Part shown: piece by piece, positions 1-64,000 of the stretch
Numbering within the stretch: position 1 is the stretch's first letter
How the letters are laid out: every line of letters begins with the position of its first letter
DNA from: Phycisphaerales bacterium
GTDB lineage: Bacteria; Planctomycetota; Phycisphaerae; Phycisphaerales; UBA1924
Length of the DNA: 64,000 nt
Assembly: GCA_020846975.1 (NCBI GenBank)
Contig: JADLCX010000041.1
Location: 62,001-126,000 of the forward strand
Reading direction: 5' to 3'
Made by a program: the position numbers and the translations under genes
The notes under the pieces: model-generated
The model's input: the letters and a program-made list of their open reading frames with translations, nothing else
Database searches by the model: none
Told to the model about the DNA's origin: nothing

Positions 1-1
1 C

Positions 2-829
2 CCGTGTGTCGCGCTCGCCGATCCGCCCGCGTCCATCCCGCAGAAGGATGCGCTCGCGGGGCCGAAGGTCGGTCGCAAGCAGGCCGACGATCGGACGCTC
101 GTGCAACGCGAGTTCGACGGTCGGCTCAAGCGGCTGGAGATCGAGCCCGTCGGCGCGGCGGTCGCGCTGCTGGGCCTCTCGCCCGAGGAGAAGCAGGCCG
201 CGGAGAAGGTGCTCGTGCAGCGCAAGACCGCGCTCGACGCGCTGATCCGCGACAACATCCCGCTGGTGCTGCGGCTCGACGGTGCGTTCAAGGGCGCCGA
301 CGGCGGGCAGGGCCAGAAGGCCCTGCAGGAACTCTTCGAGAAGGCCAGGCCGATCTTCGAGAAGGGGCTGCTGATCGATCAGGTGGCCGGGGCCCTGACG
401 CCCGCCCACGCGAAGGAGTTGCGGCGCCTGCACGCCGAGTACATGGCCGCGGCCGTCGAGGACCGCATCAACCGCGGCGAACAGAAGGACCGGTTCGGCG
501 CGCGGGTGGCCGAGGGTTTCACACACTTCCAGCTCGAAGTGGAGGACTCCGGAAAGCGCGTCTTCGAGAGCGGCGACAAGGAGTTCAAGGAACTCGTGCA
601 CAAGCTCGACCTGACGGCCGAGCAGGAGAGCAAGATCCAGGGCATGTTCCTGGACCTCTACGCCAACTCGATGGGCAAGCCCGACAAGGGCAAGGCGGCG
701 GTCGTGATGCTCAAGTCGCTCGGCCTGCTCACCGAGGAACAGAAGGTGAAGCTGCGCCAGATCATCGCCGAGGAGGCGAGGAGCGCGGCGAAGGCCAAGC
801 GCGCGGCCAAGAACCCCGCGGGCAAGTGA
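2..829 (+). CDS. Hypothetical helical exported protein (5' end off the window)
   Basis: The reading frame is open to the left edge, so the true start is not visible. The first residues in view (CVALADPPA) look like the end of a signal peptide, so probably only some 20 residues are missing. The rest is charged and predicted helical, with two stretches resembling the 'LTxEQ' pattern of small periplasmic planctomycete proteins (LTPAHAKEL near 390-420; LTAEQESKI near 613; LLTEEQKVKL near 726) and a Lys/Ala-rich C-terminus. No catalytic motif is seen. It converges on leuS with a single base between the stop codons. Function is unknown; a periplasmic, Spy-like fold is only a guess. Confidence 0.7.
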   Translation, partial: PCVALADPPASIPQKDALAGPKVGRKQADDRTLVQREFDGRLKRLEIEPVGAAVALLGLSPEEKQAAEKVLVQRKTALDALIRDNIPLVLRLDGAFKGADGGQGQKALQELFEKARPIFEKGLLIDQVAGALTPAHAKELRRLHAEYMAAAVEDRINRGEQKDRFGARVAEGFTHFQLEVEDSGKRVFESGDKEFKELVHKLDLTAEQESKIQGMFLDLYANSMGKPDKGKAAVVMLKSLGLLTEEQKVKLRQIIAEEARSAAKAKRAAKNPAGK

Positions 830-830
830 G

Positions 831-3800
831 TCACTTCGTGACGATGCTCACCATCTTGCCGGGGACCACGACCACCTTCTGAACCGCCTTTCCGGCGATC
901 GCGGCCTGCACTCCGGCATCGGCCATCGCGACCCGCTCGATCTCGTCCTTGCCCGCGCCGGTGGGGACGTTGATCCGGGCCTTGACCTTGCCGGCGACCT
1001 GCACGGGAAGCTCGACGGTGTCATCGACGAGCATCTTCGGGTCGGCCCGCGGGAAAGGCTCGTGCGCGAGCGAGGCGGGGTTGCCGAGTTTGTGCCAGAG
1101 TTCTTCGGCGATGTGGGGCGCGTAGGGCGCGAGCACGAGCGTGAACATCCCGAGCTGCTCGCGCGTGAGCCCCCCCTCCCCGCCGCTCGCGGTCGCGGTG
1201 TTGACGAACTCGATCATCGCCGCGATCGCGGTGTTGAACGCGAGTTTGGGCGTGTCGTGCTCGACCTTGTGGGCCGTGCGGTGGAGCTGCTTCTCGACCT
1301 CGGGGTTCGGGGAGGCCGCGAGGCGCAACTCGCCGGTCTGTTCATCGACCGCGACGCGCCAGGCCCGCTGCAGGAAGCGGTAGATGCCGACGGCGTCCTT
1401 GGTGTTCCACGGCTTGCTCGCGGCGAGCGGGCCCATGTACATCTCGTAGAGGCGGAAGGTGTCGGCGCCGAACTGCGCGATGATGTCGTCGGGGTTGACG
1501 ACGTTCTTCAGGCTCTTGGACATCTTGGCGACGATCTGCGTCAGTTTCGTGCCCTTGCCGCGCTCGATGTACTCGCCCTCGCGCGGCTCATCGACCTCGT
1601 CGCACGGGACCAGGCTCCTGTCGGGGCGCTGGTACGCGAAACTGGTGATCATGCCCTGGTGGAAGAGGCGCCCGAACGGCTCGGGCGTCGCGACCTCGCC
1701 GAGGTCGAAGAGCGCCTTCTGCCAGAAGCGCGAGTAGAGCAGGTGGCCGACGGCGTGCTCGCTGCCGCCGATGTAGAGGTCGACGCCGCCGGTGTGGTGG
1801 ATTCCGGCCTGCCACGGCTCGCCCGATCCCTTGATCGCTCGATCGCCGGCCCCCTTCTTGCGGCTCAGCATCCAGTAGCGATCGGCCTCGTGCGAGACGA
1901 AGCGGTCGTTGTTGCGGGCATCGCAGTATCGCAGGAAGTACCACGAACTCCCGGCGGAACCGGGCATGGTGTTGGTCTCGCGGCGCACGGGCGTTTCGGG
2001 CGGAAGGACCTGCGGATCGACACCCGCCTCGCCGGCGGTCGTGTTGACCCACTCGTCCGCCTTGGCGAGCAAGGGTTGCGGGTCGTCGCTTTCGACGGGC
2101 GAATAGTCGGCGAGCGAGGGCAGTTCGACAGGGAGCGCGCCGGGGCTGACGGGGTAATGATTCCCCGCGGCGTCGTAGACGATCGGGAATGGCTCGCCCC
2201 AGTAGCGCTGGCGGCTGAAGGCCCAGTCCCGCAGCTTGAAGTTGACCTTTCGCGTGCCGCGGCCGGACTTCTCGAGCCAGGCGGTGATCGCGATCTTGGC
2301 CTCGGGCGTGGGCAGACCGTCGATCGAGCACTCCGCGCCGCGGGAGTTGACCGCGACACCGTCGCCGGAGAAGCACGAATCCCGCGTTCCGGGCTCGCCG
2401 CCGCTGAGGCGCGCTGGCCGGTCGCCCGCGTCGAGCGGGCGCACGACCTCGACGATGGGAAGCCCGAACTTGAGCGCGAAGGCGTGGTCGCGCTCGTCGT
2501 GCGCGGGCACGGCCATGATCGCGCCGGTCCCGTAGCCCATCAGCACGTAGTCGGCGGTCCAGACGGGGATCGGCTTCCCGGTGGCGGGGTTGGTGCAATG
2601 GAGGCCGGTGAAGACGCCGGTCTTGTCCTTGGCATCGGCCATGCGATCCACCTCGGATCGGTTGCGCGCGGCCTCGACGTAGGCGCGCAGCGCGGCGGAA
2701 TCCGCGGCCGCGCCGGGCCTGCCCAGCGCCATCTTGACCAGCGGATGCTCGGGCGCGACGACCATGTACGTGGCGCCGAAGATGGTGTCGGGGCGGGTGG
2801 TGAAGACTCGGAGGACTTCGGAGTTTGTACCGGCCACCGGGAAGTCGATCTCCGCCCCCTCGCTCTTGCCGATCCACTCGGCCTGCATGGTCTTGGTGGA
2901 TTCGGGCCAGTCGATGAGCGCGAGATCTGCGAGCAGGCGGTCGGCGTAGGCGGTGATGCGGAACATCCACTGCTTGAGCGGCTTGCGCAGGACCGGGTGG
3001 CCGCCGCGTTCGCTCTTGCCGTCGATGACCTCGTCGTTGGCGAGCACGGTCCCAAGCGCGGGACACCAGTTGACGGTGGTCTCGCCGAGGTAGGCCAGGC
3101 GCTGGTTGTCGATGACGGCGCGGCGCTGGCGGGTGTCGAGTTCGTGCCAGCGGTGGGTGCCGACCGGCTCCCCGCCGAGGATCGGATTGGCCGCGGCGAG
3201 ACCCACGTGCACAAGCCCGCCGTCGAGACCAACCCGCAGGTCGCCGGACTCCAACTCCGCGATCAGCTCAGAGATCGGCCGCGCGCGACCCTTGCCCCCC
3301 ACCCCCCCCATGCGGTTCGGCGACTGCGGATCGAACCACGCGTCGTACATGCGCAGGAAGATCCACTGCGTCCACTTGTAGTACTCGGGGTCGATCGTGC
3401 CGAACTCACGCGACCAGTCGTAACTGAAGCCGAAGCGCTTGAGTTGGCGCCGGAAGTTGTCGATCGCCTTGCGCGTGGTGACGGCGGGATGGACACCGGT
3501 CTGGATCGCGTACTGCTCGGCCGGAAGTCCGAAGGCGTCCCAGCCCATCGGGTGGAGCACGTTGTGGCCCTTCATCCGCATGAAGCGCGACACGATGTCG
3601 CTGGCCGTGTAGCCCTCGGGGTGGCCGACGTGCAGCCCCGCGCCGGAGGGGTAGGGGAACATGTCCAGGCAATAGAACTTGGGCTTGCTCGAATCGAGCC
3701 CCCCGCCCGGCTGACCAGGGTTGGGCGTGGTGAACGTGCCTCGATCTTCCCAGTGCTTCTGCCACCGCGTCTCGATCTCTCCGGCAAGCGTGGCGTCATA

Positions 3801-3881
3801 GCGGAACGGCAGGGCGTCCTCTCCGGGTTTGCTGGATGCCGGCTTCGGGGTGCTCGGATTGGAGGTCGTGGGTGCGGACAT
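831..3881 (-). CDS. leuS: Leucyl-tRNA synthetase
   Basis: Class Ia synthetase that charges tRNA-Leu in the cytoplasm. At 1016 residues it is longer than the roughly 860 of E. coli. The HIGH-type motif is HVGH (residues 84-87) and the KMSKS loop is residues 786-790. The CP1 editing region and a C-terminal anticodon-binding domain with the VQVAGKVKARI segment are visible. An extra stretch of about 70 residues (minus strand around 3090-3310, containing ARPISELIAELESG) precedes the TVNWCP segment; I recall a similar insertion in other planctomycete LeuS. The ATG start lies 287 bp from ybeY, which is transcribed the other way. Confidence 0.97.
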   Translation of the reverse strand: MSAPTTSNPSTPKPASSKPGEDALPFRYDATLAGEIETRWQKHWEDRGTFTTPNPGQPGGGLDSSKPKFYCLDMFPYPSGAGLHVGHPEGYTASDIVSRFMRMKGHNVLHPMGWDAFGLPAEQYAIQTGVHPAVTTRKAIDNFRRQLKRFGFSYDWSREFGTIDPEYYKWTQWIFLRMYDAWFDPQSPNRMGGVGGKGRARPISELIAELESGDLRVGLDGGLVHVGLAAANPILGGEPVGTHRWHELDTRQRRAVIDNQRLAYLGETTVNWCPALGTVLANDEVIDGKSERGGHPVLRKPLKQWMFRITAYADRLLADLALIDWPESTKTMQAEWIGKSEGAEIDFPVAGTNSEVLRVFTTRPDTIFGATYMVVAPEHPLVKMALGRPGAAADSAALRAYVEAARNRSEVDRMADAKDKTGVFTGLHCTNPATGKPIPVWTADYVLMGYGTGAIMAVPAHDERDHAFALKFGLPIVEVVRPLDAGDRPARLSGGEPGTRDSCFSGDGVAVNSRGAECSIDGLPTPEAKIAITAWLEKSGRGTRKVNFKLRDWAFSRQRYWGEPFPIVYDAAGNHYPVSPGALPVELPSLADYSPVESDDPQPLLAKADEWVNTTAGEAGVDPQVLPPETPVRRETNTMPGSAGSSWYFLRYCDARNNDRFVSHEADRYWMLSRKKGAGDRAIKGSGEPWQAGIHHTGGVDLYIGGSEHAVGHLLYSRFWQKALFDLGEVATPEPFGRLFHQGMITSFAYQRPDRSLVPCDEVDEPREGEYIERGKGTKLTQIVAKMSKSLKNVVNPDDIIAQFGADTFRLYEMYMGPLAASKPWNTKDAVGIYRFLQRAWRVAVDEQTGELRLAASPNPEVEKQLHRTAHKVEHDTPKLAFNTAIAAMIEFVNTATASGGEGGLTREQLGMFTLVLAPYAPHIAEELWHKLGNPASLAHEPFPRADPKMLVDDTVELPVQVAGKVKARINVPTGAGKDEIERVAMADAGVQAAIAGKAVQKVVVVPGKMVSIVTK

Positions 3882-4068
3882 GGCGGGCCCTAGGAAGGGA
3901 AGTCGGGATTGGGAAGTAAAGGACGGAGGATGGCAGGAAGACGGCAGATCCGTAACCCTGGACCGTCGGTGCTATAAGGCGAATTGCTTCGAGCAAATCC
4001 CCACAATAGGGGGGTTTACTCTCACCCGTGAGATCGAGAATCCTTACAAAATATGAACATTCTGGCCA

Positions 4069-4103
4069 TTGACCTTCCGTCCGCCGGCCCGTTTTGCTAT
4101 ACT
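4069..4103 (+). promoter_or_regulatory. Candidate extended -10 promoter for ybeY
   Basis: TATACT at 4098-4103 is preceded by TG one base upstream (4095-4096), which makes an extended -10. TTGACC at 4069-4074 is a good -35 hexamer but 23 bases away; TTCCGT at 4075-4080 has the ideal 17-base spacing. Transcription would start near 4110, about 60 bases before the chosen ybeY start. This is judged by eye. Confidence 0.45.
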
Positions 4104-4168
4104 TCGGCACGTGGCCCTCCGAGCGGAGAGGCCGGGTTTTCTTGGGGGTTAGAGGGGGAGTTGGTGCG

Positions 4169-4723
4169 ATGACTGGGCGAAATCTCGACAGCGAACATCC
4201 GGGATCTTCCGGCCGCGTGGGCGGCAGGCAAGATGTGGGTGTAGCCAAAGTCGAATGGGTGGATGCGGGTGGCGCGTTATCGAGCGCGGAATCGTCGTAC
4301 GTCGAGAGGGCTGCGACGCGGGCGGCCGCGGAGTTGGGTGTGAGCGGTGAGGTGCGCGTTCGGATAGTTCGCGATGCGGAGATGGCCACGGCCCACGAAC
4401 GCTACAGCGGCGTGGCGGGTACTACGGATGTGCTGACCTTCGACCTTCGCGACGCGGGGGAGCGGGCGACCTCGCCGATGGCGATGGATGTGGACATCCT
4501 GGTGTGCGTGGATGAGGCGAGGCGCGCGGCGAAACTTCGCGGGCACCATGTTGAGCAGGAACTGGCGCTCTACATCGTCCACGGGCTGCTGCACTGCCTG
4601 GGTCACGACGACCACGACGAGTCGGCGTACGAGCGGATGCACGCGGCGGAAGATCGGGTTCTGGAGATGATCGGTGTCGGGCGGGTGTTTGGCGGGCCGG
4701 CGCGTGAAGAGGGGGTGAACTGA
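4169..4723 (+). CDS. ybeY: Endoribonuclease YbeY (rRNA maturation factor)
   Basis: Single-strand-specific zinc endoribonuclease acting in 16S rRNA 3' maturation and ribosome quality control. The family zinc site is seen as HGLLH (H138, H142) followed by GHDDH, in a 184-residue protein of usual length. The ATG at 4169 is preferred because in-frame codons further upstream fall inside the extended -10 promoter. The next gene is a CorC/HlyC-like protein starting 1 base after the stop, matching the widespread ybeY-ybeX(corC) pairing. Confidence 0.92.
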   Translation: MTGRNLDSEHPGSSGRVGGRQDVGVAKVEWVDAGGALSSAESSYVERAATRAAAELGVSGEVRVRIVRDAEMATAHERYSGVAGTTDVLTFDLRDAGERATSPMAMDVDILVCVDEARRAAKLRGHHVEQELALYIVHGLLHCLGHDDHDESAYERMHAAEDRVLEMIGVGRVFGGPAREEGVN

Positions 4724-4724
4724 G

Positions 4725-6182
4725 GTGGTGCAGACGACCGTCCTGATCCTGGCGGGGTGCCTTGCGTTGAGCACGCTTTTCGGCGCGCTGCACTCGGGGT
4801 TGAACGACCTGTCGCGGTCGGCGCTCGAGGCGCTAGCGGCACGAAAGCGCGCGAGGCGGTCGAAACTGGCGGGGATCGCGCGGATCAACGCGGATGTGGA
4901 GGCGCACGCGCGGTCGATCGCGCTGGTGCGGATCATCTGCACGCTGGCGATGGGCGTGATCGCGGCCTCGCTGGTCTCGCAGGTGCGGGGCTCGCCGCGG
5001 ATGGGCTGGCCGGACGGTCTGATCGCGGTGGCGGGCACGGGGCTCCTGGTGTGGCTGTGCGGGATCGTGGTGGCCGAGAGCCTGTCGCGCCACGCCGGCG
5101 AGCGGCTGGTGTACCACTTCTCATCGCTGATTCGCGCGGCGTATGTCGTGCAACGCCCGTTCGCGCCGATCTCGGGGGTGGTGGACGCGACGGTGCGCGC
5201 GGTGATGGGCGTGAAGGAACGGAACAAGGGGGAGGAGATCGAGCAGGAACTGCTCGATGTCGTGGAGGAGAGCGAGCGCGAGGGGCAGATCGACGAGCGC
5301 GAGCGGGAGATGATCGAGGCGGTGGTCGGGTTCAAGGACCGCACCGTCGAGCAGATCATGACGCCGCGGAACGAGATCGAGGCCCTGCCGCTGACGGGCA
5401 ACTTGGGCACGATCACGGCGTTCGTGCGGAAGGCGCGGCACTCGCGCGTGCCGGTGTACAAGAACAGCCTGGACGAGATTGTCGGGTTCTTCTACGTGAA
5501 GGACCTTCTGCAGTGGCTGGCGGGCGGGGGAACGCGGGTGAGCGGCCCCACGCCGTCCGGCGGGAACGCCGGGGGATTTGACCTTCGCGCGATCCTGCGG
5601 CCGGCGATGCTGGTTCCCGAGAGCAAGACCATCCGCGCGCTGGCGGAGGAGTTTGTCGAGAAGAAGGTGCATGTCGCGGTGGTGGTGGACGAGTACGGCG
5701 GGACGGCGGGGATCGTGTCGCTGGAGGACATCATCGAAGAGGTGTTCGGCGACATCCAGGACGAGTACGAGCAGGCCGCGGATGACCCGCCGCGGATCGA
5801 GGTGAGGGCGAACGAGCGGGGTGATGGTGGCGTGGCGGAGATCGACGGCCGGGCGTACATCGCGGATGTGAACGCCGCGCTGGAGCAGTTGAGGGTAGAG
5901 GTGCCCGAGTCGGACGAGTACGACACGCTGGGCGGGTTCGTGCTGAGCACGCTGGGTCGGATGCCGGCGCAGAACGAGAGCTTCACGTTCGGCGGACCGC
6001 GGGTGAACAGCGCGGGAATCGGAGGCGACCCGGGTGGTCACAGCGCGGGCGGACCGCGCATGGTGGTGACGGTGCTGCAATCGACGCCGATGAAGGTGGT
6101 GCGCGTGCGCATCCTCGTGCCGAGCGAGCACCACGAGGCGGCGGCCGCGGAACCACCTGTCAGCGAGGCCAATCCGGCGTGA
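4725..6182 (+). CDS. CNNM/CorC (HlyC)-family membrane protein with CBS pair
   Basis: A 485-residue protein with the layout of the CNNM/CorC family. An N-terminal DUF21 membrane domain has about four hydrophobic segments (residues 1-140). A charged linker is followed by a CBS pair beginning at VEQIMTPRNEIEALPL and ending near the EYGGTAGIVSLEDI segment. The C-terminal CorC_HlyC domain has VNAALEQLRVEVPE and the GGFVLSTLGRMP pattern. Family members are linked to Mg2+/Co2+ efflux or homeostasis; the old 'haemolysin' name has little support. The GTG start follows the ybeY stop by 1 base, so translational coupling is likely. Confidence 0.9.
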   Translation: MVQTTVLILAGCLALSTLFGALHSGLNDLSRSALEALAARKRARRSKLAGIARINADVEAHARSIALVRIICTLAMGVIAASLVSQVRGSPRMGWPDGLIAVAGTGLLVWLCGIVVAESLSRHAGERLVYHFSSLIRAAYVVQRPFAPISGVVDATVRAVMGVKERNKGEEIEQELLDVVEESEREGQIDEREREMIEAVVGFKDRTVEQIMTPRNEIEALPLTGNLGTITAFVRKARHSRVPVYKNSLDEIVGFFYVKDLLQWLAGGGTRVSGPTPSGGNAGGFDLRAILRPAMLVPESKTIRALAEEFVEKKVHVAVVVDEYGGTAGIVSLEDIIEEVFGDIQDEYEQAADDPPRIEVRANERGDGGVAEIDGRAYIADVNAALEQLRVEVPESDEYDTLGGFVLSTLGRMPAQNESFTFGGPRVNSAGIGGDPGGHSAGGPRMVVTVLQSTPMKVVRVRILVPSEHHEAAAAEPPVSEANPA

Positions 6183-6307
6183 GTTCGGTGTCGGCCGAGG
6201 GGCGCTCGAGTTTGGGAGGCTGTGCAATGGCGCGGCGGGCGGCGGACATCGGGCCAACGATGGGGGTCTCGGTATCGAGATCGATCCATCCACGAAAGGA
6301 TGTCAAC

Positions 6308-7972
6308 ATGCTTGCTCGGACACTGTTGGTTGTTGCGGCGGTGGTGGTGCTGTCGGGATGTCAGGCTCACAAGCGCCCGCGCGCGACGGCGGCGGAGCCC
6401 CAGCCGCAACTCTTCCAGGGGATGGGTTCGTACCGGCGCGCCGTGAGCACGATGAACGCCGAGGCGCAGTCGTACTTCAACCAGGGGCTGAACTTCGCGT
6501 ACGCGTTCAACCACGACGAGGCGATCCGATCGTTTTCGGAGGCCGCGCGTCTGGACCCCGGGTGCGCGATGGCCTGGTGGGGCGTCGCCCTGTGTCACGG
6601 GCCGCACATCAACAACGCGGCGATGACACCGGAGGCGGGCCACGCGGCGTGGGCCGCGCTGGTGAAGGCCCGGCGGGCCTCGGAACACATCTCGCCGGTC
6701 GGGAAGGAACTGATCGCCGCGCTGGGGGCGCGGTACGCGGAGACGCCGCCGACGGATCGCACCGGGCTCGACGCCGCGTACGCGAACGCGATGCGCGAGG
6801 TGTGGAAGAAGCACCCGAACGACGCGGATGTGGGGTGCCTGTTCGCGGAAGCGATGATGGACCTGCGTCCGTGGGACCTGTGGCAGGCGGACGGCCAGCC
6901 GCAACCGGGGACCGAGGAGATCGTGGCCACACTCGAGAAGGTGCTGGCGATCAACCCGATGCACCCGGGCGCGAACCACCTGTACATCCACACGGTGGAG
7001 GCATCTCCCGCGCCGGAGCGGGCGGTGGCCTCGGCGAATCGGCTGCGCACGCTGGTGCCGGCGTCGGGTCACATGGTGCACATGCCCTCGCACATCGATA
7101 TCCGCGTCGGCGGGTGGGAGCAGGCGAGCGAGGCGAACCGGAAGGCGATCATGGCGGATGACCGTTACCGCAAGCTCTCGCCGCGGCAGGGGTTCTACCG
7201 CGTGTACATGGCGCACAACCACCACTTCCTGTCGTTCTCGAGCATGATGCAGGGGCGGAGGAAGGAAGCGCTCTCCGCGGCGAAGACGCTGGTGGCCTCC
7301 ATTCCCGAAGACTTCAAGAGCCAGAGCCCCGGGCTGGTCGATCCGTTCATGTCGATCGTCGGCGATGTGCAGATGCGGTTCGGGATGTGGAGCGACATCC
7401 TGAAACTGCCCGAGCCGGAGGCGCGGTTCCCGGTGTCGCGGGCGATGCGGCACTTCATGCGGGGCGTGGCGCAGGCCGCGCTCGACAATGTCTCGGACGC
7501 GAAGGCGGAGCGAGACGCGTTCGCGTCCGCGGTGGCGGCGGTGCCGGAAGAGGCGATGATGTCGATCAACAAGGCGCACACGGTGCTGGCGATCGCATCG
7601 CACATGCTGGATGGCGAGATCGCGCTGGCCGAGGGCGACAACGCGGCCGCGATCGAGGCGTTCGGCAAGGGCGTGGAGATCGAGGACCGGTTGCGGTACA
7701 TGGAACCGCCGGACTGGCTGCACCCCGTGCGGCACCCGCTGGGCGCGGTGCTGCTCAAGACGGGCGCGTACGCCGAGGCGGAGGCGGTGTACCGCGAGGA
7801 CCTGCGGCGCTGGCCGGAGAACGGGTGGTCGCTGTTCGGACTGGCCGAGGCTCTCAACGCGCAGGGCAGACTGGAAGAGGCGGAGTCTGTGCGGAAACGG
7901 TTTGAGCGGACGTGGAAACGTGCGGATACGGACATCCATGCGAGTTGTTTGTGCGTGAAGGCGCGGGAGTAG
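6308..7972 (+). CDS. TPR-repeat lipoprotein
   Basis: A 554-residue exported protein. The ATG at 6308 is preferred over earlier in-frame starts because it has a GAAAGGA-type ribosome site at 6295-6301 and opens directly with a lipoprotein signal (LLVVAAVVVLSGC, lipobox LSGC). Helical TPR-like repeats begin at the FNQGLNFAYAFNHDEAIRSF segment and recur near the C-terminus (GDNAAAIEAFGKGVEIEDRL and TGAYAEAEAVYREDLRRWPE). The central part, rich in conserved His and Trp (AWWGVALCHGPHINN; NHLYIHTVE), is typical of a family common in planctomycetes and acidobacteria whose role is unknown to me. Probably an envelope scaffold. Confidence 0.8.
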   Translation: MLARTLLVVAAVVVLSGCQAHKRPRATAAEPQPQLFQGMGSYRRAVSTMNAEAQSYFNQGLNFAYAFNHDEAIRSFSEAARLDPGCAMAWWGVALCHGPHINNAAMTPEAGHAAWAALVKARRASEHISPVGKELIAALGARYAETPPTDRTGLDAAYANAMREVWKKHPNDADVGCLFAEAMMDLRPWDLWQADGQPQPGTEEIVATLEKVLAINPMHPGANHLYIHTVEASPAPERAVASANRLRTLVPASGHMVHMPSHIDIRVGGWEQASEANRKAIMADDRYRKLSPRQGFYRVYMAHNHHFLSFSSMMQGRRKEALSAAKTLVASIPEDFKSQSPGLVDPFMSIVGDVQMRFGMWSDILKLPEPEARFPVSRAMRHFMRGVAQAALDNVSDAKAERDAFASAVAAVPEEAMMSINKAHTVLAIASHMLDGEIALAEGDNAAAIEAFGKGVEIEDRLRYMEPPDWLHPVRHPLGAVLLKTGAYAEAEAVYREDLRRWPENGWSLFGLAEALNAQGRLEEAESVRKRFERTWKRADTDIHASCLCVKARE

Positions 7973-7986
7973 GCGAGGAGGCGCGT

Positions 7987-8005
7987 CCCGCCTCGGAGAG
8001 GCGGG
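7987..8005. repeat. 8-bp stem, 3-nt loop hairpin ahead of cysS
   Basis: CCCGCCTC and GAGGCGGG form a perfect stem around a GGA loop, ending 15 bases before the cysS ATG. There is no U-tract, so it is not a standard terminator. It could occlude or time ribosome loading on cysS. The effect is inferred. Confidence 0.4.
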
Positions 8006-8020
8006 GTACCCTCTCGTCCG

Positions 8021-9655
8021 ATGCCCCTGAAGCTTTACAACACGCTGACCCGCACGATCGAGCCGTTCATGCCGCGCGATCCCGCACGGGTGACGTTCTA
8101 TACGTGCGGACCGACCGTCTACGACTACGCGCACATCGGGAACTTCCGGTCGTTTCTCGCGGCGGATGTGCTGCGGCGGTTTGTGGAGTCGCCCTTGTGC
8201 GAGGTGACGGGCCGTGACGGGAAGGCGGTTTCCGGGCCGCGGCGCGTGGTGCACGTGATGAACATCACCGATGTCGGGCACATGACCGACGATGCGGATG
8301 GCGGCGAGAACGGGGAAGACCGGATGGCCGTGGCGGGTCGGCGGATCGCGGAGGCAAAGAAGAGCGGGAGACTGCCGGCGGGGGTCAACATCGACCCGAG
8401 CGACCCGTACCAGATCGCGGCGTTCTATGGCGATGCGTTCGTGGACGATGCGAAGCGGCTGGGGCTGAAGGTCGCGGTCGAGGCCGAGAAAGAGCCGGGG
8501 CTGATGCCGCGCGCGACGAAGCACATCGACGGGATGAAGCGGGTGATCGATGCGCTGATCGCGCGCGGGCACGCGTATGTCGGGGGCGCACCCGGGCGGA
8601 AGGCCGTGTACTTCTCCGTCGAGAGTTTCGAGCGCTACGGGGCGCTGAGCGGGAACACGCTCGAGGCCCTTCAGTCGGGCGCGGGCGGGCGCATCAGCGA
8701 GGGGAACCAGCAGGAGAAGAAGCACCCGGCGGACTTCCTGCTGTGGAAAGAGGATGCGGCGCACGTGATGAAGTGGCCCTCGCCGGGGGGGATCGAGGGG
8801 CAGGGGTATCCGGGTTGGCACATCGAGTGCACGGTGATGAGCGCGCGGAGTCTGCTGGGCGAGGCGGAGTTTGACCGGCTGCTCGGTGAGGGCGGGCACA
8901 CGCCGGACCCGGCGATCATCGACATCCACTCCGGCGGTGAGGACAACATCTTTCCGCACCACGAGTGCGAGATCGCGCAGTCGAGCGCGGCGTTCTGCGC
9001 TGATGCGGGGCACGGGACGTTCGCGCGGATGTGGTTTCACCCGCGGTTCCTGTTCGTCGAGGGGGCGAAGATGTCCAAGAGCAAGGGCAACTTCTTCACG
9101 GCCCGCGATCTGTTTGCGAAGGGGTACGAGCCGGCGGCGGTGCGGCTGGAGCTGATCAAGACGCACTACCGCTCGAACGCGAACTTCACGGAGCAGGGGT
9201 TGAGGGACAGCCAGCGGATGGTGGAGCGGCTGCGGCGGTTTGCGGAGAACGGCGCAAGCGACGGCTCGGAGAGCCGTCATGCCGGCACGGTGGAAGGGGC
9301 GTTTGCGGAGGCGATGCACGAGGACCTGAACATCGCGGGCGCGCTCGGCGAACTGAACAAATGGTTGAACGAGACGCCCAGACCGACGGCGGCGGACCTG
9401 GCCGCGTTGAAGCGGATCGATGCGGTGCTGGGGCTGTTGGAACTCGAAAAGCCCGCGCAGGCGCAGACCGAGCTTGGGTTGTTCATGGACGGACTCGCGC
9501 CCGACCCGTCGGTCATCGCGAAGTTGCAGGAGCGCGTGGACGCGAAGAAGGCCAGGGACTTCAAGCGATCGGACGCGATCCGCGATGAACTCGCCGCGAT
9601 GGGGTACGCAATCAAGGATGTGGCGGGGGGGAAGGTGGAGGTGAGAAGGAAGTAG
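8021..9655 (+). CDS. cysS: Cysteinyl-tRNA synthetase
   Basis: Class Ia synthetase for tRNA-Cys. The N-terminus shows the CysRS signature FYTCGPTVYDYAHIGN (HIGH-type motif and first zinc Cys). The remaining zinc ligands lie in GWHIECT and FPHHECEIAQS, and KMSKSKGNFF is the KMSKS loop. At 544 residues it is longer than the 461 of E. coli, largely through an acidic and charged insertion (TDDADGGENGEDRMAVAGRR) after VMNITDVGHM. The C-terminal helical domain ends with the RDFKRSDAIRDELAAMGY segment common to the family. Start and stop are clear. Confidence 0.97.
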   Translation: MPLKLYNTLTRTIEPFMPRDPARVTFYTCGPTVYDYAHIGNFRSFLAADVLRRFVESPLCEVTGRDGKAVSGPRRVVHVMNITDVGHMTDDADGGENGEDRMAVAGRRIAEAKKSGRLPAGVNIDPSDPYQIAAFYGDAFVDDAKRLGLKVAVEAEKEPGLMPRATKHIDGMKRVIDALIARGHAYVGGAPGRKAVYFSVESFERYGALSGNTLEALQSGAGGRISEGNQQEKKHPADFLLWKEDAAHVMKWPSPGGIEGQGYPGWHIECTVMSARSLLGEAEFDRLLGEGGHTPDPAIIDIHSGGEDNIFPHHECEIAQSSAAFCADAGHGTFARMWFHPRFLFVEGAKMSKSKGNFFTARDLFAKGYEPAAVRLELIKTHYRSNANFTEQGLRDSQRMVERLRRFAENGASDGSESRHAGTVEGAFAEAMHEDLNIAGALGELNKWLNETPRPTAADLAALKRIDAVLGLLELEKPAQAQTELGLFMDGLAPDPSVIAKLQERVDAKKARDFKRSDAIRDELAAMGYAIKDVAGGKVEVRRK

Positions 9656-9752
9656 GCGAGGGGGTGTGCCCGTCACCGAGCTCGGCTGTGCCGCGGCTCG
9701 TGGCGCCCGGCGCGGTTGGTCGCGCCCTTCGCTTCCTACCATCACCCTCCGC

Positions 9753-11600
9753 ATGACCCGCCGTCCGCCCCTCACCCTCTGGCTGCACATCCTCTGGGAC
9801 CTGTGGCGGTTGATTCTTCTGACCTCGGCGGTGCTCGTGACGGTGATCGCCTTCGCCGCGGCCGTGAAACCGCTGGCGGATGGGAAACTGGGGCCGGTCG
9901 ATACGCTGCGGTTCATGCTGCTGGCGATGCCGCCGATGCTGCAGTACGCCTTGCCGTTCGCGGCGTGCTTCGGGGCGACGCTGGCCTACCACCGGCTGAC
10001 AGCGGACAACGAGGCGACGGCGGCGTACGCGGGGGGGATCAGCCACCGGTCGCTGATCTTTCCCGCGCTCGCGTCCGGTGTCGTGCTGGCGATGCTGCTG
10101 CTGGTGCTCTCCAACCGAGTCATCCCGGCGTTTCTGCGCCAGATGAGCGAACTGGTCTCGCAGGACATCTCCAAGTTCATCGTGCACCAGATCAAGTCGG
10201 GTGAGGCGGTGCCGCTGGGGTCGGACAAGCGGCGCTTCCTGTTTGCCGATGAGGTCGTTGAGCAGGGCGCGGATGCCGAGACGGGCGCGTTCCAGAAGTT
10301 GTGGCTGGGGGGGCTGCTCCTGGTCAAACTCGACAAGCAGGGCGAGGTGGAAGAGCAGGCCTCGGCGCGCGAAGCGACCGTGTGGCTGCGGCGGGTCAAC
10401 GCCGCGACGGAAGAATCGGAAACGAGCGCGGGGCCGATGACCGAGGTGGTGATCCGGCCGCGGGATGCGGTGTTTCAGCGGAACGACAAGCGGGGCGAAG
10501 TCGGGCAGACGATCCAGCCGTTCCTGATCCCCAACTCATTCACGGACGATCCGAAGTACCTGACGGATGCGGAGCTGCGGGCCCTCAAGGACAAGCCGGA
10601 GCGGATCCAGGATGTCGATCGTCGCCGGCGCGAACTGGCGATGACGCTGGCGCAGTTCGAGGCGATCGAGGCGATCCGCGAATCGCTCCGAGACGCGTCG
10701 GCGCGCGTGGAGTTCGTGGATGCGCTCGGGCAACGGGTGGTCTTGAAGGCCGGCGAGATCCGTGCGCGGCGGCTGGATGTCGAGGACCAGACCGGTGGAT
10801 CCGCGGGGACGCGGCGCGGACCGCGCGACATGAGCCGGTACCAGGTCTTTCCGCGTCAGCGCGGCCAGCCGATCGTCGTCGAGCGGACGCTGGGCGACGG
10901 GACCATTCAGAGCCAGCGGGCCAACTCGGCGGAGCTGCGCCTGCCGAAGCCGTCGAGCGTGGCGGCGGCCTCGCCGGTGCTGGGCGGCGGGGCTGGGCCT
11001 CAGCGGGCGAGCCGCGCGAGGGTGTCGATGACCCTGCAACTGATGGAGGTCTCGGCGCAGGACATGGACGAGAACGGTGAACTGCTGGCGCCGGTGATCG
11101 ATGACAGCGGCGCCGAGATCCGGGCCGCGCCGGGCATCATCAGCGAGTGGACGCTGTCGGAACTCTCGCTGGTGCGGGACCCCGCGGAGGACCTGATTGC
11201 CGACGGCACGTACGCGCTGCTCTCGGCCGCGGACGAGCGGCAGCGGGAGCGGGCGGTTGAGCGGGACGTGATCGTGCGCGCCAGGGACGACCTGCGGCGG
11301 CACGTCGACGACCTGATGCGCGAGGTGCTGAGCAAGCAGCAGGAGCGGTTGGCGATGTCGGCGGCGTGCCTGGTCATGGTGCTGATCGGCGCGACGATGG
11401 CGCTCCGGCTGCGGGATTCCCTGCCCCTGGCGGTCTACCTCTGGGCGTTCTTCCCCGCGCTGGCGACGGTGATCACGATCAGCGCGGGCCAGCGCATGAC
11501 GCACGGGAGCGGGGCGGCGGGGCTGCCGCTGCTGTGGGCGGGTGTGGCCGCGCTGGGCACGCTGGGCGTGGTCGAGTTCGTGAAGCTGGTGAGGCACTAG
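9753..11600 (+). CDS. LptF/LptG-family permease, long form
   Basis: Inner-membrane half of an LPS-export ABC transporter (LptB2FG type). One hydrophobic segment at the N-terminus (LWRLILLTSAVLVTVIAFAA) and two more (MLLAMPPMLQYALPFAACFG; LIFPALASGVVLAMLLLVL) precede a large periplasmic region. Three more follow at the C-terminus, including MSAACLVMVLIGATMALRLRD. At 615 residues it is far longer than the usual 360, the excess lying in the periplasmic beta-jellyroll region. ATG 9753 is preferred because upstream in-frame codons do not look coding. It is separated by 2 bases from the glycosyltransferase gene and pairs with the shorter permease at 14330. Confidence 0.85.
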   Translation: MTRRPPLTLWLHILWDLWRLILLTSAVLVTVIAFAAAVKPLADGKLGPVDTLRFMLLAMPPMLQYALPFAACFGATLAYHRLTADNEATAAYAGGISHRSLIFPALASGVVLAMLLLVLSNRVIPAFLRQMSELVSQDISKFIVHQIKSGEAVPLGSDKRRFLFADEVVEQGADAETGAFQKLWLGGLLLVKLDKQGEVEEQASAREATVWLRRVNAATEESETSAGPMTEVVIRPRDAVFQRNDKRGEVGQTIQPFLIPNSFTDDPKYLTDAELRALKDKPERIQDVDRRRRELAMTLAQFEAIEAIRESLRDASARVEFVDALGQRVVLKAGEIRARRLDVEDQTGGSAGTRRGPRDMSRYQVFPRQRGQPIVVERTLGDGTIQSQRANSAELRLPKPSSVAAASPVLGGGAGPQRASRARVSMTLQLMEVSAQDMDENGELLAPVIDDSGAEIRAAPGIISEWTLSELSLVRDPAEDLIADGTYALLSAADERQRERAVERDVIVRARDDLRRHVDDLMREVLSKQQERLAMSAACLVMVLIGATMALRLRDSLPLAVYLWAFFPALATVITISAGQRMTHGSGAAGLPLLWAGVAALGTLGVVEFVKLVRH

Positions 11601-11602
11601 CG

Positions 11603-13519
11603 ATGGCCGATGGCGGAAGCGAGACGTCGGGCGTTGCGGCAACGGGCGCGGGTCGCGCGCTCGCGATGCCCGCCGACCCCGGCGACAAAGCGTCGCTCGC
11701 GCGATCGAGCGTTTCTTCGCTCACGACCGCGTTGGTGTTCATCGCGCTGATCCTGCTCGCACGCATCATCTACACGGGCTTTTTCTGCCCGTACGACCTT
11801 GTCGAGGACGAGGCGCACTACTGGCTGTGGTCCCGGCACCCGGATTGGTCGTACTACTCCAAAGGCCCGGGGATCGCGTGGGCGATCCGGGCGAGCACGA
11901 TGCTGTTCGGGCACCAGGAGTGGGCGGTTCGATTGCCAACGGTGATCGCGAGCGCGGCGGGTGCGCTGGCGTGCGCGGGGCTTGCGCGCGATGTCGCTCG
12001 GCGGGCGTTTGTCGATGACGGATCGGTCGCACGGCCGTCGTGGGCGGCGGTGTTCGCGGCCGCGGCGTACCTGCTCGCGCCGGCGTTCCAGGTCACCGGC
12101 ATCCTCGTGACCATCGACGGGTGCTACCTGGCGTGCTGGGCGTGGGCGTGCTGGATGGGCTGGCGGGCGCTCATGGAGCGGTCGAGGCCGGCGTGGCTGT
12201 TGCTGGGCGCGGCGATCGGCGTGGGGTTTGTCTTCAAGTACACGATCCTGCTGCTGGTCCCGGGGCTGGCGCTCTACTGGGCGTTGAGGTCGCGACGGCT
12301 GCGGATGTGCCCGGGCTGGGGCGCGTGGATGACCGGCGCACTGGTCGTGGTCCTGCTCGGGCTCGCGCCTGTGGTGTACTGGAACTACCGCGAGGACTGG
12401 CCGACCGTGCGTCACCTTGTCGGGCACCTCGGGCTTGAGGGCGGCGATGTTCCGATCGCCCCGTCACCGGCGAAGCGCGGGTACGACCCGGCGTGGACGC
12501 TCGAGTACCTGAGCGCGCCGATCGGCATGTTCGGGCCGGTGCTGGCGCTGGGCGTGGTGGCCGCGCTCCGGGTATTCCGGCGGAAACAGGCGACAACGCC
12601 GATCGGCGGCGATGCGCGCCGCCTGGGCGCGGCGTTCCTGCTCTGCTGCGCGGCGCCGATCCTGCTGTTCTACCTGGTCGTGTCGTTCATCGCCGAGCCG
12701 GAGCAGAACTGGGCCATCGCGGGGTTCGTGAGCGTGGTGACGCTCGCGGGGTGGTACGCGGCCGATGAACTGGCGAGGCGAGCCGCCGGCGCCGACCGGC
12801 CGCACCTGACGGCGCCTCCCGCGCCTCGAACCCGCGTGGTCAAGGTGCTGTGGCGGTTGTCGATCATCTACGGCGTGTGCGCAGCGCTGATCCTGCACCG
12901 TGCCGACCTCGCGGCGGCGCTGGCCAACCGAGCATCGTCGCTGCCGCCGATCGCATCGGCGATCCGCGCGGTCCGTGGCCGCGATGCCGGGCCGGTGGTG
13001 CCGGGCCGGTTGATCGGGGCGAAGCAGATGGCCTTGCACGCGCGGCGCGTCATCGAGTCGCTCGATTCGCAACAGACGGGTCGAACCGGGAGCAAGCCCG
13101 TCGTCCTGATCGCCGAGCATTACGGGCGAGCGAGCCAGTTGGATTACTACCTGAACCGCCCGATGCCCGGCGCGACCGCCGGGACGGGCCGCGGGGTGGC
13201 GGTCTTCAGTGCGCAATCGGTCATGGGCGGACGCCGCAGCCAGTTTGATCTGTGGCCCGACCGATCGCTGACCCAACCCGGCCTGATCGGCGCGGATGCG
13301 CTCCTGCTCTCGAACGACAAGCCGCAGACGGTGGCGAGGTGGGAGCGGATGTTCGAGCGTGTCGAGCCGCTGAACTCGACGCGGACGGATGATCCGCGCA
13401 AACTCGAAGGGGAGCACAAGAAGGACCGCGTGGCGTTCATCGGGCGGGGATTCCGAGGAATCGAGGCGCTCACGCACGCCCCGGAGGGCGAGCGGGGCAA
13501 CAATCAGGAATCGAAGTGA
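11603..13519 (+). CDS. ArnT/PMT-like glycosyltransferase (GT39/GT83 type), multi-span
   Basis: A 638-residue polytopic enzyme expected to use a polyprenyl-phosphate sugar on the periplasmic side of the inner membrane. The acidic catalytic loop typical of the family follows the first membrane segment (DLVEDEAHYWLWSRHPDWSYYSKGP). Around ten hydrophobic segments follow up to residue 430, then a soluble C-terminal part. It starts 2 bases after the LptF-like gene, and its last 4 bases overlap the PAP2 gene. Together with the two LPS permeases this suggests decoration of LPS or lipid A, but the sugar donor cannot be read from the sequence. Confidence 0.82.
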   Translation: MADGGSETSGVAATGAGRALAMPADPGDKASLARSSVSSLTTALVFIALILLARIIYTGFFCPYDLVEDEAHYWLWSRHPDWSYYSKGPGIAWAIRASTMLFGHQEWAVRLPTVIASAAGALACAGLARDVARRAFVDDGSVARPSWAAVFAAAAYLLAPAFQVTGILVTIDGCYLACWAWACWMGWRALMERSRPAWLLLGAAIGVGFVFKYTILLLVPGLALYWALRSRRLRMCPGWGAWMTGALVVVLLGLAPVVYWNYREDWPTVRHLVGHLGLEGGDVPIAPSPAKRGYDPAWTLEYLSAPIGMFGPVLALGVVAALRVFRRKQATTPIGGDARRLGAAFLLCCAAPILLFYLVVSFIAEPEQNWAIAGFVSVVTLAGWYAADELARRAAGADRPHLTAPPAPRTRVVKVLWRLSIIYGVCAALILHRADLAAALANRASSLPPIASAIRAVRGRDAGPVVPGRLIGAKQMALHARRVIESLDSQQTGRTGSKPVVLIAEHYGRASQLDYYLNRPMPGATAGTGRGVAVFSAQSVMGGRRSQFDLWPDRSLTQPGLIGADALLLSNDKPQTVARWERMFERVEPLNSTRTDDPRKLEGEHKKDRVAFIGRGFRGIEALTHAPEGERGNNQESK

Positions 13520-14307
13520 GCACCGCGATCGTGATATCCCCGCCCGCCCCGAACGTGTCTTCAACGAACGCGGCCGCGCCGCCGCCCGCGGGCGCCGGGA
13601 CGGCACCCTCACCGCCCGCGCGACCCGCCGGAGCAGCGACCCCCGGACGCGAACGCCTGGTCGCCCATCCCCTCGCGTGGCTCGGCGTGTTCATCATCGC
13701 GAGCGGCTGGGACCGCGCCGCGTGGCTGTTTGTGAAGACACGCACCATGCCCGTGACCGAGCGATGGGAGGCGCAGGGCGCGTTCGGCTCGGTCGGGTCG
13801 GCGATCTACCACGCCGTCAAGCACTGCGGCACCGTGTGGCTCCCCGCGGCGGTCGCGGCGGCGATCATCCTGCGATCGTTCGTGCAGCCGGACACCACCC
13901 GCGTCAGGCGAGCGATCCGCGTGGGCACGCTGCTGTTCTTCTGCCCCGCGGCGGCGGGGCTCGCGGCCGAGGCGCTCAAGCTCGTGCTCCGTCGCCAGCG
14001 GCCGGAACTGTCGGACGGCTGGTACGTCTTCCGGTTCGCCGACTTCTGGAACGGTTCGGGGCTGGGGCTTCCCTCGAGCCACGCGGCGCCGGCGGCGGCG
14101 TTCGCGTTGGCGTTGATCACGGTCTGGCCGCGGTGGTGGGCGTTGTTCGCGCTCGGCGCGGTGCTGTGCGGCGTTTCTCGCGTGTTGGCGGGGGCGCACT
14201 TTCCGAGCGATGTGGCGGCCGGCGCGTTCGTCGGGCTCTTGCTGGGTCGGGTGGTGATTCGGTTGGACCTGCGGAACAACCGCGGACGGCCGCTCGCCGC
14301 GGCGTAG
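13516..14307 (+). CDS. PAP2-family membrane phosphatase
   Basis: A 263-residue membrane protein with the three PAP2 motifs in order: KLVLRRQRP (KX6RP type), LPSSHAAP (PSxH) and SRVLAGAHFPSD (SRX5HX3D). Such enzymes dephosphorylate lipid phosphates, for example undecaprenyl diphosphate, phosphatidylglycerol phosphate or lipid A. The GTG start overlaps the stop of the glycosyltransferase by 4 bases (GTGA). The N-terminal 45 residues are Ala/Pro-rich and disordered. In this operon it may recycle the carrier lipid used by the glycosyltransferase; that link is inferred. Confidence 0.88.
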   Translation: MSTAIVISPPAPNVSSTNAAAPPPAGAGTAPSPPARPAGAATPGRERLVAHPLAWLGVFIIASGWDRAAWLFVKTRTMPVTERWEAQGAFGSVGSAIYHAVKHCGTVWLPAAVAAAIILRSFVQPDTTRVRRAIRVGTLLFFCPAAAGLAAEALKLVLRRQRPELSDGWYVFRFADFWNGSGLGLPSSHAAPAAAFALALITVWPRWWALFALGAVLCGVSRVLAGAHFPSDVAAGAFVGLLLGRVVIRLDLRNNRGRPLAAA

Positions 14308-14329
14308 GGCCGCGCGACGCCGCGAACAG

Positions 14330-15493
14330 GTGTGCACACCGGTGTTCTCGACACTCGACCGCCACATCGCCCGACAGTACCTCTTCAACGTGATCGCGTT
14401 GATGGTGGTGCTGTTCTCGTTCGTGGTCATGGTCGATGTCGCGCTCAACATCGGCCGGTTCCTGAACCGCGCGGCCGAACTGCACCGCGATCAGCCGCTG
14501 GGCGCGCTCCGCAAGACCGTGGTGACGGCGGCGCTGGTGGTCGATATCTGGTGGCCGCGGCTTCTGCAACTGTTCAACTACACGATCGGGCTGGGGCTGA
14601 TCGGCGCGATGGGGTTCACGTTCACGCAGCTCGTGCGTCATCGCGAGATCGTGGCGATGCTGGCGGGCGGGATCAGCCTGTTCCGGGCCATCCGTCCGGT
14701 TCTGCTGGTGGCCGCGCTGATGATGGGTGTTCGGACGATCAACCAGGAGCTGGTGATCGCCAACCCGCGCATCGCGCCGTTGCTCGGGCGTGACCCATCG
14801 GAGGCCGGCAAGCGAGAGTTGGGCGAGTTCCAGGTTCCGCCCACGCCCGACGGGCGCAGGCAGGTGCTCTTCGCCCGCAAGTTTGATCCACGCACGGCGA
14901 CGATGCACGGTGTGGAACTGTGGCGACGCAACGACAAGGGCGTGGCGACCAGCCGCGTCAGCGCCGATGAGGCACGCTGGATTGCCGGAGGCGCCAACCG
15001 CGGGTGGTCGCTGACCAACGCGACGGTCACGCGGCTGGACCTTGGCCGTCCCGGCGAAGGCGGGGCCCGCGCGGGCGAGCCTGCGCCGTCCATGCTCGAT
15101 ACGGACATCGAACCATCAACACTGCTGTTCAACCGTTTCGCATCGTTCAGCCAGAGCCTGTCGTGGGCGCAGATAGGTCGCATGCTCGAGAGTCCGCAGC
15201 TCAAGCCGGAGATGCGCGAGAAGCTGCAGCGCATCCGCTGGGGCCGAATCTCAACGATGCTGTCGGCGATCCTGTCGCTGCTCATCACCATGCCGTTCTT
15301 CCTGATGCGCGAGCCGAAGAACATGCTGGTGCAGTCGCTCAAGTGCGCCCCGGTGGGGATCGTCTCGCTCATGGGCGGCGTGCTGCTCGCGGCCATGCCC
15401 GTGCCGGGATTGCCCGCGGGGTTCGCGGTGTTTCTGCCGGTCGTGATTTTGCTTCCGGTGGCGATCGCGGTACTGAGCACGGTGCGGACGTAA
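14330..15493 (+). CDS. LptF/LptG-family permease, standard length
   Basis: A 387-residue permease of the usual LptF/LptG size. Hydrophobic segments lie at residues 18-38, 65-85 and 100-125, followed by a periplasmic domain and three membrane segments at the end (STMLSAILSLLITMPFFLMRE and two more). An LQSLKCAP-like cytoplasmic loop is as in other members. The start is GTG at 14330 or 14342; neither has a strong Shine-Dalgarno. It probably forms the heterodimer partner of the long form at 9753. The stop codon is the base of a very long hairpin (15491-15603). Confidence 0.85.
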   Translation: MCTPVFSTLDRHIARQYLFNVIALMVVLFSFVVMVDVALNIGRFLNRAAELHRDQPLGALRKTVVTAALVVDIWWPRLLQLFNYTIGLGLIGAMGFTFTQLVRHREIVAMLAGGISLFRAIRPVLLVAALMMGVRTINQELVIANPRIAPLLGRDPSEAGKRELGEFQVPPTPDGRRQVLFARKFDPRTATMHGVELWRRNDKGVATSRVSADEARWIAGGANRGWSLTNATVTRLDLGRPGEGGARAGEPAPSMLDTDIEPSTLLFNRFASFSQSLSWAQIGRMLESPQLKPEMREKLQRIRWGRISTMLSAILSLLITMPFFLMREPKNMLVQSLKCAPVGIVSLMGGVLLAAMPVPGLPAGFAVFLPVVILLPVAIAVLSTVRT

Positions 15494-15603
15494 AGGCAAA
15501 GCGAAAAGCGAACAACGAACAGCGAACAGCCAGACGGGACCAAAGCAGCTTGTCCCTCTCCGGCTGTTCGTTGTTCGCTGTTCGTTGTTCGGTGTTGCCT
15601 TTG
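15491..15603. repeat. Long imperfect hairpin made of GAACARC heptamers
   Basis: The left arm (15491-15531) is built from tandem GAACAAC/GAACAGC heptamers and pairs with the right arm (15562-15603) over about 38 positions with only a few mismatches and one bulge. An inner GGGAC/GTCCC stem (15536-15540 with 15552-15556) continues it. The lptG-like stop codon TAA is the base of the stem, and the next gene starts 33 bases after it. There is no U-tract. It may act as a 3' stabilising structure or be a non-autonomous repeat element. Confidence 0.8.
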
Positions 15604-15635
15604 TTTCCTCCCTCTGCTGTGGTCGTCTGAATACC

Positions 15636-16823
15636 ATGCTGCACAAGATGCCCAAGCCACACGACCAACCAACCCCGCACGGCATCCGTCTCCAGCGCGT
15701 CATGGCCGATGCCGGCGTCGCCTCGCGCCGCGACTGTGAGGAGATGATCACACGCGGCCTGGTCGAGGTGAACGGGGCGATCGTGGATCACCTGCCCGCG
15801 TTCGTGAACCCCGCGAAGGATCGCATCGTCGTCGATGGCCAGCCGCTGAAACTCGCGCGGAAGTCGCCGGGGGGCGAGAATGCCGCGGGCCGGCTCGCCG
15901 GCCGCGTGTACGTCATGCTCCACAAGCCCGACCGCGTCCTGTGCACGACCCGCGACGAGGTGGGAGACTCCAACGCCGGCGCGAGCTTCGGCGGCGGCGG
16001 CGCGGGCGGGGCACGCACAACCGTGACCGATCTCGTGCAGCACCCCAGCGGCGCACGGCTCTACCCCGCGGGCCGGCTCGACTACCACACCACCGGCCTG
16101 GTGCTCATGACCAACGACGGAGTGCTCGTCGATCGCCTGACGCACGCCCGCTACGGCGTCACCCGCACCTACCGGATTACCGTGAAAGGGCGCGTCTCGC
16201 AGGAACTCCTGCGCGATCTGCGGCGGCGTCTGGGCGTCGAACGAGCGCCCGCGCCGACCGATCGCGATGTTGCCGGGCGCGTGGCGGGCGGGCGGCGCAT
16301 CAACGGCGAAGACCGGACGCCCGACTCGGTGCGGCTGGTGCGTGAGCCGGGACAGATGACGACGATCGGCCGCGACGGCGTGCGGACCGAGGTCCCTTCC
16401 ATCAACTCGGTCATCGAGATCACCCTGCGCGAGGGCCGCAGCCGGCAACTCAAGGCGATCCTCGAACAGATGGGCGCACTCACCCGCAAACTCACGCGGA
16501 CGGCCATCGGCCCCTTGCGGCTGCGCGGCGTGGCGATCGGCCAGTGGCGCGACCTGACTCGCGAGGAAGTGGACACGCTCATGCAGAGCACGGGGCTCAC
16601 GGGCGGACGCGGCGGGAAGCCCGCCGACAAACGACCGGCACGAGAGGGACCGGCTGGGGGCGCTGGCAAGCCTTCTCGCACACGCGACGGCCGCGGCGAT
16701 CGGGGTCCGGGCCGTGATCGCGCGCCGGGCCGCGGCCCCGGCGGGTCGAAAGGACACGGCGGACGGAGAGGACCCGCGGGCGGGCGCGACCGCGGACGGC
16801 CCAAGGGAGGTCCGAGGTCGTGA
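15636..16823 (+). CDS. rRNA pseudouridine synthase, RsuA/RluB family
   Basis: An N-terminal S4 RNA-binding domain (IRLQRVMADAGVASRRDCEE) is followed by the synthase fold with the catalytic Asp in GRLDYHTTGLVLM. Members isomerise uridine in 16S or 23S rRNA. A Gly/Arg/Lys-rich tail of roughly 75 residues follows, probably disordered and RNA-binding. The ATG at 15636 is chosen; a second ATG at 15648 is possible. The stop overlaps the YihY start by 4 bases (GTGA). Whether the target is 23S (RluB) or 16S (RsuA) cannot be decided here. Confidence 0.9.
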   Translation: MLHKMPKPHDQPTPHGIRLQRVMADAGVASRRDCEEMITRGLVEVNGAIVDHLPAFVNPAKDRIVVDGQPLKLARKSPGGENAAGRLAGRVYVMLHKPDRVLCTTRDEVGDSNAGASFGGGGAGGARTTVTDLVQHPSGARLYPAGRLDYHTTGLVLMTNDGVLVDRLTHARYGVTRTYRITVKGRVSQELLRDLRRRLGVERAPAPTDRDVAGRVAGGRRINGEDRTPDSVRLVREPGQMTTIGRDGVRTEVPSINSVIEITLREGRSRQLKAILEQMGALTRKLTRTAIGPLRLRGVAIGQWRDLTREEVDTLMQSTGLTGGRGGKPADKRPAREGPAGGAGKPSRTRDGRGDRGPGRDRAPGRGPGGSKGHGGRRGPAGGRDRGRPKGGPRS

Positions 16824-18328
16824 TCCTCCGCCGCCGCAGCACCACGGCCGCCTCGCCCGCGCTCGATCCGACCGTGCAGGCCCTTCGCGGCGCGGCCGCC
16901 GATGCCCAGCGTTCCCGCCTCACGCAGATGGCCGCGGCGCTCAGTTACCGCGCGGTGTTCGGGATCGTGCCCGTGCTCGCGGTCGGCCTGTGGGTGCTGC
17001 ACAACGAACTCTCGCCGCAGGAACTGGAGGGGTACGTGGGCAAGGTGCTGGAGACGCTCGGGCTCTCGGCGATCTCGATCGACCCCGCGGCCGTCGGGCC
17101 GCCCGCGCCGCTGCACGCTTCGACGGGCGGCCAGGCCGCGACACTCGCCGAGTCGCAGTCGCTCAAGGCCTGGATCAGCGGGTTTGTCGATCGGCTCAAC
17201 GGCATCTCGTTCCGCGCCATCGGGCTGGTCGGCATGGGCATGTTGATCTACGCCGCGGTGTCGATGGTCGTCGAGATCGAGCGGGCGTTCAACCAGATCT
17301 TCCGCGTGCCCCGCGGTCGGTCGTGGTCTCGCCGGATCGTCAACTACTGGACGCTCATCACCCTCGGATCGGTCGGCCTGATCGCCACGTTCTACATGCA
17401 GCAGAAACTCAACACGCTGGTCGGCGATTGGACCAGCGGCCTGGGATGGGGCGCCGTCGCGCTCACCGTCGCCGGTCTGAGCATCCAGATCATCGTCTCG
17501 GCCTCGGTCCTCATCCTGCTCTACATGGTCGTGCCCAACACGCGCGTCCGGTTCTGGCCCGCGCTGTGCGGGGCCCTGCTCGCCGCGGCCATGTTCGAGT
17601 GCAGCAAGTTCGCCTTCGGCAAGTACGTCGAGTTCTCGGCGGGCCAGAGTTACACCCGGCTCTACGGCTCGCTCGCGCTCATCCCGCTCTTCCTGCTGTG
17701 GGTCTACTTCACCTGGATGATCGTGCTCTTCGGGATGCAGCTCACCTACCAGTTGCAGCACGGACGCGCCCAGACCCGTGCCCAGCCCATGAGCGAGTTC
17801 GGCCCGTCGGTCGCCGAGCCGACGGGCGCGCTGGTCGTGATGTCGGCCGCGGCCGCGTCGTTCGCCGAGGGCCACACGGTCGATGCGCCCGCGCTGGCAC
17901 GCCGCACGCGGCTGGGCGATGGCGTCGTCCGGCTCATCCTCGCCGCGCTCTGCGACCGCCGCCTGCTGCACCGGCTCGAATCCGAAGCCGCGGGCACGGG
18001 CACCGCCGCCGCCGAACCTACCTACACGCTCGCCCGCTCGCCCGAGACGATCCGGGTCTCCGAACTGCTCGAAGTCGGCTACGAACTCGCCCGTCGCGGC
18101 GGCGAACTCGCGGCCGGCGAAGAGAGCCCGGTCGTCACCCAACTCCGCCAAGCCCACCTTGCGGCCGCGGGCGAACGGACGCTCTCTGAAACGCTCAAGG
18201 CCGGTTCTCCCTCCCCCACGGCTCCGTCGGCCCCGCACACGGAGCGCAGCGCCCCCGGCCCGACCCGAACGGTCGGCAACCGCGAGCGGGAACCGGGAGC
18301 ATCCCGGGGTGCGGATAGTCCTGCGTAG
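16820..18328 (+). CDS. YihY/BrkB-family inner-membrane protein with C-terminal extension
   Basis: A membrane protein with the YihY arrangement of about six hydrophobic segments, including MAAALSYRAVFGIVPVLAVG near the N-terminus and SLALIPLFLLWVYFTWMIVLFG. The family was once called 'RNase BN', which is not correct for most members; transport roles are suspected. At 502 residues it has an added soluble C-terminus of some 180 residues resembling a winged-helix-like segment (VDAPALARRTRLGDGVVRLILAALCDRRLL) and a disordered end. The GTG start overlaps the preceding stop. Confidence 0.85.
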   Translation: MILRRRSTTAASPALDPTVQALRGAAADAQRSRLTQMAAALSYRAVFGIVPVLAVGLWVLHNELSPQELEGYVGKVLETLGLSAISIDPAAVGPPAPLHASTGGQAATLAESQSLKAWISGFVDRLNGISFRAIGLVGMGMLIYAAVSMVVEIERAFNQIFRVPRGRSWSRRIVNYWTLITLGSVGLIATFYMQQKLNTLVGDWTSGLGWGAVALTVAGLSIQIIVSASVLILLYMVVPNTRVRFWPALCGALLAAAMFECSKFAFGKYVEFSAGQSYTRLYGSLALIPLFLLWVYFTWMIVLFGMQLTYQLQHGRAQTRAQPMSEFGPSVAEPTGALVVMSAAAASFAEGHTVDAPALARRTRLGDGVVRLILAALCDRRLLHRLESEAAGTGTAAAEPTYTLARSPETIRVSELLEVGYELARRGGELAAGEESPVVTQLRQAHLAAAGERTLSETLKAGSPSPTAPSAPHTERSAPGPTRTVGNREREPGASRGADSPA

Positions 18329-18397
18329 CGGTTCGGGGCGGGGAGGGGGAGGGTGTCTTCACCGACCTACACTTTGCGAGCAGCGAAAGGACGACTC

Positions 18398-18640
18398 TTG
18401 AGCCGAACCCACCGCCATTGCCCGAAACCCGCCCGCCGCGCCCCCGTCGTGGCCGCCGGCGCGCTGGCCGTCGTGCTGGCCTCAACGTTGACCGGCTGCT
18501 ACGAGCGCGTCGTCAGCGCCCACGGCTTCGGGGCGGATCAGTACAACGTCTCGGAGCCGTACCAATCGCAGAGCGCGGTGGATGACTGGCTCTTCGGCAA
18601 GCAGGAGCGGACGAAGAAGACGCTGTTGCCCGGTGAATGA
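18398..18640 (+). CDS. Small lipoprotein (GCY / DQY-VS-PYQ type)
   Basis: An 80-residue protein with a signal peptide ending in the lipobox LTGC. A TTG start at 18398 is chosen because AAAGGA (18386-18391) sits 6 bases upstream; a longer in-frame GTG at 18353 is possible. The mature part begins CYERV and carries GFGADQYNVSEPYQ, which resembles GWSEDQYCYVSRPYQ in the lipoprotein encoded at 25884-26336. Both look like members of one uncharacterised envelope lipoprotein family. It precedes nuoB by 51 bases. Confidence 0.65.
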   Translation: MSRTHRHCPKPARRAPVVAAGALAVVLASTLTGCYERVVSAHGFGADQYNVSEPYQSQSAVDDWLFGKQERTKKTLLPGE

Positions 18641-18691
18641 GACGCCCTGAACCTTCCGCGACTTCCAATGTCTTGATCGGAGCGATTGCGC

Positions 18692-19264
18692 ATGGGCCTC
18701 GAAGCCGCCATCCCCGTTGACGGGTACCTGACCACCAACCTCCAGCGCGTCATCAACTGGGCCCGCCGGTCCAGCCTTTGGCCGATGCCCTTCGCCACCG
18801 CCTGCTGCGGCATCGAGCTCATGGCCGTCGCCAGCAGCCGCTACGACGTCGCCCGCTTCGGCATGGAGCGGATGAGCTTTTCGCCCCGGCAGGCCGACCT
18901 CTTGATCGTCGCGGGCCGGATCGCCGTGAAGATGCTCCCCGTGCTGCAGCGCATCTACCTCCAGATGACCGAGCCCAAGTGGGTCATCTCGATGGGCGCG
19001 TGCGCCTCGACCGGCGGCGTGTTCGATACCTACGCCGTCGTGCAGGGTTGCGACCAGTTCATCCCCGTCGATGTCTACATCCCCGGCTGCCCGCCGCGGC
19101 CCGAGCAGTTGCTCGAGGGCATCATGGCGATCCAGCGGCACATCGACAACGAGGGCATCCCGCCCACCGGCCCCAACGGCAGGCGCGTGCCCCTGGGCAT
19201 CGTCGTCGAGCCGACCCACAGCGTGCGGCCGCAGCCGGTGGGGTTGACGGTCGGCGGGGCGTGA
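18692..19264 (+). CDS. nuoB: NADH-quinone oxidoreductase subunit B
   Basis: Peripheral-arm subunit of complex I that carries the terminal 4Fe-4S cluster N2. The ligand pattern is complete: adjacent cysteines in ATACCGIE, then GACASTGG, and PGCPPRPE. The length of 190 residues is normal. ATG 18692 has GGAG at 18680-18683. No other nuo gene is present in the window, which is unusual because nuoB normally lies within nuoA-N; the rest may be elsewhere in the genome. Confidence 0.95.
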   Translation: MGLEAAIPVDGYLTTNLQRVINWARRSSLWPMPFATACCGIELMAVASSRYDVARFGMERMSFSPRQADLLIVAGRIAVKMLPVLQRIYLQMTEPKWVISMGACASTGGVFDTYAVVQGCDQFIPVDVYIPGCPPRPEQLLEGIMAIQRHIDNEGIPPTGPNGRRVPLGIVVEPTHSVRPQPVGLTVGGA

Positions 19265-19292
19265 GCCGACACTTTGACCACCACCCGGCGAC

Positions 19293-20217
19293 TCACCGAA
19301 CAGCGGGTGGAGCCAAGTTCCACGCGATCAATGCAGTCCCCAGTCTGCGTCCGCGCGACCCCTCCTCAATCAACACTTCCGCGCTCTCCGGATCTGCGCT
19401 CCCAACAGGTGGTCGAACGCTCAACCTCCAAGAGGTCTCCGAGACGCGATCTAACCGCATTTCTGGCAACGCCGCGCCCTGCGACTCGCCTGCGAACCGA
19501 ACTACCGGCTCGGATTTCAAGCCAGAGATGATCATGTGCTTCTCTTCGAGGCTGTCGCCGGATGCGTTCGTCCACGTCAGACCAACCGGTTCGACATGTA
19601 CCGCGCTGCCGGCTCGCACGTGCACGGGCACGATGATCTCCGCCGTATCCGACGCCGTGCGGATTCGGACGATGTGCACCGAGCGGGCAGTTACCGCGGG
19701 CGGGAATGTCACCGTTACAAGCCGCACGGCGCCGATCTGCACTCTCTCCTGCTCGCCAATCTCGACACACGCCGGGCCGTCAACCTGAACCGCGGGCGGG
19801 TCGAGTTCGCCCCCGCCTGCTCCTGCACCGCGATCCTCACCACGGCCTCCTCGCCCAGTTTGGTGTACGCCACCGCCCGCTCCGGCACGACCACCACGGT
19901 TGACCTCACCATGTATGTCAACGAAACCACAAGCGGCCACCGATTCACGCCATCAGTCGCGAGGATCGTCGCTCCGTGACCTTGAACCGCCCCTCCCGGT
20001 CCGACCCGCGCCCGCAACGTGAGCCGCTTGGACTCGCGCGGCCCGATTGAGTCTGCCTCCAACTCGGCCTCAATGCAACCGCAACTCTTGGATTGCACAG
20101 AAACCGTGATCGGCTTCGACCCGGAGTTATGGATGGTGTAGTCCGCCGCGAGTGAATCACCGACAAGGCAGTCGCCAAAGTCTGTCGTACCTTTCTCCTC
20201 AATCCAGACCGCCCCAT
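19293..20217 (-). pseudogene. Broken gene with DUF1573-like domain (two frameshifts)
   Basis: Three consecutive reading frames are needed to recover one protein. An ATG at 20217 is followed at once by a G-run (20212-20215 as C on the plus strand). One more G would join it to the frame reading GAVWIEEKGTTDFGDCLVGD and then SVQSKSCGCIEAEL, the SCGC signature of DUF1573/ASH-like beta domains. The frame is lost again at a run of five G (plus-strand C at 19810-19814), after which GELDPPAVQVDG runs to a stop at 19293. It follows the interrupted gene at 20226 by 8 bases. Codons are less GC-rich at the third position than in neighbouring genes. It could be a pseudogene or contain two homopolymer errors. 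Confidence 0.6.
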
Positions 20218-20225
20218 GGACCGCT

Positions 20226-21317
20226 TCAGGCCGCTCGCGCTGAGTGGGTCCGCTCCTGCGTCACGAACCGCTGGCTCCGCGGCGACTCACGTACGGCCGC
20301 TCCCGCGACTGGTCGCTGATGGAACGCGTCAAAAAATGACACTCCGCTCGGGACAGTCATGTGGGCAGGAGAGAGACCTTGATTCACGGACACGTCGCGG
20401 GCACGAACCCGAACCGTTCCCACGCCCAGGGGCTTCGCAGGGATGCCCTCCTCGCCATAGGCCTCTTTGACCGCGGCCCGGTAAAGATCGCGATGCTTGA
20501 GGTTCAGGGGATCAGCCCTCTCCGTCAAGCCGACACGATTCAGGCTCGCGACGAACTTTTCGAGCTGCTCTTCCGTGCTTCCATTCTGGAACGATCTAAG
20601 TTCCCCGCCTATCGGCACCCAGTGACCGCCCACACGCTCCCACTGCGTTACTTCGTGATCGGCGACACGCGCGTTACTGAGTACGTCGTTCATCCAGAAC
20701 TTGCTCGGCAGGAACGACTTTGACGCGTCGAGGGTAACACCGACTCTCGCCATGTAGCCCGCGATGTTTGTCACGCCCTCCAACACGGGATTGCCTTCCG
20801 CCGACCAATCACGAACCACCAGCGACTCACCGTCGAGCAGGAGCTCGGAGAGGGTTCGATGGTTCAGCGGATCCAACCTGCGAAACAGCAGGCAGTCAAT
20901 TGACGCGTACATCTGTCGCTCAAACCGGTCGGGCGGCCGGACGATTCCGCTGCCTGCATCAGGGTCCCAGGCGTAAATAACCAACGGGTCCGCAGAAACA
21001 TAGGAAGACCGGGTGTGGACAAACGGCCCGTCATCAAGGACTCGCCCACACCACCGTCCGATCCAGTATCAACGACCGCGATCGTCGCACCCCTGCGAGG
21101 CCGTCGCCAAGGCCATCTCACCCTCGATCGGGTCCGTGATAATCAGATCCTGAGTCCAGTTCAGTGACCGCAGCGATGTATCGGCTATGGCCGCGGCGCG
21201 GACGAGCGCATCGGCCGCGGGTTCGTGAGCAGGACGAGTTCCCTCAGGCTCTCCCATACCCAGAATCAAAACGATGGCGGCGGACGCCAACACGCTCCCA
21301 ATCATGGCCATCCTCAT
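20226..21317 (-). pseudogene. Exported protein interrupted by one in-frame TGA
   Basis: From an ATG at 21317 (or 21305, better placed after GAGG) the frame encodes a signal peptide (MIGSVLASAAIVLILGMG) and about 60 further residues, then meets TGA at 21069-21071. The same frame continues without a break as YWIGRWCGRVLDDGPFVHTR and runs on for some 280 codons to 20226. The second part (NHRTLSELLLDGES, SKSFLPSKFW, GGHWVPIGGELRSF) has the flavour of LolA-like periplasmic proteins that planctomycetes carry; that is weak pattern matching. A nonsense mutation in a dying gene is the simplest reading. Confidence 0.6.
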
Positions 21318-21450
21318 CTCAGGAGCAATGAAGCATCAGGCAGATTGATCCAGTCGGCGTGGTCGTCGGAATCGTGCAGTAACAGCCACCAGGCGTCGGG
21401 TACTGCTCGCTGCCATCGTCCTGACGAGGAAATCACCCCGACCAGCCTCG

Positions 21451-22545
21451 CTACTTCTTCGCCTCTTCCTTCGACGGTGGGGCCGCGGCTTTGTCCAGCA
21501 GTTTCGTCAGGGCTTCGCGATCGGCGCGCGTCAGCACGCTGCCCGCGACATCGCCCAGCCACTTGATCGCCGCGGCCGTGTCCGCGGAGTCAAACTCGAG
21601 GCCCTTGCCGGCCTCGGCGGTCGGCTTGCCCTCGGCATCGAGAACGGTCGCCCATGGCGGGCTGGCCGTGTCGCTCGCCTTGATGCGCTTCAGGGCCGAC
21701 TGTCCGGCGATGTGCCGGTCCACATCGATCTTCCGTAGCACGAACGCCTTGTTCAGGATCGACTCCGCCTCGGGGTCCTTGACGAACTTGTCCCACACCT
21801 TGCACGAATCGCTCGCCCACAGGTGGAAGTAGATAAGCACCTTCTTCCCGGAGCCCTTGGCCCTGGCCTGCGCCTCCGCCACGAGCATGTTCGCCACCTG
21901 CGGCGTGGCTCGCCCGGCGGAGAGGTGGTTCAGGATGAAGTCCCGGTTGAAGACCCGGTCCGGCGGCATCATCGGCTTGTTGACCATCGCGTTGCCGCCC
22001 TGCGCGGCGATCGCCTCATCGGCGCGGGCATCGACGATCGTCAGCGCGGGCGCGCCGAACGCGGGCTTGCCGTTGGCCGGGTCGCCGGGGTCGGTGATCG
22101 GCGTTTTGTATCGATACGCCAGGTCGATGTTCTTGTCGAACTTGCCGATATCGACCTTGATCCACACGTACTCGGTCTCGATCAACTGCTTGAGCACCGG
22201 GTCGGTGTTCAGAAGTTCGTTGAGGTACGCGCAGAACTCGCACTTGTTCTCGCCCCACATGATCAGCACGCGGCGGTTGTCCTTCATCGCCTCTTCGCGG
22301 GCCTGCTTGATCACCTTGGCGGCGTCGGCCTTCTCGTCGTAGAGCGTCAAGGGCAGCGTGAACCGGCCGCCGCCGCCCTCGACCTGCTTGACATCGCCGG
22401 GCTGCTTGGGCGCCTCGGCATCGGGCTTCTTCTCAGGCTGCTCCGGCGGCTTCTCCGGCGTCGAGAACCGCTGGCCCATCGCCGATCCGGTGAGCATCAG
22501 CGCACCGGCGATCAGCCCGATCACGTTCCGCATCTTCAGACTCAT
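21451..22545 (-). CDS. Double thioredoxin-fold exported protein, copy 1
   Basis: 364 residues with a signal peptide (IGLIAGALMLTGSAMGQ) and a Pro/Glu-rich linker, then two thioredoxin-like domains. Domain 1 (about 65-195) opens with RRVLIMWGENKCEFC, a CEFC active-site pair at C102 and C105. Domain 2 (about 215-345) begins KKVLIYFHLWASDSC and keeps only one Cys (C248). The ATG at 22545 has GGAG seven bases upstream, so it is preferred to the longer GTG form. It lies in a minus-strand row with two paralogues (22582 and 23774). Probably a periplasmic redox or chaperone protein; substrates unknown. Confidence 0.8.
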   Translation of the reverse strand: MSLKMRNVIGLIAGALMLTGSAMGQRFSTPEKPPEQPEKKPDAEAPKQPGDVKQVEGGGGRFTLPLTLYDEKADAAKVIKQAREEAMKDNRRVLIMWGENKCEFCAYLNELLNTDPVLKQLIETEYVWIKVDIGKFDKNIDLAYRYKTPITDPGDPANGKPAFGAPALTIVDARADEAIAAQGGNAMVNKPMMPPDRVFNRDFILNHLSAGRATPQVANMLVAEAQARAKGSGKKVLIYFHLWASDSCKVWDKFVKDPEAESILNKAFVLRKIDVDRHIAGQSALKRIKASDTASPPWATVLDAEGKPTAEAGKGLEFDSADTAAAIKWLGDVAGSVLTRADREALTKLLDKAAAPPSKEEAKK

Positions 22546-22581
22546 GTGCATCTCCGTCTCACGCACGCGTGTGTGGTGTAC

Positions 22582-23625
22582 CTACTTGCCCGCCCCGCCC
22601 CCGCCAATCCCCCCGCCTCCCCCACCCCCACCGCTCGCGCCCTGGGTTTCCAGCGGCGCGACCAGTTTCAAAACGATCGACTCGAACTCCTCGTCGGTCA
22701 TCTTGCCGGCCGCCGCGGCCCGCATCCATTCGGTCACGGGCTTGCCGCTGTCCCGCGGATCGAAGCGCGGCATCTTCCCGATACCCGCCATCGGCTTTCC
22801 TTCCGCATCCACGAACGTCAGCCAGAGCGATGGTGAGCCCGTCGGCTCAGGGCCGGAGAGCTTCTTCTTCAGTTCCGCCGCGCCGGGCGTGCGGCGGGTG
22901 TCGATCCGGCACAGCGTGAACAGCCGCACCAGCGCGGAACCGGCGACGCGGTTCGCCACGGCGTGGTTCCATGAGTCGCAGGGCGCGCACCCGCTCTCGC
23001 CGAAACTCACCAGCAGCGGCCGTCCCGACGCCTTGGCGCGGGCCTGGCCTTCCGCCAGCAGCGTCGCCGCATCCGGTTGAGGGGCCTTGCCGCTCTCGAG
23101 AAACTTGGCGATCGCCGCCGAGTCGAAGCAACGCGGCGGCAGCGGCGGCTTGAGGATCGCATCCCTCCCCGGCAGCACCCCGACGGCGGAATCGCTCCTG
23201 GCATCCACGATCGTCAGGTTCGGAACGCCCAGGGCCACGAAGTCCGTCTGATAGTGCTTCCCGAGTTCGACGTTCTTCTCGAAGCGGGCCGTATCCACGA
23301 GCACCAACTCGAACTCATCGGCCACCAGCGTCCTGAGTCTGGGGTCGGATCGGAGTTGGTCGTGCAGGCAGCCGCAGAAGCGCGCCTGGTTGTCGCCCCA
23401 CAGGATCAGCACGTTGCGGTGGTTGGCCTTGGCCCGTTCCCGTGCGGCCTGCACATCCGCGACCGCGTCCGCCTTAGGGTCGAACAGCGTCGTCCCGGTG
23501 TGCTGAGCCGCCGGAGCCGCGGGCTGCTCGGCCGAGCCGCCGCTGGTCTGGCCCCACGCCGCGGCGGCCGCGCCGATGGCCGCGCTCGATCCGACAACCC
23601 GCATCCAACCCCGAATCTTTGCCAT
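22582..23625 (-). CDS. Double thioredoxin-fold exported protein, copy 2
   Basis: 347 residues, paralogue of the flanking genes. A short signal segment (AAIGAAAAAWG) is followed by domain 1 starting NVLILWGDNQARFC, where the pair is C84-G-C86 rather than CxxC. Domain 2 has a canonical CAPC (C213, C216) in SFGESGCAPC, the reverse of the pattern in copy 1. The C-terminus is a run of Gly. ATG 23625 is preferred to an upstream codon because the signal peptide follows it directly. The spacing of 36 bases to copy 1 suggests cotranscription. Confidence 0.78.
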   Translation of the reverse strand: MAKIRGWMRVVGSSAAIGAAAAAWGQTSGGSAEQPAAPAAQHTGTTLFDPKADAVADVQAARERAKANHRNVLILWGDNQARFCGCLHDQLRSDPRLRTLVADEFELVLVDTARFEKNVELGKHYQTDFVALGVPNLTIVDARSDSAVGVLPGRDAILKPPLPPRCFDSAAIAKFLESGKAPQPDAATLLAEGQARAKASGRPLLVSFGESGCAPCDSWNHAVANRVAGSALVRLFTLCRIDTRRTPGAAELKKKLSGPEPTGSPSLWLTFVDAEGKPMAGIGKMPRFDPRDSGKPVTEWMRAAAAGKMTDEEFESIVLKLVAPLETQGASGGGGGGGGIGGGGAGK

Positions 23626-23773
23626 GCCTGCGTTCTCCGTTCGTTCCGGGAATCGAGCGACCATGCCCCGAGCGGGGATGATAAGTGCCCCCGCGAACCG
23701 AGCGAAACGCTCGATCGCCGGAAACCCGGAGGCCGGTTCCGAACAGAATCTTATCGGCGGTCGAGCCCCGGCA

Positions 23774-24865
23774 TCATGGCTTACCGACAGGCTTGGGCTC
23801 CGTTTCGGCTCTCAGCGAGGCCTCGATCGCCGTGGCCTCGTCGTCGGTCATTTTCGGGGCCACACGCCGGAGCATCGCGACAAACCGGGGGATCTCCTCG
23901 CCGGTGGGAAAGCCCAGGTTGTCGTCCTCGCTCCCGACGACCGGCGCGAGTCGCTTGTCCTGGGCATCGCAGAACAGGTACCACGGCGAGACCTCCGCCT
24001 TGTCGCCCGCGAAGACATCCATGAGCTTGAAGCCGTCGGTCATCCGATTCACGTCGATCCGCGTGACCACGAAGTGCCGGTCGAAGATCGGCCTGACTTC
24101 CGGCTTGGCGAGCCACGCTCTGAGCCGCACGCACCACCCGTCCGCGACCTCGTCGAAGATCAGGAGAAGGGGAAGGCCGCGCTCCTTGGCCTTCGATCGG
24201 GCATCGTCGAGCACCCTCTGCGCCACCAGCGGCTCGCGCTTCTGTTCCAGCAGAAAATCCTCGAGCAGCAACTGGTTGAAGTCGTACTGACCGGCCGCGA
24301 GTTTGCGCGTGTCCTCCATGCCCTTGCTCGATCGGGCCAGCACCTGCTTGCCGGCCTTCTCGCCGAGCGAGTCGATGACCGTGAAGTAGGGCATCGCCTT
24401 CTTCCCGGTCTCCGGGGCGGGGTCCGCGCCGTAACTCTGGCACAGGGCCATGTTGATCGGGCCGATCGTCGGGTCGGCGATGTCGGCCCACACGACCTCG
24501 TAGTAGTAGAGCAGCGCGGTGCGGATCGTCGGTCGCTGCACGTATTCGAGCATCTTCGGCGCCCACACACTCGCGTTGTCGCCCCAGATCACCAGCACTC
24601 GCTTGTTGTCTCCCGCGGCCCGCGTGACCGCCGCCTCGATCGCCGCGCGAACATCCGTGTCGGCGTTGAACGGCCGCACCGGCGTCTGCCGCTGGACCTT
24701 CGGCGCGGGTCTGTTCAGGTTGGTCCGCGTGGGTGGCGCGGGAACCTGCGGCTGTGCGGCGGGCTGGGCGGGCGGCGCCGGCGCCTTGTCCTGCGCGCGC
24801 GATACGCACGCGCACGCCATCATCACCGCCGCGGCGGCCAGTTGTCCAACGTTGAATCGACACAT
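23774..24865 (-). CDS. Double thioredoxin-fold exported protein, copy 3 (active site lost)
   Basis: 363 residues with a signal peptide (QLAAAAVMMACACVSRA) and a Pro/Gln-rich linker. Domain 1 keeps the strand and turn seen in its paralogues (RVLVIWGDNASVWAPKM), but both cysteines are gone (residues 98-104). Domain 2 (LPLLLIFDEVADGWC) keeps one Cys near residue 244. It is the first gene of the three in the direction of transcription. Loss of both CxxC pairs means it cannot be a dithiol oxidoreductase; a binding or structural role is likely. Confidence 0.75.
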   Translation of the reverse strand: MCRFNVGQLAAAAVMMACACVSRAQDKAPAPPAQPAAQPQVPAPPTRTNLNRPAPKVQRQTPVRPFNADTDVRAAIEAAVTRAAGDNKRVLVIWGDNASVWAPKMLEYVQRPTIRTALLYYYEVVWADIADPTIGPINMALCQSYGADPAPETGKKAMPYFTVIDSLGEKAGKQVLARSSKGMEDTRKLAAGQYDFNQLLLEDFLLEQKREPLVAQRVLDDARSKAKERGLPLLLIFDEVADGWCVRLRAWLAKPEVRPIFDRHFVVTRIDVNRMTDGFKLMDVFAGDKAEVSPWYLFCDAQDKRLAPVVGSEDDNLGFPTGEEIPRFVAMLRRVAPKMTDDEATAIEASLRAETEPKPVGKP

Positions 24866-24964
24866 CGCAGGCTCCCTCCCGCGGCCTTGCCGCGTGGAAC
24901 GCTCGACCGGGACCGATCAGGAGACCTGCATCGGCCGTTCCCGCTTGTATGGTGATGGCCCGGC

Positions 24965-25795
24965 CTAGTTGCCCCGGCGCGATCCGTAGTCACGGTCGTC
25001 CCAGGTGTTGATATCGATAACTTCCGCGCTGGGCTTGGCCCTGGCGTGCCCGTCCATGAACGCGAGGTTACCGGCCTTTCCGTGCTGCTTCGGGTTGATG
25101 CGCTGGGCCGAGCCCGGAACGATCTGCGACTCCGCCCAGATGTCGTAGTACTGCGACCGTTCCACATCGCGCGTCCCGGTCGTGTTGACCAGCGCGAGCA
25201 ACTGCCCGTCCGGGTCGTTGGCCAGTTCGCCGATGTAGGCGGTGTCCTCGGGGAAGTGGATGCGGGCAAAGGGCGTCGGACCGCGCCGGTAACGGTGATC
25301 GGCGAGGACCACGGGCGCGGGGTCGACCTGCCCGGCCGCCAGGAACGGCGTCGCGTTGCACACGTAGTTGATCCGGTGCCCGTCCTTGTGCCGGCCCGGG
25401 TCGAGGTAGTACGGCGCAAGCTCGAACGCGTCGTCCAGGTCCTGATCCGACGGCACCCGACTGTCCAGGAACGGCCGCAACGCCACCGCCCAACTCAGGT
25501 ACAGCCGCTCGTACTGCGGGATGATGTCCACCGTCCCCTCGCGCGGCACGACATCCTTGTACTCGTTCAGGTACTGCCCCATCGCCGCGAGAATCTGCCG
25601 CTGGTTGCTCAGGCAGGCCGCGGACCGTGCCGCCTCGCGTGCCGCGCCCAGGGAGGGCAGCAGGATTCCCACCAGCAGCACGATGATGCCGATGACCACG
25701 AGCAGTTCAATGATCGTGAACCCGCGCCCGGTCAGCCCACCGCGGTCGCGCTGTCGGCCGCGCGGCGCCACACACCTGACATGCCTGAGAGACAT
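24965..25795 (-). CDS. Prepilin-type N-terminal domain protein (DUF1559-like)
   Basis: A class III signal (GRGFTIIELLVVIGIIVLLVGILLPSL) with the Gly-Phe cleavage site and Glu at +5 marks a type II secretion/type IV pilin-like protein. The following AREAARSAACLSNQRQI segment and the C-terminal NLAFMDGHAR resemble the H-X9-DG proteins abundant in planctomycetes. About 276 residues from an ATG at 25795; a GTG two codons upstream is equally possible and no clear Shine-Dalgarno decides it. Function in this phylum is unknown. Confidence 0.82.
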   Translation of the reverse strand: MSLRHVRCVAPRGRQRDRGGLTGRGFTIIELLVVIGIIVLLVGILLPSLGAAREAARSAACLSNQRQILAAMGQYLNEYKDVVPREGTVDIIPQYERLYLSWAVALRPFLDSRVPSDQDLDDAFELAPYYLDPGRHKDGHRINYVCNATPFLAAGQVDPAPVVLADHRYRRGPTPFARIHFPEDTAYIGELANDPDGQLLALVNTTGTRDVERSQYYDIWAESQIVPGSAQRINPKQHGKAGNLAFMDGHARAKPSAEVIDINTWDDRDYGSRRGN

Positions 25796-25883
25796 GCCCA
25801 CAAACTAGCACGGACCGATAGCCAATGCTAGATGCAAACGATGAATTACCAAGAACTTACCGATTCCGGGGAGGAGCCCGCGC

Positions 25884-26336
25884 TTACTTTGCGCCACCGG
25901 TTCCGGTGGCCGCGCCCGCGCTGATTCCGGGCTGAAACTCGGGAACCGGCCGGAGGATCGGGTCCAGGCGCCGGCTGTTCCACGGCGGAGCCGGGAGCGT
26001 GTTGGCGAGCTGCCCGCCCTCGACCCCTTCTTCCATGATCCCCCACTCCATCGTGTCGGGCGTCGCGCTCCCGGGCACGCCGGTTCCGGGCAGGAAGTGG
26101 ATCACAAGTTGTTTGCCCACAGGCACTTCCACGCTCCAGAGCTCCTGGCCGGTTCGGGTATCCTTGAGAATCACGGTCCAGGGTTGGTAGGGCCGGCTCA
26201 CGTAGCAGTACTGATCCTCGCTCCAACCCAGCCCGCCTTCGGAGTAGCAGCCTGAGGCGGCCAACACGCCCGCGCCGAGAACACCGAACGCGCAAAGCCT
26301 GCGGAACCGATTGAGGGGAGTCAGATTGCCCAGCAT
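25884..26336 (-). CDS. Small lipoprotein (GCY / DQY-VS-PYQ type)
   Basis: 150 residues from ATG 26336, with AGGA 9 bases upstream. The signal peptide ends in the lipobox AASGC. The mature protein starts CYSEGGLGWSEDQYCYVSRPYQ and continues with a predicted beta segment (VILKDTRTGQELWSVEVPVG, then LVIHFLPG). It appears related to the shorter lipoprotein at 18398. I recall relatives in other planctomycetes but know no function. Confidence 0.75.
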   Translation of the reverse strand: MLGNLTPLNRFRRLCAFGVLGAGVLAASGCYSEGGLGWSEDQYCYVSRPYQPWTVILKDTRTGQELWSVEVPVGKQLVIHFLPGTGVPGSATPDTMEWGIMEEGVEGGQLANTLPAPPWNSRRLDPILRPVPEFQPGISAGAATGTGGAK

Positions 26337-26511
26337 GACGTGGATTCCTGTGAGAACTCGCGCCGAGGCGCGCCGAAAGTCGGGGATCATTGGTGGAGAA
26401 TAACCACCCTGGGACCTTGAGGAAAGTGCCTGTCCTTCGCGCGGGATCGCGGCAGCGGGCAGGATATCGTCCCGGTGGTCCGGTCGCGATCATCCACAAG
26501 GGAGCGATTCG

Positions 26512-27027
26512 ATGGCGGGTTCGTTCGACACTCCGTTCCGAGTCGGTCACGGCTACGACCTGCACCGGCTGGAGCCGGGAGGCCGTCCGTTGGTCATCGG
26601 CGGGGTGCGCATCGAGCACGACCGCGGCCCGATCGCCCACTCGGACGGCGATGTGCTCTACCACGCGGTGGTCGATGCCCTTCTGGGCGCGATGGGGATG
26701 CCCGACATCGGCCAGATCTTCCCCGACAACGCCGCGGAGAACGACGGGCGCGACTCCGCCGACTTCATGACCGCCGCGCTGGCGAAGGTCTACTCGGCGG
26801 GCTTCGAGGTCAGCAATCTCGACGCAACCGTGATCCTCGAGCGTCCACGGATCGGCCCCGTCAAGGACCAGATGCGGGCCAACCTCGCGCGGCTGCTGAA
26901 CACCCACACCGGACGGGTGAACGTCAAGGGCAAGAGCCACGAGAAGGTCGATGCCGTGGGCGAAGGGAGGGCGGTCGAGGCCCACGCGGTGGTGCTGTTG
27001 TGTCGTCGGGCCTCACGCGGAACCTGA
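26512..27027 (+). CDS. ispF: 2-C-methyl-D-erythritol 2,4-cyclodiphosphate synthase
   Basis: MEP-pathway enzyme of isoprenoid synthesis. The zinc-site motif RVGHGYDLHRL (D16, H18), the IAHSDGDVLYHAVVDALLGA segment and the late GKSHEKVDAVG-EGRAVEAHAVVLL region are all present in 171 residues, slightly longer than the usual 160. ATG 26512 has AGGGAG about 9 bases upstream. The last 15 bases overlap the 3' end of the convergent SDR gene. ispE of the same pathway is at the right end of the window. Confidence 0.95.
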   Translation: MAGSFDTPFRVGHGYDLHRLEPGGRPLVIGGVRIEHDRGPIAHSDGDVLYHAVVDALLGAMGMPDIGQIFPDNAAENDGRDSADFMTAALAKVYSAGFEVSNLDATVILERPRIGPVKDQMRANLARLLNTHTGRVNVKGKSHEKVDAVGEGRAVEAHAVVLLCRRASRGT

Positions 27028-27876
27028 CCCGTCCGGGCCGGGCCGCTGCGCCAGGAACCGCCGCCGAACCATGCCACGCATCGCCGCGTCGGTGACGCCG
27101 GGCATGGTGTTGGCGATCGCCATGCCCGTGCGGACCAGCCACCCGCGAACGCCGGTCCAGACCTCCGGCCGCGGGCGGCGGAGACAGGCCACCGTTCGGG
27201 CGGCGACGAAATCGGCCGACTGCATGAACCAGTCGGGCGTGTGCTCGTTGGCTTTCTCCTGGCCGCTGCGCTTCGCCATCGTGTCGAAGAACTCGGTGCG
27301 CGTCCCGATCGGGTGGACGGTGCTCACGTGAACACCGCGGGGCTCGAGTTCCAGCCGCATGGCGCGGCCGACGTGGTTCTGAGCCGCCTTGGTCGCGCAG
27401 TAAACCCCGACGTAGGGCACCGCGAGCTTCGCCAGGCACGATGAACAGATGAGGATGTGGCCCCGATCCGGGCCGGGGTTGCCGAGCATCCGCGCGAGGG
27501 CGGGCCGGATCGTGTTCATCGTGCCGAAGAAGTTGGTCTCGAACATCGCCCGCAGTTCGGCGTCCGACGTATCGGCCATCGAGCGCTCTTCGCCGTAGCC
27601 CGCGTTGGCGTAGACCGCGTAGATCGAGCCGAACCGGCGCACGGTCTCATCGACCAGCCTGCGGCAGTCGTCCTCGCGTGTGACATCCATCGCGACGGCC
27701 GCGGCCCTGCCGCCCATCTGTTCGATGCGCTCGACCACAACATCGAGCTTGTCCACGCGCCGCGCGCCGAGCACGACCGGCATCCCGGCGCGGGCGCACA
27801 TGATGGCCGTGGCCGCGCCGATGCCGCTGGACGCGCCGGTGATGGCGATCGGCTTGCTTGCGAGTGCGATACCCAT
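27013..27876 (-). CDS. Short-chain dehydrogenase/reductase (SDR)
   Basis: Classical SDR of 287 residues. The Rossmann nucleotide site is ITGASSGIGAATA, the structural NAG motif is NAGYG and the catalytic YxxxK is YCATK. The tail beyond residue 250 is longer and basic. Substrate unknown; sequences of this type (DltE/SDR family oxidoreductase) act on lipids, sugars or aldehydes. It converges with ispF with a 15-base overlap. Confidence 0.88.
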   Translation of the reverse strand: MGIALASKPIAITGASSGIGAATAIMCARAGMPVVLGARRVDKLDVVVERIEQMGGRAAAVAMDVTREDDCRRLVDETVRRFGSIYAVYANAGYGEERSMADTSDAELRAMFETNFFGTMNTIRPALARMLGNPGPDRGHILICSSCLAKLAVPYVGVYCATKAAQNHVGRAMRLELEPRGVHVSTVHPIGTRTEFFDTMAKRSGQEKANEHTPDWFMQSADFVAARTVACLRRPRPEVWTGVRGWLVRTGMAIANTMPGVTDAAMRGMVRRRFLAQRPGPDGSGSA

Positions 27877-27897
27877 GCTCGATTCGACGCCGTGCGG

Positions 27898-28056
27898 TTA
27901 CTTGCCGTCGATGGCGCGCTCACCGGCCTCGCCGGCGTTCTGCACATCCTTGCCCGCGCCCTTGACGGTCTCGCAAGCGGGCATGAACGCGGACACACCC
28001 GCAACGAACAGGAGAGCGGCGAGGGGAAGGGCCAGACGACGGGTGAAGGTCTTCAT
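27898..28056 (-). CDS. Entericidin-like small lipoprotein
   Basis: A 52-codon gene: MKTFTRRLALPLAALLFVAG gives the signal peptide, then MPAC as the probable lipobox, then ETVKGAGKDVQNAGEAGERA. This matches the entericidin A/B pattern (C-x-T-x-GAGKD-hydrophobic-x-GEA). The E. coli pair is described as an antidote/toxin lipoprotein set linked to stationary-phase lysis; only one member is visible here, so that role is not assured. It lies 21 bases upstream of the SDR gene on the same strand. Confidence 0.78.
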   Translation of the reverse strand: MKTFTRRLALPLAALLFVAGVSAFMPACETVKGAGKDVQNAGEAGERAIDGK

Positions 28057-28196
28057 GGGTGAATACTCCAAGTACCGGGTGAAGCCCGGAGTTCACACAT
28101 GATACCAGAGGCCGGCGTGCGTGCGCGGGATCGAAGGACCGCACCCCGGTCGAGCATTGGAAGTGAACGGGTGGCCGTGCGCCGTAGAATCGCCCG

Positions 28197-29852
28197 ATGC
28201 ACAGCCTGTTCGACGAGCGCCGCTACCTGATCCCGTTCCGTTCGGGGCTGCTGCCGCAGATCTTCACCGACACGTTGGTCATCGGCGCGGGTGTGGGCGG
28301 CCTTCGGGCCGCGATCGCCGCCGCGGCGAGCGGGGGCGAGACCATCGTCCTGTGCAAGACCTCGGTGGAGGAGTCCAACACCGCCTGGGCGCAGGGCGGG
28401 ATCGCCACGGTCGTCGATGAGAAGTCCGGCGACTCGTTCGCCTCGCACATCAAGGACACGCTCGATGCGGGCGCCGGGCTGTGCGATGAGCCGGCGGTGC
28501 GCAGCATCGTCGAGGCCGGCCCGGCCCGCATCAACGAGCTCGTCAACTGGGGCATGCGGTTCGATCTGGGTCCGAGCGGCAGGGTCTCGCTGGGGCAGGA
28601 GGGCGCGCACACGCACGCGCGCATCCTGCACGCCGACGGCGACGCCACCGGGCGGGAGCTCGTCCGGTGTCTGCACGAGCGGGCCCGCGCCACGCCGGGT
28701 CTGCGTCTGTTCAGCAACTGCTTCGCGCTCGACCTGATCACGCCCAGCAACGAGCCGGGAGGGGGCGCGCCGGTCATGGGCGCCATCACCCATCACACCA
28801 AGTACGGCCTCCAGATGATCTGGGCCAAGACCACCATCCTCGCCAGCGGCGGCGCGGGCGTGGTCTTCCGCGAGACCACCAACCCGCGCATCGCCACCGC
28901 CGACGGGCTGGCGATGGCCTACCGCGCCGGCGCGGCGGTGCAGGACCTGGCGTTCATCCAGTTCCACCCGACCACGCTCTACCTCGCAGGCCGCCCGCGC
29001 AGCCTGATCACCGAGGCCGTCCGCGGCGAGGGTGCGCACCTGCTCGACCAGGCCGGGCACCGCTTCATGGTCGAGGCCCACCCGCTGGCCGAGCTCGCGC
29101 CGCGCGACGCCGTCAGCCGCGCGATCCTCCGACGCATCGCCTCGCACGGGGGCACGCACGTGTTCCTCGATGTCCGCCACCTCGGGGAGTTCGACCGGCG
29201 CTTCCCCGGGATCGCCGCGCTGCTCGCCGATGTCGGGCTCGATCCGGCCACGGACCTCGTCCCCGTCAACCCGGCGATGCACCACTTCATCGGCGGTGTC
29301 GTGACCGATCTCGAAGGCCGGACCAGCCTGCCCGGCCTGCTCGCCGTCGGCGAGGTCGCGAGCACGGGCCTGCACGGGGCCAACCGGCTGGCGAGCAACT
29401 CGCTGCTGGAGGGCCTGGTGGTCGGCGAGGCCGCCGGCCGTCTCGCCGCGGCGAACGCCGCCAGGACCCTGCCCGCGCCCGTGCCGATCATCTCCGACAT
29501 CCGGCCGAGCGACCACGGCGAGATCGACCTGGCCGATGTCAAGAGTTCGCTCCGCAGCGCGATGTGGCGCAACGCCGGCATCGAGCGCAGCGGCCCGCGC
29601 CTGGCCGATGCCATCGACATGATCGACTTCTGGGCCCGCTACACGCTGGACAAGATCTTCGACGGCCCGGAGGGGTGGCAGACGCAGAACATGCTCCTGG
29701 CCGCCGCGCTCATCGCCCGCAGCGCGGCGTGGCGGACCGAGAGCCGCGGGGGCCACTGGCGGTCGGACTTCCCGGAACCGCGGGAGGAGTGCCGCGTACA
29801 CGATCGGTGGGCAAGGGGGGCGGGCAACGTGGTGGAGGTGGGCGTGCGATGA
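28197..29852 (+). CDS. nadB: L-aspartate oxidase
   Basis: Flavoenzyme oxidising L-aspartate to iminoaspartate, the first step of de novo NAD synthesis. The FAD site is VIGAGVGGLRAAIAAA, with TAWAQGGIA and the family signatures HTHARILHADGDATG and HGANRLASNSLLEGLVVG. The length of 551 residues is typical. nadA and nadC are not in the window. The stop codon overlaps the start of the downstream lipoprotein (ATGA). Confidence 0.95.
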   Translation: MHSLFDERRYLIPFRSGLLPQIFTDTLVIGAGVGGLRAAIAAAASGGETIVLCKTSVEESNTAWAQGGIATVVDEKSGDSFASHIKDTLDAGAGLCDEPAVRSIVEAGPARINELVNWGMRFDLGPSGRVSLGQEGAHTHARILHADGDATGRELVRCLHERARATPGLRLFSNCFALDLITPSNEPGGGAPVMGAITHHTKYGLQMIWAKTTILASGGAGVVFRETTNPRIATADGLAMAYRAGAAVQDLAFIQFHPTTLYLAGRPRSLITEAVRGEGAHLLDQAGHRFMVEAHPLAELAPRDAVSRAILRRIASHGGTHVFLDVRHLGEFDRRFPGIAALLADVGLDPATDLVPVNPAMHHFIGGVVTDLEGRTSLPGLLAVGEVASTGLHGANRLASNSLLEGLVVGEAAGRLAAANAARTLPAPVPIISDIRPSDHGEIDLADVKSSLRSAMWRNAGIERSGPRLADAIDMIDFWARYTLDKIFDGPEGWQTQNMLLAAALIARSAAWRTESRGGHWRSDFPEPREECRVHDRWARGAGNVVEVGVR

Positions 29853-30472
29853 AGATGGCACAGCAGCAAATCAGCAGATCAGCAGAGCAGCAAATGAGAA
29901 GGTTTGGCTTGCTGCTTTGCTGTTTTTCCGCTTTGCTGCTTTCGCTCCCCGCCTGCCGGCCCGAAGAGAAGATCATCCACTACAAGCCCTTCTTCGCCAA
30001 CGTCGAGGGCGCCAAGTTCGGCGGCCAGGGCCCGGTCAACGCCGACCGCGGCTACGTGGACCCGACCTTCACCGCCGAGAACAAGCTGGTCATCGAGAAC
30101 CCCGACGGCTCGAAGGTGCTCATCGCCAAGAGCCCGCAGCAGATGATCTCGCACATGGTCCGCTGCCTCGATGAGGATGACGACAAGCTCTTCATCGAGC
30201 AGGTGCTGAGCCAGAAGACCAAGGACCACTACAAGGACATGCACAAGGACCCGATGGAGTTGGTCGAGAAACTCAAGGCCAACCGCAAGGAACTCGCCAA
30301 GACCCTCGGCCGCATGCCCCTCGGCGAGCACTCACCCACCGTCATCCTCGAACAGCCCGGCGACAAGACCTGGATCATCAAGGTCACGGGCGCTGCGGCG
30401 AAGGACCTGCAGTACACGCGGCTGTGGACGCGGCTGGAGGAGGGGAACTGGCGGTTCATGTGGCTGGACTGA
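29849..30472 (+). CDS. Lipoprotein with repeat-encoded leader
   Basis: 207 residues if started at ATG 29849, which overlaps the nadB stop and has GGAGG 10 bases upstream. A second ATG at 29894 is possible. The signal peptide (FGLLLCCFSALLLSLPAC) is encoded by the right arm of a hairpin made of GCAGCAAA-type repeats (29860-29942), so the leader and the repeat are the same DNA. The mature part (RPEEKIIHYKPFFANVEGAKF and later DEDDDKLFIEQVLSQKTKDHY) is acidic and lacks a recognised domain. Function unknown. Confidence 0.7.
   Translation: MKMAQQQISRSAEQQMRRFGLLLCCFSALLLSLPACRPEEKIIHYKPFFANVEGAKFGGQGPVNADRGYVDPTFTAENKLVIENPDGSKVLIAKSPQQMISHMVRCLDEDDDKLFIEQVLSQKTKDHYKDMHKDPMELVEKLKANRKELAKTLGRMPLGEHSPTVILEQPGDKTWIIKVTGAAAKDLQYTRLWTRLEEGNWRFMWLD
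29860..29942. repeat. Imperfect hairpin of AGCAGCAAA repeats at a lipoprotein start
   Basis: Left arm 29860-29893 and right arm 29909-29942 pair over about 30 positions with roughly six mismatches. Both arms are made of repeated AGCAGCAAA / TTTGCTGCT units. The 15-base loop (29894-29908) contains an in-frame ATG of the overlapping lipoprotein gene. The architecture parallels the element at 31428-31560. Confidence 0.8.
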
Positions 30473-30857
30473 CGGGCGGCTAAGGCGAGCCGCCGCATTG
30501 TCAAACGTCCGCCGGCGTTATCTCGCTGGAATCGCGGCGTGTGCGCGGCGACCACCGAACACCCGCCAGCTACAAGGTCTTTGGTCCGGCCGGACCAACT
30601 CCTGGTCCACGTGGAATTGTTGTTGGTCCGGGCGGTCCAGGCGTTGGTCCGCGCGGAACTGTCGTTGGTCCGGCCGACACAAGAGTTGGTCCGGGCGACA
30701 CAAGAGTTGGTCCGGCCGGACCAGCAACAATGCCGGTCGGCACAGCACTTGGTTCGGGCGGACCAACGACCGTGCGCGGCCGTGATGTCGCGCAACTTCT
30801 GCGCATGTTCCGTCACCACTGCGCGGCTGCGCCGCGAGTGGTGGCACCCGAACGTCT
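30473..30857. other. Intergenic region between convergent lipoprotein genes
   Basis: A gap of 384 bases without a credible gene. Its middle half is a 21-bp tandem array (30576-30768). Open frames across it on both strands encode only Gly-Pro-type heptads, as expected from a repeat whose length is divisible by three. No terminator with a T-tract is seen. Confidence 0.75.
30576..30768. repeat. 21-bp tandem array with palindromic core, about nine copies
   Basis: Read on the minus strand, GGACCAAC (or a close variant) recurs every 21 bases: six successive units of exactly 21 bases can be counted, plus more degenerate ones at both ends. Several junctions form the palindrome TTGGTCCGGCCGGACCAA. 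The variable 10-13 bases between cores also repeat partly (CTTGTGTCG occurs twice). The period equals two helical turns, and any translation is heptad-periodic. Confidence 0.85.
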
Positions 30858-31513
30858 CATCGCTCCGCGCCCGCCCCCTGGATCTGCTCGTACGCCCGCT
30901 GCACCTCCGGCGCCATCTCCGGCCGATCGCGCAGCCGCGCCAGCGCTTCTCCCGTCTTCCCGTTCATGTGCAGGAGGTACGACACCAGGGCATCGTGCGC
31001 CGGGTTCTGCATCCAGTACGCGTCGTTCTGCCACCGCCGCGGCCCGGCGAGAACGGCCGCGGTGGCGGTGGGGACATCGTTGAGCCGCATCGCCACCGCC
31101 GCGGCCTTGCCCGCCAGCGTCCCGGTGCGCATCCAGAAGAACTCATTGACATCCGACTTGCGCGTGATCGGGCCTTCGAGCTCGGCGATCGCCCCGAGCA
31201 CCGCCAGCGCGAAGGCCACGCTGTTGGCGTTGGGCTTTTCGTCCAGCCGGTCGTGCGCCATGCCCAGCGCGCTCATGATCCGAAGTTCGCCCGCCGTCCA
31301 CTGTGCCGTGATCTGCGACTGCGCCGTCGCCACGCTCGTCGCGGAGGCGGTGTATATCTTCTCGAGCCTCACCGGCTCGGGCTCATCGCACGCCGCGAGC
31401 AGCAGCGCCGCGGCCACGGGCGCCAGACGGAACACGGAGGTCGCGGAGAAGACACAAAGCGCAGAGAGAGCACGGAGAGACGGGGCGTTCCTGGATCGAA
31501 ACAAGCATTTCAT
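30857..31513 (-). CDS. Lipoprotein with hairpin-encoded N-terminus
   Basis: 218 residues. The ATG at 31513 is preceded by GAGGAAAGG, a fair ribosome site, but both it and the first 28 codons lie within a repeat hairpin (31428-31560). These codons give SLRALSALCVFSATSVF, and the real signal peptide core follows as LAPVAAALLLAAC. The mature part (DEPEPVRLEKIYTASAT onward) is helical and contains HDALVSYLLHMNGKTGEALARL, which resembles one TPR unit. Function unknown. Confidence 0.7.
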   Translation of the reverse strand: MKCLFRSRNAPSLRALSALCVFSATSVFRLAPVAAALLLAACDEPEPVRLEKIYTASATSVATAQSQITAQWTAGELRIMSALGMAHDRLDEKPNANSVAFALAVLGAIAELEGPITRKSDVNEFFWMRTGTLAGKAAAVAMRLNDVPTATAAVLAGPRRWQNDAYWMQNPAHDALVSYLLHMNGKTGEALARLRDRPEMAPEVQRAYEQIQGAGAER

Positions 31514-31560
31514 GCCTTTCCTCTGCGCTCTCTGCGCAACGTCCGTGCCTCTGTGTTCCG
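31428..31560. repeat. Imperfect hairpin of GCAGAGA / ACGGAG repeats at a lipoprotein start
   Basis: An outer stem pairs CGGAACACGGAGG (31428-31440) with the segment ending at 31560 (12 Watson-Crick pairs and one G-U). An inner 10-bp perfect stem pairs 31459-31468 with 31528-31537. Arms are degenerate repeats of GCAGAGA and CACGGAG. The loop region holds the lipoprotein start codon (31511-31513) and a GCATTTCATGC near-palindrome. I recall very similar text in many unrelated bacterial genomes. Confidence 0.8.
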
Positions 31561-31583
31561 CCCTCTGCTCCGGCCTGCGAACC

Positions 31584-32942
31584 TCAATCCCCGCCCATCA
31601 CCGGCTCCCACGAGTCCCGCACCTTCCCCAGCCTGCGAGCCCGCGCCGCCATCGCCTTGTCGATCGTCTCGCCCAGCTTCGGGTCGCGCAGATCCCCGCC
31701 CTCGGCGATGACCCTGCCCGTGTCGCCATCGACCAGGTACGCCGCGGGAATCCCCTGCACGACGTACGTCTGGGCCACCGGGTCCTTCCACCCTTGCCCG
31801 TGATACACCTGCGGCCAGGTCATCTTCTTCTCGGCCATGGTCGCGTTGATCTTCTCGGTCATGTCCTTGCTGTCCATCGTCAGCCCGAGCACCTCGAAGC
31901 CGGCCGCGTGGTGCTTCTGGTACGCCTCGACGATGTGCGGGACTTCCGCCAGGCACGGGCCGCACCAGGTCGCCCAGAAGTCCAGCAGCACGATCTTGCC
32001 CCTGTAATCGCCGGGAAATCGCACCGTCGTGCCGTCCATCAGCGTCCCCTCGAAGGGCGTGATCGGCTTGCCGGGCGTGTGATCCGGCGGCGTCGGGATC
32101 TCATCGACGGTCTGCGAAGACTTCACGACCCGGAACGCCCGTCCGTCGCGGGCGATGTCGGCCAGTTCGTACGTCGTGCCGCCGATGTTGAACGGCTTGT
32201 GCGTGTCGAACACCTCGCCCCGGTTGTCGAAGCGGCCGTTGTCGTTGACATCGATGAGGACCGAGACGCCCGAATGCGGCAGCGCGGGCTGGCCCGCCTC
32301 GGCCACCCGGCCGCGGAAGTCGCCGCGGCACTGCTCGTCGGCCAACATCGCGCGGTAGTTCTTGCTTCCCAGAGGAAGCCGGCCCTCCGTCGCGTAGTCG
32401 CGGTAATAGAACACCGAGTCGCGAGTCTTGACTCTGCGCTCATCGGTCTTGTCGAACCGGTAGAGACGCACGCCCGCCAGGTACGGCTCGGACTCGGTCC
32501 CGATGTTCACCGGCGCGACACCCTGGTAGGTCATGAACGTCAACTCGTCCTCGGTCTTGCCGTACTTGCCCTTCCACTCCACCCTCGGGTCGTCGGTCAG
32601 GTCGCCGTTGCCGTTGGCATCGACCCACATGCGGAACGTCCCCGGCTCGGCCTCGCCCGCGCGGCCGTCGGGCTCCTCGATCGCGACGTGGTACACCGCG
32701 GCGAGATTGCCCCACGACTGGATCGGGATCTGCGCGAACATCAGCGGTGCGCCCGGCGCCAGGTCCTCCGGCAGTCTGGTGATCGTCGCGGGCTTCTCCG
32801 TCACCAGGTCGAGCTTGCTCGGCCCGTAGTACCCGATCTTCTTCCCCGCGCCCTTGGTGAGCAGCGAGAACGTGACGGCCTCATCGGCCATGACGACCGG
32901 CACGCAAACAAGCGAGAACGCGGCAGCAAGTGTGTGGAGCAT
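31584..32942 (-). CDS. TlpA-like thioredoxin-domain exported protein
   Basis: 452 residues. A signal peptide (TLAAAFSLVCVPVVMA) precedes a long N-terminal beta-rich region with two Asp/Asn-rich loops resembling Ca-binding turns (WVDANGNGDLTDD; LIDVNDNGRFDNRG). A C-terminal TlpA/ResA thioredoxin domain follows, with active site DFWATWCGPC and the cis-Pro loop VQGIPAAYLVD. Members reduce periplasmic disulfides, for example for cytochrome c maturation. The fused N-terminal region is characteristic of planctomycete TlpA proteins. It is 70 bases upstream of the lipoprotein gene on the same strand. Confidence 0.87.
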   Translation of the reverse strand: MLHTLAAAFSLVCVPVVMADEAVTFSLLTKGAGKKIGYYGPSKLDLVTEKPATITRLPEDLAPGAPLMFAQIPIQSWGNLAAVYHVAIEEPDGRAGEAEPGTFRMWVDANGNGDLTDDPRVEWKGKYGKTEDELTFMTYQGVAPVNIGTESEPYLAGVRLYRFDKTDERRVKTRDSVFYYRDYATEGRLPLGSKNYRAMLADEQCRGDFRGRVAEAGQPALPHSGVSVLIDVNDNGRFDNRGEVFDTHKPFNIGGTTYELADIARDGRAFRVVKSSQTVDEIPTPPDHTPGKPITPFEGTLMDGTTVRFPGDYRGKIVLLDFWATWCGPCLAEVPHIVEAYQKHHAAGFEVLGLTMDSKDMTEKINATMAEKKMTWPQVYHGQGWKDPVAQTYVVQGIPAAYLVDGDTGRVIAEGGDLRDPKLGETIDKAMAARARRLGKVRDSWEPVMGGD

Positions 32943-33006
32943 GGGCGCATGATACGGTGCCCGCTCGTGCGAGAGCGACGGCCCCGCGTACAGTGCGCTC
33001 CAGACG

Positions 33007-33831
33007 ATGCTCGACCGATTCGACTGCTACGAGCTATGCGTTCAATCACCGCGCCATGTGGTTGCGTTCCTGCGCGCCGCACACGGCAACGCGCCGATGG
33101 TGCTGCGCGAGGATTTCTGCGGCACCGCCGCCGTCGCACGTCGCTGGATCACCGAAACCCGCAAGCACGAGGCCGGCGCGAGGGCGGTCGGGATCGACAA
33201 CGAATCGGCGGTGATCTTCGCGGCCCGGGAACGGGCGGCCGAGGCCGGCGTCGCGGATGCGGTGGAGTTTGTGCGCGGGGATTGCACCGTTGCCGAGGCC
33301 TGGCCTCTGGATCAGCAAACAGCTCCCGATGTTGTGTTCGTCGGCAACTTCTCGATTGGCTACATTCACCGCCGAGCCGATCTGCTCGCCTACCTGTCGC
33401 ACGCGCAACGGGTGCTGATGCGTGCCCAAGCCGGCTTCGGCGGCGGTATCTTCGCCTGCGACACCTACGGCGGCGCCTCCGCCTTCAAACTGGGCGCGAT
33501 CCAACGAAAGCACCCCGGCCGCGCCGGTGAGGTCATCCACTACACCTGGATCCACGAACGCGCCGACCCCGTCACCGCCATGGTCGAGAACTCCATCAGC
33601 TTCCGTGTCGAAAAGGATGGCGAGATCATCCAGGAGCTTCCGCAGGCCTTCACCTACCGCTGGCGCCTCTGGTCCATCGCCGAACTCCGCGATGCCCTGC
33701 TCGAGGTCGGCTTCAAGTTCGTCGAGGTCTACAAGGATGTCAACATCGCCCCCGGCCAGCCCGCCACACCTGTCAATGATGCTTCTGAGCTTGGCGACGA
33801 CTGGATCGTGATGATCGTGGGGAGAACCTGA
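33007..33831 (+). CDS. Class I SAM-dependent methyltransferase
   Basis: 274 residues. The nucleotide-binding region reads REDFCGTAAVARRW then AVGIDNESAVI, with the acidic residue after strand 2, and FVGNFSIGYIHRRADLLAYL as the post-motif region. The substrate is not evident. The ATG follows the leuS-like spacing of this genome without a strong ribosome site. The stop codon overlaps the cutC start (TGATG). Confidence 0.82.
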   Translation: MLDRFDCYELCVQSPRHVVAFLRAAHGNAPMVLREDFCGTAAVARRWITETRKHEAGARAVGIDNESAVIFAARERAAEAGVADAVEFVRGDCTVAEAWPLDQQTAPDVVFVGNFSIGYIHRRADLLAYLSHAQRVLMRAQAGFGGGIFACDTYGGASAFKLGAIQRKHPGRAGEVIHYTWIHERADPVTAMVENSISFRVEKDGEIIQELPQAFTYRWRLWSIAELRDALLEVGFKFVEVYKDVNIAPGQPATPVNDASELGDDWIVMIVGRT

Positions 33832-34619
33832 TGCCCATGCCCCTGCTCGAGATCGCCGTCGATTCACTCGCCGATGCCCTCGCGGCGATCCGGGCCGGCG
33901 CGGACCGGCTGGAGCTGTGCTCGGCCCTCGACCGGCAGGGGCTCTCGCCCGATCCCGCGCTGATCCGCGCGGTCCGCGCCGCCTCGTTCATTCCCATCAT
34001 GGCGATGGTCCGGCCGCGGGCGGGCGGCTTCGTGCACGATGAGGATGGGTGGAAGGAGCACCTCGGTCACGCCGAGACGATGCTCGAAGCGGGCGCGGCG
34101 GGGGTGGTGTTCGGCGCGCTGACACCCGGCCGCGTTCAGGATGCCGACCTCCCGCGCTGCCGCGAGCTGGCCCGACCGGCCGCGGGCAGGGACATCGTGT
34201 TTCATCGCGCGTTCGACCTCATCGATCCGACCCGCTGGCCCGCCGCGCTCGACGGGCTGGCCGAGGCGGGCATCACGCGCATCCTCTCGGCAGGCCTGAC
34301 CCCGGCCTCGACCGCGCACGCGCTGGGGCTGATGGGGGAACAGGGCGGACCGGCGCCCGCCCCCGAGCCGCTCGAGGAACGGCTCGCCCGGCTGCGCGCG
34401 CTCAACACCGCCGCATCCTCCCGCGGGCTGGAGGTCATCGGCTGCGGCGGCCTGCGCGCGGCGAACGTGCTGCGGTTTGTCGGTGTGGCCCGCCTCTCAC
34501 AGCTCCACAGCACCGCGCGGACCGGGTCGCCGCCGGTGTTCGATCCGCGCGAGGCGGGCGATCTGCGCGGCACGATCGATCTCAGGTGCGCCGGGCGACC
34601 GTCGAGCATGGAGACCTGA
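33831..34619 (+). CDS. cutC: CutC-family copper homeostasis protein
   Basis: TIM-barrel protein of 262 residues with clear CutC signatures: [27 protein letters not shown] at the N-terminus, [20 protein letters not shown] and ILSAG. CutC was linked to copper tolerance in E. coli, a role since questioned. Translation is likely coupled to the methyltransferase by the TGATG overlap. In this window copper is a recurring theme (cbb3 oxidase, CcoI pump, multicopper oxidase). Confidence 0.92.
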
Positions 34620-34689
34620 GGCCGGCGCGTGCGTGGATGGCCGCGGGCCGACCCTACCATCGAGGCCAATCTCCGCGAAAGCCCCAAAG

Positions 34690-36495
<1,806 letters not shown>

Positions 36496-36533
36496 CCGGC
36501 ACCGCGCTCGACCCACGCGCCGCGTCGCGGCGA

Positions 36534-36555
36534 CCCCCCACCCCCCCCACCCCCC
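36534..36555 (-). other. G-run tract with quadruplex potential
   Basis: On the minus strand this reads as G6-T-G8-T-G6. It lies between the convergent stops of glnS and the response regulator, where a terminator would be expected and none is visible. It may fold as a G-quadruplex in RNA read leftwards. The role is inferred. Confidence 0.5.
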
Positions 36556-36564
36556 GCTCCGCCC

Positions 36565-37395
36565 TCACGCCTCCGCCAGCCCCTCCCTGATCGCAAACTT
36601 CATCAAGTCGGTTCTCGACTCGACCCCCAACTTCTTCATCATCCGCTCCTGGTGCCCGTCGATCGTCTTGGCGCTGCGCGACAACTCCTTGGCGATCTCC
36701 ACCCGCGACAGGCCCTTGCCGATCAGCCTCAGCACCTCCAACTCGCGGTCGGTCAGCGATTGCAGCACGGTGGCCGGAGGCGACGAGCCGCCCGCCGATC
36801 GGTCCGCGCCCGCCCGCTTGTCGGCGGTCCCCCCGCCACCGCCACCCGCCGCGCTCGCGCACCGCTGCCTGACCTTCGGCCCCATCACGAACGCGCCCCC
36901 CGTGCTCCGGGCGATCTCGCGCACCCCAGCGACGATGTCTTCCAGTTCGTCGCCCTTGGCGAAGTACCCCCACGCCCCGCAGCTGTACGACGCCGCGAGG
37001 TACCCATCGCGGATGTGCGCGCTCAGGAACGCGAACCGCAACCCCGGGTTCTGACGCCGCATCCGGTCGGCCGTCTCAAACACATCCGGCCCGGGCATCT
37101 CGATGTCGAGCAGCACCACATCCGGCTTGAGTTTCGCGACCTCGTCGAGCAGCCGTTCCGCCGAGGCCAGACGCCCGACCACGCGGATCCGCCCGTCGAT
37201 CGCGAACTGCGCTTTCAGCCCTTCCACCAGCACCGCGTGATCATCCACGCACAGCACGCGAACGCCCGTCTCCGACACGGCCGCGCCGTCCGCGCGCGAT
37301 GCGCCCCGCTTCACCGCCTTGCCTTCGCCCGCGGCGGTCCGCACCGTCCGTTCTCTGCCCGATTGCCTGGCCGGTTGAGTTGGCACGTCGCACAC
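36565..37395 (-). CDS. LuxR/NarL-type response regulator
   Basis: 276 residues. The receiver domain (about 45-165) has the acidic pair D51-D52 and phospho-acceptor D97 in VVLLDIEMPG, then SAHIRDGY and the KG of YFAKGDEL. A Gly-rich linker is followed by a LuxR helix-turn-helix (LTDRELEVLRLIGKGLSRVEIAKEL). The start is GTG 37395 or GTG 37386; the latter is better spaced from GAGGAG. It starts 9 bases after the histidine kinase stop and is surely its partner, in FixL-FixJ style. Confidence 0.92.
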   Translation of the reverse strand: MCDVPTQPARQSGRERTVRTAAGEGKAVKRGASRADGAAVSETGVRVLCVDDHAVLVEGLKAQFAIDGRIRVVGRLASAERLLDEVAKLKPDVVLLDIEMPGPDVFETADRMRRQNPGLRFAFLSAHIRDGYLAASYSCGAWGYFAKGDELEDIVAGVREIARSTGGAFVMGPKVRQRCASAAGGGGGGTADKRAGADRSAGGSSPPATVLQSLTDRELEVLRLIGKGLSRVEIAKELSRSAKTIDGHQERMMKKLGVESRTDLMKFAIREGLAEA

Positions 37396-37404
37396 GCTCC
37401 TCGG

Positions 37405-39075
37405 TCACTCCCCCCAACCCTCCACCCCGACCAGCACGCGCCCGATCGCGGATCGCACCGCCTGAAAATCGCCGGGATTCTCGATCGTAACAGGACCAAG
37501 CCCCCTCCACCGCGCCGCGTTCGGACCGTTCGTCCGACCCAGAACGACCACCCGGCGCTCCATGTTCCCCGGCGCACCCCGCTCCACCCACGCCCGCACG
37601 CGCTCGAACTCCCGCGCACCGGAATCCGTGACCCACACCCTCGCGCCCTCCGTCGCCTCCGTCTCCACCCGCAGCCCGGCGCATTCAAGCATGTGCCGGA
37701 TCAACCCAGCCGCACGCCCATCCGACACGCGAACGACCGCGACCGCCGGACCGCGTTCGCCGTCCGAGGGTCGCCCGCCCCGCGCGGCCGCGCCCGGCCC
37801 TCGCGCCGACCGAACCGCCGGCAGCATCAGCATCACCGTCGTGCCCCTCCCAACGCCCGACTCGATCTCTACCCGCCCCCCCGCCTGGTCCACAACCTTG
37901 TGCACCAGCGCCAGGCCCAGCCCCGTGCCCAGCCCGCGCGGCTTGGTCGTGAAGAACATCTCAAACGCCCGCCGCCGAACCTCCTCGCTCATCCCGCTCC
38001 CGTTGTCTTCCACGCTCAGCCGCACCCATCGCCGACCGCCCGCGCCGCCGTCCTCCTCGACCGCCGCGCGGATGTGCACCATCCCCTGCCGGCGCTTCCG
38101 CTGGCTGGGAGGCGGGATCGCCTCTCCCGAGTTCACGACCAGATTGAGCACCGCCTGCGTCAGCCCGTGCACCGCCACCGCGACACGCGGCAGCCCGCGC
38201 GGGATCGATGCCGACACCCGCACGTGCCTGGGCACCGATTTCGAGAGCAGCACGCCCGTCTGACCCCACCACTCGTGCAGGTCCGTCACGCTTCTCTCGC
38301 CGCCCCCGCGCGCGGCCGCCTCGGCCTCCGGGTCCAGCGCCAGGAAGTGCAGCCCGTCGGCGAGCTGTTGAAGGTACGCCACGCTCTTGCGCACCTCGTC
38401 AACGTGCTCCCGCTCCGCCGTGCCCAGCCGACCTCGCTCGCCCGCCGCCCGCAGCGCGTTCAACCTCGCCCGCACCGGCAGCAGCACGTTGTTCATGTCG
38501 TGCCCCAGCCCCGCCGCCAGCGTGCCGATCGACGCCATCCGGTCCGCCATCCGCAGCCGTGCGTGCGCGGTGTGCAGCGCCGTCGTCTGCTCCGCAAGCA
38601 GCCGCTCCGAGCGCACACGCTCCTCTTCCTGGCTCCTCTCCGCCGCCACGAACTCGCTGATGTCGCGGATGATCCCCACGAACAGCGGCGGACCGCCCGA
38701 TACCTCCGCTCGCGACACGCACAACTCGATCGGAAGCCGCGTGCCGTTCTTCCGCACGGCCTCGAACCTTCGCGGCCGGTTCATGATGTTCGTCAGGCCG
38801 GTCTGCTGGTACTTCGCCAGGTAGCCATCGTGCGCCGAGCGGTACGGCTCGGGCATCAGCACGCTCACGTTCCGCCCCACCAGGTCCGCCGGGCTCCACC
38901 CCAGCACCCGCTCGACCGAATCGCTCGCCGACTGCACCACGCCCCCCGCGTCGATCGTCACGATCGGATCGAGCGCGGCCGCCAGCACGGCCCGATCCCG
39001 CTCCGCCGTGTGCCCCTCCACCACGCGCCCGCCCACACGGGTGCCCGAACCTCGCTTGCCGCCTGATCGACCCAT
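37405..39075 (-). CDS. PAS-domain sensor histidine kinase, FixL-like
   Basis: 556 residues from ATG 39075, with GGAAGG 5 bases upstream. The PAS domain (about 25-150) carries LMPEPYRSAHDGYLAKY, close to the segment holding the haem-ligand His in FixL; H82 would be the ligand. A His-phosphotransfer segment reads LAAGLGHDMNN (H192), and the ATPase has NLVVNSGEAI, VEDNGSGM and GLGTGLGLALVH. The last 100 residues resemble a receiver fold without its Asp. No membrane segment is seen, so it is cytoplasmic. It probably senses oxygen or redox, given the nearby cbb3 operon; this is inferred. Confidence 0.88.
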   Translation of the reverse strand: MGRSGGKRGSGTRVGGRVVEGHTAERDRAVLAAALDPIVTIDAGGVVQSASDSVERVLGWSPADLVGRNVSVLMPEPYRSAHDGYLAKYQQTGLTNIMNRPRRFEAVRKNGTRLPIELCVSRAEVSGGPPLFVGIIRDISEFVAAERSQEEERVRSERLLAEQTTALHTAHARLRMADRMASIGTLAAGLGHDMNNVLLPVRARLNALRAAGERGRLGTAEREHVDEVRKSVAYLQQLADGLHFLALDPEAEAAARGGGERSVTDLHEWWGQTGVLLSKSVPRHVRVSASIPRGLPRVAVAVHGLTQAVLNLVVNSGEAIPPPSQRKRRQGMVHIRAAVEEDGGAGGRRWVRLSVEDNGSGMSEEVRRRAFEMFFTTKPRGLGTGLGLALVHKVVDQAGGRVEIESGVGRGTTVMLMLPAVRSARGPGAAARGGRPSDGERGPAVAVVRVSDGRAAGLIRHMLECAGLRVETEATEGARVWVTDSGAREFERVRAWVERGAPGNMERRVVVLGRTNGPNAARWRGLGPVTIENPGDFQAVRSAIGRVLVGVEGWGE

Positions 39076-39219
39076 GCACCTTCCCGTTCGCCCCCCACCA
39101 CCCACCGTTCCGCCCACACCATTATTGTCCCGGCCCGACCCGCCTCGCACCCACGCACTGCCACCTCGATAGGGGAACTTTCCGCGTGGAGAGAACCGGT
39201 CCGTCACGGCAAGATCACC

Positions 39220-39552
39220 ATGTTGACGACCGACCCGCACAACCCCTCGCGCGGTCGCCCCGATCCTCGCGACCGACGATCGGCGCACGCCCCTCGGCTG
39301 GACCAGTACCTCGGCCCGGCATCCCGCGCCCACGCGCCCGTCCGTCGCACCATCCTCATCATCACCGGCCTTCGCGACAACGCCTCGCGCGAGCGCGTCT
39401 CCGACCACCTGATCCGCGTCCGCGGCGTCCGCGATGTTTCCGTCAGCCTCATGCGCGGCCAAGCCGTCGTCGAGCACGCGCCCGATTGCCCTTTGCAGGA
39501 CCTCATCGCCGCCGTCGCCGCGGCCGGATTCGTCGCGGCCATCAGAACCTGA
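39220..39552 (+). CDS. HMA-fold protein without the CxxC metal site
   Basis: 110 residues. After a disordered 40-residue N-terminus, RTILIITGLRDNASRERVSD, GVRDVSVSLMRGQAVVEH and DLIAAVAAAGF follow the beta-alpha-beta order of a heavy-metal-associated domain. The metal loop, normally GMTCxxC, is GLRDNAS with no cysteine. The only Cys is in DCPLQDL. It opens a three-gene plus-strand unit with the CBS and beta-barrel genes, divergent from the kinase. A non-metal-binding regulatory or structural HMA is likely. Confidence 0.68.
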   Translation: MLTTDPHNPSRGRPDPRDRRSAHAPRLDQYLGPASRAHAPVRRTILIITGLRDNASRERVSDHLIRVRGVRDVSVSLMRGQAVVEHAPDCPLQDLIAAVAAAGFVAAIRT

Positions 39553-39585
39553 ACGCTCTCCAAGTCTCCGCCAGGAGCTCCCGCC

Positions 39586-40053
39586 ATGTCACTGGTCAAG
39601 TCCGAACTCAAGGCCAAGGACATCATGACACCCGATCCCGTGTGTGTCACGCCCGCCACCCGCATCCGTGAACTGGCCCTGGTCTTTGAGGAGCACGAGA
39701 TCTCCGGGGTTCCCGTCGTCGATCAGCAGGGCAAGGTCGTCGGTGTCGTCTCGAAGACCGATCTCATCCGCCGCTGCTCCGAGGGCATCGACGACATCCC
39801 CCCGGCCTACCTGTTCGAGATCCTCTCCGAACGCGGCGACACCGAGTCCTCCGCCGAAGTCATGCCCGAACCGCTGATCTGCGTCGATGACTTCATGACC
39901 GAGGACCCGCTCACCGTCGCGCCCGATCTCTCCGTCACCGCCGTCGCCAGGCTCATGTCCGAGAAGCGCATCCATCGCGCCATCGTCGCCGATGCCGAGG
40001 GCTTTCCCCTCGGCATCATCACCAGCATGGACATGCTCGCGCTCATCCGCTGA
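39586..40053 (+). CDS. Double CBS-domain protein
   Basis: 155 residues made of two CBS domains and nothing else: AKDIMTPDPVCVTPATRIRE with SGVPVVDQQGKVVGVVSKTDL, then DFMTEDPLTVAPDLSVTAVA with LGIITSMDMLALI. Such stand-alone pairs bind adenine nucleotides and act as energy sensors. The gene lies 33 bases after the HMA-like gene. Confidence 0.9.
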   Translation: MSLVKSELKAKDIMTPDPVCVTPATRIRELALVFEEHEISGVPVVDQQGKVVGVVSKTDLIRRCSEGIDDIPPAYLFEILSERGDTESSAEVMPEPLICVDDFMTEDPLTVAPDLSVTAVARLMSEKRIHRAIVADAEGFPLGIITSMDMLALIR

Positions 40054-40132
40054 ATGTTCCGCCGTCCGGCCCGCGCCGCCGCGGCCGTACCGGCACAAAC
40101 CCGTCCTCGGCGGCCATTCAAGGGGATTGACC

Positions 40133-41032
40133 ATGAACACCCGTTCCTCGCATCGACTGGCCGGCGTGCTGGCCGCGGCCGCCTTATCCGGCTTCGCGGC
40201 CGCCGGCACCGACACCTTCACCCTCTTCAGCGGCCGGATCGCCAACCCATCGGGCGACCAGCAGTTCGTCGCGCCGGTCACGGCGCCCTACTACCACGAA
40301 AACTCCCTCATCACCACCGACGTTCGCGCCTGGTACGCCTACCACAAGTTCAACAGCGACTCGATCCTCGGCCCCGATTCCAACGCCAGCGACTACGCCG
40401 TGCAGGTCCGGTTGGCCCTGACCGACCGGCTGCAGCTCGTCGCGTACAAGGACGGGTTCCTCGATTTCGACGGCGCGGTCGTGAACTCCGAAGGCTGGAA
40501 CGACGTCGCCGCCGGACTGAAGTGGCAGTTCCTGCGCATGGATGACGCCCAGCTCTTCGCCGCGCTGGGTGGCGGCTACGAGTTCAACTGGGGCGAGAGC
40601 CGCGCCCTGCAGAACGACGGCGAGGCCCGCATCTGGGCCTCGCTCGACAAGGGCTTCGACAAGTTCCACGCCGGCCTCACCCTCAACTACCGGATCACCA
40701 CCAGCGACGAGGACCGCGACAACGGCAACAGCGACATCTTCTCCTGGCACGCCCGCGCCGACTACCGGCTCTTCGACAAGTTCAGCCCCGTCGTCGAGCT
40801 CAACGGCTATCACATCGTCTCTGACAGCGACACCGGCCTCACACTCAATGGCGCCGACGTGCTCAACCTCGGGTCCACCGACGCCGACGCCACCATCACC
40901 ATGGGCCTCGGCGCCGAGTTCCGCATCGAGGACAACTTCTCCATCCGCGGGGCCTACGAGTTCCCCCTCGCGGACAACGACGACAGCCTCTTCGGAACGC
41001 GGATCACACTCTCCATCGTCTACGGGTTCTGA
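40133..41032 (+). CDS. Outer-membrane beta-barrel protein
   Basis: 299 residues from ATG 40133, with AAGGGG 8 bases upstream. A signal peptide (GVLAAAALSGFAAAG) is followed by alternating beta strands with aromatic ends (VQVRLALTDRLQLVAYKDGF; HAGLTLNYRI; ITMGLGAEFRI). The final residue is Phe in TLSIVYGF, the usual outer-membrane assembly signal. It may be a small porin. It is last in the HMA-CBS-barrel unit and is followed by a clear terminator. Confidence 0.8.
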   Translation: MNTRSSHRLAGVLAAAALSGFAAAGTDTFTLFSGRIANPSGDQQFVAPVTAPYYHENSLITTDVRAWYAYHKFNSDSILGPDSNASDYAVQVRLALTDRLQLVAYKDGFLDFDGAVVNSEGWNDVAAGLKWQFLRMDDAQLFAALGGGYEFNWGESRALQNDGEARIWASLDKGFDKFHAGLTLNYRITTSDEDRDNGNSDIFSWHARADYRLFDKFSPVVELNGYHIVSDSDTGLTLNGADVLNLGSTDADATITMGLGAEFRIEDNFSIRGAYEFPLADNDDSLFGTRITLSIVYGF

Positions 41033-41101
41033 TCCCGACCCTCCCCAACCCCCGAAACTTCTGCTTCGCACCCCGTTCTGCCTTCGGGCGTGCACGAGCA
41101 A

Positions 41102-41136
41102 CCGGAGGCCGCCACCAGCGGCCTCCGGCTTTCTTT
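41102..41136 (+). terminator. Intrinsic terminator after the beta-barrel gene
   Basis: A perfect 11-bp stem CCGGAGGCCGC / GCGGCCTCCGG with loop CACCA is followed by CTTTCTTT. It ends the 39220-41032 unit and lies just beyond the end of the oppositely oriented ccoS. Confidence 0.85.
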
Positions 41137-41178
41137 GCGCACGATGATCCCACGCGCGACCACTCGGGCGCCCGCTTC

Positions 41179-41337
41179 TCACCCCTTCCGCCGCGCCCCA
41201 TCATCATCCGGCAGCATCCGGTACGCCGGGGTCTCCAGGTCGTCGAACTGCCCCGCCCGCGCCGCGCGGATGAACGCCACCACCGCACCCGCCGCGATCA
41301 CCAGCGCCACCGGCACCATCACATACAGCACGCTCAT
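41179..41337 (-). CDS. ccoS: cbb3 oxidase assembly protein CcoS
   Basis: A 52-residue gene. MSVLYVMVPVALVIAAGAVV is a single membrane helix, followed by the family signature GQFDDLETPAYRMLPDDD. CcoS is required for cofactor insertion into cbb3 oxidase. It is the last gene of the cco operon; its ATG lies within a 20-bp tandem duplication that also provides GGAGG. Confidence 0.93.
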   Translation of the reverse strand: MSVLYVMVPVALVIAAGAVVAFIRAARAGQFDDLETPAYRMLPDDDGARRKG

Positions 41338-41374
41338 GGCCTGACCCCTCCGTTCATGGCCTGACCCCTCCGTT
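41335..41374. repeat. Perfect 20-bp tandem duplication at the ccoI-ccoS junction
   Basis: Two adjacent identical 20-bp units, read on the minus strand as AACGGAGGGGTCAGGCCATG. Each carries a Shine-Dalgarno (GGAGG) and an ATG. The ccoI stop TGA lies across the junction of the units, and an extra ATG opens a seven-codon frame that ends where ccoS begins. The unit is not divisible by three. Confidence 0.95.
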
Positions 41375-43885
41375 CACCGGCCCCCTGAACGCCCCCGTCC
41401 GCAGGCAGATCGCCACCACCGTGAACGAACTGGCCGGCATGATGATCGCCGCCCACAGCGGCGAGATCAGCCCCGCCATCGAGAGCGCGGCCGCGACCAC
41501 GTTGTACCCCAGGCTCGTCGCGATCGTCCAGTGGATCGCACGCATCGTCCGCCGCGAGCCCTCCAGCAGTTCCACCAGCGGCCCAAGACCCTCGCGGCCC
41601 AGCGAAACATCCGCCGCGGCGAGGCTCGCCTCCGCGCCGCCCCGCACCGCCACGCCCACCGTCGCCGCCGCCAGCGCGGCCGCGTCGTTCACACCATCGC
41701 CCACCATCACCACCCGCTCGCGCTCCGCGAGCGACCGCACGAAGTCCAGCTTCTCTTCCGGGCTCACGCCCGCGAAGCAATCCTCCGACCCCAGCCCCAG
41801 CCGCCGCGCCGTCGCGCTCACAACATCCGGGTGATCGCCCGACAGCACCCGCACCTTCCACCCCCGCGCACGAATCTGATCGATCGCCGCCGCCGCCTCC
41901 GGTCGCTCCGCATCCCCCAGCGCGGCCACGGCCACGCACCGCCCCTCCACCGCGCAGTACACCGGCGACAGCGCATCCAATAGTGCTTCGCGCCCGCCCC
42001 GATCCATCTCCGCCCCCACCTCCACCCAGCGCGACCTCATCAGCGCGAGCGTCCCCACCACCACGCGCCGACCGTTGACCACGCCCTCGATGCCCGTTCC
42101 CGCGCGACCGGCGTGCTGCACCACCTCCATCGCGACCGTCGCATCCATGCCCGGCCCCGCCAGGTCTCGAGCCATGGCCCGCCCCGCCGGGTGCGACGAC
42201 CCGGCCTCCACCGCCGCCACCAACCCGCGGGCCCACTCCGCCCCGCGCCACCAGACGACCGACAACCGCCCCATCGTCAACGTCCCGGTCTTGTCCAGCA
42301 CCACCGTTCCCGCCGCGCCCGGTCCGGCAAGCGTCTGTATCGCGTCCCCGCCCTTGATCAGGATCCCGCGCCGCGCCGCCCGCCCGATCGCCACCGTCAT
42401 CGCCAATGGCGTCGCCAGCCCGAGCCCGCACGGGCATGTCGCGATCAACAGCGCCACCGCGCGATCGACCGCGACGTGCACGCCGTCTCGCCACCAGATC
42501 CCCAGCGTCACCCCCGCGAGCGCGAGCAGCACCCACAGCAGCCACTTGCCCCACCGGTCCGCCAGCCGGACGATCGCCGCCCTCCGGCGCGAGGCCTCCT
42601 CCACCATCCGCATCAGCCTGCCGATCCGCGTCCCCTCGCCCGTCGCCTCCGTGCGAACGCGGATCGTCGAAGCCAGGTTCACCGTGCCCGCCGCCACGCG
42701 CTCGCCCATCTCGGCCCGCACGGGACGCGACTCGCCGGTAAGCATCGACGCGTCGATCGACGTCCGCCCCGACTCGATCACGCCGTCCACCGGCACGCTG
42801 TCCCCCGCGCGAACCTCCACCACCTCGCCCGTCGAAAGAGCCTCCGTCGGCACCTCCGTCACCGCCCCGTCCTCCCCCACCCGCCGCGCCACGGCCGGCG
42901 TCAGCGAGAACAGCAGTTCCAGCGCATCGCTCGCCGATCGCTGCTGCCGCTGCTGCACGAACCGACCGATCAGCAGGAAGAAGACCAGCGTCGAGATCGA
43001 GTCGAAGTAGATATCCCCAACCCCCGTGCCGCCGCTCACCGTCTTCCAGGTCCCCCACGCCCCGCCCAGGTAAAGCCCCATCGCGATCGGCACGTCCAGG
43101 TGGACCGTCCGCGTGCGGATCGCCGCCAACGCGCTGCGCGCAAAAACCATCCCCGGCCACGCCAGGCACACCGCGTTCAGCCCCATCGCCGCCCACCGGA
43201 ACATCCGCTCGATCCCCGGCTCGATCCCCTCGAACATGCCCGCGTACAGCGCGAAGTACAGCAGCATGATGTTGCCGGCGCACGCGCCCGCCACCGCCGT
43301 CTTCACCAGCATCCGCCGGTCTTCCCGCCGTCGCGCCTCACGCGCCCGGTCTCCCCCCATCCCGCGTGCCGGGTGCGCGGGATAGCCCAGCGTGTCCAGC
43401 GTCCTCACCACGCGGCTCAGCGCCACCCGCGACGGATCGAACACCACCGTCACCGCCGCGCGCCGAAGATCCAGCCTCGCCTCCACCACCCCCGGAACGA
43501 CCCGCGGCAACTTCTCCACCAGCCACACGCACGCCGCGCAGTGCACACCCTCGAGCAGCAACTCCGTGCTCGACAGCCCGCCGGCCAGCACGCGGCAGTA
43601 CAGCGCGTGGAACGTCGGGTCGTCGTACTCCGAGTACCCGCGCCCCGTCTCCTTCGCCGGGCCGACCTCGCCCCCGGACCGCTCCAGCAGCCGGTAGTAC
43701 TCCCGCAGCCCGCACGAGTCGATCACGCGGTACGCCGCCTCGCACCCGTGGCAGCAGAACTGCTCCGCCCCGCCCTCACGCACCAGCCCGTCCGGCACCG
43801 GCAACGCACAGTGAGAGCACAACGAACGCCCCGACGCCCTCGCCGCACCGAGCCTCACCTGCGGATGCGATGACGCGATCGACAC
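41354..43885 (-). CDS. ccoI: Copper-transporting P1B ATPase of the CcoI/FixI type
   Basis: 843 residues; exports copper for cbb3 oxidase maturation. The N-terminal Cys-rich segment (LCSHCALPVP, FCCHGCEAAYR) typical of CcoI/FixI precedes an HMA domain with VHCAACVW. Membrane helices, the CPC motif (ATCPCGLGLATP), the phosphorylation site DKTGTLT and the hinge GDGVNDAAAL are intact. The GTG start has GGAG 6 bases upstream and follows the SafE-like stop by 3 bases. Confidence 0.95.
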   Translation of the reverse strand: MSIASSHPQVRLGAARASGRSLCSHCALPVPDGLVREGGAEQFCCHGCEAAYRVIDSCGLREYYRLLERSGGEVGPAKETGRGYSEYDDPTFHALYCRVLAGGLSSTELLLEGVHCAACVWLVEKLPRVVPGVVEARLDLRRAAVTVVFDPSRVALSRVVRTLDTLGYPAHPARGMGGDRAREARRREDRRMLVKTAVAGACAGNIMLLYFALYAGMFEGIEPGIERMFRWAAMGLNAVCLAWPGMVFARSALAAIRTRTVHLDVPIAMGLYLGGAWGTWKTVSGGTGVGDIYFDSISTLVFFLLIGRFVQQRQQRSASDALELLFSLTPAVARRVGEDGAVTEVPTEALSTGEVVEVRAGDSVPVDGVIESGRTSIDASMLTGESRPVRAEMGERVAAGTVNLASTIRVRTEATGEGTRIGRLMRMVEEASRRRAAIVRLADRWGKWLLWVLLALAGVTLGIWWRDGVHVAVDRAVALLIATCPCGLGLATPLAMTVAIGRAARRGILIKGGDAIQTLAGPGAAGTVVLDKTGTLTMGRLSVVWWRGAEWARGLVAAVEAGSSHPAGRAMARDLAGPGMDATVAMEVVQHAGRAGTGIEGVVNGRRVVVGTLALMRSRWVEVGAEMDRGGREALLDALSPVYCAVEGRCVAVAALGDAERPEAAAAIDQIRARGWKVRVLSGDHPDVVSATARRLGLGSEDCFAGVSPEEKLDFVRSLAERERVVMVGDGVNDAAALAAATVGVAVRGGAEASLAAADVSLGREGLGPLVELLEGSRRTMRAIHWTIATSLGYNVVAAALSMAGLISPLWAAIIMPASSFTVVAICLRTGAFRGPVNGGVRP

Positions 43886-43888
43886 GCC

Positions 43889-44689
43889 TCACTCCTTCTC
43901 TTCGCGCAAGGTCTCGGGGTGGCAGTACGGGCACGCCTCGTCCGCCTGCTCCACGAACTCCGCGATCCCGCTCGGGCCGTCCGGCACCCGCGCCGACGGC
44001 GCCGCCATCACCGGCGCCGTCATCCGCCCCAGCACCGTCCACACGCCCGCGGCCACCATCAGCAGGCTGGTCACCAGCGGCAGGTGCCGACGGAGAGGCC
44101 CGGTCAACGCCCGCACGCCCAGGCCGATCGCCCCCATCACCGGCAGCGTGCCGATCCAGAACGCTCCCATCGCCGCCGCCCCCGACAGCGGCCCGCCCGT
44201 CCCCGCCGCTGCGACCACGAACGTGTACAGCCACCCGCACGGCAGCAACGTCGTCAGCAGCCCCACCGTCGCCGCTCGCGTCACCGGAGGAAGATCGATC
44301 GCCTTCATGTGCGCCGAACGCGCGGCGCTCACCATCCATTTCGGCAGCGGCGCGCGCCCCACCCTCGCCCCTAGCGCCCTCGCCACCGCCACCGCGCCGA
44401 ACACCACCATCACCGCCCCGGCACCCACCGCCGCCGCTCGCTGCACGCCGACCATCGACCCGCCCAGGTCCACCGCCGCCCCCACCGCGCCCGCCATCAC
44501 GCCCATCAGCACGTACGTCGCCAGCCGGCCCAGGTTGTACGCCGCTGCCAGCGACCACCGCGAAGCCGCGCGCGACCCCGCCGGGGTCGGCGCGCCCACC
44601 GAGAACGCCGCGAACGCCCCGCACATCCCCGCGCAGTGCGTCGAACCCAGCAGGCTCGCCACCATGATCGTTGAGAGCAGCATCAACAT
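43889..44689 (-). CDS. SafE/DsbD-like membrane protein with C-terminal CxxCH
   Basis: Sulfite-exporter TauE/SafE-type (DsbD_2-like) protein of about 266 residues with six hydrophobic segments. The first contains SLLGSTHCAGMCGAFAAF, and LLTTLLPCGWLYTFV has the second conserved Cys. These genes are often found in cco clusters, and copper import is proposed for some. The C-terminus ends CPYCHPETL (residues 253-257), an unusual CxxCH. Start is ATG 44689 or a TTG overlapping the fixH stop. Confidence 0.85.
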   Translation of the reverse strand: MLMLLSTIMVASLLGSTHCAGMCGAFAAFSVGAPTPAGSRAASRWSLAAAYNLGRLATYVLMGVMAGAVGAAVDLGGSMVGVQRAAAVGAGAVMVVFGAVAVARALGARVGRAPLPKWMVSAARSAHMKAIDLPPVTRAATVGLLTTLLPCGWLYTFVVAAAGTGGPLSGAAAMGAFWIGTLPVMGAIGLGVRALTGPLRRHLPLVTSLLMVAAGVWTVLGRMTAPVMAAPSARVPDGPSGIAEFVEQADEACPYCHPETLREEKE

Positions 44690-44694
44690 CGTCG

Positions 44695-45231
44695 TCAACC
44701 CGGAATCCGCACTTCCAGTTCCTCCGTGAAGCGATCCGTCCCCCGCGAAGCGCCCACGCCCACCCGCCACAGGCCCGTCCGATCAACCCCCGCCACCCCC
44801 GCGTACTCGCCCGGCCGCTCGCGCCGCTCCGTGAGCCGCACCGTCCTCCGATCGCCCGACCGCACGTGCGCGAACATGACCACCTCCACCTCCGCGCCCG
44901 CGATCGGCCCGCCCTCCCGATCCGTCAACCGCACCACCACCTCGCGCCCGCCCCCCCCGCCCCCCACACCCCCCCCGACCTCCCCGATCTCCGCCGCCGC
45001 CTTCCAGCCCAGCCGCCGGCTCACCTCCCGCGCCCGCGCCTGCTCATCAAAGTTCATCGCCTTGCGGTAGTAATCCGGCTCCGTCGCCACCGACCTGTCC
45101 CCCGCCGCCATCGTCACCGTCACGGCCACGATCGCCAGGTTCAACGCGAGCAGCCCCGCCGGCAGCAGCAGCCACACCCGCCCGCGCCGCGACGCGCCCG
45201 CACCACCGGCGTTGCCCGACCGCGTGTTCAT
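44695..45231 (-). CDS. fixH: FixH/CcoH-family protein
   Basis: 178 residues: one membrane helix (VWLLLPAGLLALNLAIVAVTVTMA), the family segment EPDYYRKAMNFDEQARAREV, a Gly-rich stretch, and a beta-sandwich resembling the FixH C-terminal domain. CcoH/FixH stabilises the cbb3 complex and interacts with CcoP. The ATG overlaps the ccoG stop by 4 bases. Confidence 0.88.
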   Translation of the reverse strand: MNTRSGNAGGAGASRRGRVWLLLPAGLLALNLAIVAVTVTMAAGDRSVATEPDYYRKAMNFDEQARAREVSRRLGWKAAAEIGEVGGGVGGGGGGREVVVRLTDREGGPIAGAEVEVVMFAHVRSGDRRTVRLTERRERPGEYAGVAGVDRTGLWRVGVGASRGTDRFTEELEVRIPG

Positions 45232-46754
45232 TTCTTCTCGCCTCCAGCGCCGCCCCCATCGCTCGGCCCGACAAGCGTGAACGGCAGCCTCCGATCGAAC
45301 TTCTCCGGCCCCTTCACCACGATGCTCACGGGCACGCGCCCGGCCACGAACGCGCCCCGCGGCGCGATGATCTGCCCCGGCGTCGTCACCATCTGCCCCG
45401 GCTCCACCAGCACCACCGGCGTCTCGGTCCTGAACTCCAGCCCATCAACCCCCTCCGCTCCCGCCAACGACACCGCGAACTCCGCCGGCTTGTCCAGCCG
45501 GTTCACGATCTTCACGCGCACGCCGTTCTCGATCCGACCGTCCGCCATCTTCACGAACGGCTGACCCAGCCCACGCATCACCGTCACATCCGCCACGCCC
45601 GTTCCCGCCAGCGTGAGCGCAAACAACCCCGCGATCGCCGCCAGCACCACCGGATACAGCACCACCCGCGGCCTGAAAACCCGCGGTTTCTGCCCCGCCA
45701 TCGCCGCTTCCGACGAATACCGGATCAGCCCCCGAGGCCGGCCCACCTTCTCCATCACCGCGTCGCACGCGTCGATGCACTGCGCGCACCCGATGCACTC
45801 CATCTGCAGGCCGTTGCGGATATCGATCCCCGTGGGGCATGTCGTCACGCACAGCCGGCAGTCCACGCAGTCGCCCAGCGAGCGCTCGGCTTCCAGCCCG
45901 GTCCCTTGCACGGCCCCGTCGATCACCGGGAGCGACACGCTCTTCTTCGCCGACTTCGCTCCTCGCGGCTCCCCGCGCGTGTTGTCGTACCGGATGATCA
46001 GCGACTGCCGGTCCAGCAGCACCGATTGCAGCCGGCCGTACGGGCACATCACCACGCACACCTGCTCGCGAAAATACCCGAAGTCCAGCATCATCGCGAT
46101 GGTCACCAGCGTCACCACCGCGAACCCGATCGGATGATCCCACGGCGCGCCGAACACCCAGGTCTTCAACTCCGACCACGGCACGAAGTACGCCAGGAAC
46201 GCGTGCGCGATCACGAACGACACCACCGCGTACACCACCGGCTTCAAGGCCTTGCCCGCCCCGCTGGTCCGCAACCACCCCTTCGGCACCCGCCCCGGCG
46301 CGCCCGTGAAGAACCGTTCCAGCGGCCTGTACACGAACTCCATGTACACCGTCTGCGGGCACGCCCACCCGCACCACACCCTTCCCAGCAGCGCCGTAAA
46401 CCAGAAGATCGACAGGAACACCCCCACCGCCAGCAACGCCAGCAGCAGCGTGTCCGTCGGGTAGTACGTCGCCCCGAGGATGTGGAACCGCCGCGCGCCG
46501 ATGTCCAGCAGCACCAGCGGCCGACCGTTCACCTCGACCAGCGGCAACGCCCAGAACAGCGCGATCAGCAGGTACGCCACCACGCGACGCCGCGTCAGGT
46601 ACCGCCCCAGCGACACCCGCGGCCGGATCCACCGCCGCGAGCCGTCCGGGTTCAGCGTCGTGAACACCGCCTTGGCCTCGCTGGTCCCGCGCGCCGCCGG
46701 GTTGTCGGGCGTCCCGGCCTTCTCCGTGGGTTGCGTCAGGTTCTTCGTGCTCAT
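45228..46754 (-). CDS. ccoG: cbb3 oxidase accessory ferredoxin-type protein CcoG
   Basis: 508 residues. Five membrane segments flank two 4Fe-4S sites (CVDCRLCVTTCPTG and CIGCAQCIDAC, about residues 295-335), with GRVWCGWACPQTVYMEF upstream and an Ig-like C-terminal domain. CcoG/RdxA reduces Cu2+ for cbb3 assembly. It lies 34 bases after ccoP in the operon. Confidence 0.95.
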   Translation of the reverse strand: MSTKNLTQPTEKAGTPDNPAARGTSEAKAVFTTLNPDGSRRWIRPRVSLGRYLTRRRVVAYLLIALFWALPLVEVNGRPLVLLDIGARRFHILGATYYPTDTLLLALLAVGVFLSIFWFTALLGRVWCGWACPQTVYMEFVYRPLERFFTGAPGRVPKGWLRTSGAGKALKPVVYAVVSFVIAHAFLAYFVPWSELKTWVFGAPWDHPIGFAVVTLVTIAMMLDFGYFREQVCVVMCPYGRLQSVLLDRQSLIIRYDNTRGEPRGAKSAKKSVSLPVIDGAVQGTGLEAERSLGDCVDCRLCVTTCPTGIDIRNGLQMECIGCAQCIDACDAVMEKVGRPRGLIRYSSEAAMAGQKPRVFRPRVVLYPVVLAAIAGLFALTLAGTGVADVTVMRGLGQPFVKMADGRIENGVRVKIVNRLDKPAEFAVSLAGAEGVDGLEFRTETPVVLVEPGQMVTTPGQIIAPRGAFVAGRVPVSIVVKGPEKFDRRLPFTLVGPSDGGGAGGEKK

Positions 46755-46788
46755 GACTCCAGCCCCGTCCCCCTCGGTCCTTTCCCGA

Positions 46789-47406
46789 TCATTTCGCGCC
46801 CGGGGCCGGCGCCTTCGGCCACGGCGCGATCACCTTGCCCTCCGCGACCTTCCCCGCGGCCGGCGTCGTCCCGCGCAGGCTCGCCACGTACGCCGCCAGG
46901 ATCACCCGCTCGTTCGACGACAGCCGCGTCTTCCACGACGGCATCGCACCGTTCGCCGCCCCGTCGGTGATCACCTTGAACAGGTCCTCCACCTTCTCCA
47001 CGTTCTTGTACGAATCGTCGCACAGGTTCACGCCCACATCTCCCCCGCCGTCCCGCTTGTGACACGCCGCGCAGTTCGCCACGAACGTCGCCCTCGCCAC
47101 GTCCATGAACTCCGGATTGCTCATCTGCGACAGGATCGTCCCCTCGTCGGTCTTCAACTCCCCCACCGCGCCGAACACCTGCTTGTAGTACGCCGTCTGC
47201 TGCCTCGCCCAGACGTCCTGAACCGTCCACCCGTAAACGCTCGCGTGGAAGAACACCGCGTACAGCACGCTGAACACGATCGACGCGCCGAAGACCCACT
47301 TCCACCACCCCGGCGTCGGGTTGTCGTACTCGCGGATCCCGTCGTACTCGTGGTCCGTCACCGGCCCGCTGTCCGCGGCGATCGCGTCATGCTTACCACC
47401 ACTCAT
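46789..47406 (-). CDS. ccoP: cbb3 oxidase subunit III (CcoP), single-haem form
   Basis: 205 residues. The FixP N-terminal segment with DGIREYDNPTPGWWKWVF and a membrane helix is followed by one class I cytochrome c domain with CAACH (about residues 111-115) and a distal Met in GAMPSW. Standard CcoP has two CxxCH domains and about 290 residues, so one domain is missing. Its ATG overlaps the ccoQ stop by 4 bases. Confidence 0.9.
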   Translation of the reverse strand: MSGGKHDAIAADSGPVTDHEYDGIREYDNPTPGWWKWVFGASIVFSVLYAVFFHASVYGWTVQDVWARQQTAYYKQVFGAVGELKTDEGTILSQMSNPEFMDVARATFVANCAACHKRDGGGDVGVNLCDDSYKNVEKVEDLFKVITDGAANGAMPSWKTRLSSNERVILAAYVASLRGTTPAAGKVAEGKVIAPWPKAPAPGAK

Positions 47407-47612
47407 CTCCGCGCCTCCTTCCGAGCCTCAACGCACCCCGCCGCCATCCGCTCGCCATCCAGGGGCAAGAGCGCGGCCGCATCCATCTCCGACCTCGCCC
47501 GCCGCCGCGTCGCCCTCACCACCGCCCCGATGTACACCGCCAGGAACAGCCCCATCGCCGCGATCGGGTAGATCGCCAGCCCCAGCCCGCTCATCACGTC
47601 CGAGAGTTTCAT
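47403..47612 (-). CDS. ccoQ: cbb3 oxidase subunit CcoQ
   Basis: 69 residues with one membrane helix (LAIYPIAAMGLFLAVYIGAVV) and a basic cytoplasmic tail, as expected for CcoQ/FixQ, which stabilises the complex. It lies between ccoNO and ccoP, 12 bases after the former and overlapping the latter. Confidence 0.85.
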   Translation of the reverse strand: MKLSDVMSGLGLAIYPIAAMGLFLAVYIGAVVRATRRRARSEMDAAALLPLDGERMAAGCVEARKEARR

Positions 47613-47624
47613 GCCCGCTCCTGT

Positions 47625-50015
47625 TCAGTGTCCCGCGCCGTCCGCCGACGCCGCCGTCCCCGCCCCCTCCGACGCCCCGGCCTCCGCCGGCGCGGCCGGT
47701 GGCGGCTTGCTGATATCCGTCCCCAGCCTCTGCAGGTACGCGATCAGCGCCGTCACCTTCTTGTCCTCCAGCCCCGTCGGGCCGCCCGAGGTCGCGATGT
47801 CATCCGCGATCTGCTTCGCCTGCGCTCGCGCCGATTCCGCCGCCTTCCCCTCCTTCACCATCTCCCCATACGGCACGCCGATCATCGCCTGCGCCCGCAC
47901 GTGCCGCGCCACCTCGCCCATGTCCAGCCTCGACTCCAGCAGGTGCGCGTAGCTCGGCATGATCGACTGCGTGATCGACTGCCTCGGATCCTGGAAGTGC
48001 AGCAGGTGCCAGAGGTTGCTCCGCTGCCCGCCCTCGCGCGCCAGGTCCGGCCCGATCCGCCTCGAGCCCCACTGGAACGGATGGTCGTACACGAACTCGC
48101 CCGGCTTGGAATAGTCCCCGTACCGCTTCGTTTCCGACCAGATCGGCCGGATCATCTGCGAGTGGCAGTTGTAACAGCCCTCCGCCACGTACACGTCGCG
48201 CCCGGCCAGTTCCAGCGGCGTGTACGGCGTCACGCTCGCGATCGACGGCACGTTCGAGCGGATCGCGAACAGCGGGACGATCTCCAGCAGCGACCCGCTC
48301 GCCACCGCGATCAGCGACCACACGATCATCTTCGCCGGCCGACGCTCCAGCAGCCGGTGCCACCACCCGTCCGCCGCCTTCTGCAGCCAGATGTCCCCCT
48401 TGTGCGAGAACTCCGTGTTCGCCTCCAGTCGCGACTTGAACTTCGGCGGCGTCTCCACCAGCGGCCTCAGCGCGGGAGCCTCCTGCACAGGCTCCTCATA
48501 CACCGCCGGACGGGCCATCCACGTCCGCAGCAGGTTGTACGCCATCAGCGTCGCGCCCAGGATGAACAGCACGCCCCCGCCCACCCGGGCCCAGTAGAAC
48601 GGCATCAGTTTCGTCACCGTCTCCACGAAGTCCGGGAACTGCAGGCTCCCGCTCTTGTCGAACGCACGCCACATCAGCCCCTGCGTGATCCCCGCGATGT
48701 AGATCGGCACCACGTACATCAGGATCCCCAGCGTCCCCAGCCAGAAGTGCCACTCCGCCAGCTTCTTCGAGTGCAGCCGCGTCTGGAACAGCCGCGGCGC
48801 CAGCCAGTAGATCATCCCGAACGTCAGGAACCCGTTCCAGCCCAGCGCGCCCCCGTGCACGTGCGCGATCGTCCAGTCCGTGTAGTGGCTCAGCATGTTC
48901 ACGGTCTTGATCGAGAGCAGCGGCCCCTCGAACGTGGACATCATGTAGAACGTCACCCCCACCACGAAGAACCTCAGCACCGGGTCGTCCGTCAGCTTGT
49001 GCCACGCCCCTCGGAGCGTCAGCAGGCCGTTGATTCCCCCGCCCCACGACGGCATCCACAGCATCACGCTGAACAGCATCCCCAGCGTGCTCGCCCACGC
49101 CGGCAGCGCGGTATAGTGCAGGTGGTGCGGGCCCGCCCATATGTACACGAAGATCAGCGACCAGAAGTGCACGATGCTCAGCCGGTAGCTGTACACCGGC
49201 CGCTCCGCCGCCTTCGGCATGAAGTAGTACATCAGCCCCAGGAACGGCGTCGTCAGCACAAACGCCACCGCGTTGTGCCCGTACCACCACTGCATCATCG
49301 CGTCCTGAACCCCCGCGTACACGCTGTAGCTCTTCAGCCACCCCGCCGGGATCGCCAGCGAGTTCAGCACGTGCAGCATCGCCACCGTCACGATCGTCGC
49401 GATGTAGAACCACAGCGCGACGTACATGTGCCGCTCGCGACGGACCTTCAGCGTCATGAAGAAGTTCGTCCCGAAGAACCCCAGCCACACCACCGCGATC
49501 AGCACGTCGATCGGCCACTCCAGTTCCGCGTACTCCTTGCCCTGTGTGAAGCCCAATGGCAACGTCAACGCCGCGCACACGATGATGAACTGCCACCCCC
49601 AGAAGTGCAGCCTGCTCAGCGTGTCCGACCACATCCGCGCCTTGCACAGCCGCTGCGTCGAGTAGTACACCGCCGTGAAGATCGCGTTCCCCGCGAACGC
49701 GAAGATCACCGCGTTGGTGTGCAGCGGCCGCAGACGGCCGAACGTCAGGAACTCCGTGCTCACCAGGAATCCCAGGAACGCAAACGGCCGAGACCCCGAC
49801 GCCGTCGTGTAGTTCACCACGCTCGGGATCACCAGTTGCAGCGCGATCACCAGCCCCACCACGAACCCCACCAGGCCCCACACAACCGTCGCAAGCATGA
49901 ACTTGCGCACGATCGCGTCGTCGTACGTGAACCTCTCCATCGACGTCGATTCGGGCCTCACGCCCGTCTGCGCCCGCGCCTCACCCGTTCCGACCGCCGC
50001 TTCCGCTGTGCTCAT
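47625..50015 (-). CDS. ccoNO: Fused cbb3 oxidase subunits I and II (CcoNO)
   Basis: 796 residues from ATG 50015. The first 500 or so are CcoN, the haem-copper catalytic subunit, with about twelve helices and the HYTDWTIAHVHGGALGW and WYGHNAVAFVLTTPFLG segments that carry metal ligands. After a linker with an extra membrane helix, the CcoO part has a haem c site GCYNCHSQM (about 612-616) and the signature FVYDHPFQWGSRRIGPDL. Such CcoNO fusions are known in several phyla. It opens the operon. Confidence 0.95.
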   Translation of the reverse strand: MSTAEAAVGTGEARAQTGVRPESTSMERFTYDDAIVRKFMLATVVWGLVGFVVGLVIALQLVIPSVVNYTTASGSRPFAFLGFLVSTEFLTFGRLRPLHTNAVIFAFAGNAIFTAVYYSTQRLCKARMWSDTLSRLHFWGWQFIIVCAALTLPLGFTQGKEYAELEWPIDVLIAVVWLGFFGTNFFMTLKVRRERHMYVALWFYIATIVTVAMLHVLNSLAIPAGWLKSYSVYAGVQDAMMQWWYGHNAVAFVLTTPFLGLMYYFMPKAAERPVYSYRLSIVHFWSLIFVYIWAGPHHLHYTALPAWASTLGMLFSVMLWMPSWGGGINGLLTLRGAWHKLTDDPVLRFFVVGVTFYMMSTFEGPLLSIKTVNMLSHYTDWTIAHVHGGALGWNGFLTFGMIYWLAPRLFQTRLHSKKLAEWHFWLGTLGILMYVVPIYIAGITQGLMWRAFDKSGSLQFPDFVETVTKLMPFYWARVGGGVLFILGATLMAYNLLRTWMARPAVYEEPVQEAPALRPLVETPPKFKSRLEANTEFSHKGDIWLQKAADGWWHRLLERRPAKMIVWSLIAVASGSLLEIVPLFAIRSNVPSIASVTPYTPLELAGRDVYVAEGCYNCHSQMIRPIWSETKRYGDYSKPGEFVYDHPFQWGSRRIGPDLAREGGQRSNLWHLLHFQDPRQSITQSIMPSYAHLLESRLDMGEVARHVRAQAMIGVPYGEMVKEGKAAESARAQAKQIADDIATSGGPTGLEDKKVTALIAYLQRLGTDISKPPPAAPAEAGASEGAGTAASADGAGH

Positions 50016-50220
50016 GCCCGGCGCGCTCCATCGAGGCTCTGCCCGGCGCGGCCGGCCGCAAGCCCCCCACCACACACCCTCCCCCGGCGGCCGCCGTGCC
50101 GTCGGCGCGCAACCTCATCGCGCGCCGATCACACCCGGCGCGCTCCGCGAGCCCGCCGGTTCGATCGTCGATCGTTGGGCGCACAGGCCGCTTCCTCCAC
50201 CAGAAAGTTTCCCTGATCCT

Positions 50221-50231
50221 CCCCCCCCCCC
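50221..50231. repeat. C11/G11 homopolymer in the cco upstream region
   Basis: Eleven consecutive C on the plus strand, 206 bases upstream of the ccoNO start. Tracts of this length can slip during replication. Confidence 0.7.
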
Positions 50232-50246
50232 GCTCCACTCAGTACC

Positions 50247-50329
50247 ACAACGCCACTTCGCGATTCCGACCGTCAATAGCCCGGCCTTTGGACGCTTGAA
50301 GCCGGCACGCGGAAGCAAAGTGGCGTTGT
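50247..50329. repeat. Perfect 12-bp inverted repeat, 59-base spacing
   Basis: ACAACGCCACTT (50247-50258) and AAGTGGCGTTGT (50318-50329) are exact reverse complements. They lie between the stop of the multicopper oxidase gene and the ccoNO operon and could be a pair of operator half-sites or the ends of a small excised element. Confidence 0.6.
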
Positions 50330-50333
50330 AAAG

Positions 50334-53300
50334 TCAGCACGGCCCGAAGTACAGCGCGAGGAAGTCGAAGATGTCCTGCACGCTCAACCCGCCGCTGTTG
50401 TTGATGTCCGCCGACATCTGATTCCCGAAATACGCGGCCAGGAAATCAAACAGGTCCTGCACCGTCACCGACCCGCTCAGGTTGAAGTCCGCCGCGCACA
50501 ACACCGTGATGAACGCCGAACTCGACACGTTCGTCACCCCGCACGTGTCCGTCACAAACACGCCGTGCCGACCCGCATCCGCGAACTGAATGTTCGTGTA
50601 GGTAAACGCCGCCGCCGTCGCGCCCGAGACCGTCGAGCCGTTGCCCGTCGGGCCATCCACAAACGTCACGTCCGGGTCCGTTCGCCGCCACTGATAGGTC
50701 GCCGGACCGACCGCGTTGGTCACCGCGTCGATCGTCAACGTCTGTCCGCGGCGCACCACCGGGTCCGACGGGCTCGCCGTCGCCGTGAACGACGGGCACA
50801 CCACCGTGAACTGCCGCATCATCTCGTGGTCCTCGTGGTCCAGGATGTGGCAGTGGTACGGGAACGTCCCCGGATGATCCAGGAACCGCATGATCACCCG
50901 CGTGATCTGGTTCGGCGTCGCCTGCACCGTGTCCTTCCAGCCCTGCTCGTTGGCCCCCGGCGGCGTCTCCGTCCCCGCTGTCGGCACGATCGTGTCGCCC
51001 GGCCCGACCGTGAAGTCCTGCCGGTTCAGCACCTGGAACTGCACCAGGTGCACGTGCATCGGGTGCGAGACCCCCGAGCGGTTCACCCACTCCCAGATCT
51101 CCGTCGTCCCCAGCACCGGAAACTCCGTGATGTCCGACCACATCAGCGAGTTGATCAGCCACATGTCGTGGCCGCAAATGTTGTCGAACGTCTTCTGCAG
51201 CTGGAACTGCCGCGTCTGCACCGCCGTCGCCGGGTTGATCGGCGGCACCGGGACCAGCGACGGCGGCAGCGGATCGGTGTCGCCCGGATCCGCCGTGAAC
51301 CGGAACTGCATCACGTTGGTGATGTCCGGACCGTCACCGCCGCCCGGGAACGGCGACACCGCGCTGTTCCGCATCGTGATCGGCCGCGTCAGCACGCTGA
51401 ACCCCGAGAAGTCCACCACGATGTCCGCCCGCTCGCCCGGCATCAGCGTCAGCGAGGTCATCGGCACCGGCGCGGGCAGCAGCCCCAGGTCGGTCCCGAT
51501 CTGGTGGAACGTGATCGGCGCCGAACCCTGCCCCATGCTCAGCGTGTACGACCGGGTGTTGCTCCCGTTCAGCAGGCGGAACCGGTACTTGCCCTGCCGG
51601 ACCTCCAGGTACGGCCACACCTTCCCGTTCACCGTGATGAAGTCGCCGAAGAAGTGGTCCGTGAACGTGTCGTTGTACCTGAGCGCGCCGGTCGATGTGA
51701 ACGATCGGTCCTGGATCACCAGCGGGATCTCGTTGTGCCCGCGCGGCAGGTTCAGGCTCAGTTCCGCATCGTCCCGGAGCAGGTAGAACCCCGCCAGACC
51801 CATGTACACGTTCAGCCGCGTCAGCCCCAGCGCGTGGTCGTGGTACCACAGCGTCGCCGCCTGCTGGTTGTTCGGATACTGATACACCGGCGACTGCTGC
51901 CCGGGCCGGAACGCCAGGTCCGGGATCCCGTCGCTCTCCGGCGCCAGGTGCGCCCCGTGCAGGTGCACCACCGTCACCGGGTCCCGCCCGGTCACATCCG
52001 GCCCGTGCAGGCACTGGTCGATGTTCAGCACGTGCGTGTTCCGCAGCGGCATCCCCAGGATGTTGTGGTGCCGCAGGTCGTTCCGCCACGTCACCTCCAC
52101 CGGCCGCCCTCGCCGCGCCTCGAACGTCGGCCCCGGATACTGCCCCTCATAACCCCACACCGTCGTCATCGGCAACGACGCGTGAAACTGGTGGCTGAAC
52201 TGCACCATGTCGATCGTGTAACTCGCCACATCCCCCGGCGCGCCGCTGTCCGGCACCGCCACGCTCGGGATCGGCAGCGGGTCCTGGAACGGCACCAGCA
52301 CCCACGGGCACGTCACGCCCGCGCACGCGGTGTTGTCCCCGTTGTAGCTCCCGTTCTGCGCATCGCAGTTCGCCTCCGACACCACCACGCACGTCGCGTT
52401 CACCAGGCAGCACCCGCCCGTCAGCACCGGGCACGCCGGTATGCACGTCGTCCCGTTCCCGCGGTAGTTGCCCCCCGCGTTGTCGCACTGCTCCTGCGTC
52501 TGGCCCGAGGTGCACGTCCCGTTCCCGAAGCAGCACCCGCCCGTCGGTTGCGGGCACGGGTTCGGCGCGCACGCTGTCCCGTTCCCCTGGTACGTCCCGC
52601 CCCCGCCCGTGCACGACGCCTGCGTCACCACCGTGCACACCCCCAGTTCGCAGCACGCCCCCGTCCCCGCCGGCGGCGTGAACGTCACCGTCAGTTTCGG
52701 ACGCTCACTCGATGTCGCGTTCTGCCGGCTGCTGAACCGCCGCGCCGTCTGGTTGGTCGCCTCGTTCCCCAGGAGCAGCCACCCGAAGTTCGTGCTCGGC
52801 GTGTTGAGCCACCCCTGCACATCCGCCACCAACTGCGCCGTCGTGGCCCACGTCTTCACCCCCGCCGTCGATGACACGCTCAACGACGCGCTGGTCGTCC
52901 CCGAAAACGTCCCGCCCGCGTTCGTCCACGACGTGGTGTTGTAGATGCGCCGAGTCCACGTCACATCCCCCGCCACCGCCGCCGCGCCCGAGCCGCCGCC
53001 GCCGCCAGGGTTCGTCGGCCCTTCCGACCAGTCCTGCGTCAGTCTGCGAAGCGCCACCGTCTCCGACGGCCCCGAGTTCCCGCCATCATCCACCCGGAGC
53101 GCCAGCGACACCGCCGTGATCGTCGACCCCGCCGGGATCGACGACACGTTGAACCGGATCAGCCCGCGCCGGGCGTTCCCGCCGCTGTTGTTCCCCACGT
53201 GGAAGTACACACCCGCGCCGTTGGCGTTGCTGGTGTTGTCCTCGAAGATCGTCGCGTCCCGATCCGCATTCAGCACCACCACATCCGCGCCCGACACCCC

Positions 53301-53354
53301 GCACCACACACCAAGAGCCATCACCACCGCCGCCGCGCAGCGCAACCGCCTCAT
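50334..53354 (-). CDS. Multicopper oxidase with DNRLRE, Cys-rich and dockerin-like modules
   Basis: 1006 residues from ATG 53354 (GGAGG 7 bases upstream). Order: signal peptide; DNRLRE-type beta domain with DATIFEDNTSNANG (about 25-200); three Cys-rich repeats (GACCELGVC, GGCCFGNGTC, GGCCLVNATC); the multicopper oxidase (about 345-810) with HLHGAH, WYHDHALG, HPMHVHLVQF and FPYHCHILDHEDHEMM; an Ig-like segment (ATYQWRRTDPD); and a double EF-hand ending FGPC. All type 1, 2 and 3 copper motifs are seen. It is probably exported and cell-surface attached; the substrate is unknown. Confidence 0.92.
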   Translation of the reverse strand: MRRLRCAAAVVMALGVWCGVSGADVVVLNADRDATIFEDNTSNANGAGVYFHVGNNSGGNARRGLIRFNVSSIPAGSTITAVSLALRVDDGGNSGPSETVALRRLTQDWSEGPTNPGGGGGSGAAAVAGDVTWTRRIYNTTSWTNAGGTFSGTTSASLSVSSTAGVKTWATTAQLVADVQGWLNTPSTNFGWLLLGNEATNQTARRFSSRQNATSSERPKLTVTFTPPAGTGACCELGVCTVVTQASCTGGGGTYQGNGTACAPNPCPQPTGGCCFGNGTCTSGQTQEQCDNAGGNYRGNGTTCIPACPVLTGGCCLVNATCVVVSEANCDAQNGSYNGDNTACAGVTCPWVLVPFQDPLPIPSVAVPDSGAPGDVASYTIDMVQFSHQFHASLPMTTVWGYEGQYPGPTFEARRGRPVEVTWRNDLRHHNILGMPLRNTHVLNIDQCLHGPDVTGRDPVTVVHLHGAHLAPESDGIPDLAFRPGQQSPVYQYPNNQQAATLWYHDHALGLTRLNVYMGLAGFYLLRDDAELSLNLPRGHNEIPLVIQDRSFTSTGALRYNDTFTDHFFGDFITVNGKVWPYLEVRQGKYRFRLLNGSNTRSYTLSMGQGSAPITFHQIGTDLGLLPAPVPMTSLTLMPGERADIVVDFSGFSVLTRPITMRNSAVSPFPGGGDGPDITNVMQFRFTADPGDTDPLPPSLVPVPPINPATAVQTRQFQLQKTFDNICGHDMWLINSLMWSDITEFPVLGTTEIWEWVNRSGVSHPMHVHLVQFQVLNRQDFTVGPGDTIVPTAGTETPPGANEQGWKDTVQATPNQITRVIMRFLDHPGTFPYHCHILDHEDHEMMRQFTVVCPSFTATASPSDPVVRRGQTLTIDAVTNAVGPATYQWRRTDPDVTFVDGPTGNGSTVSGATAAAFTYTNIQFADAGRHGVFVTDTCGVTNVSSSAFITVLCAADFNLSGSVTVQDLFDFLAAYFGNQMSADINNSGGLSVQDIFDFLALYFGPC

Positions 53355-53661
53355 CCGACACCTCCGATCTCTGGATTGCTCAGATCGTGACACACCCAAT
53401 CTTCGGTCTCGGAAGGTTGGCCTCTTCCTCAGTCTACCACACCCCGCGCCCCGCACATCATCAAACCAGCACCACGACGATCCCCCGCGGGACTCGCCTT
53501 CCGTCCATCCTCCAGCGACATCATGCGTACACCGCCACGCCCGCGGCCAAACTTTCCGTGAACCCCGCTCTAAACCGCCCTCATTCGTCCGCTTTGCGGG
53601 TGATGCGTCCTCGTGCCCGGACCCGGATGCGTCGCCGGGCGACCGGCCCTTACGGCCCCAC
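53355..53661. other. Intergenic region between dockerin-like genes
   Basis: 307 bases with no credible gene. It is less GC-rich near 53400-53460 and must contain the multicopper oxidase promoter unless that gene is cotranscribed with the one upstream. I could not pick a reliable -35/-10 pair. Confidence 0.5.
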
Positions 53662-54501
53662 CTACTCGCAGCCCTCGAAGTACGCCGCGAGAAAGTCGAA
53701 GATGTCCTGCACCGTCACATCACCCGAACGGTTCACGTCGGCGCTCCCCAGCCCGGCGAAGTACGCCGCAAGAAAGTCGAAGATGTCCTGCACGCTCGCG
53801 CCATCGCCCCCGTTGAAGTCTCCCGCGCACAGCGCCTCCGCCGCCACCTCCATCACCGGCCACGTCGGCCCGTTCACGAAGTTCCGCGAGTTGAACTGAT
53901 ACGAGATCGTCTCGCTCGCCGCGAACAGCCGCAGGCTCACGACCCGCCCCAACCGCATCTCCTCCCTCAACTCTGCCGTAGGCGACAGCACGTACGTCGC
54001 CGCGCCCGCTGTCGCGCCATCGAAATCGAACGCACCGATCACCACATCGCCCGCGCCGACCAGGCCCGCCAGACTCGCAAACGTCACCCCGAAGCCCCCC
54101 GGCTGGTTCGGCGTCCCCGACCCCTCCTCCCACGCGTTGCTCCGCATCCATTCGACTCCGAATCGACCCGCGCTCTGCGGATTGAACATCGGGTTGTTCG
54201 GCACCGTGGCGTTCAGGCGCAGCGAGACCCCCGTCACGCGCCATCGTCCCTCTCCATGAGCGGAATCCAACTCCCCCCTCACGAGCGACAAGTCAAACTT
54301 CATCACCCCCTGAAACTCTCCTCGCGCCAGCCCCGGCGCCGCCCCCCCCACGATCCCCGCGCCACCAAAGTTCCCTCCCGGATTCGCCGAGCCCACAAAC
54401 GCATCCCCAAACGGCAACAGCGTCACGACATCGGCCGCTGCACGCTCCCACCCCTCCACGCTCGCCAGACACATCGCCAGTCCGATCGCTCGAGTGTTCA
54501 T
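53662..54501 (-). CDS. Exported protein with DNRLRE-like and dockerin-like modules
   Basis: 279 residues. A signal peptide is followed by a beta domain with VTLLPFGDAFVGSANPGGNF and MKFDLSLV, reminiscent of the DNRLRE fold in the multicopper oxidase. The C-terminal double EF-hand reads AGDFNGGDGASVQDIFDFL then ADVNRSGDVTVQDIFDFL, ending AYFEGCE. It is 307 bases upstream of the multicopper oxidase on the same strand. Function unknown; the C-terminal module is shared with its two neighbours in the window. Confidence 0.82.
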   Translation of the reverse strand: MNTRAIGLAMCLASVEGWERAAADVVTLLPFGDAFVGSANPGGNFGGAGIVGGAAPGLARGEFQGVMKFDLSLVRGELDSAHGEGRWRVTGVSLRLNATVPNNPMFNPQSAGRFGVEWMRSNAWEEGSGTPNQPGGFGVTFASLAGLVGAGDVVIGAFDFDGATAGAATYVLSPTAELREEMRLGRVVSLRLFAASETISYQFNSRNFVNGPTWPVMEVAAEALCAGDFNGGDGASVQDIFDFLAAYFAGLGSADVNRSGDVTVQDIFDFLAAYFEGCE

Positions 54502-54932
54502 CCCCCATTGTTCCGCGCTCCCTGTCCTCCGGCTGATGGTGCGGCACTCGTTTCAAGACCGGCTGAACCGGCGAAAATCATTGCCGGGTACGCGGCACCC
54601 GCCAATCCCGCCAGCCCGCGGAGCGGGCGGCATGAGTGCTCATTCCTCCGGCGCATTGGATCTGACGCAGAGGCGTTGCTCTGTCCGACCCAACAGCGCG
54701 TCAAACTGGGTAGCCCCAGGAGACGTTCGTCAGCCCCCCACCCACCAACTCCCCTTGCACCACGCCGCATTCCCGAGGTAAACTGCTGCTTGCCGCAAGT
54801 CGCGGCGACCCCGGAGAGATCGAGTGAGTCCCGCCGCGGCCGCGCCCACAACCGGGCCGAACCGCTTTCGTGTCGTTGCCCTCTCTCTCGCCGGATGCCC
54901 AACATCCCCAACATCCACCGGAGGTTCTCGAA
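54502..54932. other. Divergent intergenic region upstream of the cupredoxin gene
   Basis: 431 bases without a credible gene. It contains a GCCCGC-GGA-GCGGGC hairpin (54614-54628) and a weak promoter match for the cupredoxin gene (TTGCAC 54755-54760, TAAACT 54779-54784, 18-base spacer). Confidence 0.5.
54755..54784 (+). promoter_or_regulatory. Weak candidate promoter for the cupredoxin gene
   Basis: TTGCAC and TAAACT separated by 18 bases. Each hexamer matches consensus at three or four positions, so this is a low-confidence pick by eye. Confidence 0.25.
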
Positions 54933-55370
54933 ATGCGTTCTCTCGCCGCATCCGCGCTGCTGTCTTCCCTCGCCATCGCAACGCCCGCCCCCGCCGCCAC
55001 CGTCACCGTCCATGTCTACGACTTCGATTTCAGCCAGAACCTCGTCGGCCAGCCGATCGTGCACCCCACGATCAACCTCGGTGATTCCATCCACTGGGTA
55101 TGGGATTCGGGGTTTCACAGCGTGACCTCGATCAGCGGCAGCACCGAGGTCTTTGACTCGGGCAATCGCCTTCCGCCCTTCACCTTCGACTACACGTTCA
55201 CCCGGCTGGGCGTCCACACGTACTACTGCCGGCTCCACGGCTTTGATCCCGCCGATGGCACCCCACCCATCGGCATGGTCGGCACCGTCACCGTCGTTCC
55301 TTCACCGGGCGCCGCCCTGCCGGTCGCCGCGGCCTCGCTGTTCGCGCTCGCTCGCCGCCGTCGCCGCTGA
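54933..55370 (+). CDS. Plastocyanin-like cupredoxin with PEP-CTERM-like tail
   Basis: 145 residues from ATG 54933 with GGAGG 8 bases upstream. Signal peptide, then a cupredoxin fold with the type 1 copper ligands in order: His in SGFHSVTS, Cys and His in TYYCRLHG, and a likely Met in IGMVGTVTV. The C-terminus VPSPGAALPVAAASLFALARRRRR has the VPxPG, hydrophobic helix and Arg-cluster form of a PEP-CTERM-type sorting signal. It is an electron carrier held at the envelope; it could serve the multicopper oxidase or cbb3 oxidase, by inference. Confidence 0.86.
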   Translation: MRSLAASALLSSLAIATPAPAATVTVHVYDFDFSQNLVGQPIVHPTINLGDSIHWVWDSGFHSVTSISGSTEVFDSGNRLPPFTFDYTFTRLGVHTYYCRLHGFDPADGTPPIGMVGTVTVVPSPGAALPVAAASLFALARRRRR

Positions 55371-55470
55371 GCCCAACCTCGCAACCCGCCCGCTCCAACC
55401 CATCCGCCCGCACGACGCACCGAACGCGCGGCCGTCATCGCGCACGCCCACGCTCTCGGCTCTTCCCCCA

Positions 55471-56913
55471 TCACCTCCCCGCCGTCTCCACACCCTCGCG
55501 CTCATTCACGATCGGCAGCAGCGCAAGCCCAGCCAGGAAGAACCCGCTCAGCACATACAACGCCACGCTCCGCCCGATGTGACCGCTGATCAGCCCAAAA
55601 CAGACCGGGCCCACCACGCCCGCGAACTTGTACACCATCCCCCACAGCCCGAAGAACTCCCCCGATTTGCCCCCCGGCGTCATCGCGCCCACCATCGCGC
55701 GGCTGCCCGTCCCGATCCCCCCGAGCGCAAGCCCCAGCGCGCCCGCCAGCGGCCAGACCATCGCCCGATTCATCCCACCCCCCCCGCTCCCCCCGCTCGC
55801 CCCGCCCCCGCTCGACATCACCGCCATCGCCAGCGTGCTCCCCACCCAGATCACCAGCATGATCGCGATCATCCGCCTGTGCCCGATCCGATCCTGCACC
55901 ACCGCCGCGCCCGCCGCGGCCGCGCCCGCCGTCGCCGCCATCACCAGCGCCATCAGCGTCAGGTCGCCGATCCCGAACCCGAATCCGTCGCCGATCGAGC
56001 CCAGAAAAAACACCGCCGTGTTCGTGCCCAGGCTGTACACGAAGAACACCCCCAGAAACCGCATCAGTTGCCGGTACCTCCGCGCCTCGCGGACCGTCTG
56101 CCGCAGACCGCGCACGCAGTCCCGCACGAGGCCGATCAACGCAAGGTCTCTCCCGCCATCGGAACCGCGGGCGGAAGACGCACCCCCGGACTCGTCCGTG
56201 CCGAGAGCGCTCGTCCCCGTGCTCTCCGAGCGATCTCCGTGATCTCCGCGTGGTCCGGGCGCCGCGCCCGCCCGCCCGTCACGCTCGTGCAGCCAAACCA
56301 TCGACGGGATCATGCCCGCCAGGAACCACACGCCCGCCAGCACGAACAGCCACCGCCACTCGCGCGGATCGGTCGCGCCAAGACCCCACACCACCACCGC
56401 CGTAATCCCCAGGAGCAGCAGCGCCCCGATGTACGACATCGTCCACCCGATCGCGCTGATCCTGCCCACCGTCCGCGGCGTCGAAAGCTCGGGCAGAAAC
56501 GACCCCAGGAAGTTCTCGCCCAGCCCGATCAGCAGCTTGGCCGTGATGTAGAGCGCGGCCGTCTGCCACACCATCCCCGGGCCCAGCAGCGCCAGCGCGC
56601 AGATCAGCGGCACCGCCAGCAGCCCCGTCCCGATCAGCAGCCGCTTCTTCCACGCCCGCGCATCCGCCAGCGCGCCCAGGATCGGCGACAACATCACCAC
56701 CAGCAGCATCGCCGCGCCGACCATCGGCCCCCACAGCGCCTCGCCCCTCGCCGGCGTCGCCGCCACCACGTTCTTGAAATAGATCACCAGCAGCAGCGTG
56801 TCAACCAGAAGTTGAAACGACTGGTTCGCCAGGTCGTACATCCCCCACGCCCACACCTCGCGCCCGCGCGGCAGCGTCGCGAACGGGTTCAGGCGATCGG
56901 GGATCAGTCTCAT
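55471..56913 (-). CDS. UMF1-family MFS transporter
   Basis: 480 residues, about twelve membrane segments. The family hallmark VWAWGMYDLANQSFQ is at the N-terminus, followed by LSPILGALADARAWKKRL. The fungal relative Atg22 is a vacuolar amino-acid exporter; bacterial substrates are not established. A central cytoplasmic loop (about 215-260) is long and charged. ATG 56913 is preferred over a TTG just before it. Confidence 0.87.
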   Translation of the reverse strand: MRLIPDRLNPFATLPRGREVWAWGMYDLANQSFQLLVDTLLLVIYFKNVVAATPARGEALWGPMVGAAMLLVVMLSPILGALADARAWKKRLLIGTGLLAVPLICALALLGPGMVWQTAALYITAKLLIGLGENFLGSFLPELSTPRTVGRISAIGWTMSYIGALLLLGITAVVVWGLGATDPREWRWLFVLAGVWFLAGMIPSMVWLHERDGRAGAAPGPRGDHGDRSESTGTSALGTDESGGASSARGSDGGRDLALIGLVRDCVRGLRQTVREARRYRQLMRFLGVFFVYSLGTNTAVFFLGSIGDGFGFGIGDLTLMALVMAATAGAAAAGAAVVQDRIGHRRMIAIMLVIWVGSTLAMAVMSSGGGASGGSGGGGMNRAMVWPLAGALGLALGGIGTGSRAMVGAMTPGGKSGEFFGLWGMVYKFAGVVGPVCFGLISGHIGRSVALYVLSGFFLAGLALLPIVNEREGVETAGR

Positions 56914-56964
56914 CAACCGACCGTAGGGTGAATCAGTCCTGCTCGACCGGACATCGCCCGCGCA

Positions 56965-57861
56965 TCACGTCCCGGACTTCTCCGCCGCGCCGGTCGTGGT
57001 CTTCGAGACCACCACCGCCGCAGGGATCGGCTCGACGTGCCCCAGCGCCCTCGCCACCAGTTGACCCCGGCTCTTGGCGTTGAGCTTCTTGTGCAGGCTC
57101 TTGACGTGGTCGTGCACCGTGTGCGGGCTCCGGCCCAGTTCCTCGGCGATGTCCTTCACGCTCTTGCCCAGGAGCAGGTGCTTCAGGATGATCTGCTCCC
57201 GAACCGTCAGCCACATCGAGCCGTCGGTCAACTCCGTCCCGATCGCCATGATCGCGCGCTTCGCCAGCGACGACGCCACCGCGTCCACCGCGGCCGTCAT
57301 CTGCTCCAACTGCGCCGTCGTGCCCCCGATCAGCCCCACCTCCGCCGCCAGCACGCGCTTGTCCGGCCCGATCCCCGCCGCCGCCAGCACCAGCCCACCG
57401 AGCTTCACGCCCTCCCACCTCCGCAGCAGCCCCGTCGGCGCCGAGGCGCTCGGATGGGTTCGGTCGATCGACGTCACCTTCGCGACGCTCGGCGCCAGCA
57501 CCCCCGGCCCCCACGACAACTCCCGCGCCTGCGCCATCGTCGTCTTGATCCGCATCAGCGACACGTCGTTCGCGTCCAGCGACGACAGGTTCGTCGCGCT
57601 CTGCGAGCGCCCCACCGTCGTCGTCACCTCCGCCGTGTACGTCCCCGCGACGCCCGTCGCTTCATTCTTCACGAACACGCCGTGCTCATCGATCTGACCG
57701 ATCACCACCACGGCGATCCCCGCCTGATCGACCGGCAGCAGCGCCGCCGCCGCCAGATCGCACCAGTCCTGCGTCGCCACCGCCGGCAGCGCACAAATCT
57801 TCTCAGTCATCCTGACTGCCGCTCGAAGAGCGGGCTGAGCTTCCTTGACCAGCATGTTCAT
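56965..57861 (-). CDS. LuxR-type transcriptional regulator with N-terminal sensory domain
   Basis: 298 residues from ATG 57861, which has GGAGG 7 bases upstream. The N-terminal 200 residues include AGIAVVVIGQIDEHGVFVKNE and look like a PAS/GAF-type sensor. The C-terminal helix-turn-helix (LTVREQIILKHLLLGKSVKDIAEEL) belongs to the LuxR/FixJ group. No receiver Asp is present, so it is not a classical response regulator. It is divergent from the flavoprotein gene at 58355. Confidence 0.82.
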   Translation of the reverse strand: MNMLVKEAQPALRAAVRMTEKICALPAVATQDWCDLAAAALLPVDQAGIAVVVIGQIDEHGVFVKNEATGVAGTYTAEVTTTVGRSQSATNLSSLDANDVSLMRIKTTMAQARELSWGPGVLAPSVAKVTSIDRTHPSASAPTGLLRRWEGVKLGGLVLAAAGIGPDKRVLAAEVGLIGGTTAQLEQMTAAVDAVASSLAKRAIMAIGTELTDGSMWLTVREQIILKHLLLGKSVKDIAEELGRSPHTVHDHVKSLHKKLNAKSRGQLVARALGHVEPIPAAVVVSKTTTGAAEKSGT

Positions 57862-58354
57862 CACCACACCTCCGGATCCACCTGCGACAGTGGAACGGTC
57901 TTGTTCTCGGGTGCCGGCGGCGGCCATGGCCGGTTGTCGGGTCGTACAGGATACTGACTATTCACCAAAAACAGAATACCCGAGTACGTACCCCAAAAGA
58001 CACTCCTCCACCCAGAATTCCCCCGATTCAGAGTGTACCTCTACCGACCTTGCGATGTAAGGCCGTTTGGGGGGTTCAACCCCCAAAATTTGTGGCTTCA
58101 TGGCCACGCTGCCGTCCATCGTCGGCCGGATAGCGCAATTCTCTCCACCTTTGACCCACCTCTTCCGGTCGTTCCACGCATCCCCGTGCCGCAACCCCAG
58201 CATTGACAGTGGCTTACGCAAATACGGCCGTCCGCACGCCACCACGCACCCACCACGCTATCCTTGACGCCCTTCCGCGGGCCTCCCTGCTTGCGAGCCA
58301 CGGATGCCGCCTCCGCCACGAGCCGCTCAAACGCCTCCTTAAAGAGACGCGACG
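57862..58354. other. Divergent intergenic region, lower GC
   Basis: 493 bases without a credible gene and visibly poorer in GC than its surroundings near 57940-58100. It holds the GTACGTAC palindrome (57984-57991), a TTTGGGGG-type hairpin (58066-58087) and TTGACA at 58203-58208 without a matching -10. Confidence 0.55.
58066..58087. repeat. TTTGGGGG-loop-CCCCCAAA hairpin in the divergent region
   Basis: An 8-bp stem with one bulged G and a TTCAA loop. It lacks a U-tract on either strand. It may be a regulator site or a 5' UTR structure of the flavoprotein gene. Confidence 0.45.
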
Positions 58355-60085
58355 ATGCCCCTCCACGCGCACGACACCGTTCGATCACCAAACATTCGCC
58401 TCGACTCGGGGAATGCCCAGGGCCAGCCGCGAATCGTCATCCTCGGCGCGGGACCGACCGGTTTGGGCGCGGGCTACCGCCTCAAGGAACTCGGCTACAC
58501 CAACTTCGCGATCTTCGACCGCCACCCCTACGTCGGCGGCCTCGCGCACAGCTTCGTCGATGACCGCGGCTTCACCTGGGACATCGGTGGGCACGTGATG
58601 TTCAGCCACTACAAGTACTACGACCAGTGCTTCGACGCGCTCATGGGCGCGGACTTCACGCTCAACAACCGCGAGAGTTGGGTGCGGATGTTCGACACCT
58701 GGGTGCCGTACCCGTTCCAGAACAACATCCGCTACCTCCCCAAAGTGGCCGCGTTCGAGTGCATGTCGGGGCTCATCAAGGCCCAGACCGGCAAGGGCAA
58801 GGTCGCCTCGCCCGCCGCGGCGGGCAACTTCGGCGAGTTCATCGACGCGGTCTTCGGCGAGGGAATCGCGACGCACTTCATGCGTCCGTACAACTTCAAG
58901 GTCTGGGCCCACCCGCCCGAGATGATGAACAAGCACTGGATCGGCGAGCGGGTCGCCGTGCTTGATATCGACCGCGCCCTCAAGAACATCATGCTCGGGC
59001 AGGACGATTTCGGCTGGGGTCCCAACAACCAGTTCAGGTTCCCGCTCATGGGCGGCACCGGCGAGTTCTACAGGCGGATGGGCGAATCGATCGGGATTGC
59101 AAGCCCGGAACCCGAAACTCGGAACGCGGGGCCCACGGCGAACGCCGCCGGACACATCCACCTGAACAAGACTGCCGTCTCGATCGACATCGACCGCAAG
59201 GTCATCACCTTCGCCGACGGCGCGACCGAACGCTACGACATCCTCGTCACCGCGATGCCGCTCGACGTGCTCTGCCGTGATGTGCTCGCCAGCGCCGCCG
59301 AGCCGGAGCTCGCGAGCATCGCCGCCACCGCCGCGAAACTCAAGCACTCCTCCGGCTACATGGTCGGCATCGGCCTGAGGTCGCGCTCGCCCGGCGCGGG
59401 AACCCCCGACACCAAGAGCTGGATGTACTTCCCCGAAGACAACTGCCCCTTCTACCGCGTCACCTACCTTTCCAACTACTCGCCCAACATGACGCCCGAC
59501 AAGGACAACTTCTACTCGCTCCTGTGCGAGGTTTCCGAATCGGCCTACAAGCCCACGCCCGGCCGCGAGGGCCGCGACGAGAACGCCGTCATCGAAGACT
59601 GCATCACCGGCCTCGAAAACGCCGGCCTGCTCGAACCCGGCGAGCGTGCGAGCATCGTCTCTCGCTGGTGCTACTACGCCGACTACTCCTACCCCACCCC
59701 CAGCGTCGATCGCGACGACCTGCTCGCCCAGGTCATCCCCTGGCTGGAAGACCGCGACATCTACTCCCGCGGCCGCTTCGGCATGTGGAAATACGAGGTC
59801 TCCAACACCGACCACACCCTCATGCAGGGCGTCGAACTGGTCAACCGCCTGCTGCTCGGCGAACCCGAGCACACCATCGGCATGGTCTACAAGGTCACCG
59901 ACGACGGCCGCCAGGCCGCCATCCACGAACGCAGCGCCCACGCCGGCAGCGGCGAGAAGAAGCCCGCCGCCCCCACACCGTCGCCCGCCGCGCCGACCAT
60001 CATCGTTCGCACGAAGTCCATCGGCGATGTCAAAGAGGCGGACATCTCCGAGGAGGAGTTGGGCGTGACGCAGGGTCGCGGCTGA
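58355..60085 (+). CDS. FAD-dependent oxidoreductase, UDP-galactopyranose mutase-like
   Basis: 576 residues. The FAD dinucleotide motif is VILGAGPTGLGAGYRL, followed by FDRHPYVGGLAHSF and DIGGHVMFSHYKYYDQCF. WVPYPFQNNIR and FRFPLMGGTGEFYRRM are as in Glf-like and protoporphyrinogen-oxidase-like enzymes of sugar metabolism. The C-terminal 60 residues are Ala/Pro-rich. It may make a furanose sugar nucleotide for surface glycans, but no such cluster is in view, so the exact reaction is not fixed. Confidence 0.8.
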   Translation: MPLHAHDTVRSPNIRLDSGNAQGQPRIVILGAGPTGLGAGYRLKELGYTNFAIFDRHPYVGGLAHSFVDDRGFTWDIGGHVMFSHYKYYDQCFDALMGADFTLNNRESWVRMFDTWVPYPFQNNIRYLPKVAAFECMSGLIKAQTGKGKVASPAAAGNFGEFIDAVFGEGIATHFMRPYNFKVWAHPPEMMNKHWIGERVAVLDIDRALKNIMLGQDDFGWGPNNQFRFPLMGGTGEFYRRMGESIGIASPEPETRNAGPTANAAGHIHLNKTAVSIDIDRKVITFADGATERYDILVTAMPLDVLCRDVLASAAEPELASIAATAAKLKHSSGYMVGIGLRSRSPGAGTPDTKSWMYFPEDNCPFYRVTYLSNYSPNMTPDKDNFYSLLCEVSESAYKPTPGREGRDENAVIEDCITGLENAGLLEPGERASIVSRWCYYADYSYPTPSVDRDDLLAQVIPWLEDRDIYSRGRFGMWKYEVSNTDHTLMQGVELVNRLLLGEPEHTIGMVYKVTDDGRQAAIHERSAHAGSGEKKPAAPTPSPAAPTIIVRTKSIGDVKEADISEEELGVTQGRG

Positions 60086-60091
60086 ACCCGC

Positions 60092-62497
60092 TCACTCGCT
60101 CACCGCCCTCACCGCCGCCTCCAGCGCCTCATCCTTCCCCGCCGCAACGCCCGCCACCGTGCGCTGCACCGGCACCGTCGGCAGAATCCCGACCCCGTGG
60201 TGCCGCGACTTGTCGTGCTTCCGCACGTTCATCCCCGTCCACATGACGTTGTACCCGCCCGGCAGCGTGAACGGGTTGACATTCCCGTTGGTCCCCGCCG
60301 TCGCCTCGCCCACGATCGCGCCGAGCTTGTAATGCTCGACGATCCCCATGCAACTCTCGGCGTAACTGATCGCGCCGCCCCCGATCACGAACGCGACCTT
60401 CTGCCCCTCGCCGCCCAGCCGCGGTTTCAACGGCGGCAGGTCCCAGCGTCCCACCGGCTTCATCACAAACCCCTTCTCCTCGCGGTCCGGGAGCGTCACC
60501 TCCGGCACGATCCACCGCGCGCTCTTCACGTTCTTGCCCGTCAGGTGCTGGAGCGAGGCCGTTCCCGCCGAGTCCGGATACCCGCGCGCGTCGAACACGA
60601 TCCCTCTGGCTTTCTCGAACCTCGGCATGAGCGCGTCGAGTTCCTCGCTCGTCGCACCGTTCAGGTCAAAGTACATCACGCCCGGCGCGAGCTCCGCCCC
60701 GTTGGCCGGCTTGTCCTTGAACTTCAAGCCCGTCGCCATGCCGACCGCCGCGCGCGGGGCTGCCAAGCCCACGGTCTCGCCCCCGCGCCGGACCTTGTAC
60801 GCCACCTCGCTCCCCGAACCCGGCGCGACCCACTGCGCATCGGTCGCGAACCGGTGCCTCGCCCACTGCTCCGTCGCGGCCGAGATGTGCTCACGCGCCT
60901 CCTTGTACACCTCCGCGACCGGCCGGCCCGCGATCTCGACGACCACATCGCCGCGCCGCAACGCGCCCGCCTCCGACCGCGACGCGACGACCACCAGCGA
61001 CATCTGTCCGGCGTCGTCCACCGCCCAATCGAACAAGACCTCGGGCATGGAGGGGCGCGGGAGTCCCATGTTGTACACGTTCCCGTGCCCATCGTGCAGT
61101 TCGGCCACCAGCCGTTGCAGCGTGCGCACGAACGCCGCCTCATCCGCATCCTCCGCCGCCGCCCTCAACGCACGCGGCAACACCGCTTCCCAATCCGTCT
61201 CTGCGACATCGAAGTACGGGTAGAAGTGCTGGAAGATGTTCCACGCGATCACCACATCGCCCAGGCGCGTTGATCGATCGTTTCCGCTCGGTGACCACCA
61301 CTCCGGCCGCGGCGCAGGCGGCCGAAGCGGCACGAGCGCCACCATCGCCGCCGGCAGTGTCCCGCCCGCTTCATCGGCCGGCACGCACACGGGCACCCGG
61401 CACCACACATCCCCACCCCCACCACCCCCATAACCGAGCGACTTCACCACCGCCGTGCCCGCCGCGAGCGGCCCCTCCTCCGGCGCGGCAGCCGGCCAGG
61501 TCTCGCGCTTCGAGGTGTAGACCCGCATCGGCCCTTCACTCAACCCGCACCCGTTGTGCCGCCACGCGACGAGTTTCGGCGAAGGCTTCGCCAGCACGCT
61601 CGGAAGTTCCGGCGCATCGCCCTCTTTGCCGCTCCAGACCTGCGCCGTCGGTGCGATCGATCCGAACACATCCCGCAGCGCACCGGCCAGCTCGCGATCG
61701 TCGGCCGCGCCCTCGACGTGCTCGACGGCCGCGATCGCGAAGTCGTTCCAGTTCACTTCCGATGCCTGATCACTGGGATGGAAGAACCGCACGTACCCGT
61801 ACACCTTCGCGAACGCGACGAGATTCGCCAGCCCGCGCTCGCTCAGCGCCGCGGCCGGGCGGTCCGCGACCTCGCCCGGGTCCACGGCGAAGACCCGCAC
61901 ATCCGCGACGCGCGCCGGCGACTCGCCGAACACCATCAGCCCCACGCTGATCGTCGTGGCGTCCTCGGCGACAAGCCCCGAGACCGCGTACGGCAGAAAC
62001 CCCCGCGCGCGCAGGCCGCGGATCGGCCGATCGCTCATGTTGTCGAAGAACCCCACCTGCTCGTTGGGCCGGTCCACACGCACCCACATCTGCGCCCGCG
62101 CATCGCGCAGCGCATCCTTCGTCATCGGGCTGGGCATCACCAGCCGCACATCGCCGCGAACGACGATCCGTTTGCCGCGAAACGGCGCGGCGTCGAACGA
62201 CTGCATCAGGTTGCCCGCGGCGGCCTCGCCTTTGTCGCCACCAGCTTGCTTTCTTGGCGACAACTCCGCCGCGAGCCCGCCCGCCGCGCCCTCATCCTCG
62301 ACCACCCTCGCGGTGTGCGTCGGCGTGGACACCGACCAGTGCAGCGGCGCACCATCGGCACCCGAGGCCATGAAGTTGCCGTTGCGGAGCCCATCAGCGG
62401 GCGCGGCCGCATCGCCCGGCGGATCGGCCGCGAACCCGGTGCAAGCGAACAGCCCGATCACCATACCCAAGACGATCGTCATCGTTCTCGCCGACAT
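60092..62497 (-). CDS. S41-family peptidase
   Basis: 801 residues from ATG 62497 with GGAG 7 bases upstream; a signal peptide follows (IVLGMVIGLFACTGFA). An N-terminal beta domain (NGNFMASGADGAPLHW) resembles a carbohydrate-binding sandwich. A helical region comes next, then a PDZ-like part (AGALRRGDVVVEIAGRPV) and the S41 core with the catalytic Ser in GGAISYAESCMG followed by VGEATAGTNGN. Probably a periplasmic or outer-membrane processing protease. It converges with the flavoprotein gene, 6 bases apart. Confidence 0.88.
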   Translation of the reverse strand: MSARTMTIVLGMVIGLFACTGFAADPPGDAAAPADGLRNGNFMASGADGAPLHWSVSTPTHTARVVEDEGAAGGLAAELSPRKQAGGDKGEAAAGNLMQSFDAAPFRGKRIVVRGDVRLVMPSPMTKDALRDARAQMWVRVDRPNEQVGFFDNMSDRPIRGLRARGFLPYAVSGLVAEDATTISVGLMVFGESPARVADVRVFAVDPGEVADRPAAALSERGLANLVAFAKVYGYVRFFHPSDQASEVNWNDFAIAAVEHVEGAADDRELAGALRDVFGSIAPTAQVWSGKEGDAPELPSVLAKPSPKLVAWRHNGCGLSEGPMRVYTSKRETWPAAAPEEGPLAAGTAVVKSLGYGGGGGGDVWCRVPVCVPADEAGGTLPAAMVALVPLRPPAPRPEWWSPSGNDRSTRLGDVVIAWNIFQHFYPYFDVAETDWEAVLPRALRAAAEDADEAAFVRTLQRLVAELHDGHGNVYNMGLPRPSMPEVLFDWAVDDAGQMSLVVVASRSEAGALRRGDVVVEIAGRPVAEVYKEAREHISAATEQWARHRFATDAQWVAPGSGSEVAYKVRRGGETVGLAAPRAAVGMATGLKFKDKPANGAELAPGVMYFDLNGATSEELDALMPRFEKARGIVFDARGYPDSAGTASLQHLTGKNVKSARWIVPEVTLPDREEKGFVMKPVGRWDLPPLKPRLGGEGQKVAFVIGGGAISYAESCMGIVEHYKLGAIVGEATAGTNGNVNPFTLPGGYNVMWTGMNVRKHDKSRHHGVGILPTVPVQRTVAGVAAGKDEALEAAVRAVSE

Positions 62498-62587
62498 GGA
62501 TGGGCTCCGAGAATTCGATCCGCGGCCTGTTTGAGCGGTGTACCGGCACGCCCACGCCGCGCCGCACCGAAACACGCCGTGCAGTTC

Positions 62588-63565
62588 TCACACGATCCGA
62601 GTCGCGAGGCAGCGGATCCCCGGAACAGCCCGCTCAAGCTCGATCGCCAGTTCCGCCGGGCCGCCGCTGGACGCGCGCGATGGGCCGAGGACGACAAAGT
62701 GCGTGCTCCCCGAGCCGGTCATGTGCAGCCGGAGCGGACCGAACCGCGCCGCGAGCGCGCCGAGGGCCGGCTCGATCCTCTCACGCACCAGCTTCGCGAG
62801 CGCGGGAACCGCCGCGTACGCCGCCGCGGTCAGGTCGTTGACCAGCAGGTTCGGATCGACGCCACCCCGGATGTAAGCCGGGTTGCACGCGCGCTCAGCT
62901 GCGCCTCGCCATGGCATGGATGCCTCGTCGCCCTTCGCCGCGCCCGTGAACAGACCATCGAACGCGCGATACACATCCGCCGTCGGACAGGGCATCGGCG
63001 GGAAGATCAGCACCAGATGTCCTGCGAGCTTGCCGTCGATGCGCCGAACCTGCTCGCCGAACCCCGTCACCCACGCGTGCCGCGGCGTCGATGACCGACC
63101 CTCCATGATCATCTCATCGAGGAAGAACGCGATGTCGGACCCCAGCCGCCCCGCGATCTCGACCAGGGCGGCATGCGGAAGATGCAGGCCGCACACGGCG
63201 TTCAGCCCGATCAGCATCGAGGCCGCATCCGACGACCCGCCGCCAAGCCCGCCCCCTGTCGGGATGCGCTTGCGGAGCGTCAGCCGCACGGGCAACGCGC
63301 GCCCGACGAGCTGCTCGACCGCGCGATGAGCGCGGACGGTGAGGTCCTTCTCCAGCGGCCAGTCGATCTCGCGGCCATCCTCCCACGCAATTGCGTGCTC
63401 CGACATCGCGCCCGGCGGGAGCGCGGTCAGCATCAACTCATCGCAGAGGTCGATCGGCACGAACCACGAGGCGATCGGGTGATACCCCTTCGGCGGCACG
63501 GGCGCACCGACCGTCAGCGAGAGGTTGAGCTTCGCCGGCGACTGCTTCCTGATGGACCTATCCAT
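62588..63565 (-). CDS. ispE: 4-diphosphocytidyl-2-C-methyl-D-erythritol kinase
   Basis: GHMP kinase of the MEP pathway, 325 residues. The N-terminal SPAKLNLSLTVGAP and the ATP loop PTGGGLGGGSSDAASML are diagnostic; the C-terminal HMTGSGSTHFV is the third GHMP motif. The ATG at 63565 fits the family start. Its pathway partner ispF is at 26512. Confidence 0.94.
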   Translation of the reverse strand: MDRSIRKQSPAKLNLSLTVGAPVPPKGYHPIASWFVPIDLCDELMLTALPPGAMSEHAIAWEDGREIDWPLEKDLTVRAHRAVEQLVGRALPVRLTLRKRIPTGGGLGGGSSDAASMLIGLNAVCGLHLPHAALVEIAGRLGSDIAFFLDEMIMEGRSSTPRHAWVTGFGEQVRRIDGKLAGHLVLIFPPMPCPTADVYRAFDGLFTGAAKGDEASMPWRGAAERACNPAYIRGGVDPNLLVNDLTAAAYAAVPALAKLVRERIEPALGALAARFGPLRLHMTGSGSTHFVVLGPSRASSGGPAELAIELERAVPGIRCLATRIV

Positions 63566-63654
63566 GCATCGAGCCCCACATGCATCTACAGAGACTGTCC
63601 TCTCGCGATCGTCCGCACTGGCGCAAGGCGGACCACAGTGCATGAAGCTCTGCG

Positions 63655-64000
63655 TCATTGGCAGCCGGCGAAGTACGCGTTCAGAAAGCTGAAGACATCC
63701 GTCAGCGTAACACCATCGAAGCCGTCGAAGTCTGCCCGAAGATCGCCACCAAAGTACGCGTGGAGGTAGTCAAAGACGTCTTGGACGGTGACAGTTCCGG
63801 ATCGATTGAAGTCGCTCCTGCAAGGTAGTACAGCGATCCAAGCCTCGTTCCGCCCGTTGTGAACACCCGTACCGACGACAACTCGCCCATCTGAACTGAC
63901 ACCATGAGCGGCCGTAAGGCTCCAGCCGCTCGGCAGAACGCCGAGCGCCGTCAAGTGTGTCCTCAGGTCTGTCACGCCCTGTGCGGCTTCCCAAATCACC
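63655..64000 (-). CDS. Dockerin-like exported protein, 3' end (5' end off the window)
   Basis: The frame is open to the right edge. The visible 114 residues contain GVLPSGWSLTAAHGVSSDGRVVVG, a repeat of the extracellular HAF type, and the double EF-hand RSDFNRSGTVTVQDVFDYL then ADFDGFDGVTLTDVFSFL, ending AYFAGCQ. It is the third protein in the window with this C-terminal module. Confidence 0.75.
   Translation of the reverse strand, partial: VIWEAAQGVTDLRTHLTALGVLPSGWSLTAAHGVSSDGRVVVGTGVHNGRNEAWIAVLPCRSDFNRSGTVTVQDVFDYLHAYFGGDLRADFDGFDGVTLTDVFSFLNAYFAGCQ

Follow-up and report, generated by a model that had tools for sequence, protein, structure and literature searches.

The window analysed here is a stretch of 64,000 nucleotides from a Phycisphaerales bacterium, in which positions 14330 to 15493 of the plus strand encode a permease of the LptF/LptG family (PF03739 match, E = 1e-28), referred to below as LptG. 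Its TAA stop codon (15491 to 15493) lies immediately 5′ of a hairpin that starts at the next base, which agrees with the initial annotation, where the permease stop was placed at the base of a heptamer stem. The left arm (15494 to about 15532, plus strand) is a tandem array of GAACARC-type heptamers in the order AGGCAAAGC-GAAAAGC-GAACAAC-GAACAGC-GAACAGC. The interior (15533 to 15559, plus strand) contains an inner stem of 5 bp formed by GGGAC (15536 to 15540) and GTCCC (15552 to 15556), and the right arm (about 15560 to 15600, minus strand) is built of inverted GAACARC heptamers. These limits were read from the sequence and from arm comparison, with folding used for the interior and word matches for the right arm. 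With their surroundings included, the arms share identical columns at 51 of the 67 aligned. The double GAACARC word, allowing up to two mismatches, occurs nine times in the window, against 1.48 expected, and seven of the nine lie within this hairpin. The RNA fold of 15471 to 15623 reaches -77.3 kcal/mol, compared with a mean of -47.02 (standard deviation 3.95, z = -7.67) for 200 dinucleotide-preserving shuffles, none of which was as good, so the heptamer hairpin behind the permease stop is real. No Rfam family matched it at gathering score, the single listed match being far beneath, and a known Rfam family was accordingly rejected.

The LptG locus was matched in 60 genomes, from which 30 loci were taken, one being that of the source genome itself. 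Among the other 29, in two of which (L239 and L246) the gene end was oddly placed by our script, neither a homologue of the next gene nor a comparable hairpin was found (scores of 7 to 16, against 28.5 here). Since the next gene is in place in none of the 29 relatives, an empty LptG allele for comparison is absent. In one relative, G009, an array of another word, GGCAATA/GGGAATG, follows the stop codon that the script took as the end of LptG (L239, from 1241).

The search of the genome for GAACARC clusters that the initial annotation had proposed, on the expectation that similar copies at gene ends would indicate a repeat family, gave a clear answer. In the source assembly (4.2 Mb, 102 contigs), the pattern CGAACARCGAACARC with at most one mismatch has 54 matches (27 per strand), against one for the reversed control. 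According to a hand count, these correspond to 18 places, one of which (C42:31827) lies within a coding frame with no other units and may be due to chance. Ten copies are two-armed, that on contig C42 having short arms and one on C59 enclosing a gene. In the nine copies whose arms were compared, most arms proceed from outer (A)AGGCAACA-like to inner GAACAGCCGGA-like units, and the interiors vary, those of the C22 and C58 copies being similar by eye. Similarity between the two arms of one copy is no greater than that between arms of different copies (mean 23.9 within, 24.3 between), and the idea that pairing is maintained inside each copy was thus rejected; since the arms are common across copies and pairing within them is not better, copying of a unit fits better than upkeep of pairing site by site. 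The stop codon of a neighbouring frame abuts at least one end of six of the ten two-armed copies (those of the window, C22, C58, C59, C67 and C101), these frames having been read by eye and the LptG frame alone checked by homology.

Copies of the family are also found in frame within protein-coding genes, namely those of ParB (C59:2750, about 25 residues), MnmG (C42:57884) and valyl-tRNA synthetase (C72:29844), where the structurally solved homologues 7bnk, 2zxh and 1gax, respectively, align on both sides of the insert. The ParB and valyl-tRNA synthetase copies consist of a single arm. Nearly all six reading frames of the GAACARC arms are open, and insertions within genes would therefore be tolerable. 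In the valyl-tRNA synthetase insert (L070, 4844 to 4930), the GAACAGC array is directly followed by an array of another word, CTTCGTCA. At three loci (L059 at about 4993, L065 at about 5424 and L072 at about 5093), GAACARC copies stand directly 3′ of frames ending in KMAA, which are perhaps paralogues; target preference and joint duplication are both candidate explanations.

The enclosed gene on contig C59 identifies the protein associated with the family, which was absent from the initial annotation. At C59:70888-71347, a frame of 123 residues lies between GAACARC arms, and its product matches PF05635 (23S_rRNA_IVP) with 55.3 bits, against a curated cut-off of 33.8, as well as PDB entry 2rld (E = 1.3e-11). 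To our knowledge, no settled function has been assigned to PF05635 genes, here called IVP genes. The source genome contains five of them. By eye, the one on C54 is flanked by inverted arrays of the octamer AGCAAATC and the one on C60 by inverted GTGACAAG arrays; the other two of the five (C58:286949 and C76:19493) have no clear arms. Both octamers recur without a gene. AGCAAATC has 12 genome matches (control, 1) and forms a second gene-less hairpin in the window at 29858 to 29943, recognised from inverted repeat I6, word matches and the sequence. GTGACAAG has 30 matches (control, 0) and is gene-less at C54:132708-132860 and C58:347615-347743. The AGCAAATC hairpin of the window stands at the start of a frame at 29849 to 30472 (ATG at 29849), in which part of the right arm reads LLLCCFSALLLSLPAC, resembling a lipoprotein signal peptide, and the element may here have become coding sequence. 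Further along, at 30582 to 30773, there are several imperfect inverted repeats built on a motif of the GTTGGTCCGG type, which may represent repetitive coding DNA.

Within the class, PF05635 is present in 124 of the 150 genomes scanned, and among relatives in 40 of 61, the source genome being counted in both. From these we assembled a class set of 102 IVP loci, comprising the five of the source genome, the 30 best-scoring, 27 further ones and 40 picked by hand among weaker rows; at least seven fragmentary or interrupted rows were left out, most mid-scoring rows stayed outside the sample, and one locus (L139) was dropped for its short flanks, leaving 101. At each locus, the upstream flank was aligned against the reverse complement of the downstream flank. 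The median score was 23.5 for the flanks of the same locus, compared with 10.5 across loci and 10.5 in direct orientation, and in 65 loci the own partner obtained the top rank among 101, in 84 a place among the top five. At 79 of the 101 loci the inverted flanks scored above 16.5, the 95th percentile for 198 displaced controls, the remaining 22 not rising above control level. The best tandem period over the shuffle threshold was 7 in 46 loci, 14 in 17 and 8 in 26, with other periods in five and none in seven, so that 89 of 101 have a period of 7/14 or 8, against 8 of 198 displaced controls with period 7 or 8. Of the 198 controls, 56 passed the tandem threshold, mostly with periods of 6, 9 and 12, as in coding DNA.

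The period follows the protein to some extent. On a tree of 99 IVP proteins (88 labelled; L139, L141 and L159 left out), built by a quick method from few columns, the change between periods 7 and 8 takes 16 steps, compared with a mean of 22.8 after shuffling of the labels and with none of 500 shuffles as low, a clustering that is partly fed by the relatedness of the genomes. Across the IVP-flanking arrays, 209 in number, 162 distinct words were counted.

A second set, here called the named set, came from a scan of named genomes and was formed by the best 80 of 590 confirmed stretches, of which 79 were usable (L321 was left out for short flanks) and two, L266 and L273, apparently coincide with L125 and L136 of the class set. 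These best 80 of 590 include Bacteroidota, Acidobacteria, Nitrospirae, KSB1, Elusimicrobia, Clostridia, Alphaproteobacteria, bacteria of candidate phyla and one Methanophagales archaeon. Within the same best 80 of 590, the inverted flanks scored above 13.5, the 95th percentile for 150 displaced controls, in 71 of 79 cases, the own partner ranked first in 44 and among the top five in 68, and the best period was 7/14 in 45 and 8 in 26, together 71 of 79; the displaced controls had period 7/14 in 10 of 150 and period 8 in none. Read on the sense strand of the gene, upstream arrays of this set (best 80 of 590) have a fixed AG in 35 of 43 cases and a fixed CT in 5. The corresponding figures in the class set are 29 and 6 of 64, and because GA is there as frequent as AG, a constant AG core is clear only in the named set. 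An rRNA-gene location of the elements was ruled out for the 15 IVP loci scanned, which gave no Rfam match and thus no rRNA.

All five IVP words that we searched for in their own genomes (the three of the source genome, AGTGGAC and AGTAGGGC) have such copies, which outnumber the IVP copy wherever they were counted. AGTGGAC, the word of an IVP locus of G006 (C20:45542-46020), has 48 matches there (control, 0), at that locus and at many other places, some of them as close plus/minus pairs; AGTAGGGC has 37 matches in Mesorhizobium sangaii (L289; control, 0), at the IVP locus and, by hand count, six further places. In a small sample of four genomes, inverted arrays of period 7 or 8 numbered 0 and 1 per 400 kb in the two without PF05635, against 4 and 7 in the two with it. 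AATGACC, the word of an IVP locus of G044 (L216), was seen in both of the PF05635-bearing 400-kb samples. Four GAACAGC matches were obtained in G006, yet the word is absent from its three IVP loci that were viewed.

Filled and empty alleles were found on plasmids. A search with one IVP query gave matches in 31 plasmid records, mainly from cyanobacteria, and in no phage record. In plasmid C of Trichormus variabilis, an element lies between two genes and is absent from the Aulosira and Fremyella plasmids that were fetched. The empty alleles have a single copy of GTAAT, which spans the TAA stop, and the Trichormus insert has one on either side, a clear 5-bp duplication. The end of a TraM-domain gene is followed in Nostoc edaphicum and Nostoc C052 by an IVP gene between GGGAACA arrays and in Nostoc ATCC 53789 by a gene-less hairpin built from related words; in C057 both are absent. 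Related operons on two plasmids of Nostoc ATCC 53789 are interrupted by IVP elements at different junctions, and neither plasmid has the element of the other; at one junction TTCTA flanks both sides and may be partly arm, which makes the duplication ambiguous. In Aulosira plasmid 2, the element lies in the end of a frame, which is shortened, and the junction is blurred, as are those at cas6-cas4 of Anabaena 90, cas10-cmr3 of Picosynechococcus PCC 7003 and a Calothrix integrase. A clear target duplication is thus seen at one site, the junctions elsewhere being ambiguous or blurred. The elements at three plasmid sites are 79 to 83% identical, and one of them, used as a query, matched 47 places in 26 plasmid records, six of these with at least 80% of the query. 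Taken together, the filled and empty plasmid alleles show insertion, often at stop codons. The Anabaena 90 and Picosynechococcus PCC 7003 cases place IVP elements in CRISPR operons (L446, L448 and L456), and the cas6-cas4 junction of Dolichospermum carries a different palindromic insert.

Outer ends were examined in 115 IVP elements whose arms are clear. Of the 230 ends, 60 have, no more than 10 bases away, the stop codon of a long frame directed at the element, compared with 13 of 658 outward-displaced controls, and part of this excess is that of any intergenic insertion, since the controls lie mostly within genes. Where operons are tight, an insertion is harmless solely at the stop codon.

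We consider it likely that the LptG hairpin belongs, as a gene-less member, to a dispersed family of mobile elements linked to IVP, with IVP presumably acting on it in trans. IVP genes co-occur with the word arrays and share their words with gene-less hairpins, these hairpins are dispersed, and insertion is documented by the plasmid alleles; from these observations we infer that IVP moves the hairpins. Weighing against this reading are the two IVP genes of the source genome without clear arms, the 22 class loci at control level, the lack of an empty LptG allele in the 29 relatives, the equal match of arms within and between copies, the single clear target duplication, the AG core that is clear in the named set alone and, against its simplest form, the GAACAGC copies of G006. 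The mobile palindrome, one of the possibilities raised in the initial annotation, is hence the one favoured by the 18 places in the genome, the three copies inside coding genes and the filled and empty plasmid alleles of related elements. In a complete element, a single small PF05635 gene lies between inverted arms, both of which are short tandem arrays of a word of 7 or 8 bases. IVP, a small helical-bundle protein, would bind its cognate hairpin as DNA or as RNA and would be needed in trans for copying or insertion of the hairpin, the chemistry of insertion being supplied, in this model, by a host enzyme. Binding of nucleic acid is plausible because PF05635 is described as resembling, in sequence and structure, Avd, the accessory protein of diversity-generating retroelements (PMC10053308). 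The LptG copy would have inserted at the stop codon, whereby the gene was probably spared, and a role as terminator or in mRNA protection, if any, would be secondary.

Another enzyme might instead spread the word hairpins, IVP being cargo that often lands or survives there. Such a course of events would suit the excess of gene-less over IVP copies wherever counted and the IVP genes without arms, as well as the protein itself, for which we know of no catalytic site. We nevertheless hold it to be unlikely: the link between IVP and arrays spans many phyla (as seen in the best 80 of 590 named stretches), the array period clusters with the IVP lineage, and a passenger would have no need of a word of its own at each locus.

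The hairpin could also be a REP doublet (REPIN) spread by a RAYT (Y1) transposase, a system with a similar layout of a single gene and dispersed hairpins, and PF01797 has seven matches in the source genome, of which six pass the cut-off. Flanks were long enough for the array check at five of the seven loci and too short at two. Neither the GAACARC double word nor strong arrays of period 7 or 8 were detected at these five, which led us to reject RAYT as the source of the GAACARC word, and the gene inside the GAACARC copy encodes IVP, with no RAYT. We therefore judge a REPIN very improbable. Two PF01797 (Y1) genes, L355 and L356, have long inverted flanks that lack tandem words and may be ordinary REPs.

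That the hairpins are retained at gene ends for an RNA function, as terminators or protectors of the mRNA 3′ end, would agree with the very stable fold (z of -7.67 as given above) and with the stop codons that abut six of the ten two-armed copies. Between 15494 and 15600, no terminator-like site with a G+C-rich stem followed by a T run was found, the sole site of the examined stretch (15414 to 15428; shuffled mean, 0.6) lying within LptG; the initial annotation was right that this is not a standard terminator. Given also the copies within the genes of ParB, MnmG and valyl-tRNA synthetase and the absence of the LptG-end hairpin from the 29 relatives scanned, we would credit such a retained RNA function with very little likelihood, although co-option of the hairpin may have occurred. 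A local accident of slippage or recombination, to which the initial annotation would have been left if no other copy in the genome and no conserved structure in relatives were found, is compatible with the hairpin's lack of conservation at the LptG locus of the relatives scanned, but it is refuted by the other copies at 18 genome places, against one match for the reversed control.

Several known systems resemble the IVP-linked family. In 23S rRNA, intervening sequences (IVS) that contain an S23p/IVP frame have complementary borders forming a stem-loop and are termed selfish genetic elements in PMC4990558. As in these, the C59 copy encodes an IVP protein, the window copy being gene-less; unlike them, the elements considered here lie in or between protein genes (the window copy follows a permease gene), their arms consist of word arrays and they have dispersed copies without the gene. 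Excision from the RNA by RNase III is a further trait of the 23S rRNA IVS. REPINs are described as dispersed hairpins of two inverted repeats, with a cognate gene near each type and gene-less copies served in trans (PMC3116915). The ten two-armed copies and 18 places found here are likewise dispersed hairpins of two inverted repeats, so that by analogy the hairpin may work somewhat like the REPIN-RAYT system, with the difference that the gene is IVP, without a Y1 transposase, and the arms are tandem arrays of 7 or 8 bases. The hairpin is a member of neither group, since a RAYT link (at five PF01797 loci) and an rRNA location (for the window copy and 15 IVP loci) were both looked for and not found.

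Rickettsia palindromic elements are reported as short palindromic in-frame inserts in protein genes (PMC10969869), a position shared by three copies of our family and not by that of the window; compared by their description there, they differ in genomes and words. The TAACTGA heptamer repeats of Beggiatoaceae, Cyanobacteria and Bacteroidetes are presented in PMC4679880 as abundant, mostly intergenic direct repeats with a suggested regulatory role. They share with the arrays studied here the heptamer unit, the abundance, the mostly intergenic position and the occurrence in several phyla and differ in their description as direct repeats with such a role; a term search of the available text of that paper returned none of S23, intervening and four-helix. 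Like MITEs, the short gene-less GAACARC copies have terminal inverted repeats. The target-site duplication expected of MITEs is clear at one plasmid site of a relative (GTAAT) and ambiguous at another, and as to the ends of a parent element, the gene inside matching arms is that of IVP, the transposase search having covered Y1.

The LptG hairpin and its fuller, IVP-enclosing relatives across bacteria point to an overlooked class of mobile DNA; among the literature matches listed, a link between IVP genes and word arrays was not found. In a broader reading, which we put forward tentatively, IVP proteins may define a widespread mobile class without transposase, in which a helical-bundle protein recognises an arbitrary, self-consistent hairpin of 7- or 8-base words that is copied with or without the gene, often at stop codons, the words changing freely and the period following the protein lineage, and of which the 23S rRNA IVS would be the one long-known case. 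How IVP-linked elements move without a known transposase is the question that this raises, and the filled and empty pairs provide material for it in culturable cyanobacteria. Through their tie to word hairpins dispersed in genomes, PF05635 genes, which are very common in this class, acquire a role that can be tested, and the tie may account for many heptamer repeats and hairpins.

Follow-up and report, generated by a model that had tools for sequence, protein, structure and literature searches.

A FixL-type PAS kinase, a NarL/DosR-type regulator and a predicted operator shared with the cbb3 oxidase operon in Phycisphaerales

In Bradyrhizobium and Sinorhizobium, the haem-PAS kinase FixL acts on FixJ, a regulator with a receiver and a LuxR-type helix-turn-helix (HTH) domain, and the FixL-FixJ(-FixK) pathway has the cbb3 oxidase as a target. 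An Arg at the R220 position is a feature of O2 binding in FixL. DosS and DosT of Mycobacterium are also haem kinases, and the operator of their regulator DosR is an inverted repeat; no cbb3 oxidase is known as a target of this system. The DosR regulon includes Usp and alpha-crystallin (PMC6127331), and a set of Usp, Hsp20, and BON genes occurs in the lxa (low-oxygen-activated) locus of Burkholderia cenocepacia (PMC6127331). In the hFixL-FxkR-FixK system of Rhizobium leguminosarum, a FixL-type sensor is combined with a non-FixJ regulator, their genes lie near fixNOQP, and the system works via FixK anaeroboxes at fixNOQP (PMC7888657). Outside rhizobia, the haem-based NmpRSTU pathway of Myxococcus xanthus links its regulator to a cbb3 operon; the sensor is a globin-type haem kinase, and the regulator is NtrC-like, with sigma-54 and a GCGCA-N5-TGCGC site (PMC11841059). 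Oxygen sensing in planctomycetes is hardly described, and a class-wide genome study of the Phycisphaerae mentions neither FixL nor two-component control.

Here, we analyzed a 64,000-nucleotide stretch of a Phycisphaerales genome (contig JADLCX010000041.1), which is called the window below and which encodes a FixL-like kinase in the vicinity of a cbb3 (cco) operon. The reading we consider probable is that a haem-PAS two-component system senses low oxygen and exerts direct control over high-affinity respiration. Within this reading, the computations show the identities of the proteins, the FixL-type pocket, the operon, the shared sites, and the association between site and linkage; we infer haem binding, O2 as the ligand, the direction of control, and the regulator as the protein that binds the predicted site.

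The kinase, its partner regulator and the cco operon

The genes and domains of the locus are as follows.

36565..37395, minus strand: response regulator with receiver and LuxR-type (GerE) HTH, NarL/DosR-like (Pfam, PDB search)
37405..39075, minus strand: sensor histidine kinase, 556 aa (ORF and Pfam domains PAS, kinase core, and HATPase_c)
37426..37746, minus strand: degenerate receiver-like domain at the C-terminus of the kinase (model pLDDT 86.7, Foldseek)
38659..39000, minus strand: FixL-type PAS domain of the kinase (profile, phmmer, alignment, Foldseek)
39220..39552, plus strand: heavy-metal-associated (HMA) domain protein, encoded divergently to the kinase (PF00403, E 1.2e-6)
39586..40053, plus strand: two-CBS-domain protein (PF00571)
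40133..41032, plus strand: outer-membrane beta-barrel-like protein (below the Pfam cut-off)
41179..41337, minus strand: ccoS, 52 aa (57% identical to CcoS of genome G046)
41354..43885, minus strand: ccoI copper P-type ATPase (Pfam and profile models)
43889..44770, minus strand: DsbD_2-type membrane protein within the cco operon (Pfam)
44695..45231, minus strand: ccoH (FixH) (Pfam)
45228..46754, minus strand: ccoG (ORF, Cys clusters, syntenic orthologs)
46789..47406, minus strand: ccoP, short form with one CXXCH (ORF and Pfam)
47403..47612, minus strand: ccoQ-like small membrane protein (gene call, position, orthologs)
47625..50015, minus strand: ccoNO, a fusion of cbb3 subunits I and II (NF011053, 1187 bits, above the cut-off)

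The kinase is composed of a PAS domain (residues 26–139), a coiled-coil/DHp region (140–246), a HATPase domain (304–420), and a C-terminal receiver-like domain (444–550). A structure model of the whole chain (m7ec6690a1d47, 16-row alignment) was obtained with a pLDDT of 79.6, and no transmembrane segment was noticed when the sequence was inspected by eye. The start at ATG 39075 agrees with the ortholog alignments. The upstream GTG 39477 of the first gene call was dropped, because the orthologs begin near ATG 39075 and the HMA gene and an operator candidate fall between the two codons.

The PAS domain contains the segment LMPEPYRSAHDGYLAKY, the His of which is H82 (codon 38830–38832). A preliminary description of this DNA had likened this segment to the haem-His segment of FixL, and the database comparison agrees: FixL (1dp6) was the top match of the kinase among all PDB chains in phmmer, with an E-value of 1.7e-23. 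FixL also came first for a PAS-only query (E 1.8e-24), followed by DosP/YddU and, last, a kinase of unstated ligand; the named proteins among these phmmer matches are haem PAS proteins without exception. Structural modeling, which the same description had proposed as a check at H82, placed the PAS domain 1.4 Å from oxy-FixL 1dp6 over 116 columns, with a TM score of 0.92 (target) and 36% identity in Foldseek. When aligned to BjFixL, H82 corresponds to H200 and R102 (codon 38770–38772) to R220, while the distal triad is represented by I97 (I215), L118 (L236), and V120 at the position of I238. Such a hydrophobic distal triad is a feature of O2 binding in FixL (PMC10765370). The BjFixL propionate contacts R206 and H214 are replaced by K88 and N96 in this alignment, a criterion that we did not take as defining; SmFixL variants at the R206-equivalent position (R200) retain haem binding (PMC10765370). 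The score against the rhizobial FixL equivalog NF041777 was 140.6 bits, which is below the cut-off of 850. By sequence, fold, and pocket, the kinase is a FixL-type sensor, with haem ligation via H82 predicted by homology. Its residues 444–550 form an alpha/beta fold, for which Foldseek gave weak matches (E about 1e-3, TM about 0.6), mainly to receiver domains. The phospho-Asp position of this domain varies among orthologs, and a regulatory or docking role for it is a guess.

A haem-PAS sensor could also take NO, CO, or the redox state as its input, in which case the regulon would represent a respiratory-stress response. The ligand cannot be told from sequence, two haem contacts of BjFixL are changed (K88 and N96), and the CBS, Usp, and Hsp20 neighbors described below are general stress genes. 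However, the R220-equivalent Arg and the hydrophobic distal triad are retained, and the predicted targets include a cbb3 promoter, so that we regard such an input as unlikely.

The regulator begins 9 bp past the stop codon of the kinase, and its true start may be GTG 37344. Its ortholog adjoins the kinase in nearly all of the loci fetched. The best PDB matches were VraR (80 bits), NarL (77 bits), and DevR/DosR (E 3.7e-17), while FixJ scored 39.7 bits. The partner had been described earlier as LuxR-type and FixJ-like; the first attribute stands, as both a receiver and a GerE HTH are present, and the second does not, the FixJ equivalog giving 43.1 bits against a cut-off of 255, over the HTH part only. 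On its sequence, the regulator is assigned to the NarL/DosR-type response regulators. Approximately 7 kb upstream of cco, positions 56965–57861 encode another protein whose C-terminus resembles a LuxR-type HTH; no receiver domain was noticed in it by eye.

The cco operon lies on the same strand as the kinase, 2–11 kb from it, and is complete (fused NO, Q, P, G, H, I, and S). The earlier claim of a full operon thus holds, CcoS included, but the kinase is not directly beside it, as the HMA, CBS, and beta-barrel genes lie in between on the opposite strand. The HMA and two-CBS proteins are conserved partners in the kinase ortholog loci, and the beta-barrel gene did not recur as a conserved module member in the ortholog neighborhoods. 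The CcoP of the window is a mono-haem protein, containing one CXXCH where two are usual, and the CcoP proteins of its relatives are of like length. Immediately upstream of the cco operon, the same strand encodes a large multicopper oxidase that includes a CBM96 domain (50334–53354).

A palindrome upstream of both the kinase and ccoNO

A GGAA-N2-TTCC palindrome is common to the kinase/HMA promoter regions of the Phycisphaerales orthologs. This core was first spotted by eye in kinase upstream regions, and its presence there is hence partly selected. Among the exact cores in 52 fetched stretches, 38 of the 44 are intergenic (2.0 per 10 kb of intergenic sequence versus 0.08). An operator matrix of 26 bp was trained on loci other than the window, and in a second version the cco sites were also left out of the training. 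The two best matches within the 64 kb are as follows.

39166..39191, minus strand: predicted operator 1, CTCCACGCGGAAAGTTCCCCTATCGA, with the core at 39174..39183 (highest matrix score of the 64 kb, 31.0)
50195..50220, plus strand: predicted operator 2, CTCCACCAGAAAGTTTCCCTGATCCT (second-best matrix score in 64 kb)

Predicted operator 1 is located between the kinase and HMA genes and upstream of both, approximately 100 bp from the kinase start and 35 bp from HMA. Predicted operator 2, which has one core mismatch, is 192 bp from the ccoNO start, in an upstream region of 318 bp that reaches to the 3' end of the neighboring gene. The mismatch and the distance weigh against the direct-control reading. 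The site scored 17.9 with the full matrix and 16.8 with the version trained without cco sites, which still placed the two operators in first and second position within the 64 kb; the next match in the window scored 7.7. The chance level estimated from simulated sequence is about 1.3 matches scoring at least 16 per Mb.

When the 77 ccoNO promoters of the order were scored, values of at least 16 were obtained for G029 (29.4), G068 (19.7), the window (16.8), and G208 (16.1), which are exactly the genomes with the kinase-regulator pair near cco (Fisher p 7e-7, in a test that counts genomes as independent, though they are related). They were followed by two genomes with His-type kinases, those keeping the haem His, at 9.1 and 8.6; all others gave 3.2 or less, including 47 without a classified kinase. 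A score of at least 8 was found in 6 of 21 His-type genomes versus 0 of 56 others (p 2e-4, again with related genomes counted as independent). Control of cco in all His-type genomes was ruled out, as most unlinked cco operons carry no site. For the window, the occurrence of one kind of site in the promoter of the switch itself and in that of ccoNO suggests that the switch would control cco directly.

Sites in the rest of the own genome were collected with two pattern searches and then scored with the matrix, a procedure by which degenerate sites can be missed. The scores were 31.0 at the kinase promoter, 23.5 upstream of a di-haem cytochrome c, 17.0 at an intragenic position, and 16.8 at ccoNO; the three intergenic sites above 16 are thus those of the kinase/HMA promoter, the cytochrome, and the oxidase. 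The cytochrome is membrane-anchored (L286:1210-2478 on own-genome contig C35), with the site approximately 300 bp upstream of its gene, and it may feed electrons to the oxidase, because the CcoP of the window is mono-haem. An exact-core search of the genome returned mostly weak sites; the core by itself is therefore unspecific and was rejected as a marker. A sigma-70 promoter scan gave matches no more frequently than chance, and no published description of a GGAA-N2-TTCC operator was found.

The palindrome might belong to another regulator and mark the kinase and ccoNO promoters by coincidence, an explanation favored by the weak matches that are also present in genomes without the kinase. However, the sites cluster at the kinase promoter both in His-type clades and in the clade where Leu replaces the haem His, and the match counts go up with the presence of the kinase (mean 3.7 per genome with His-type kinases versus 1.2 in family members without; p 3e-6). 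The inverted repeat also fits a dimeric NarL/DosR-type regulator, and such a coincidence appears rather improbable to us.

Neither the kinase/HMA promoter nor the ccoNO promoter contains a FixK/FNR box, and no TTGAT-N4-ATCAA box was found in 50016–50333 with up to 2 mismatches allowed. A search of the own genome (95.8% complete) for Crp/Fnr-type regulators gave no PF13545 match above the cut-off and one partial match of 19.2 bits against a cut-off of 27, and 36 other sampled family members gave partial and weak matches only. The same search was positive in 14 of 14 control genomes. In all, PF13545 gave no convincing evidence of a regulator of the Crp/Fnr family in any of 37 genomes of this family (f1). 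Because no such regulator exceeds the cut-off and no FixK box occurs at either promoter, a FixJ-FixK relay of the rhizobial type is unlikely, and the simplest interpretation is direct control. Of the rhizobial logic that had been suggested for this locus, the FixL-like sensor is retained and the link to cco is supported by the shared palindrome; the regulator is not FixJ, and a FixJ-FixK cascade is unlikely.

The direct oxygen control that we favor would operate as follows. O2 bound to the haem on H82 would inhibit the kinase, by analogy with FixL. A drop in O2 would lead to its release, to activation of the kinase, and to phosphorylation of the NarL/DosR-type regulator. The regulator would then bind GGAA-N2-TTCC at the divergent promoter of its own operon and HMA-CBS as well as upstream of ccoNO, and would probably also act on the di-haem cytochrome c gene elsewhere in the genome. 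This binding would raise cbb3 output.

Orthologs, linkage to cco and paralog clades

Of the 301 genomes of the order, 63 contain orthologs or close paralogs of the kinase (E 1e-50), and the named ortholog carriers are Phycisphaerales/Phycisphaeraceae MAGs. The recurring module around them contains the regulator, HMA, CBS, Usp, DUF2934, Hsp20, BON, FolE, CMD, PEP synthase, and ADH, together with a small protein that matches no Pfam family; many His-type copies adjoin CBS, HMA, Usp, Hsp20, BON, FolE, PEP synthase, and ADH genes. A small conserved protein with a motif like DxTHxLVxAIAEELW, for which Pfam gave no match, adjoins the kinase in several genomes (L133:6379-6762; also L109, L110, L113, and L130).

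In four genomes of two families, the window being the fourth, the kinase lies within about 10 kb of ccoN. G029 (JAHBXE010000029.1) shows CBS and HMA, divergent from the kinase, regulator, CMD, and the entire cco operon. In G208 (JADLBU010000123.1), cco and the kinase are divergent, with two Usp genes and CBS in between, and in G068, which belongs to a different family, the kinase-regulator pair is placed ahead of cco. The expected linkage within 10 kb is approximately 0.5% per genome, against which the four cases have a binomial p between 3e-6 and 3e-4, according to the denominator chosen. The proximity could be due to chance if the system were a general stress regulator, as most orthologs are not close to cco, and G003 and G009 carry the kinase but no ccoN. 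Linkage in four genomes and two families exceeds this expectation, however, and the strong ccoNO site occurs in just these four linked genomes, which makes a chance arrangement distinctly improbable. In a Pirellula MAG (L215), a FixL-like kinase of 31% identity also lies about 6–8 kb from a cco operon, with no ortholog of the window regulator nearby.

The haem His is kept in 34 kinase copies from several families, and Leu takes its place in 11 (L066, L067, L117, L120-L125, L137, and L138). The Leu-type copies retain about 46–55% PAS identity and an intact kinase part, and the caution raised in the preliminary description, that the same PAS text occurs in non-haem sensors, was apt in this respect. 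Their distal residues are also altered (I215 to T, A, or V, and I238 mostly to M), and most His copies retain them. No CBS, HMA, Usp, FolE, or cco gene was found in the fetched stretches of the Leu-type copies (0/11), in contrast to about two thirds of the 34 His-type copies, which have at least one of them according to manual labels; because the Leu-type copies form a single clade (support 99/100), this contrast represents one event and one comparison, not eleven. Several Leu-type copies retain GGAA-N2-TTCC sites near the kinase. A PAS domain without haem, preserving FixL text as a remnant while sensing another signal, is very unlikely for the kinase of the window, since the Leu paralogs do indicate that the scaffold can work without the His, but their distal residues changed together with it and the His persists across families. 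Another clade of six copies (L065, L108, L109, L110, L112, and L113; support 100/100) has a second His at the distal I215 position, possibly a distal ligand giving bis-His six-coordinate haem.

Taken over the order, these data are compatible with an oxygen circuit of Phycisphaerales without FNR/FixK, in which FixL-type kinases and a NarL/DosR-type regulator would act directly, through GGAA-N2-TTCC operators, on cco and hypoxia genes, and in which the kinases have diversified into His-less and second-His paralogs; we hold this wider proposal to be evenly balanced. If true, a very well-known bacterial oxygen sensor has been rewired in planctomycetes, where it signals through a different class of regulator and a different operator and is coupled directly to a high-affinity oxidase, in genomes that lack FNR. 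With the predicted operator, the regulon could be tested in relatives that are not in culture, and the clades with His, with Leu, and with a second His would constitute a natural mutant series for the gain or loss of haem sensing.

Comparison with described oxygen-sensing systems

The locus resembles FixL-FixJ(-FixK) of Bradyrhizobium and Sinorhizobium in its haem-PAS kinase, which has the same main pocket residues, in the receiver and LuxR-HTH regulator that follows, and in the cbb3 oxidase as its predicted target. It differs in having a non-FixJ regulator and a GGAA-N2-TTCC operator, with no FixK/FNR box or Crp/Fnr regulator above the cut-off, and its kinase carries an extra C-terminal receiver-like domain compared with rhizobial FixL. 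The hFixL-FxkR-FixK system is similar in combining a FixL-type sensor with a non-FixJ regulator close to the oxidase genes, but no FixK-type relay like that of R. leguminosarum was found here. NmpRSTU shares a haem-based kinase pathway connected to a cbb3 operon outside rhizobia, and is distinguished by its kinase, its regulator, and its site. The regulator of the window is of the NarL type and belongs to the same subfamily as DosR, while the haem of DosS and DosT sits in a GAF domain, unlike the PAS domain here. The Usp, Hsp20, and BON set of the lxa locus is like that of the ortholog neighborhoods, though no haem-PAS kinase is shown as the driver of that locus in its description (PMC6127331). 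The kind of sensor is thus already known, and what is new here is the pairing of a FixL-type sensor with a different regulator class and a different predicted operator.
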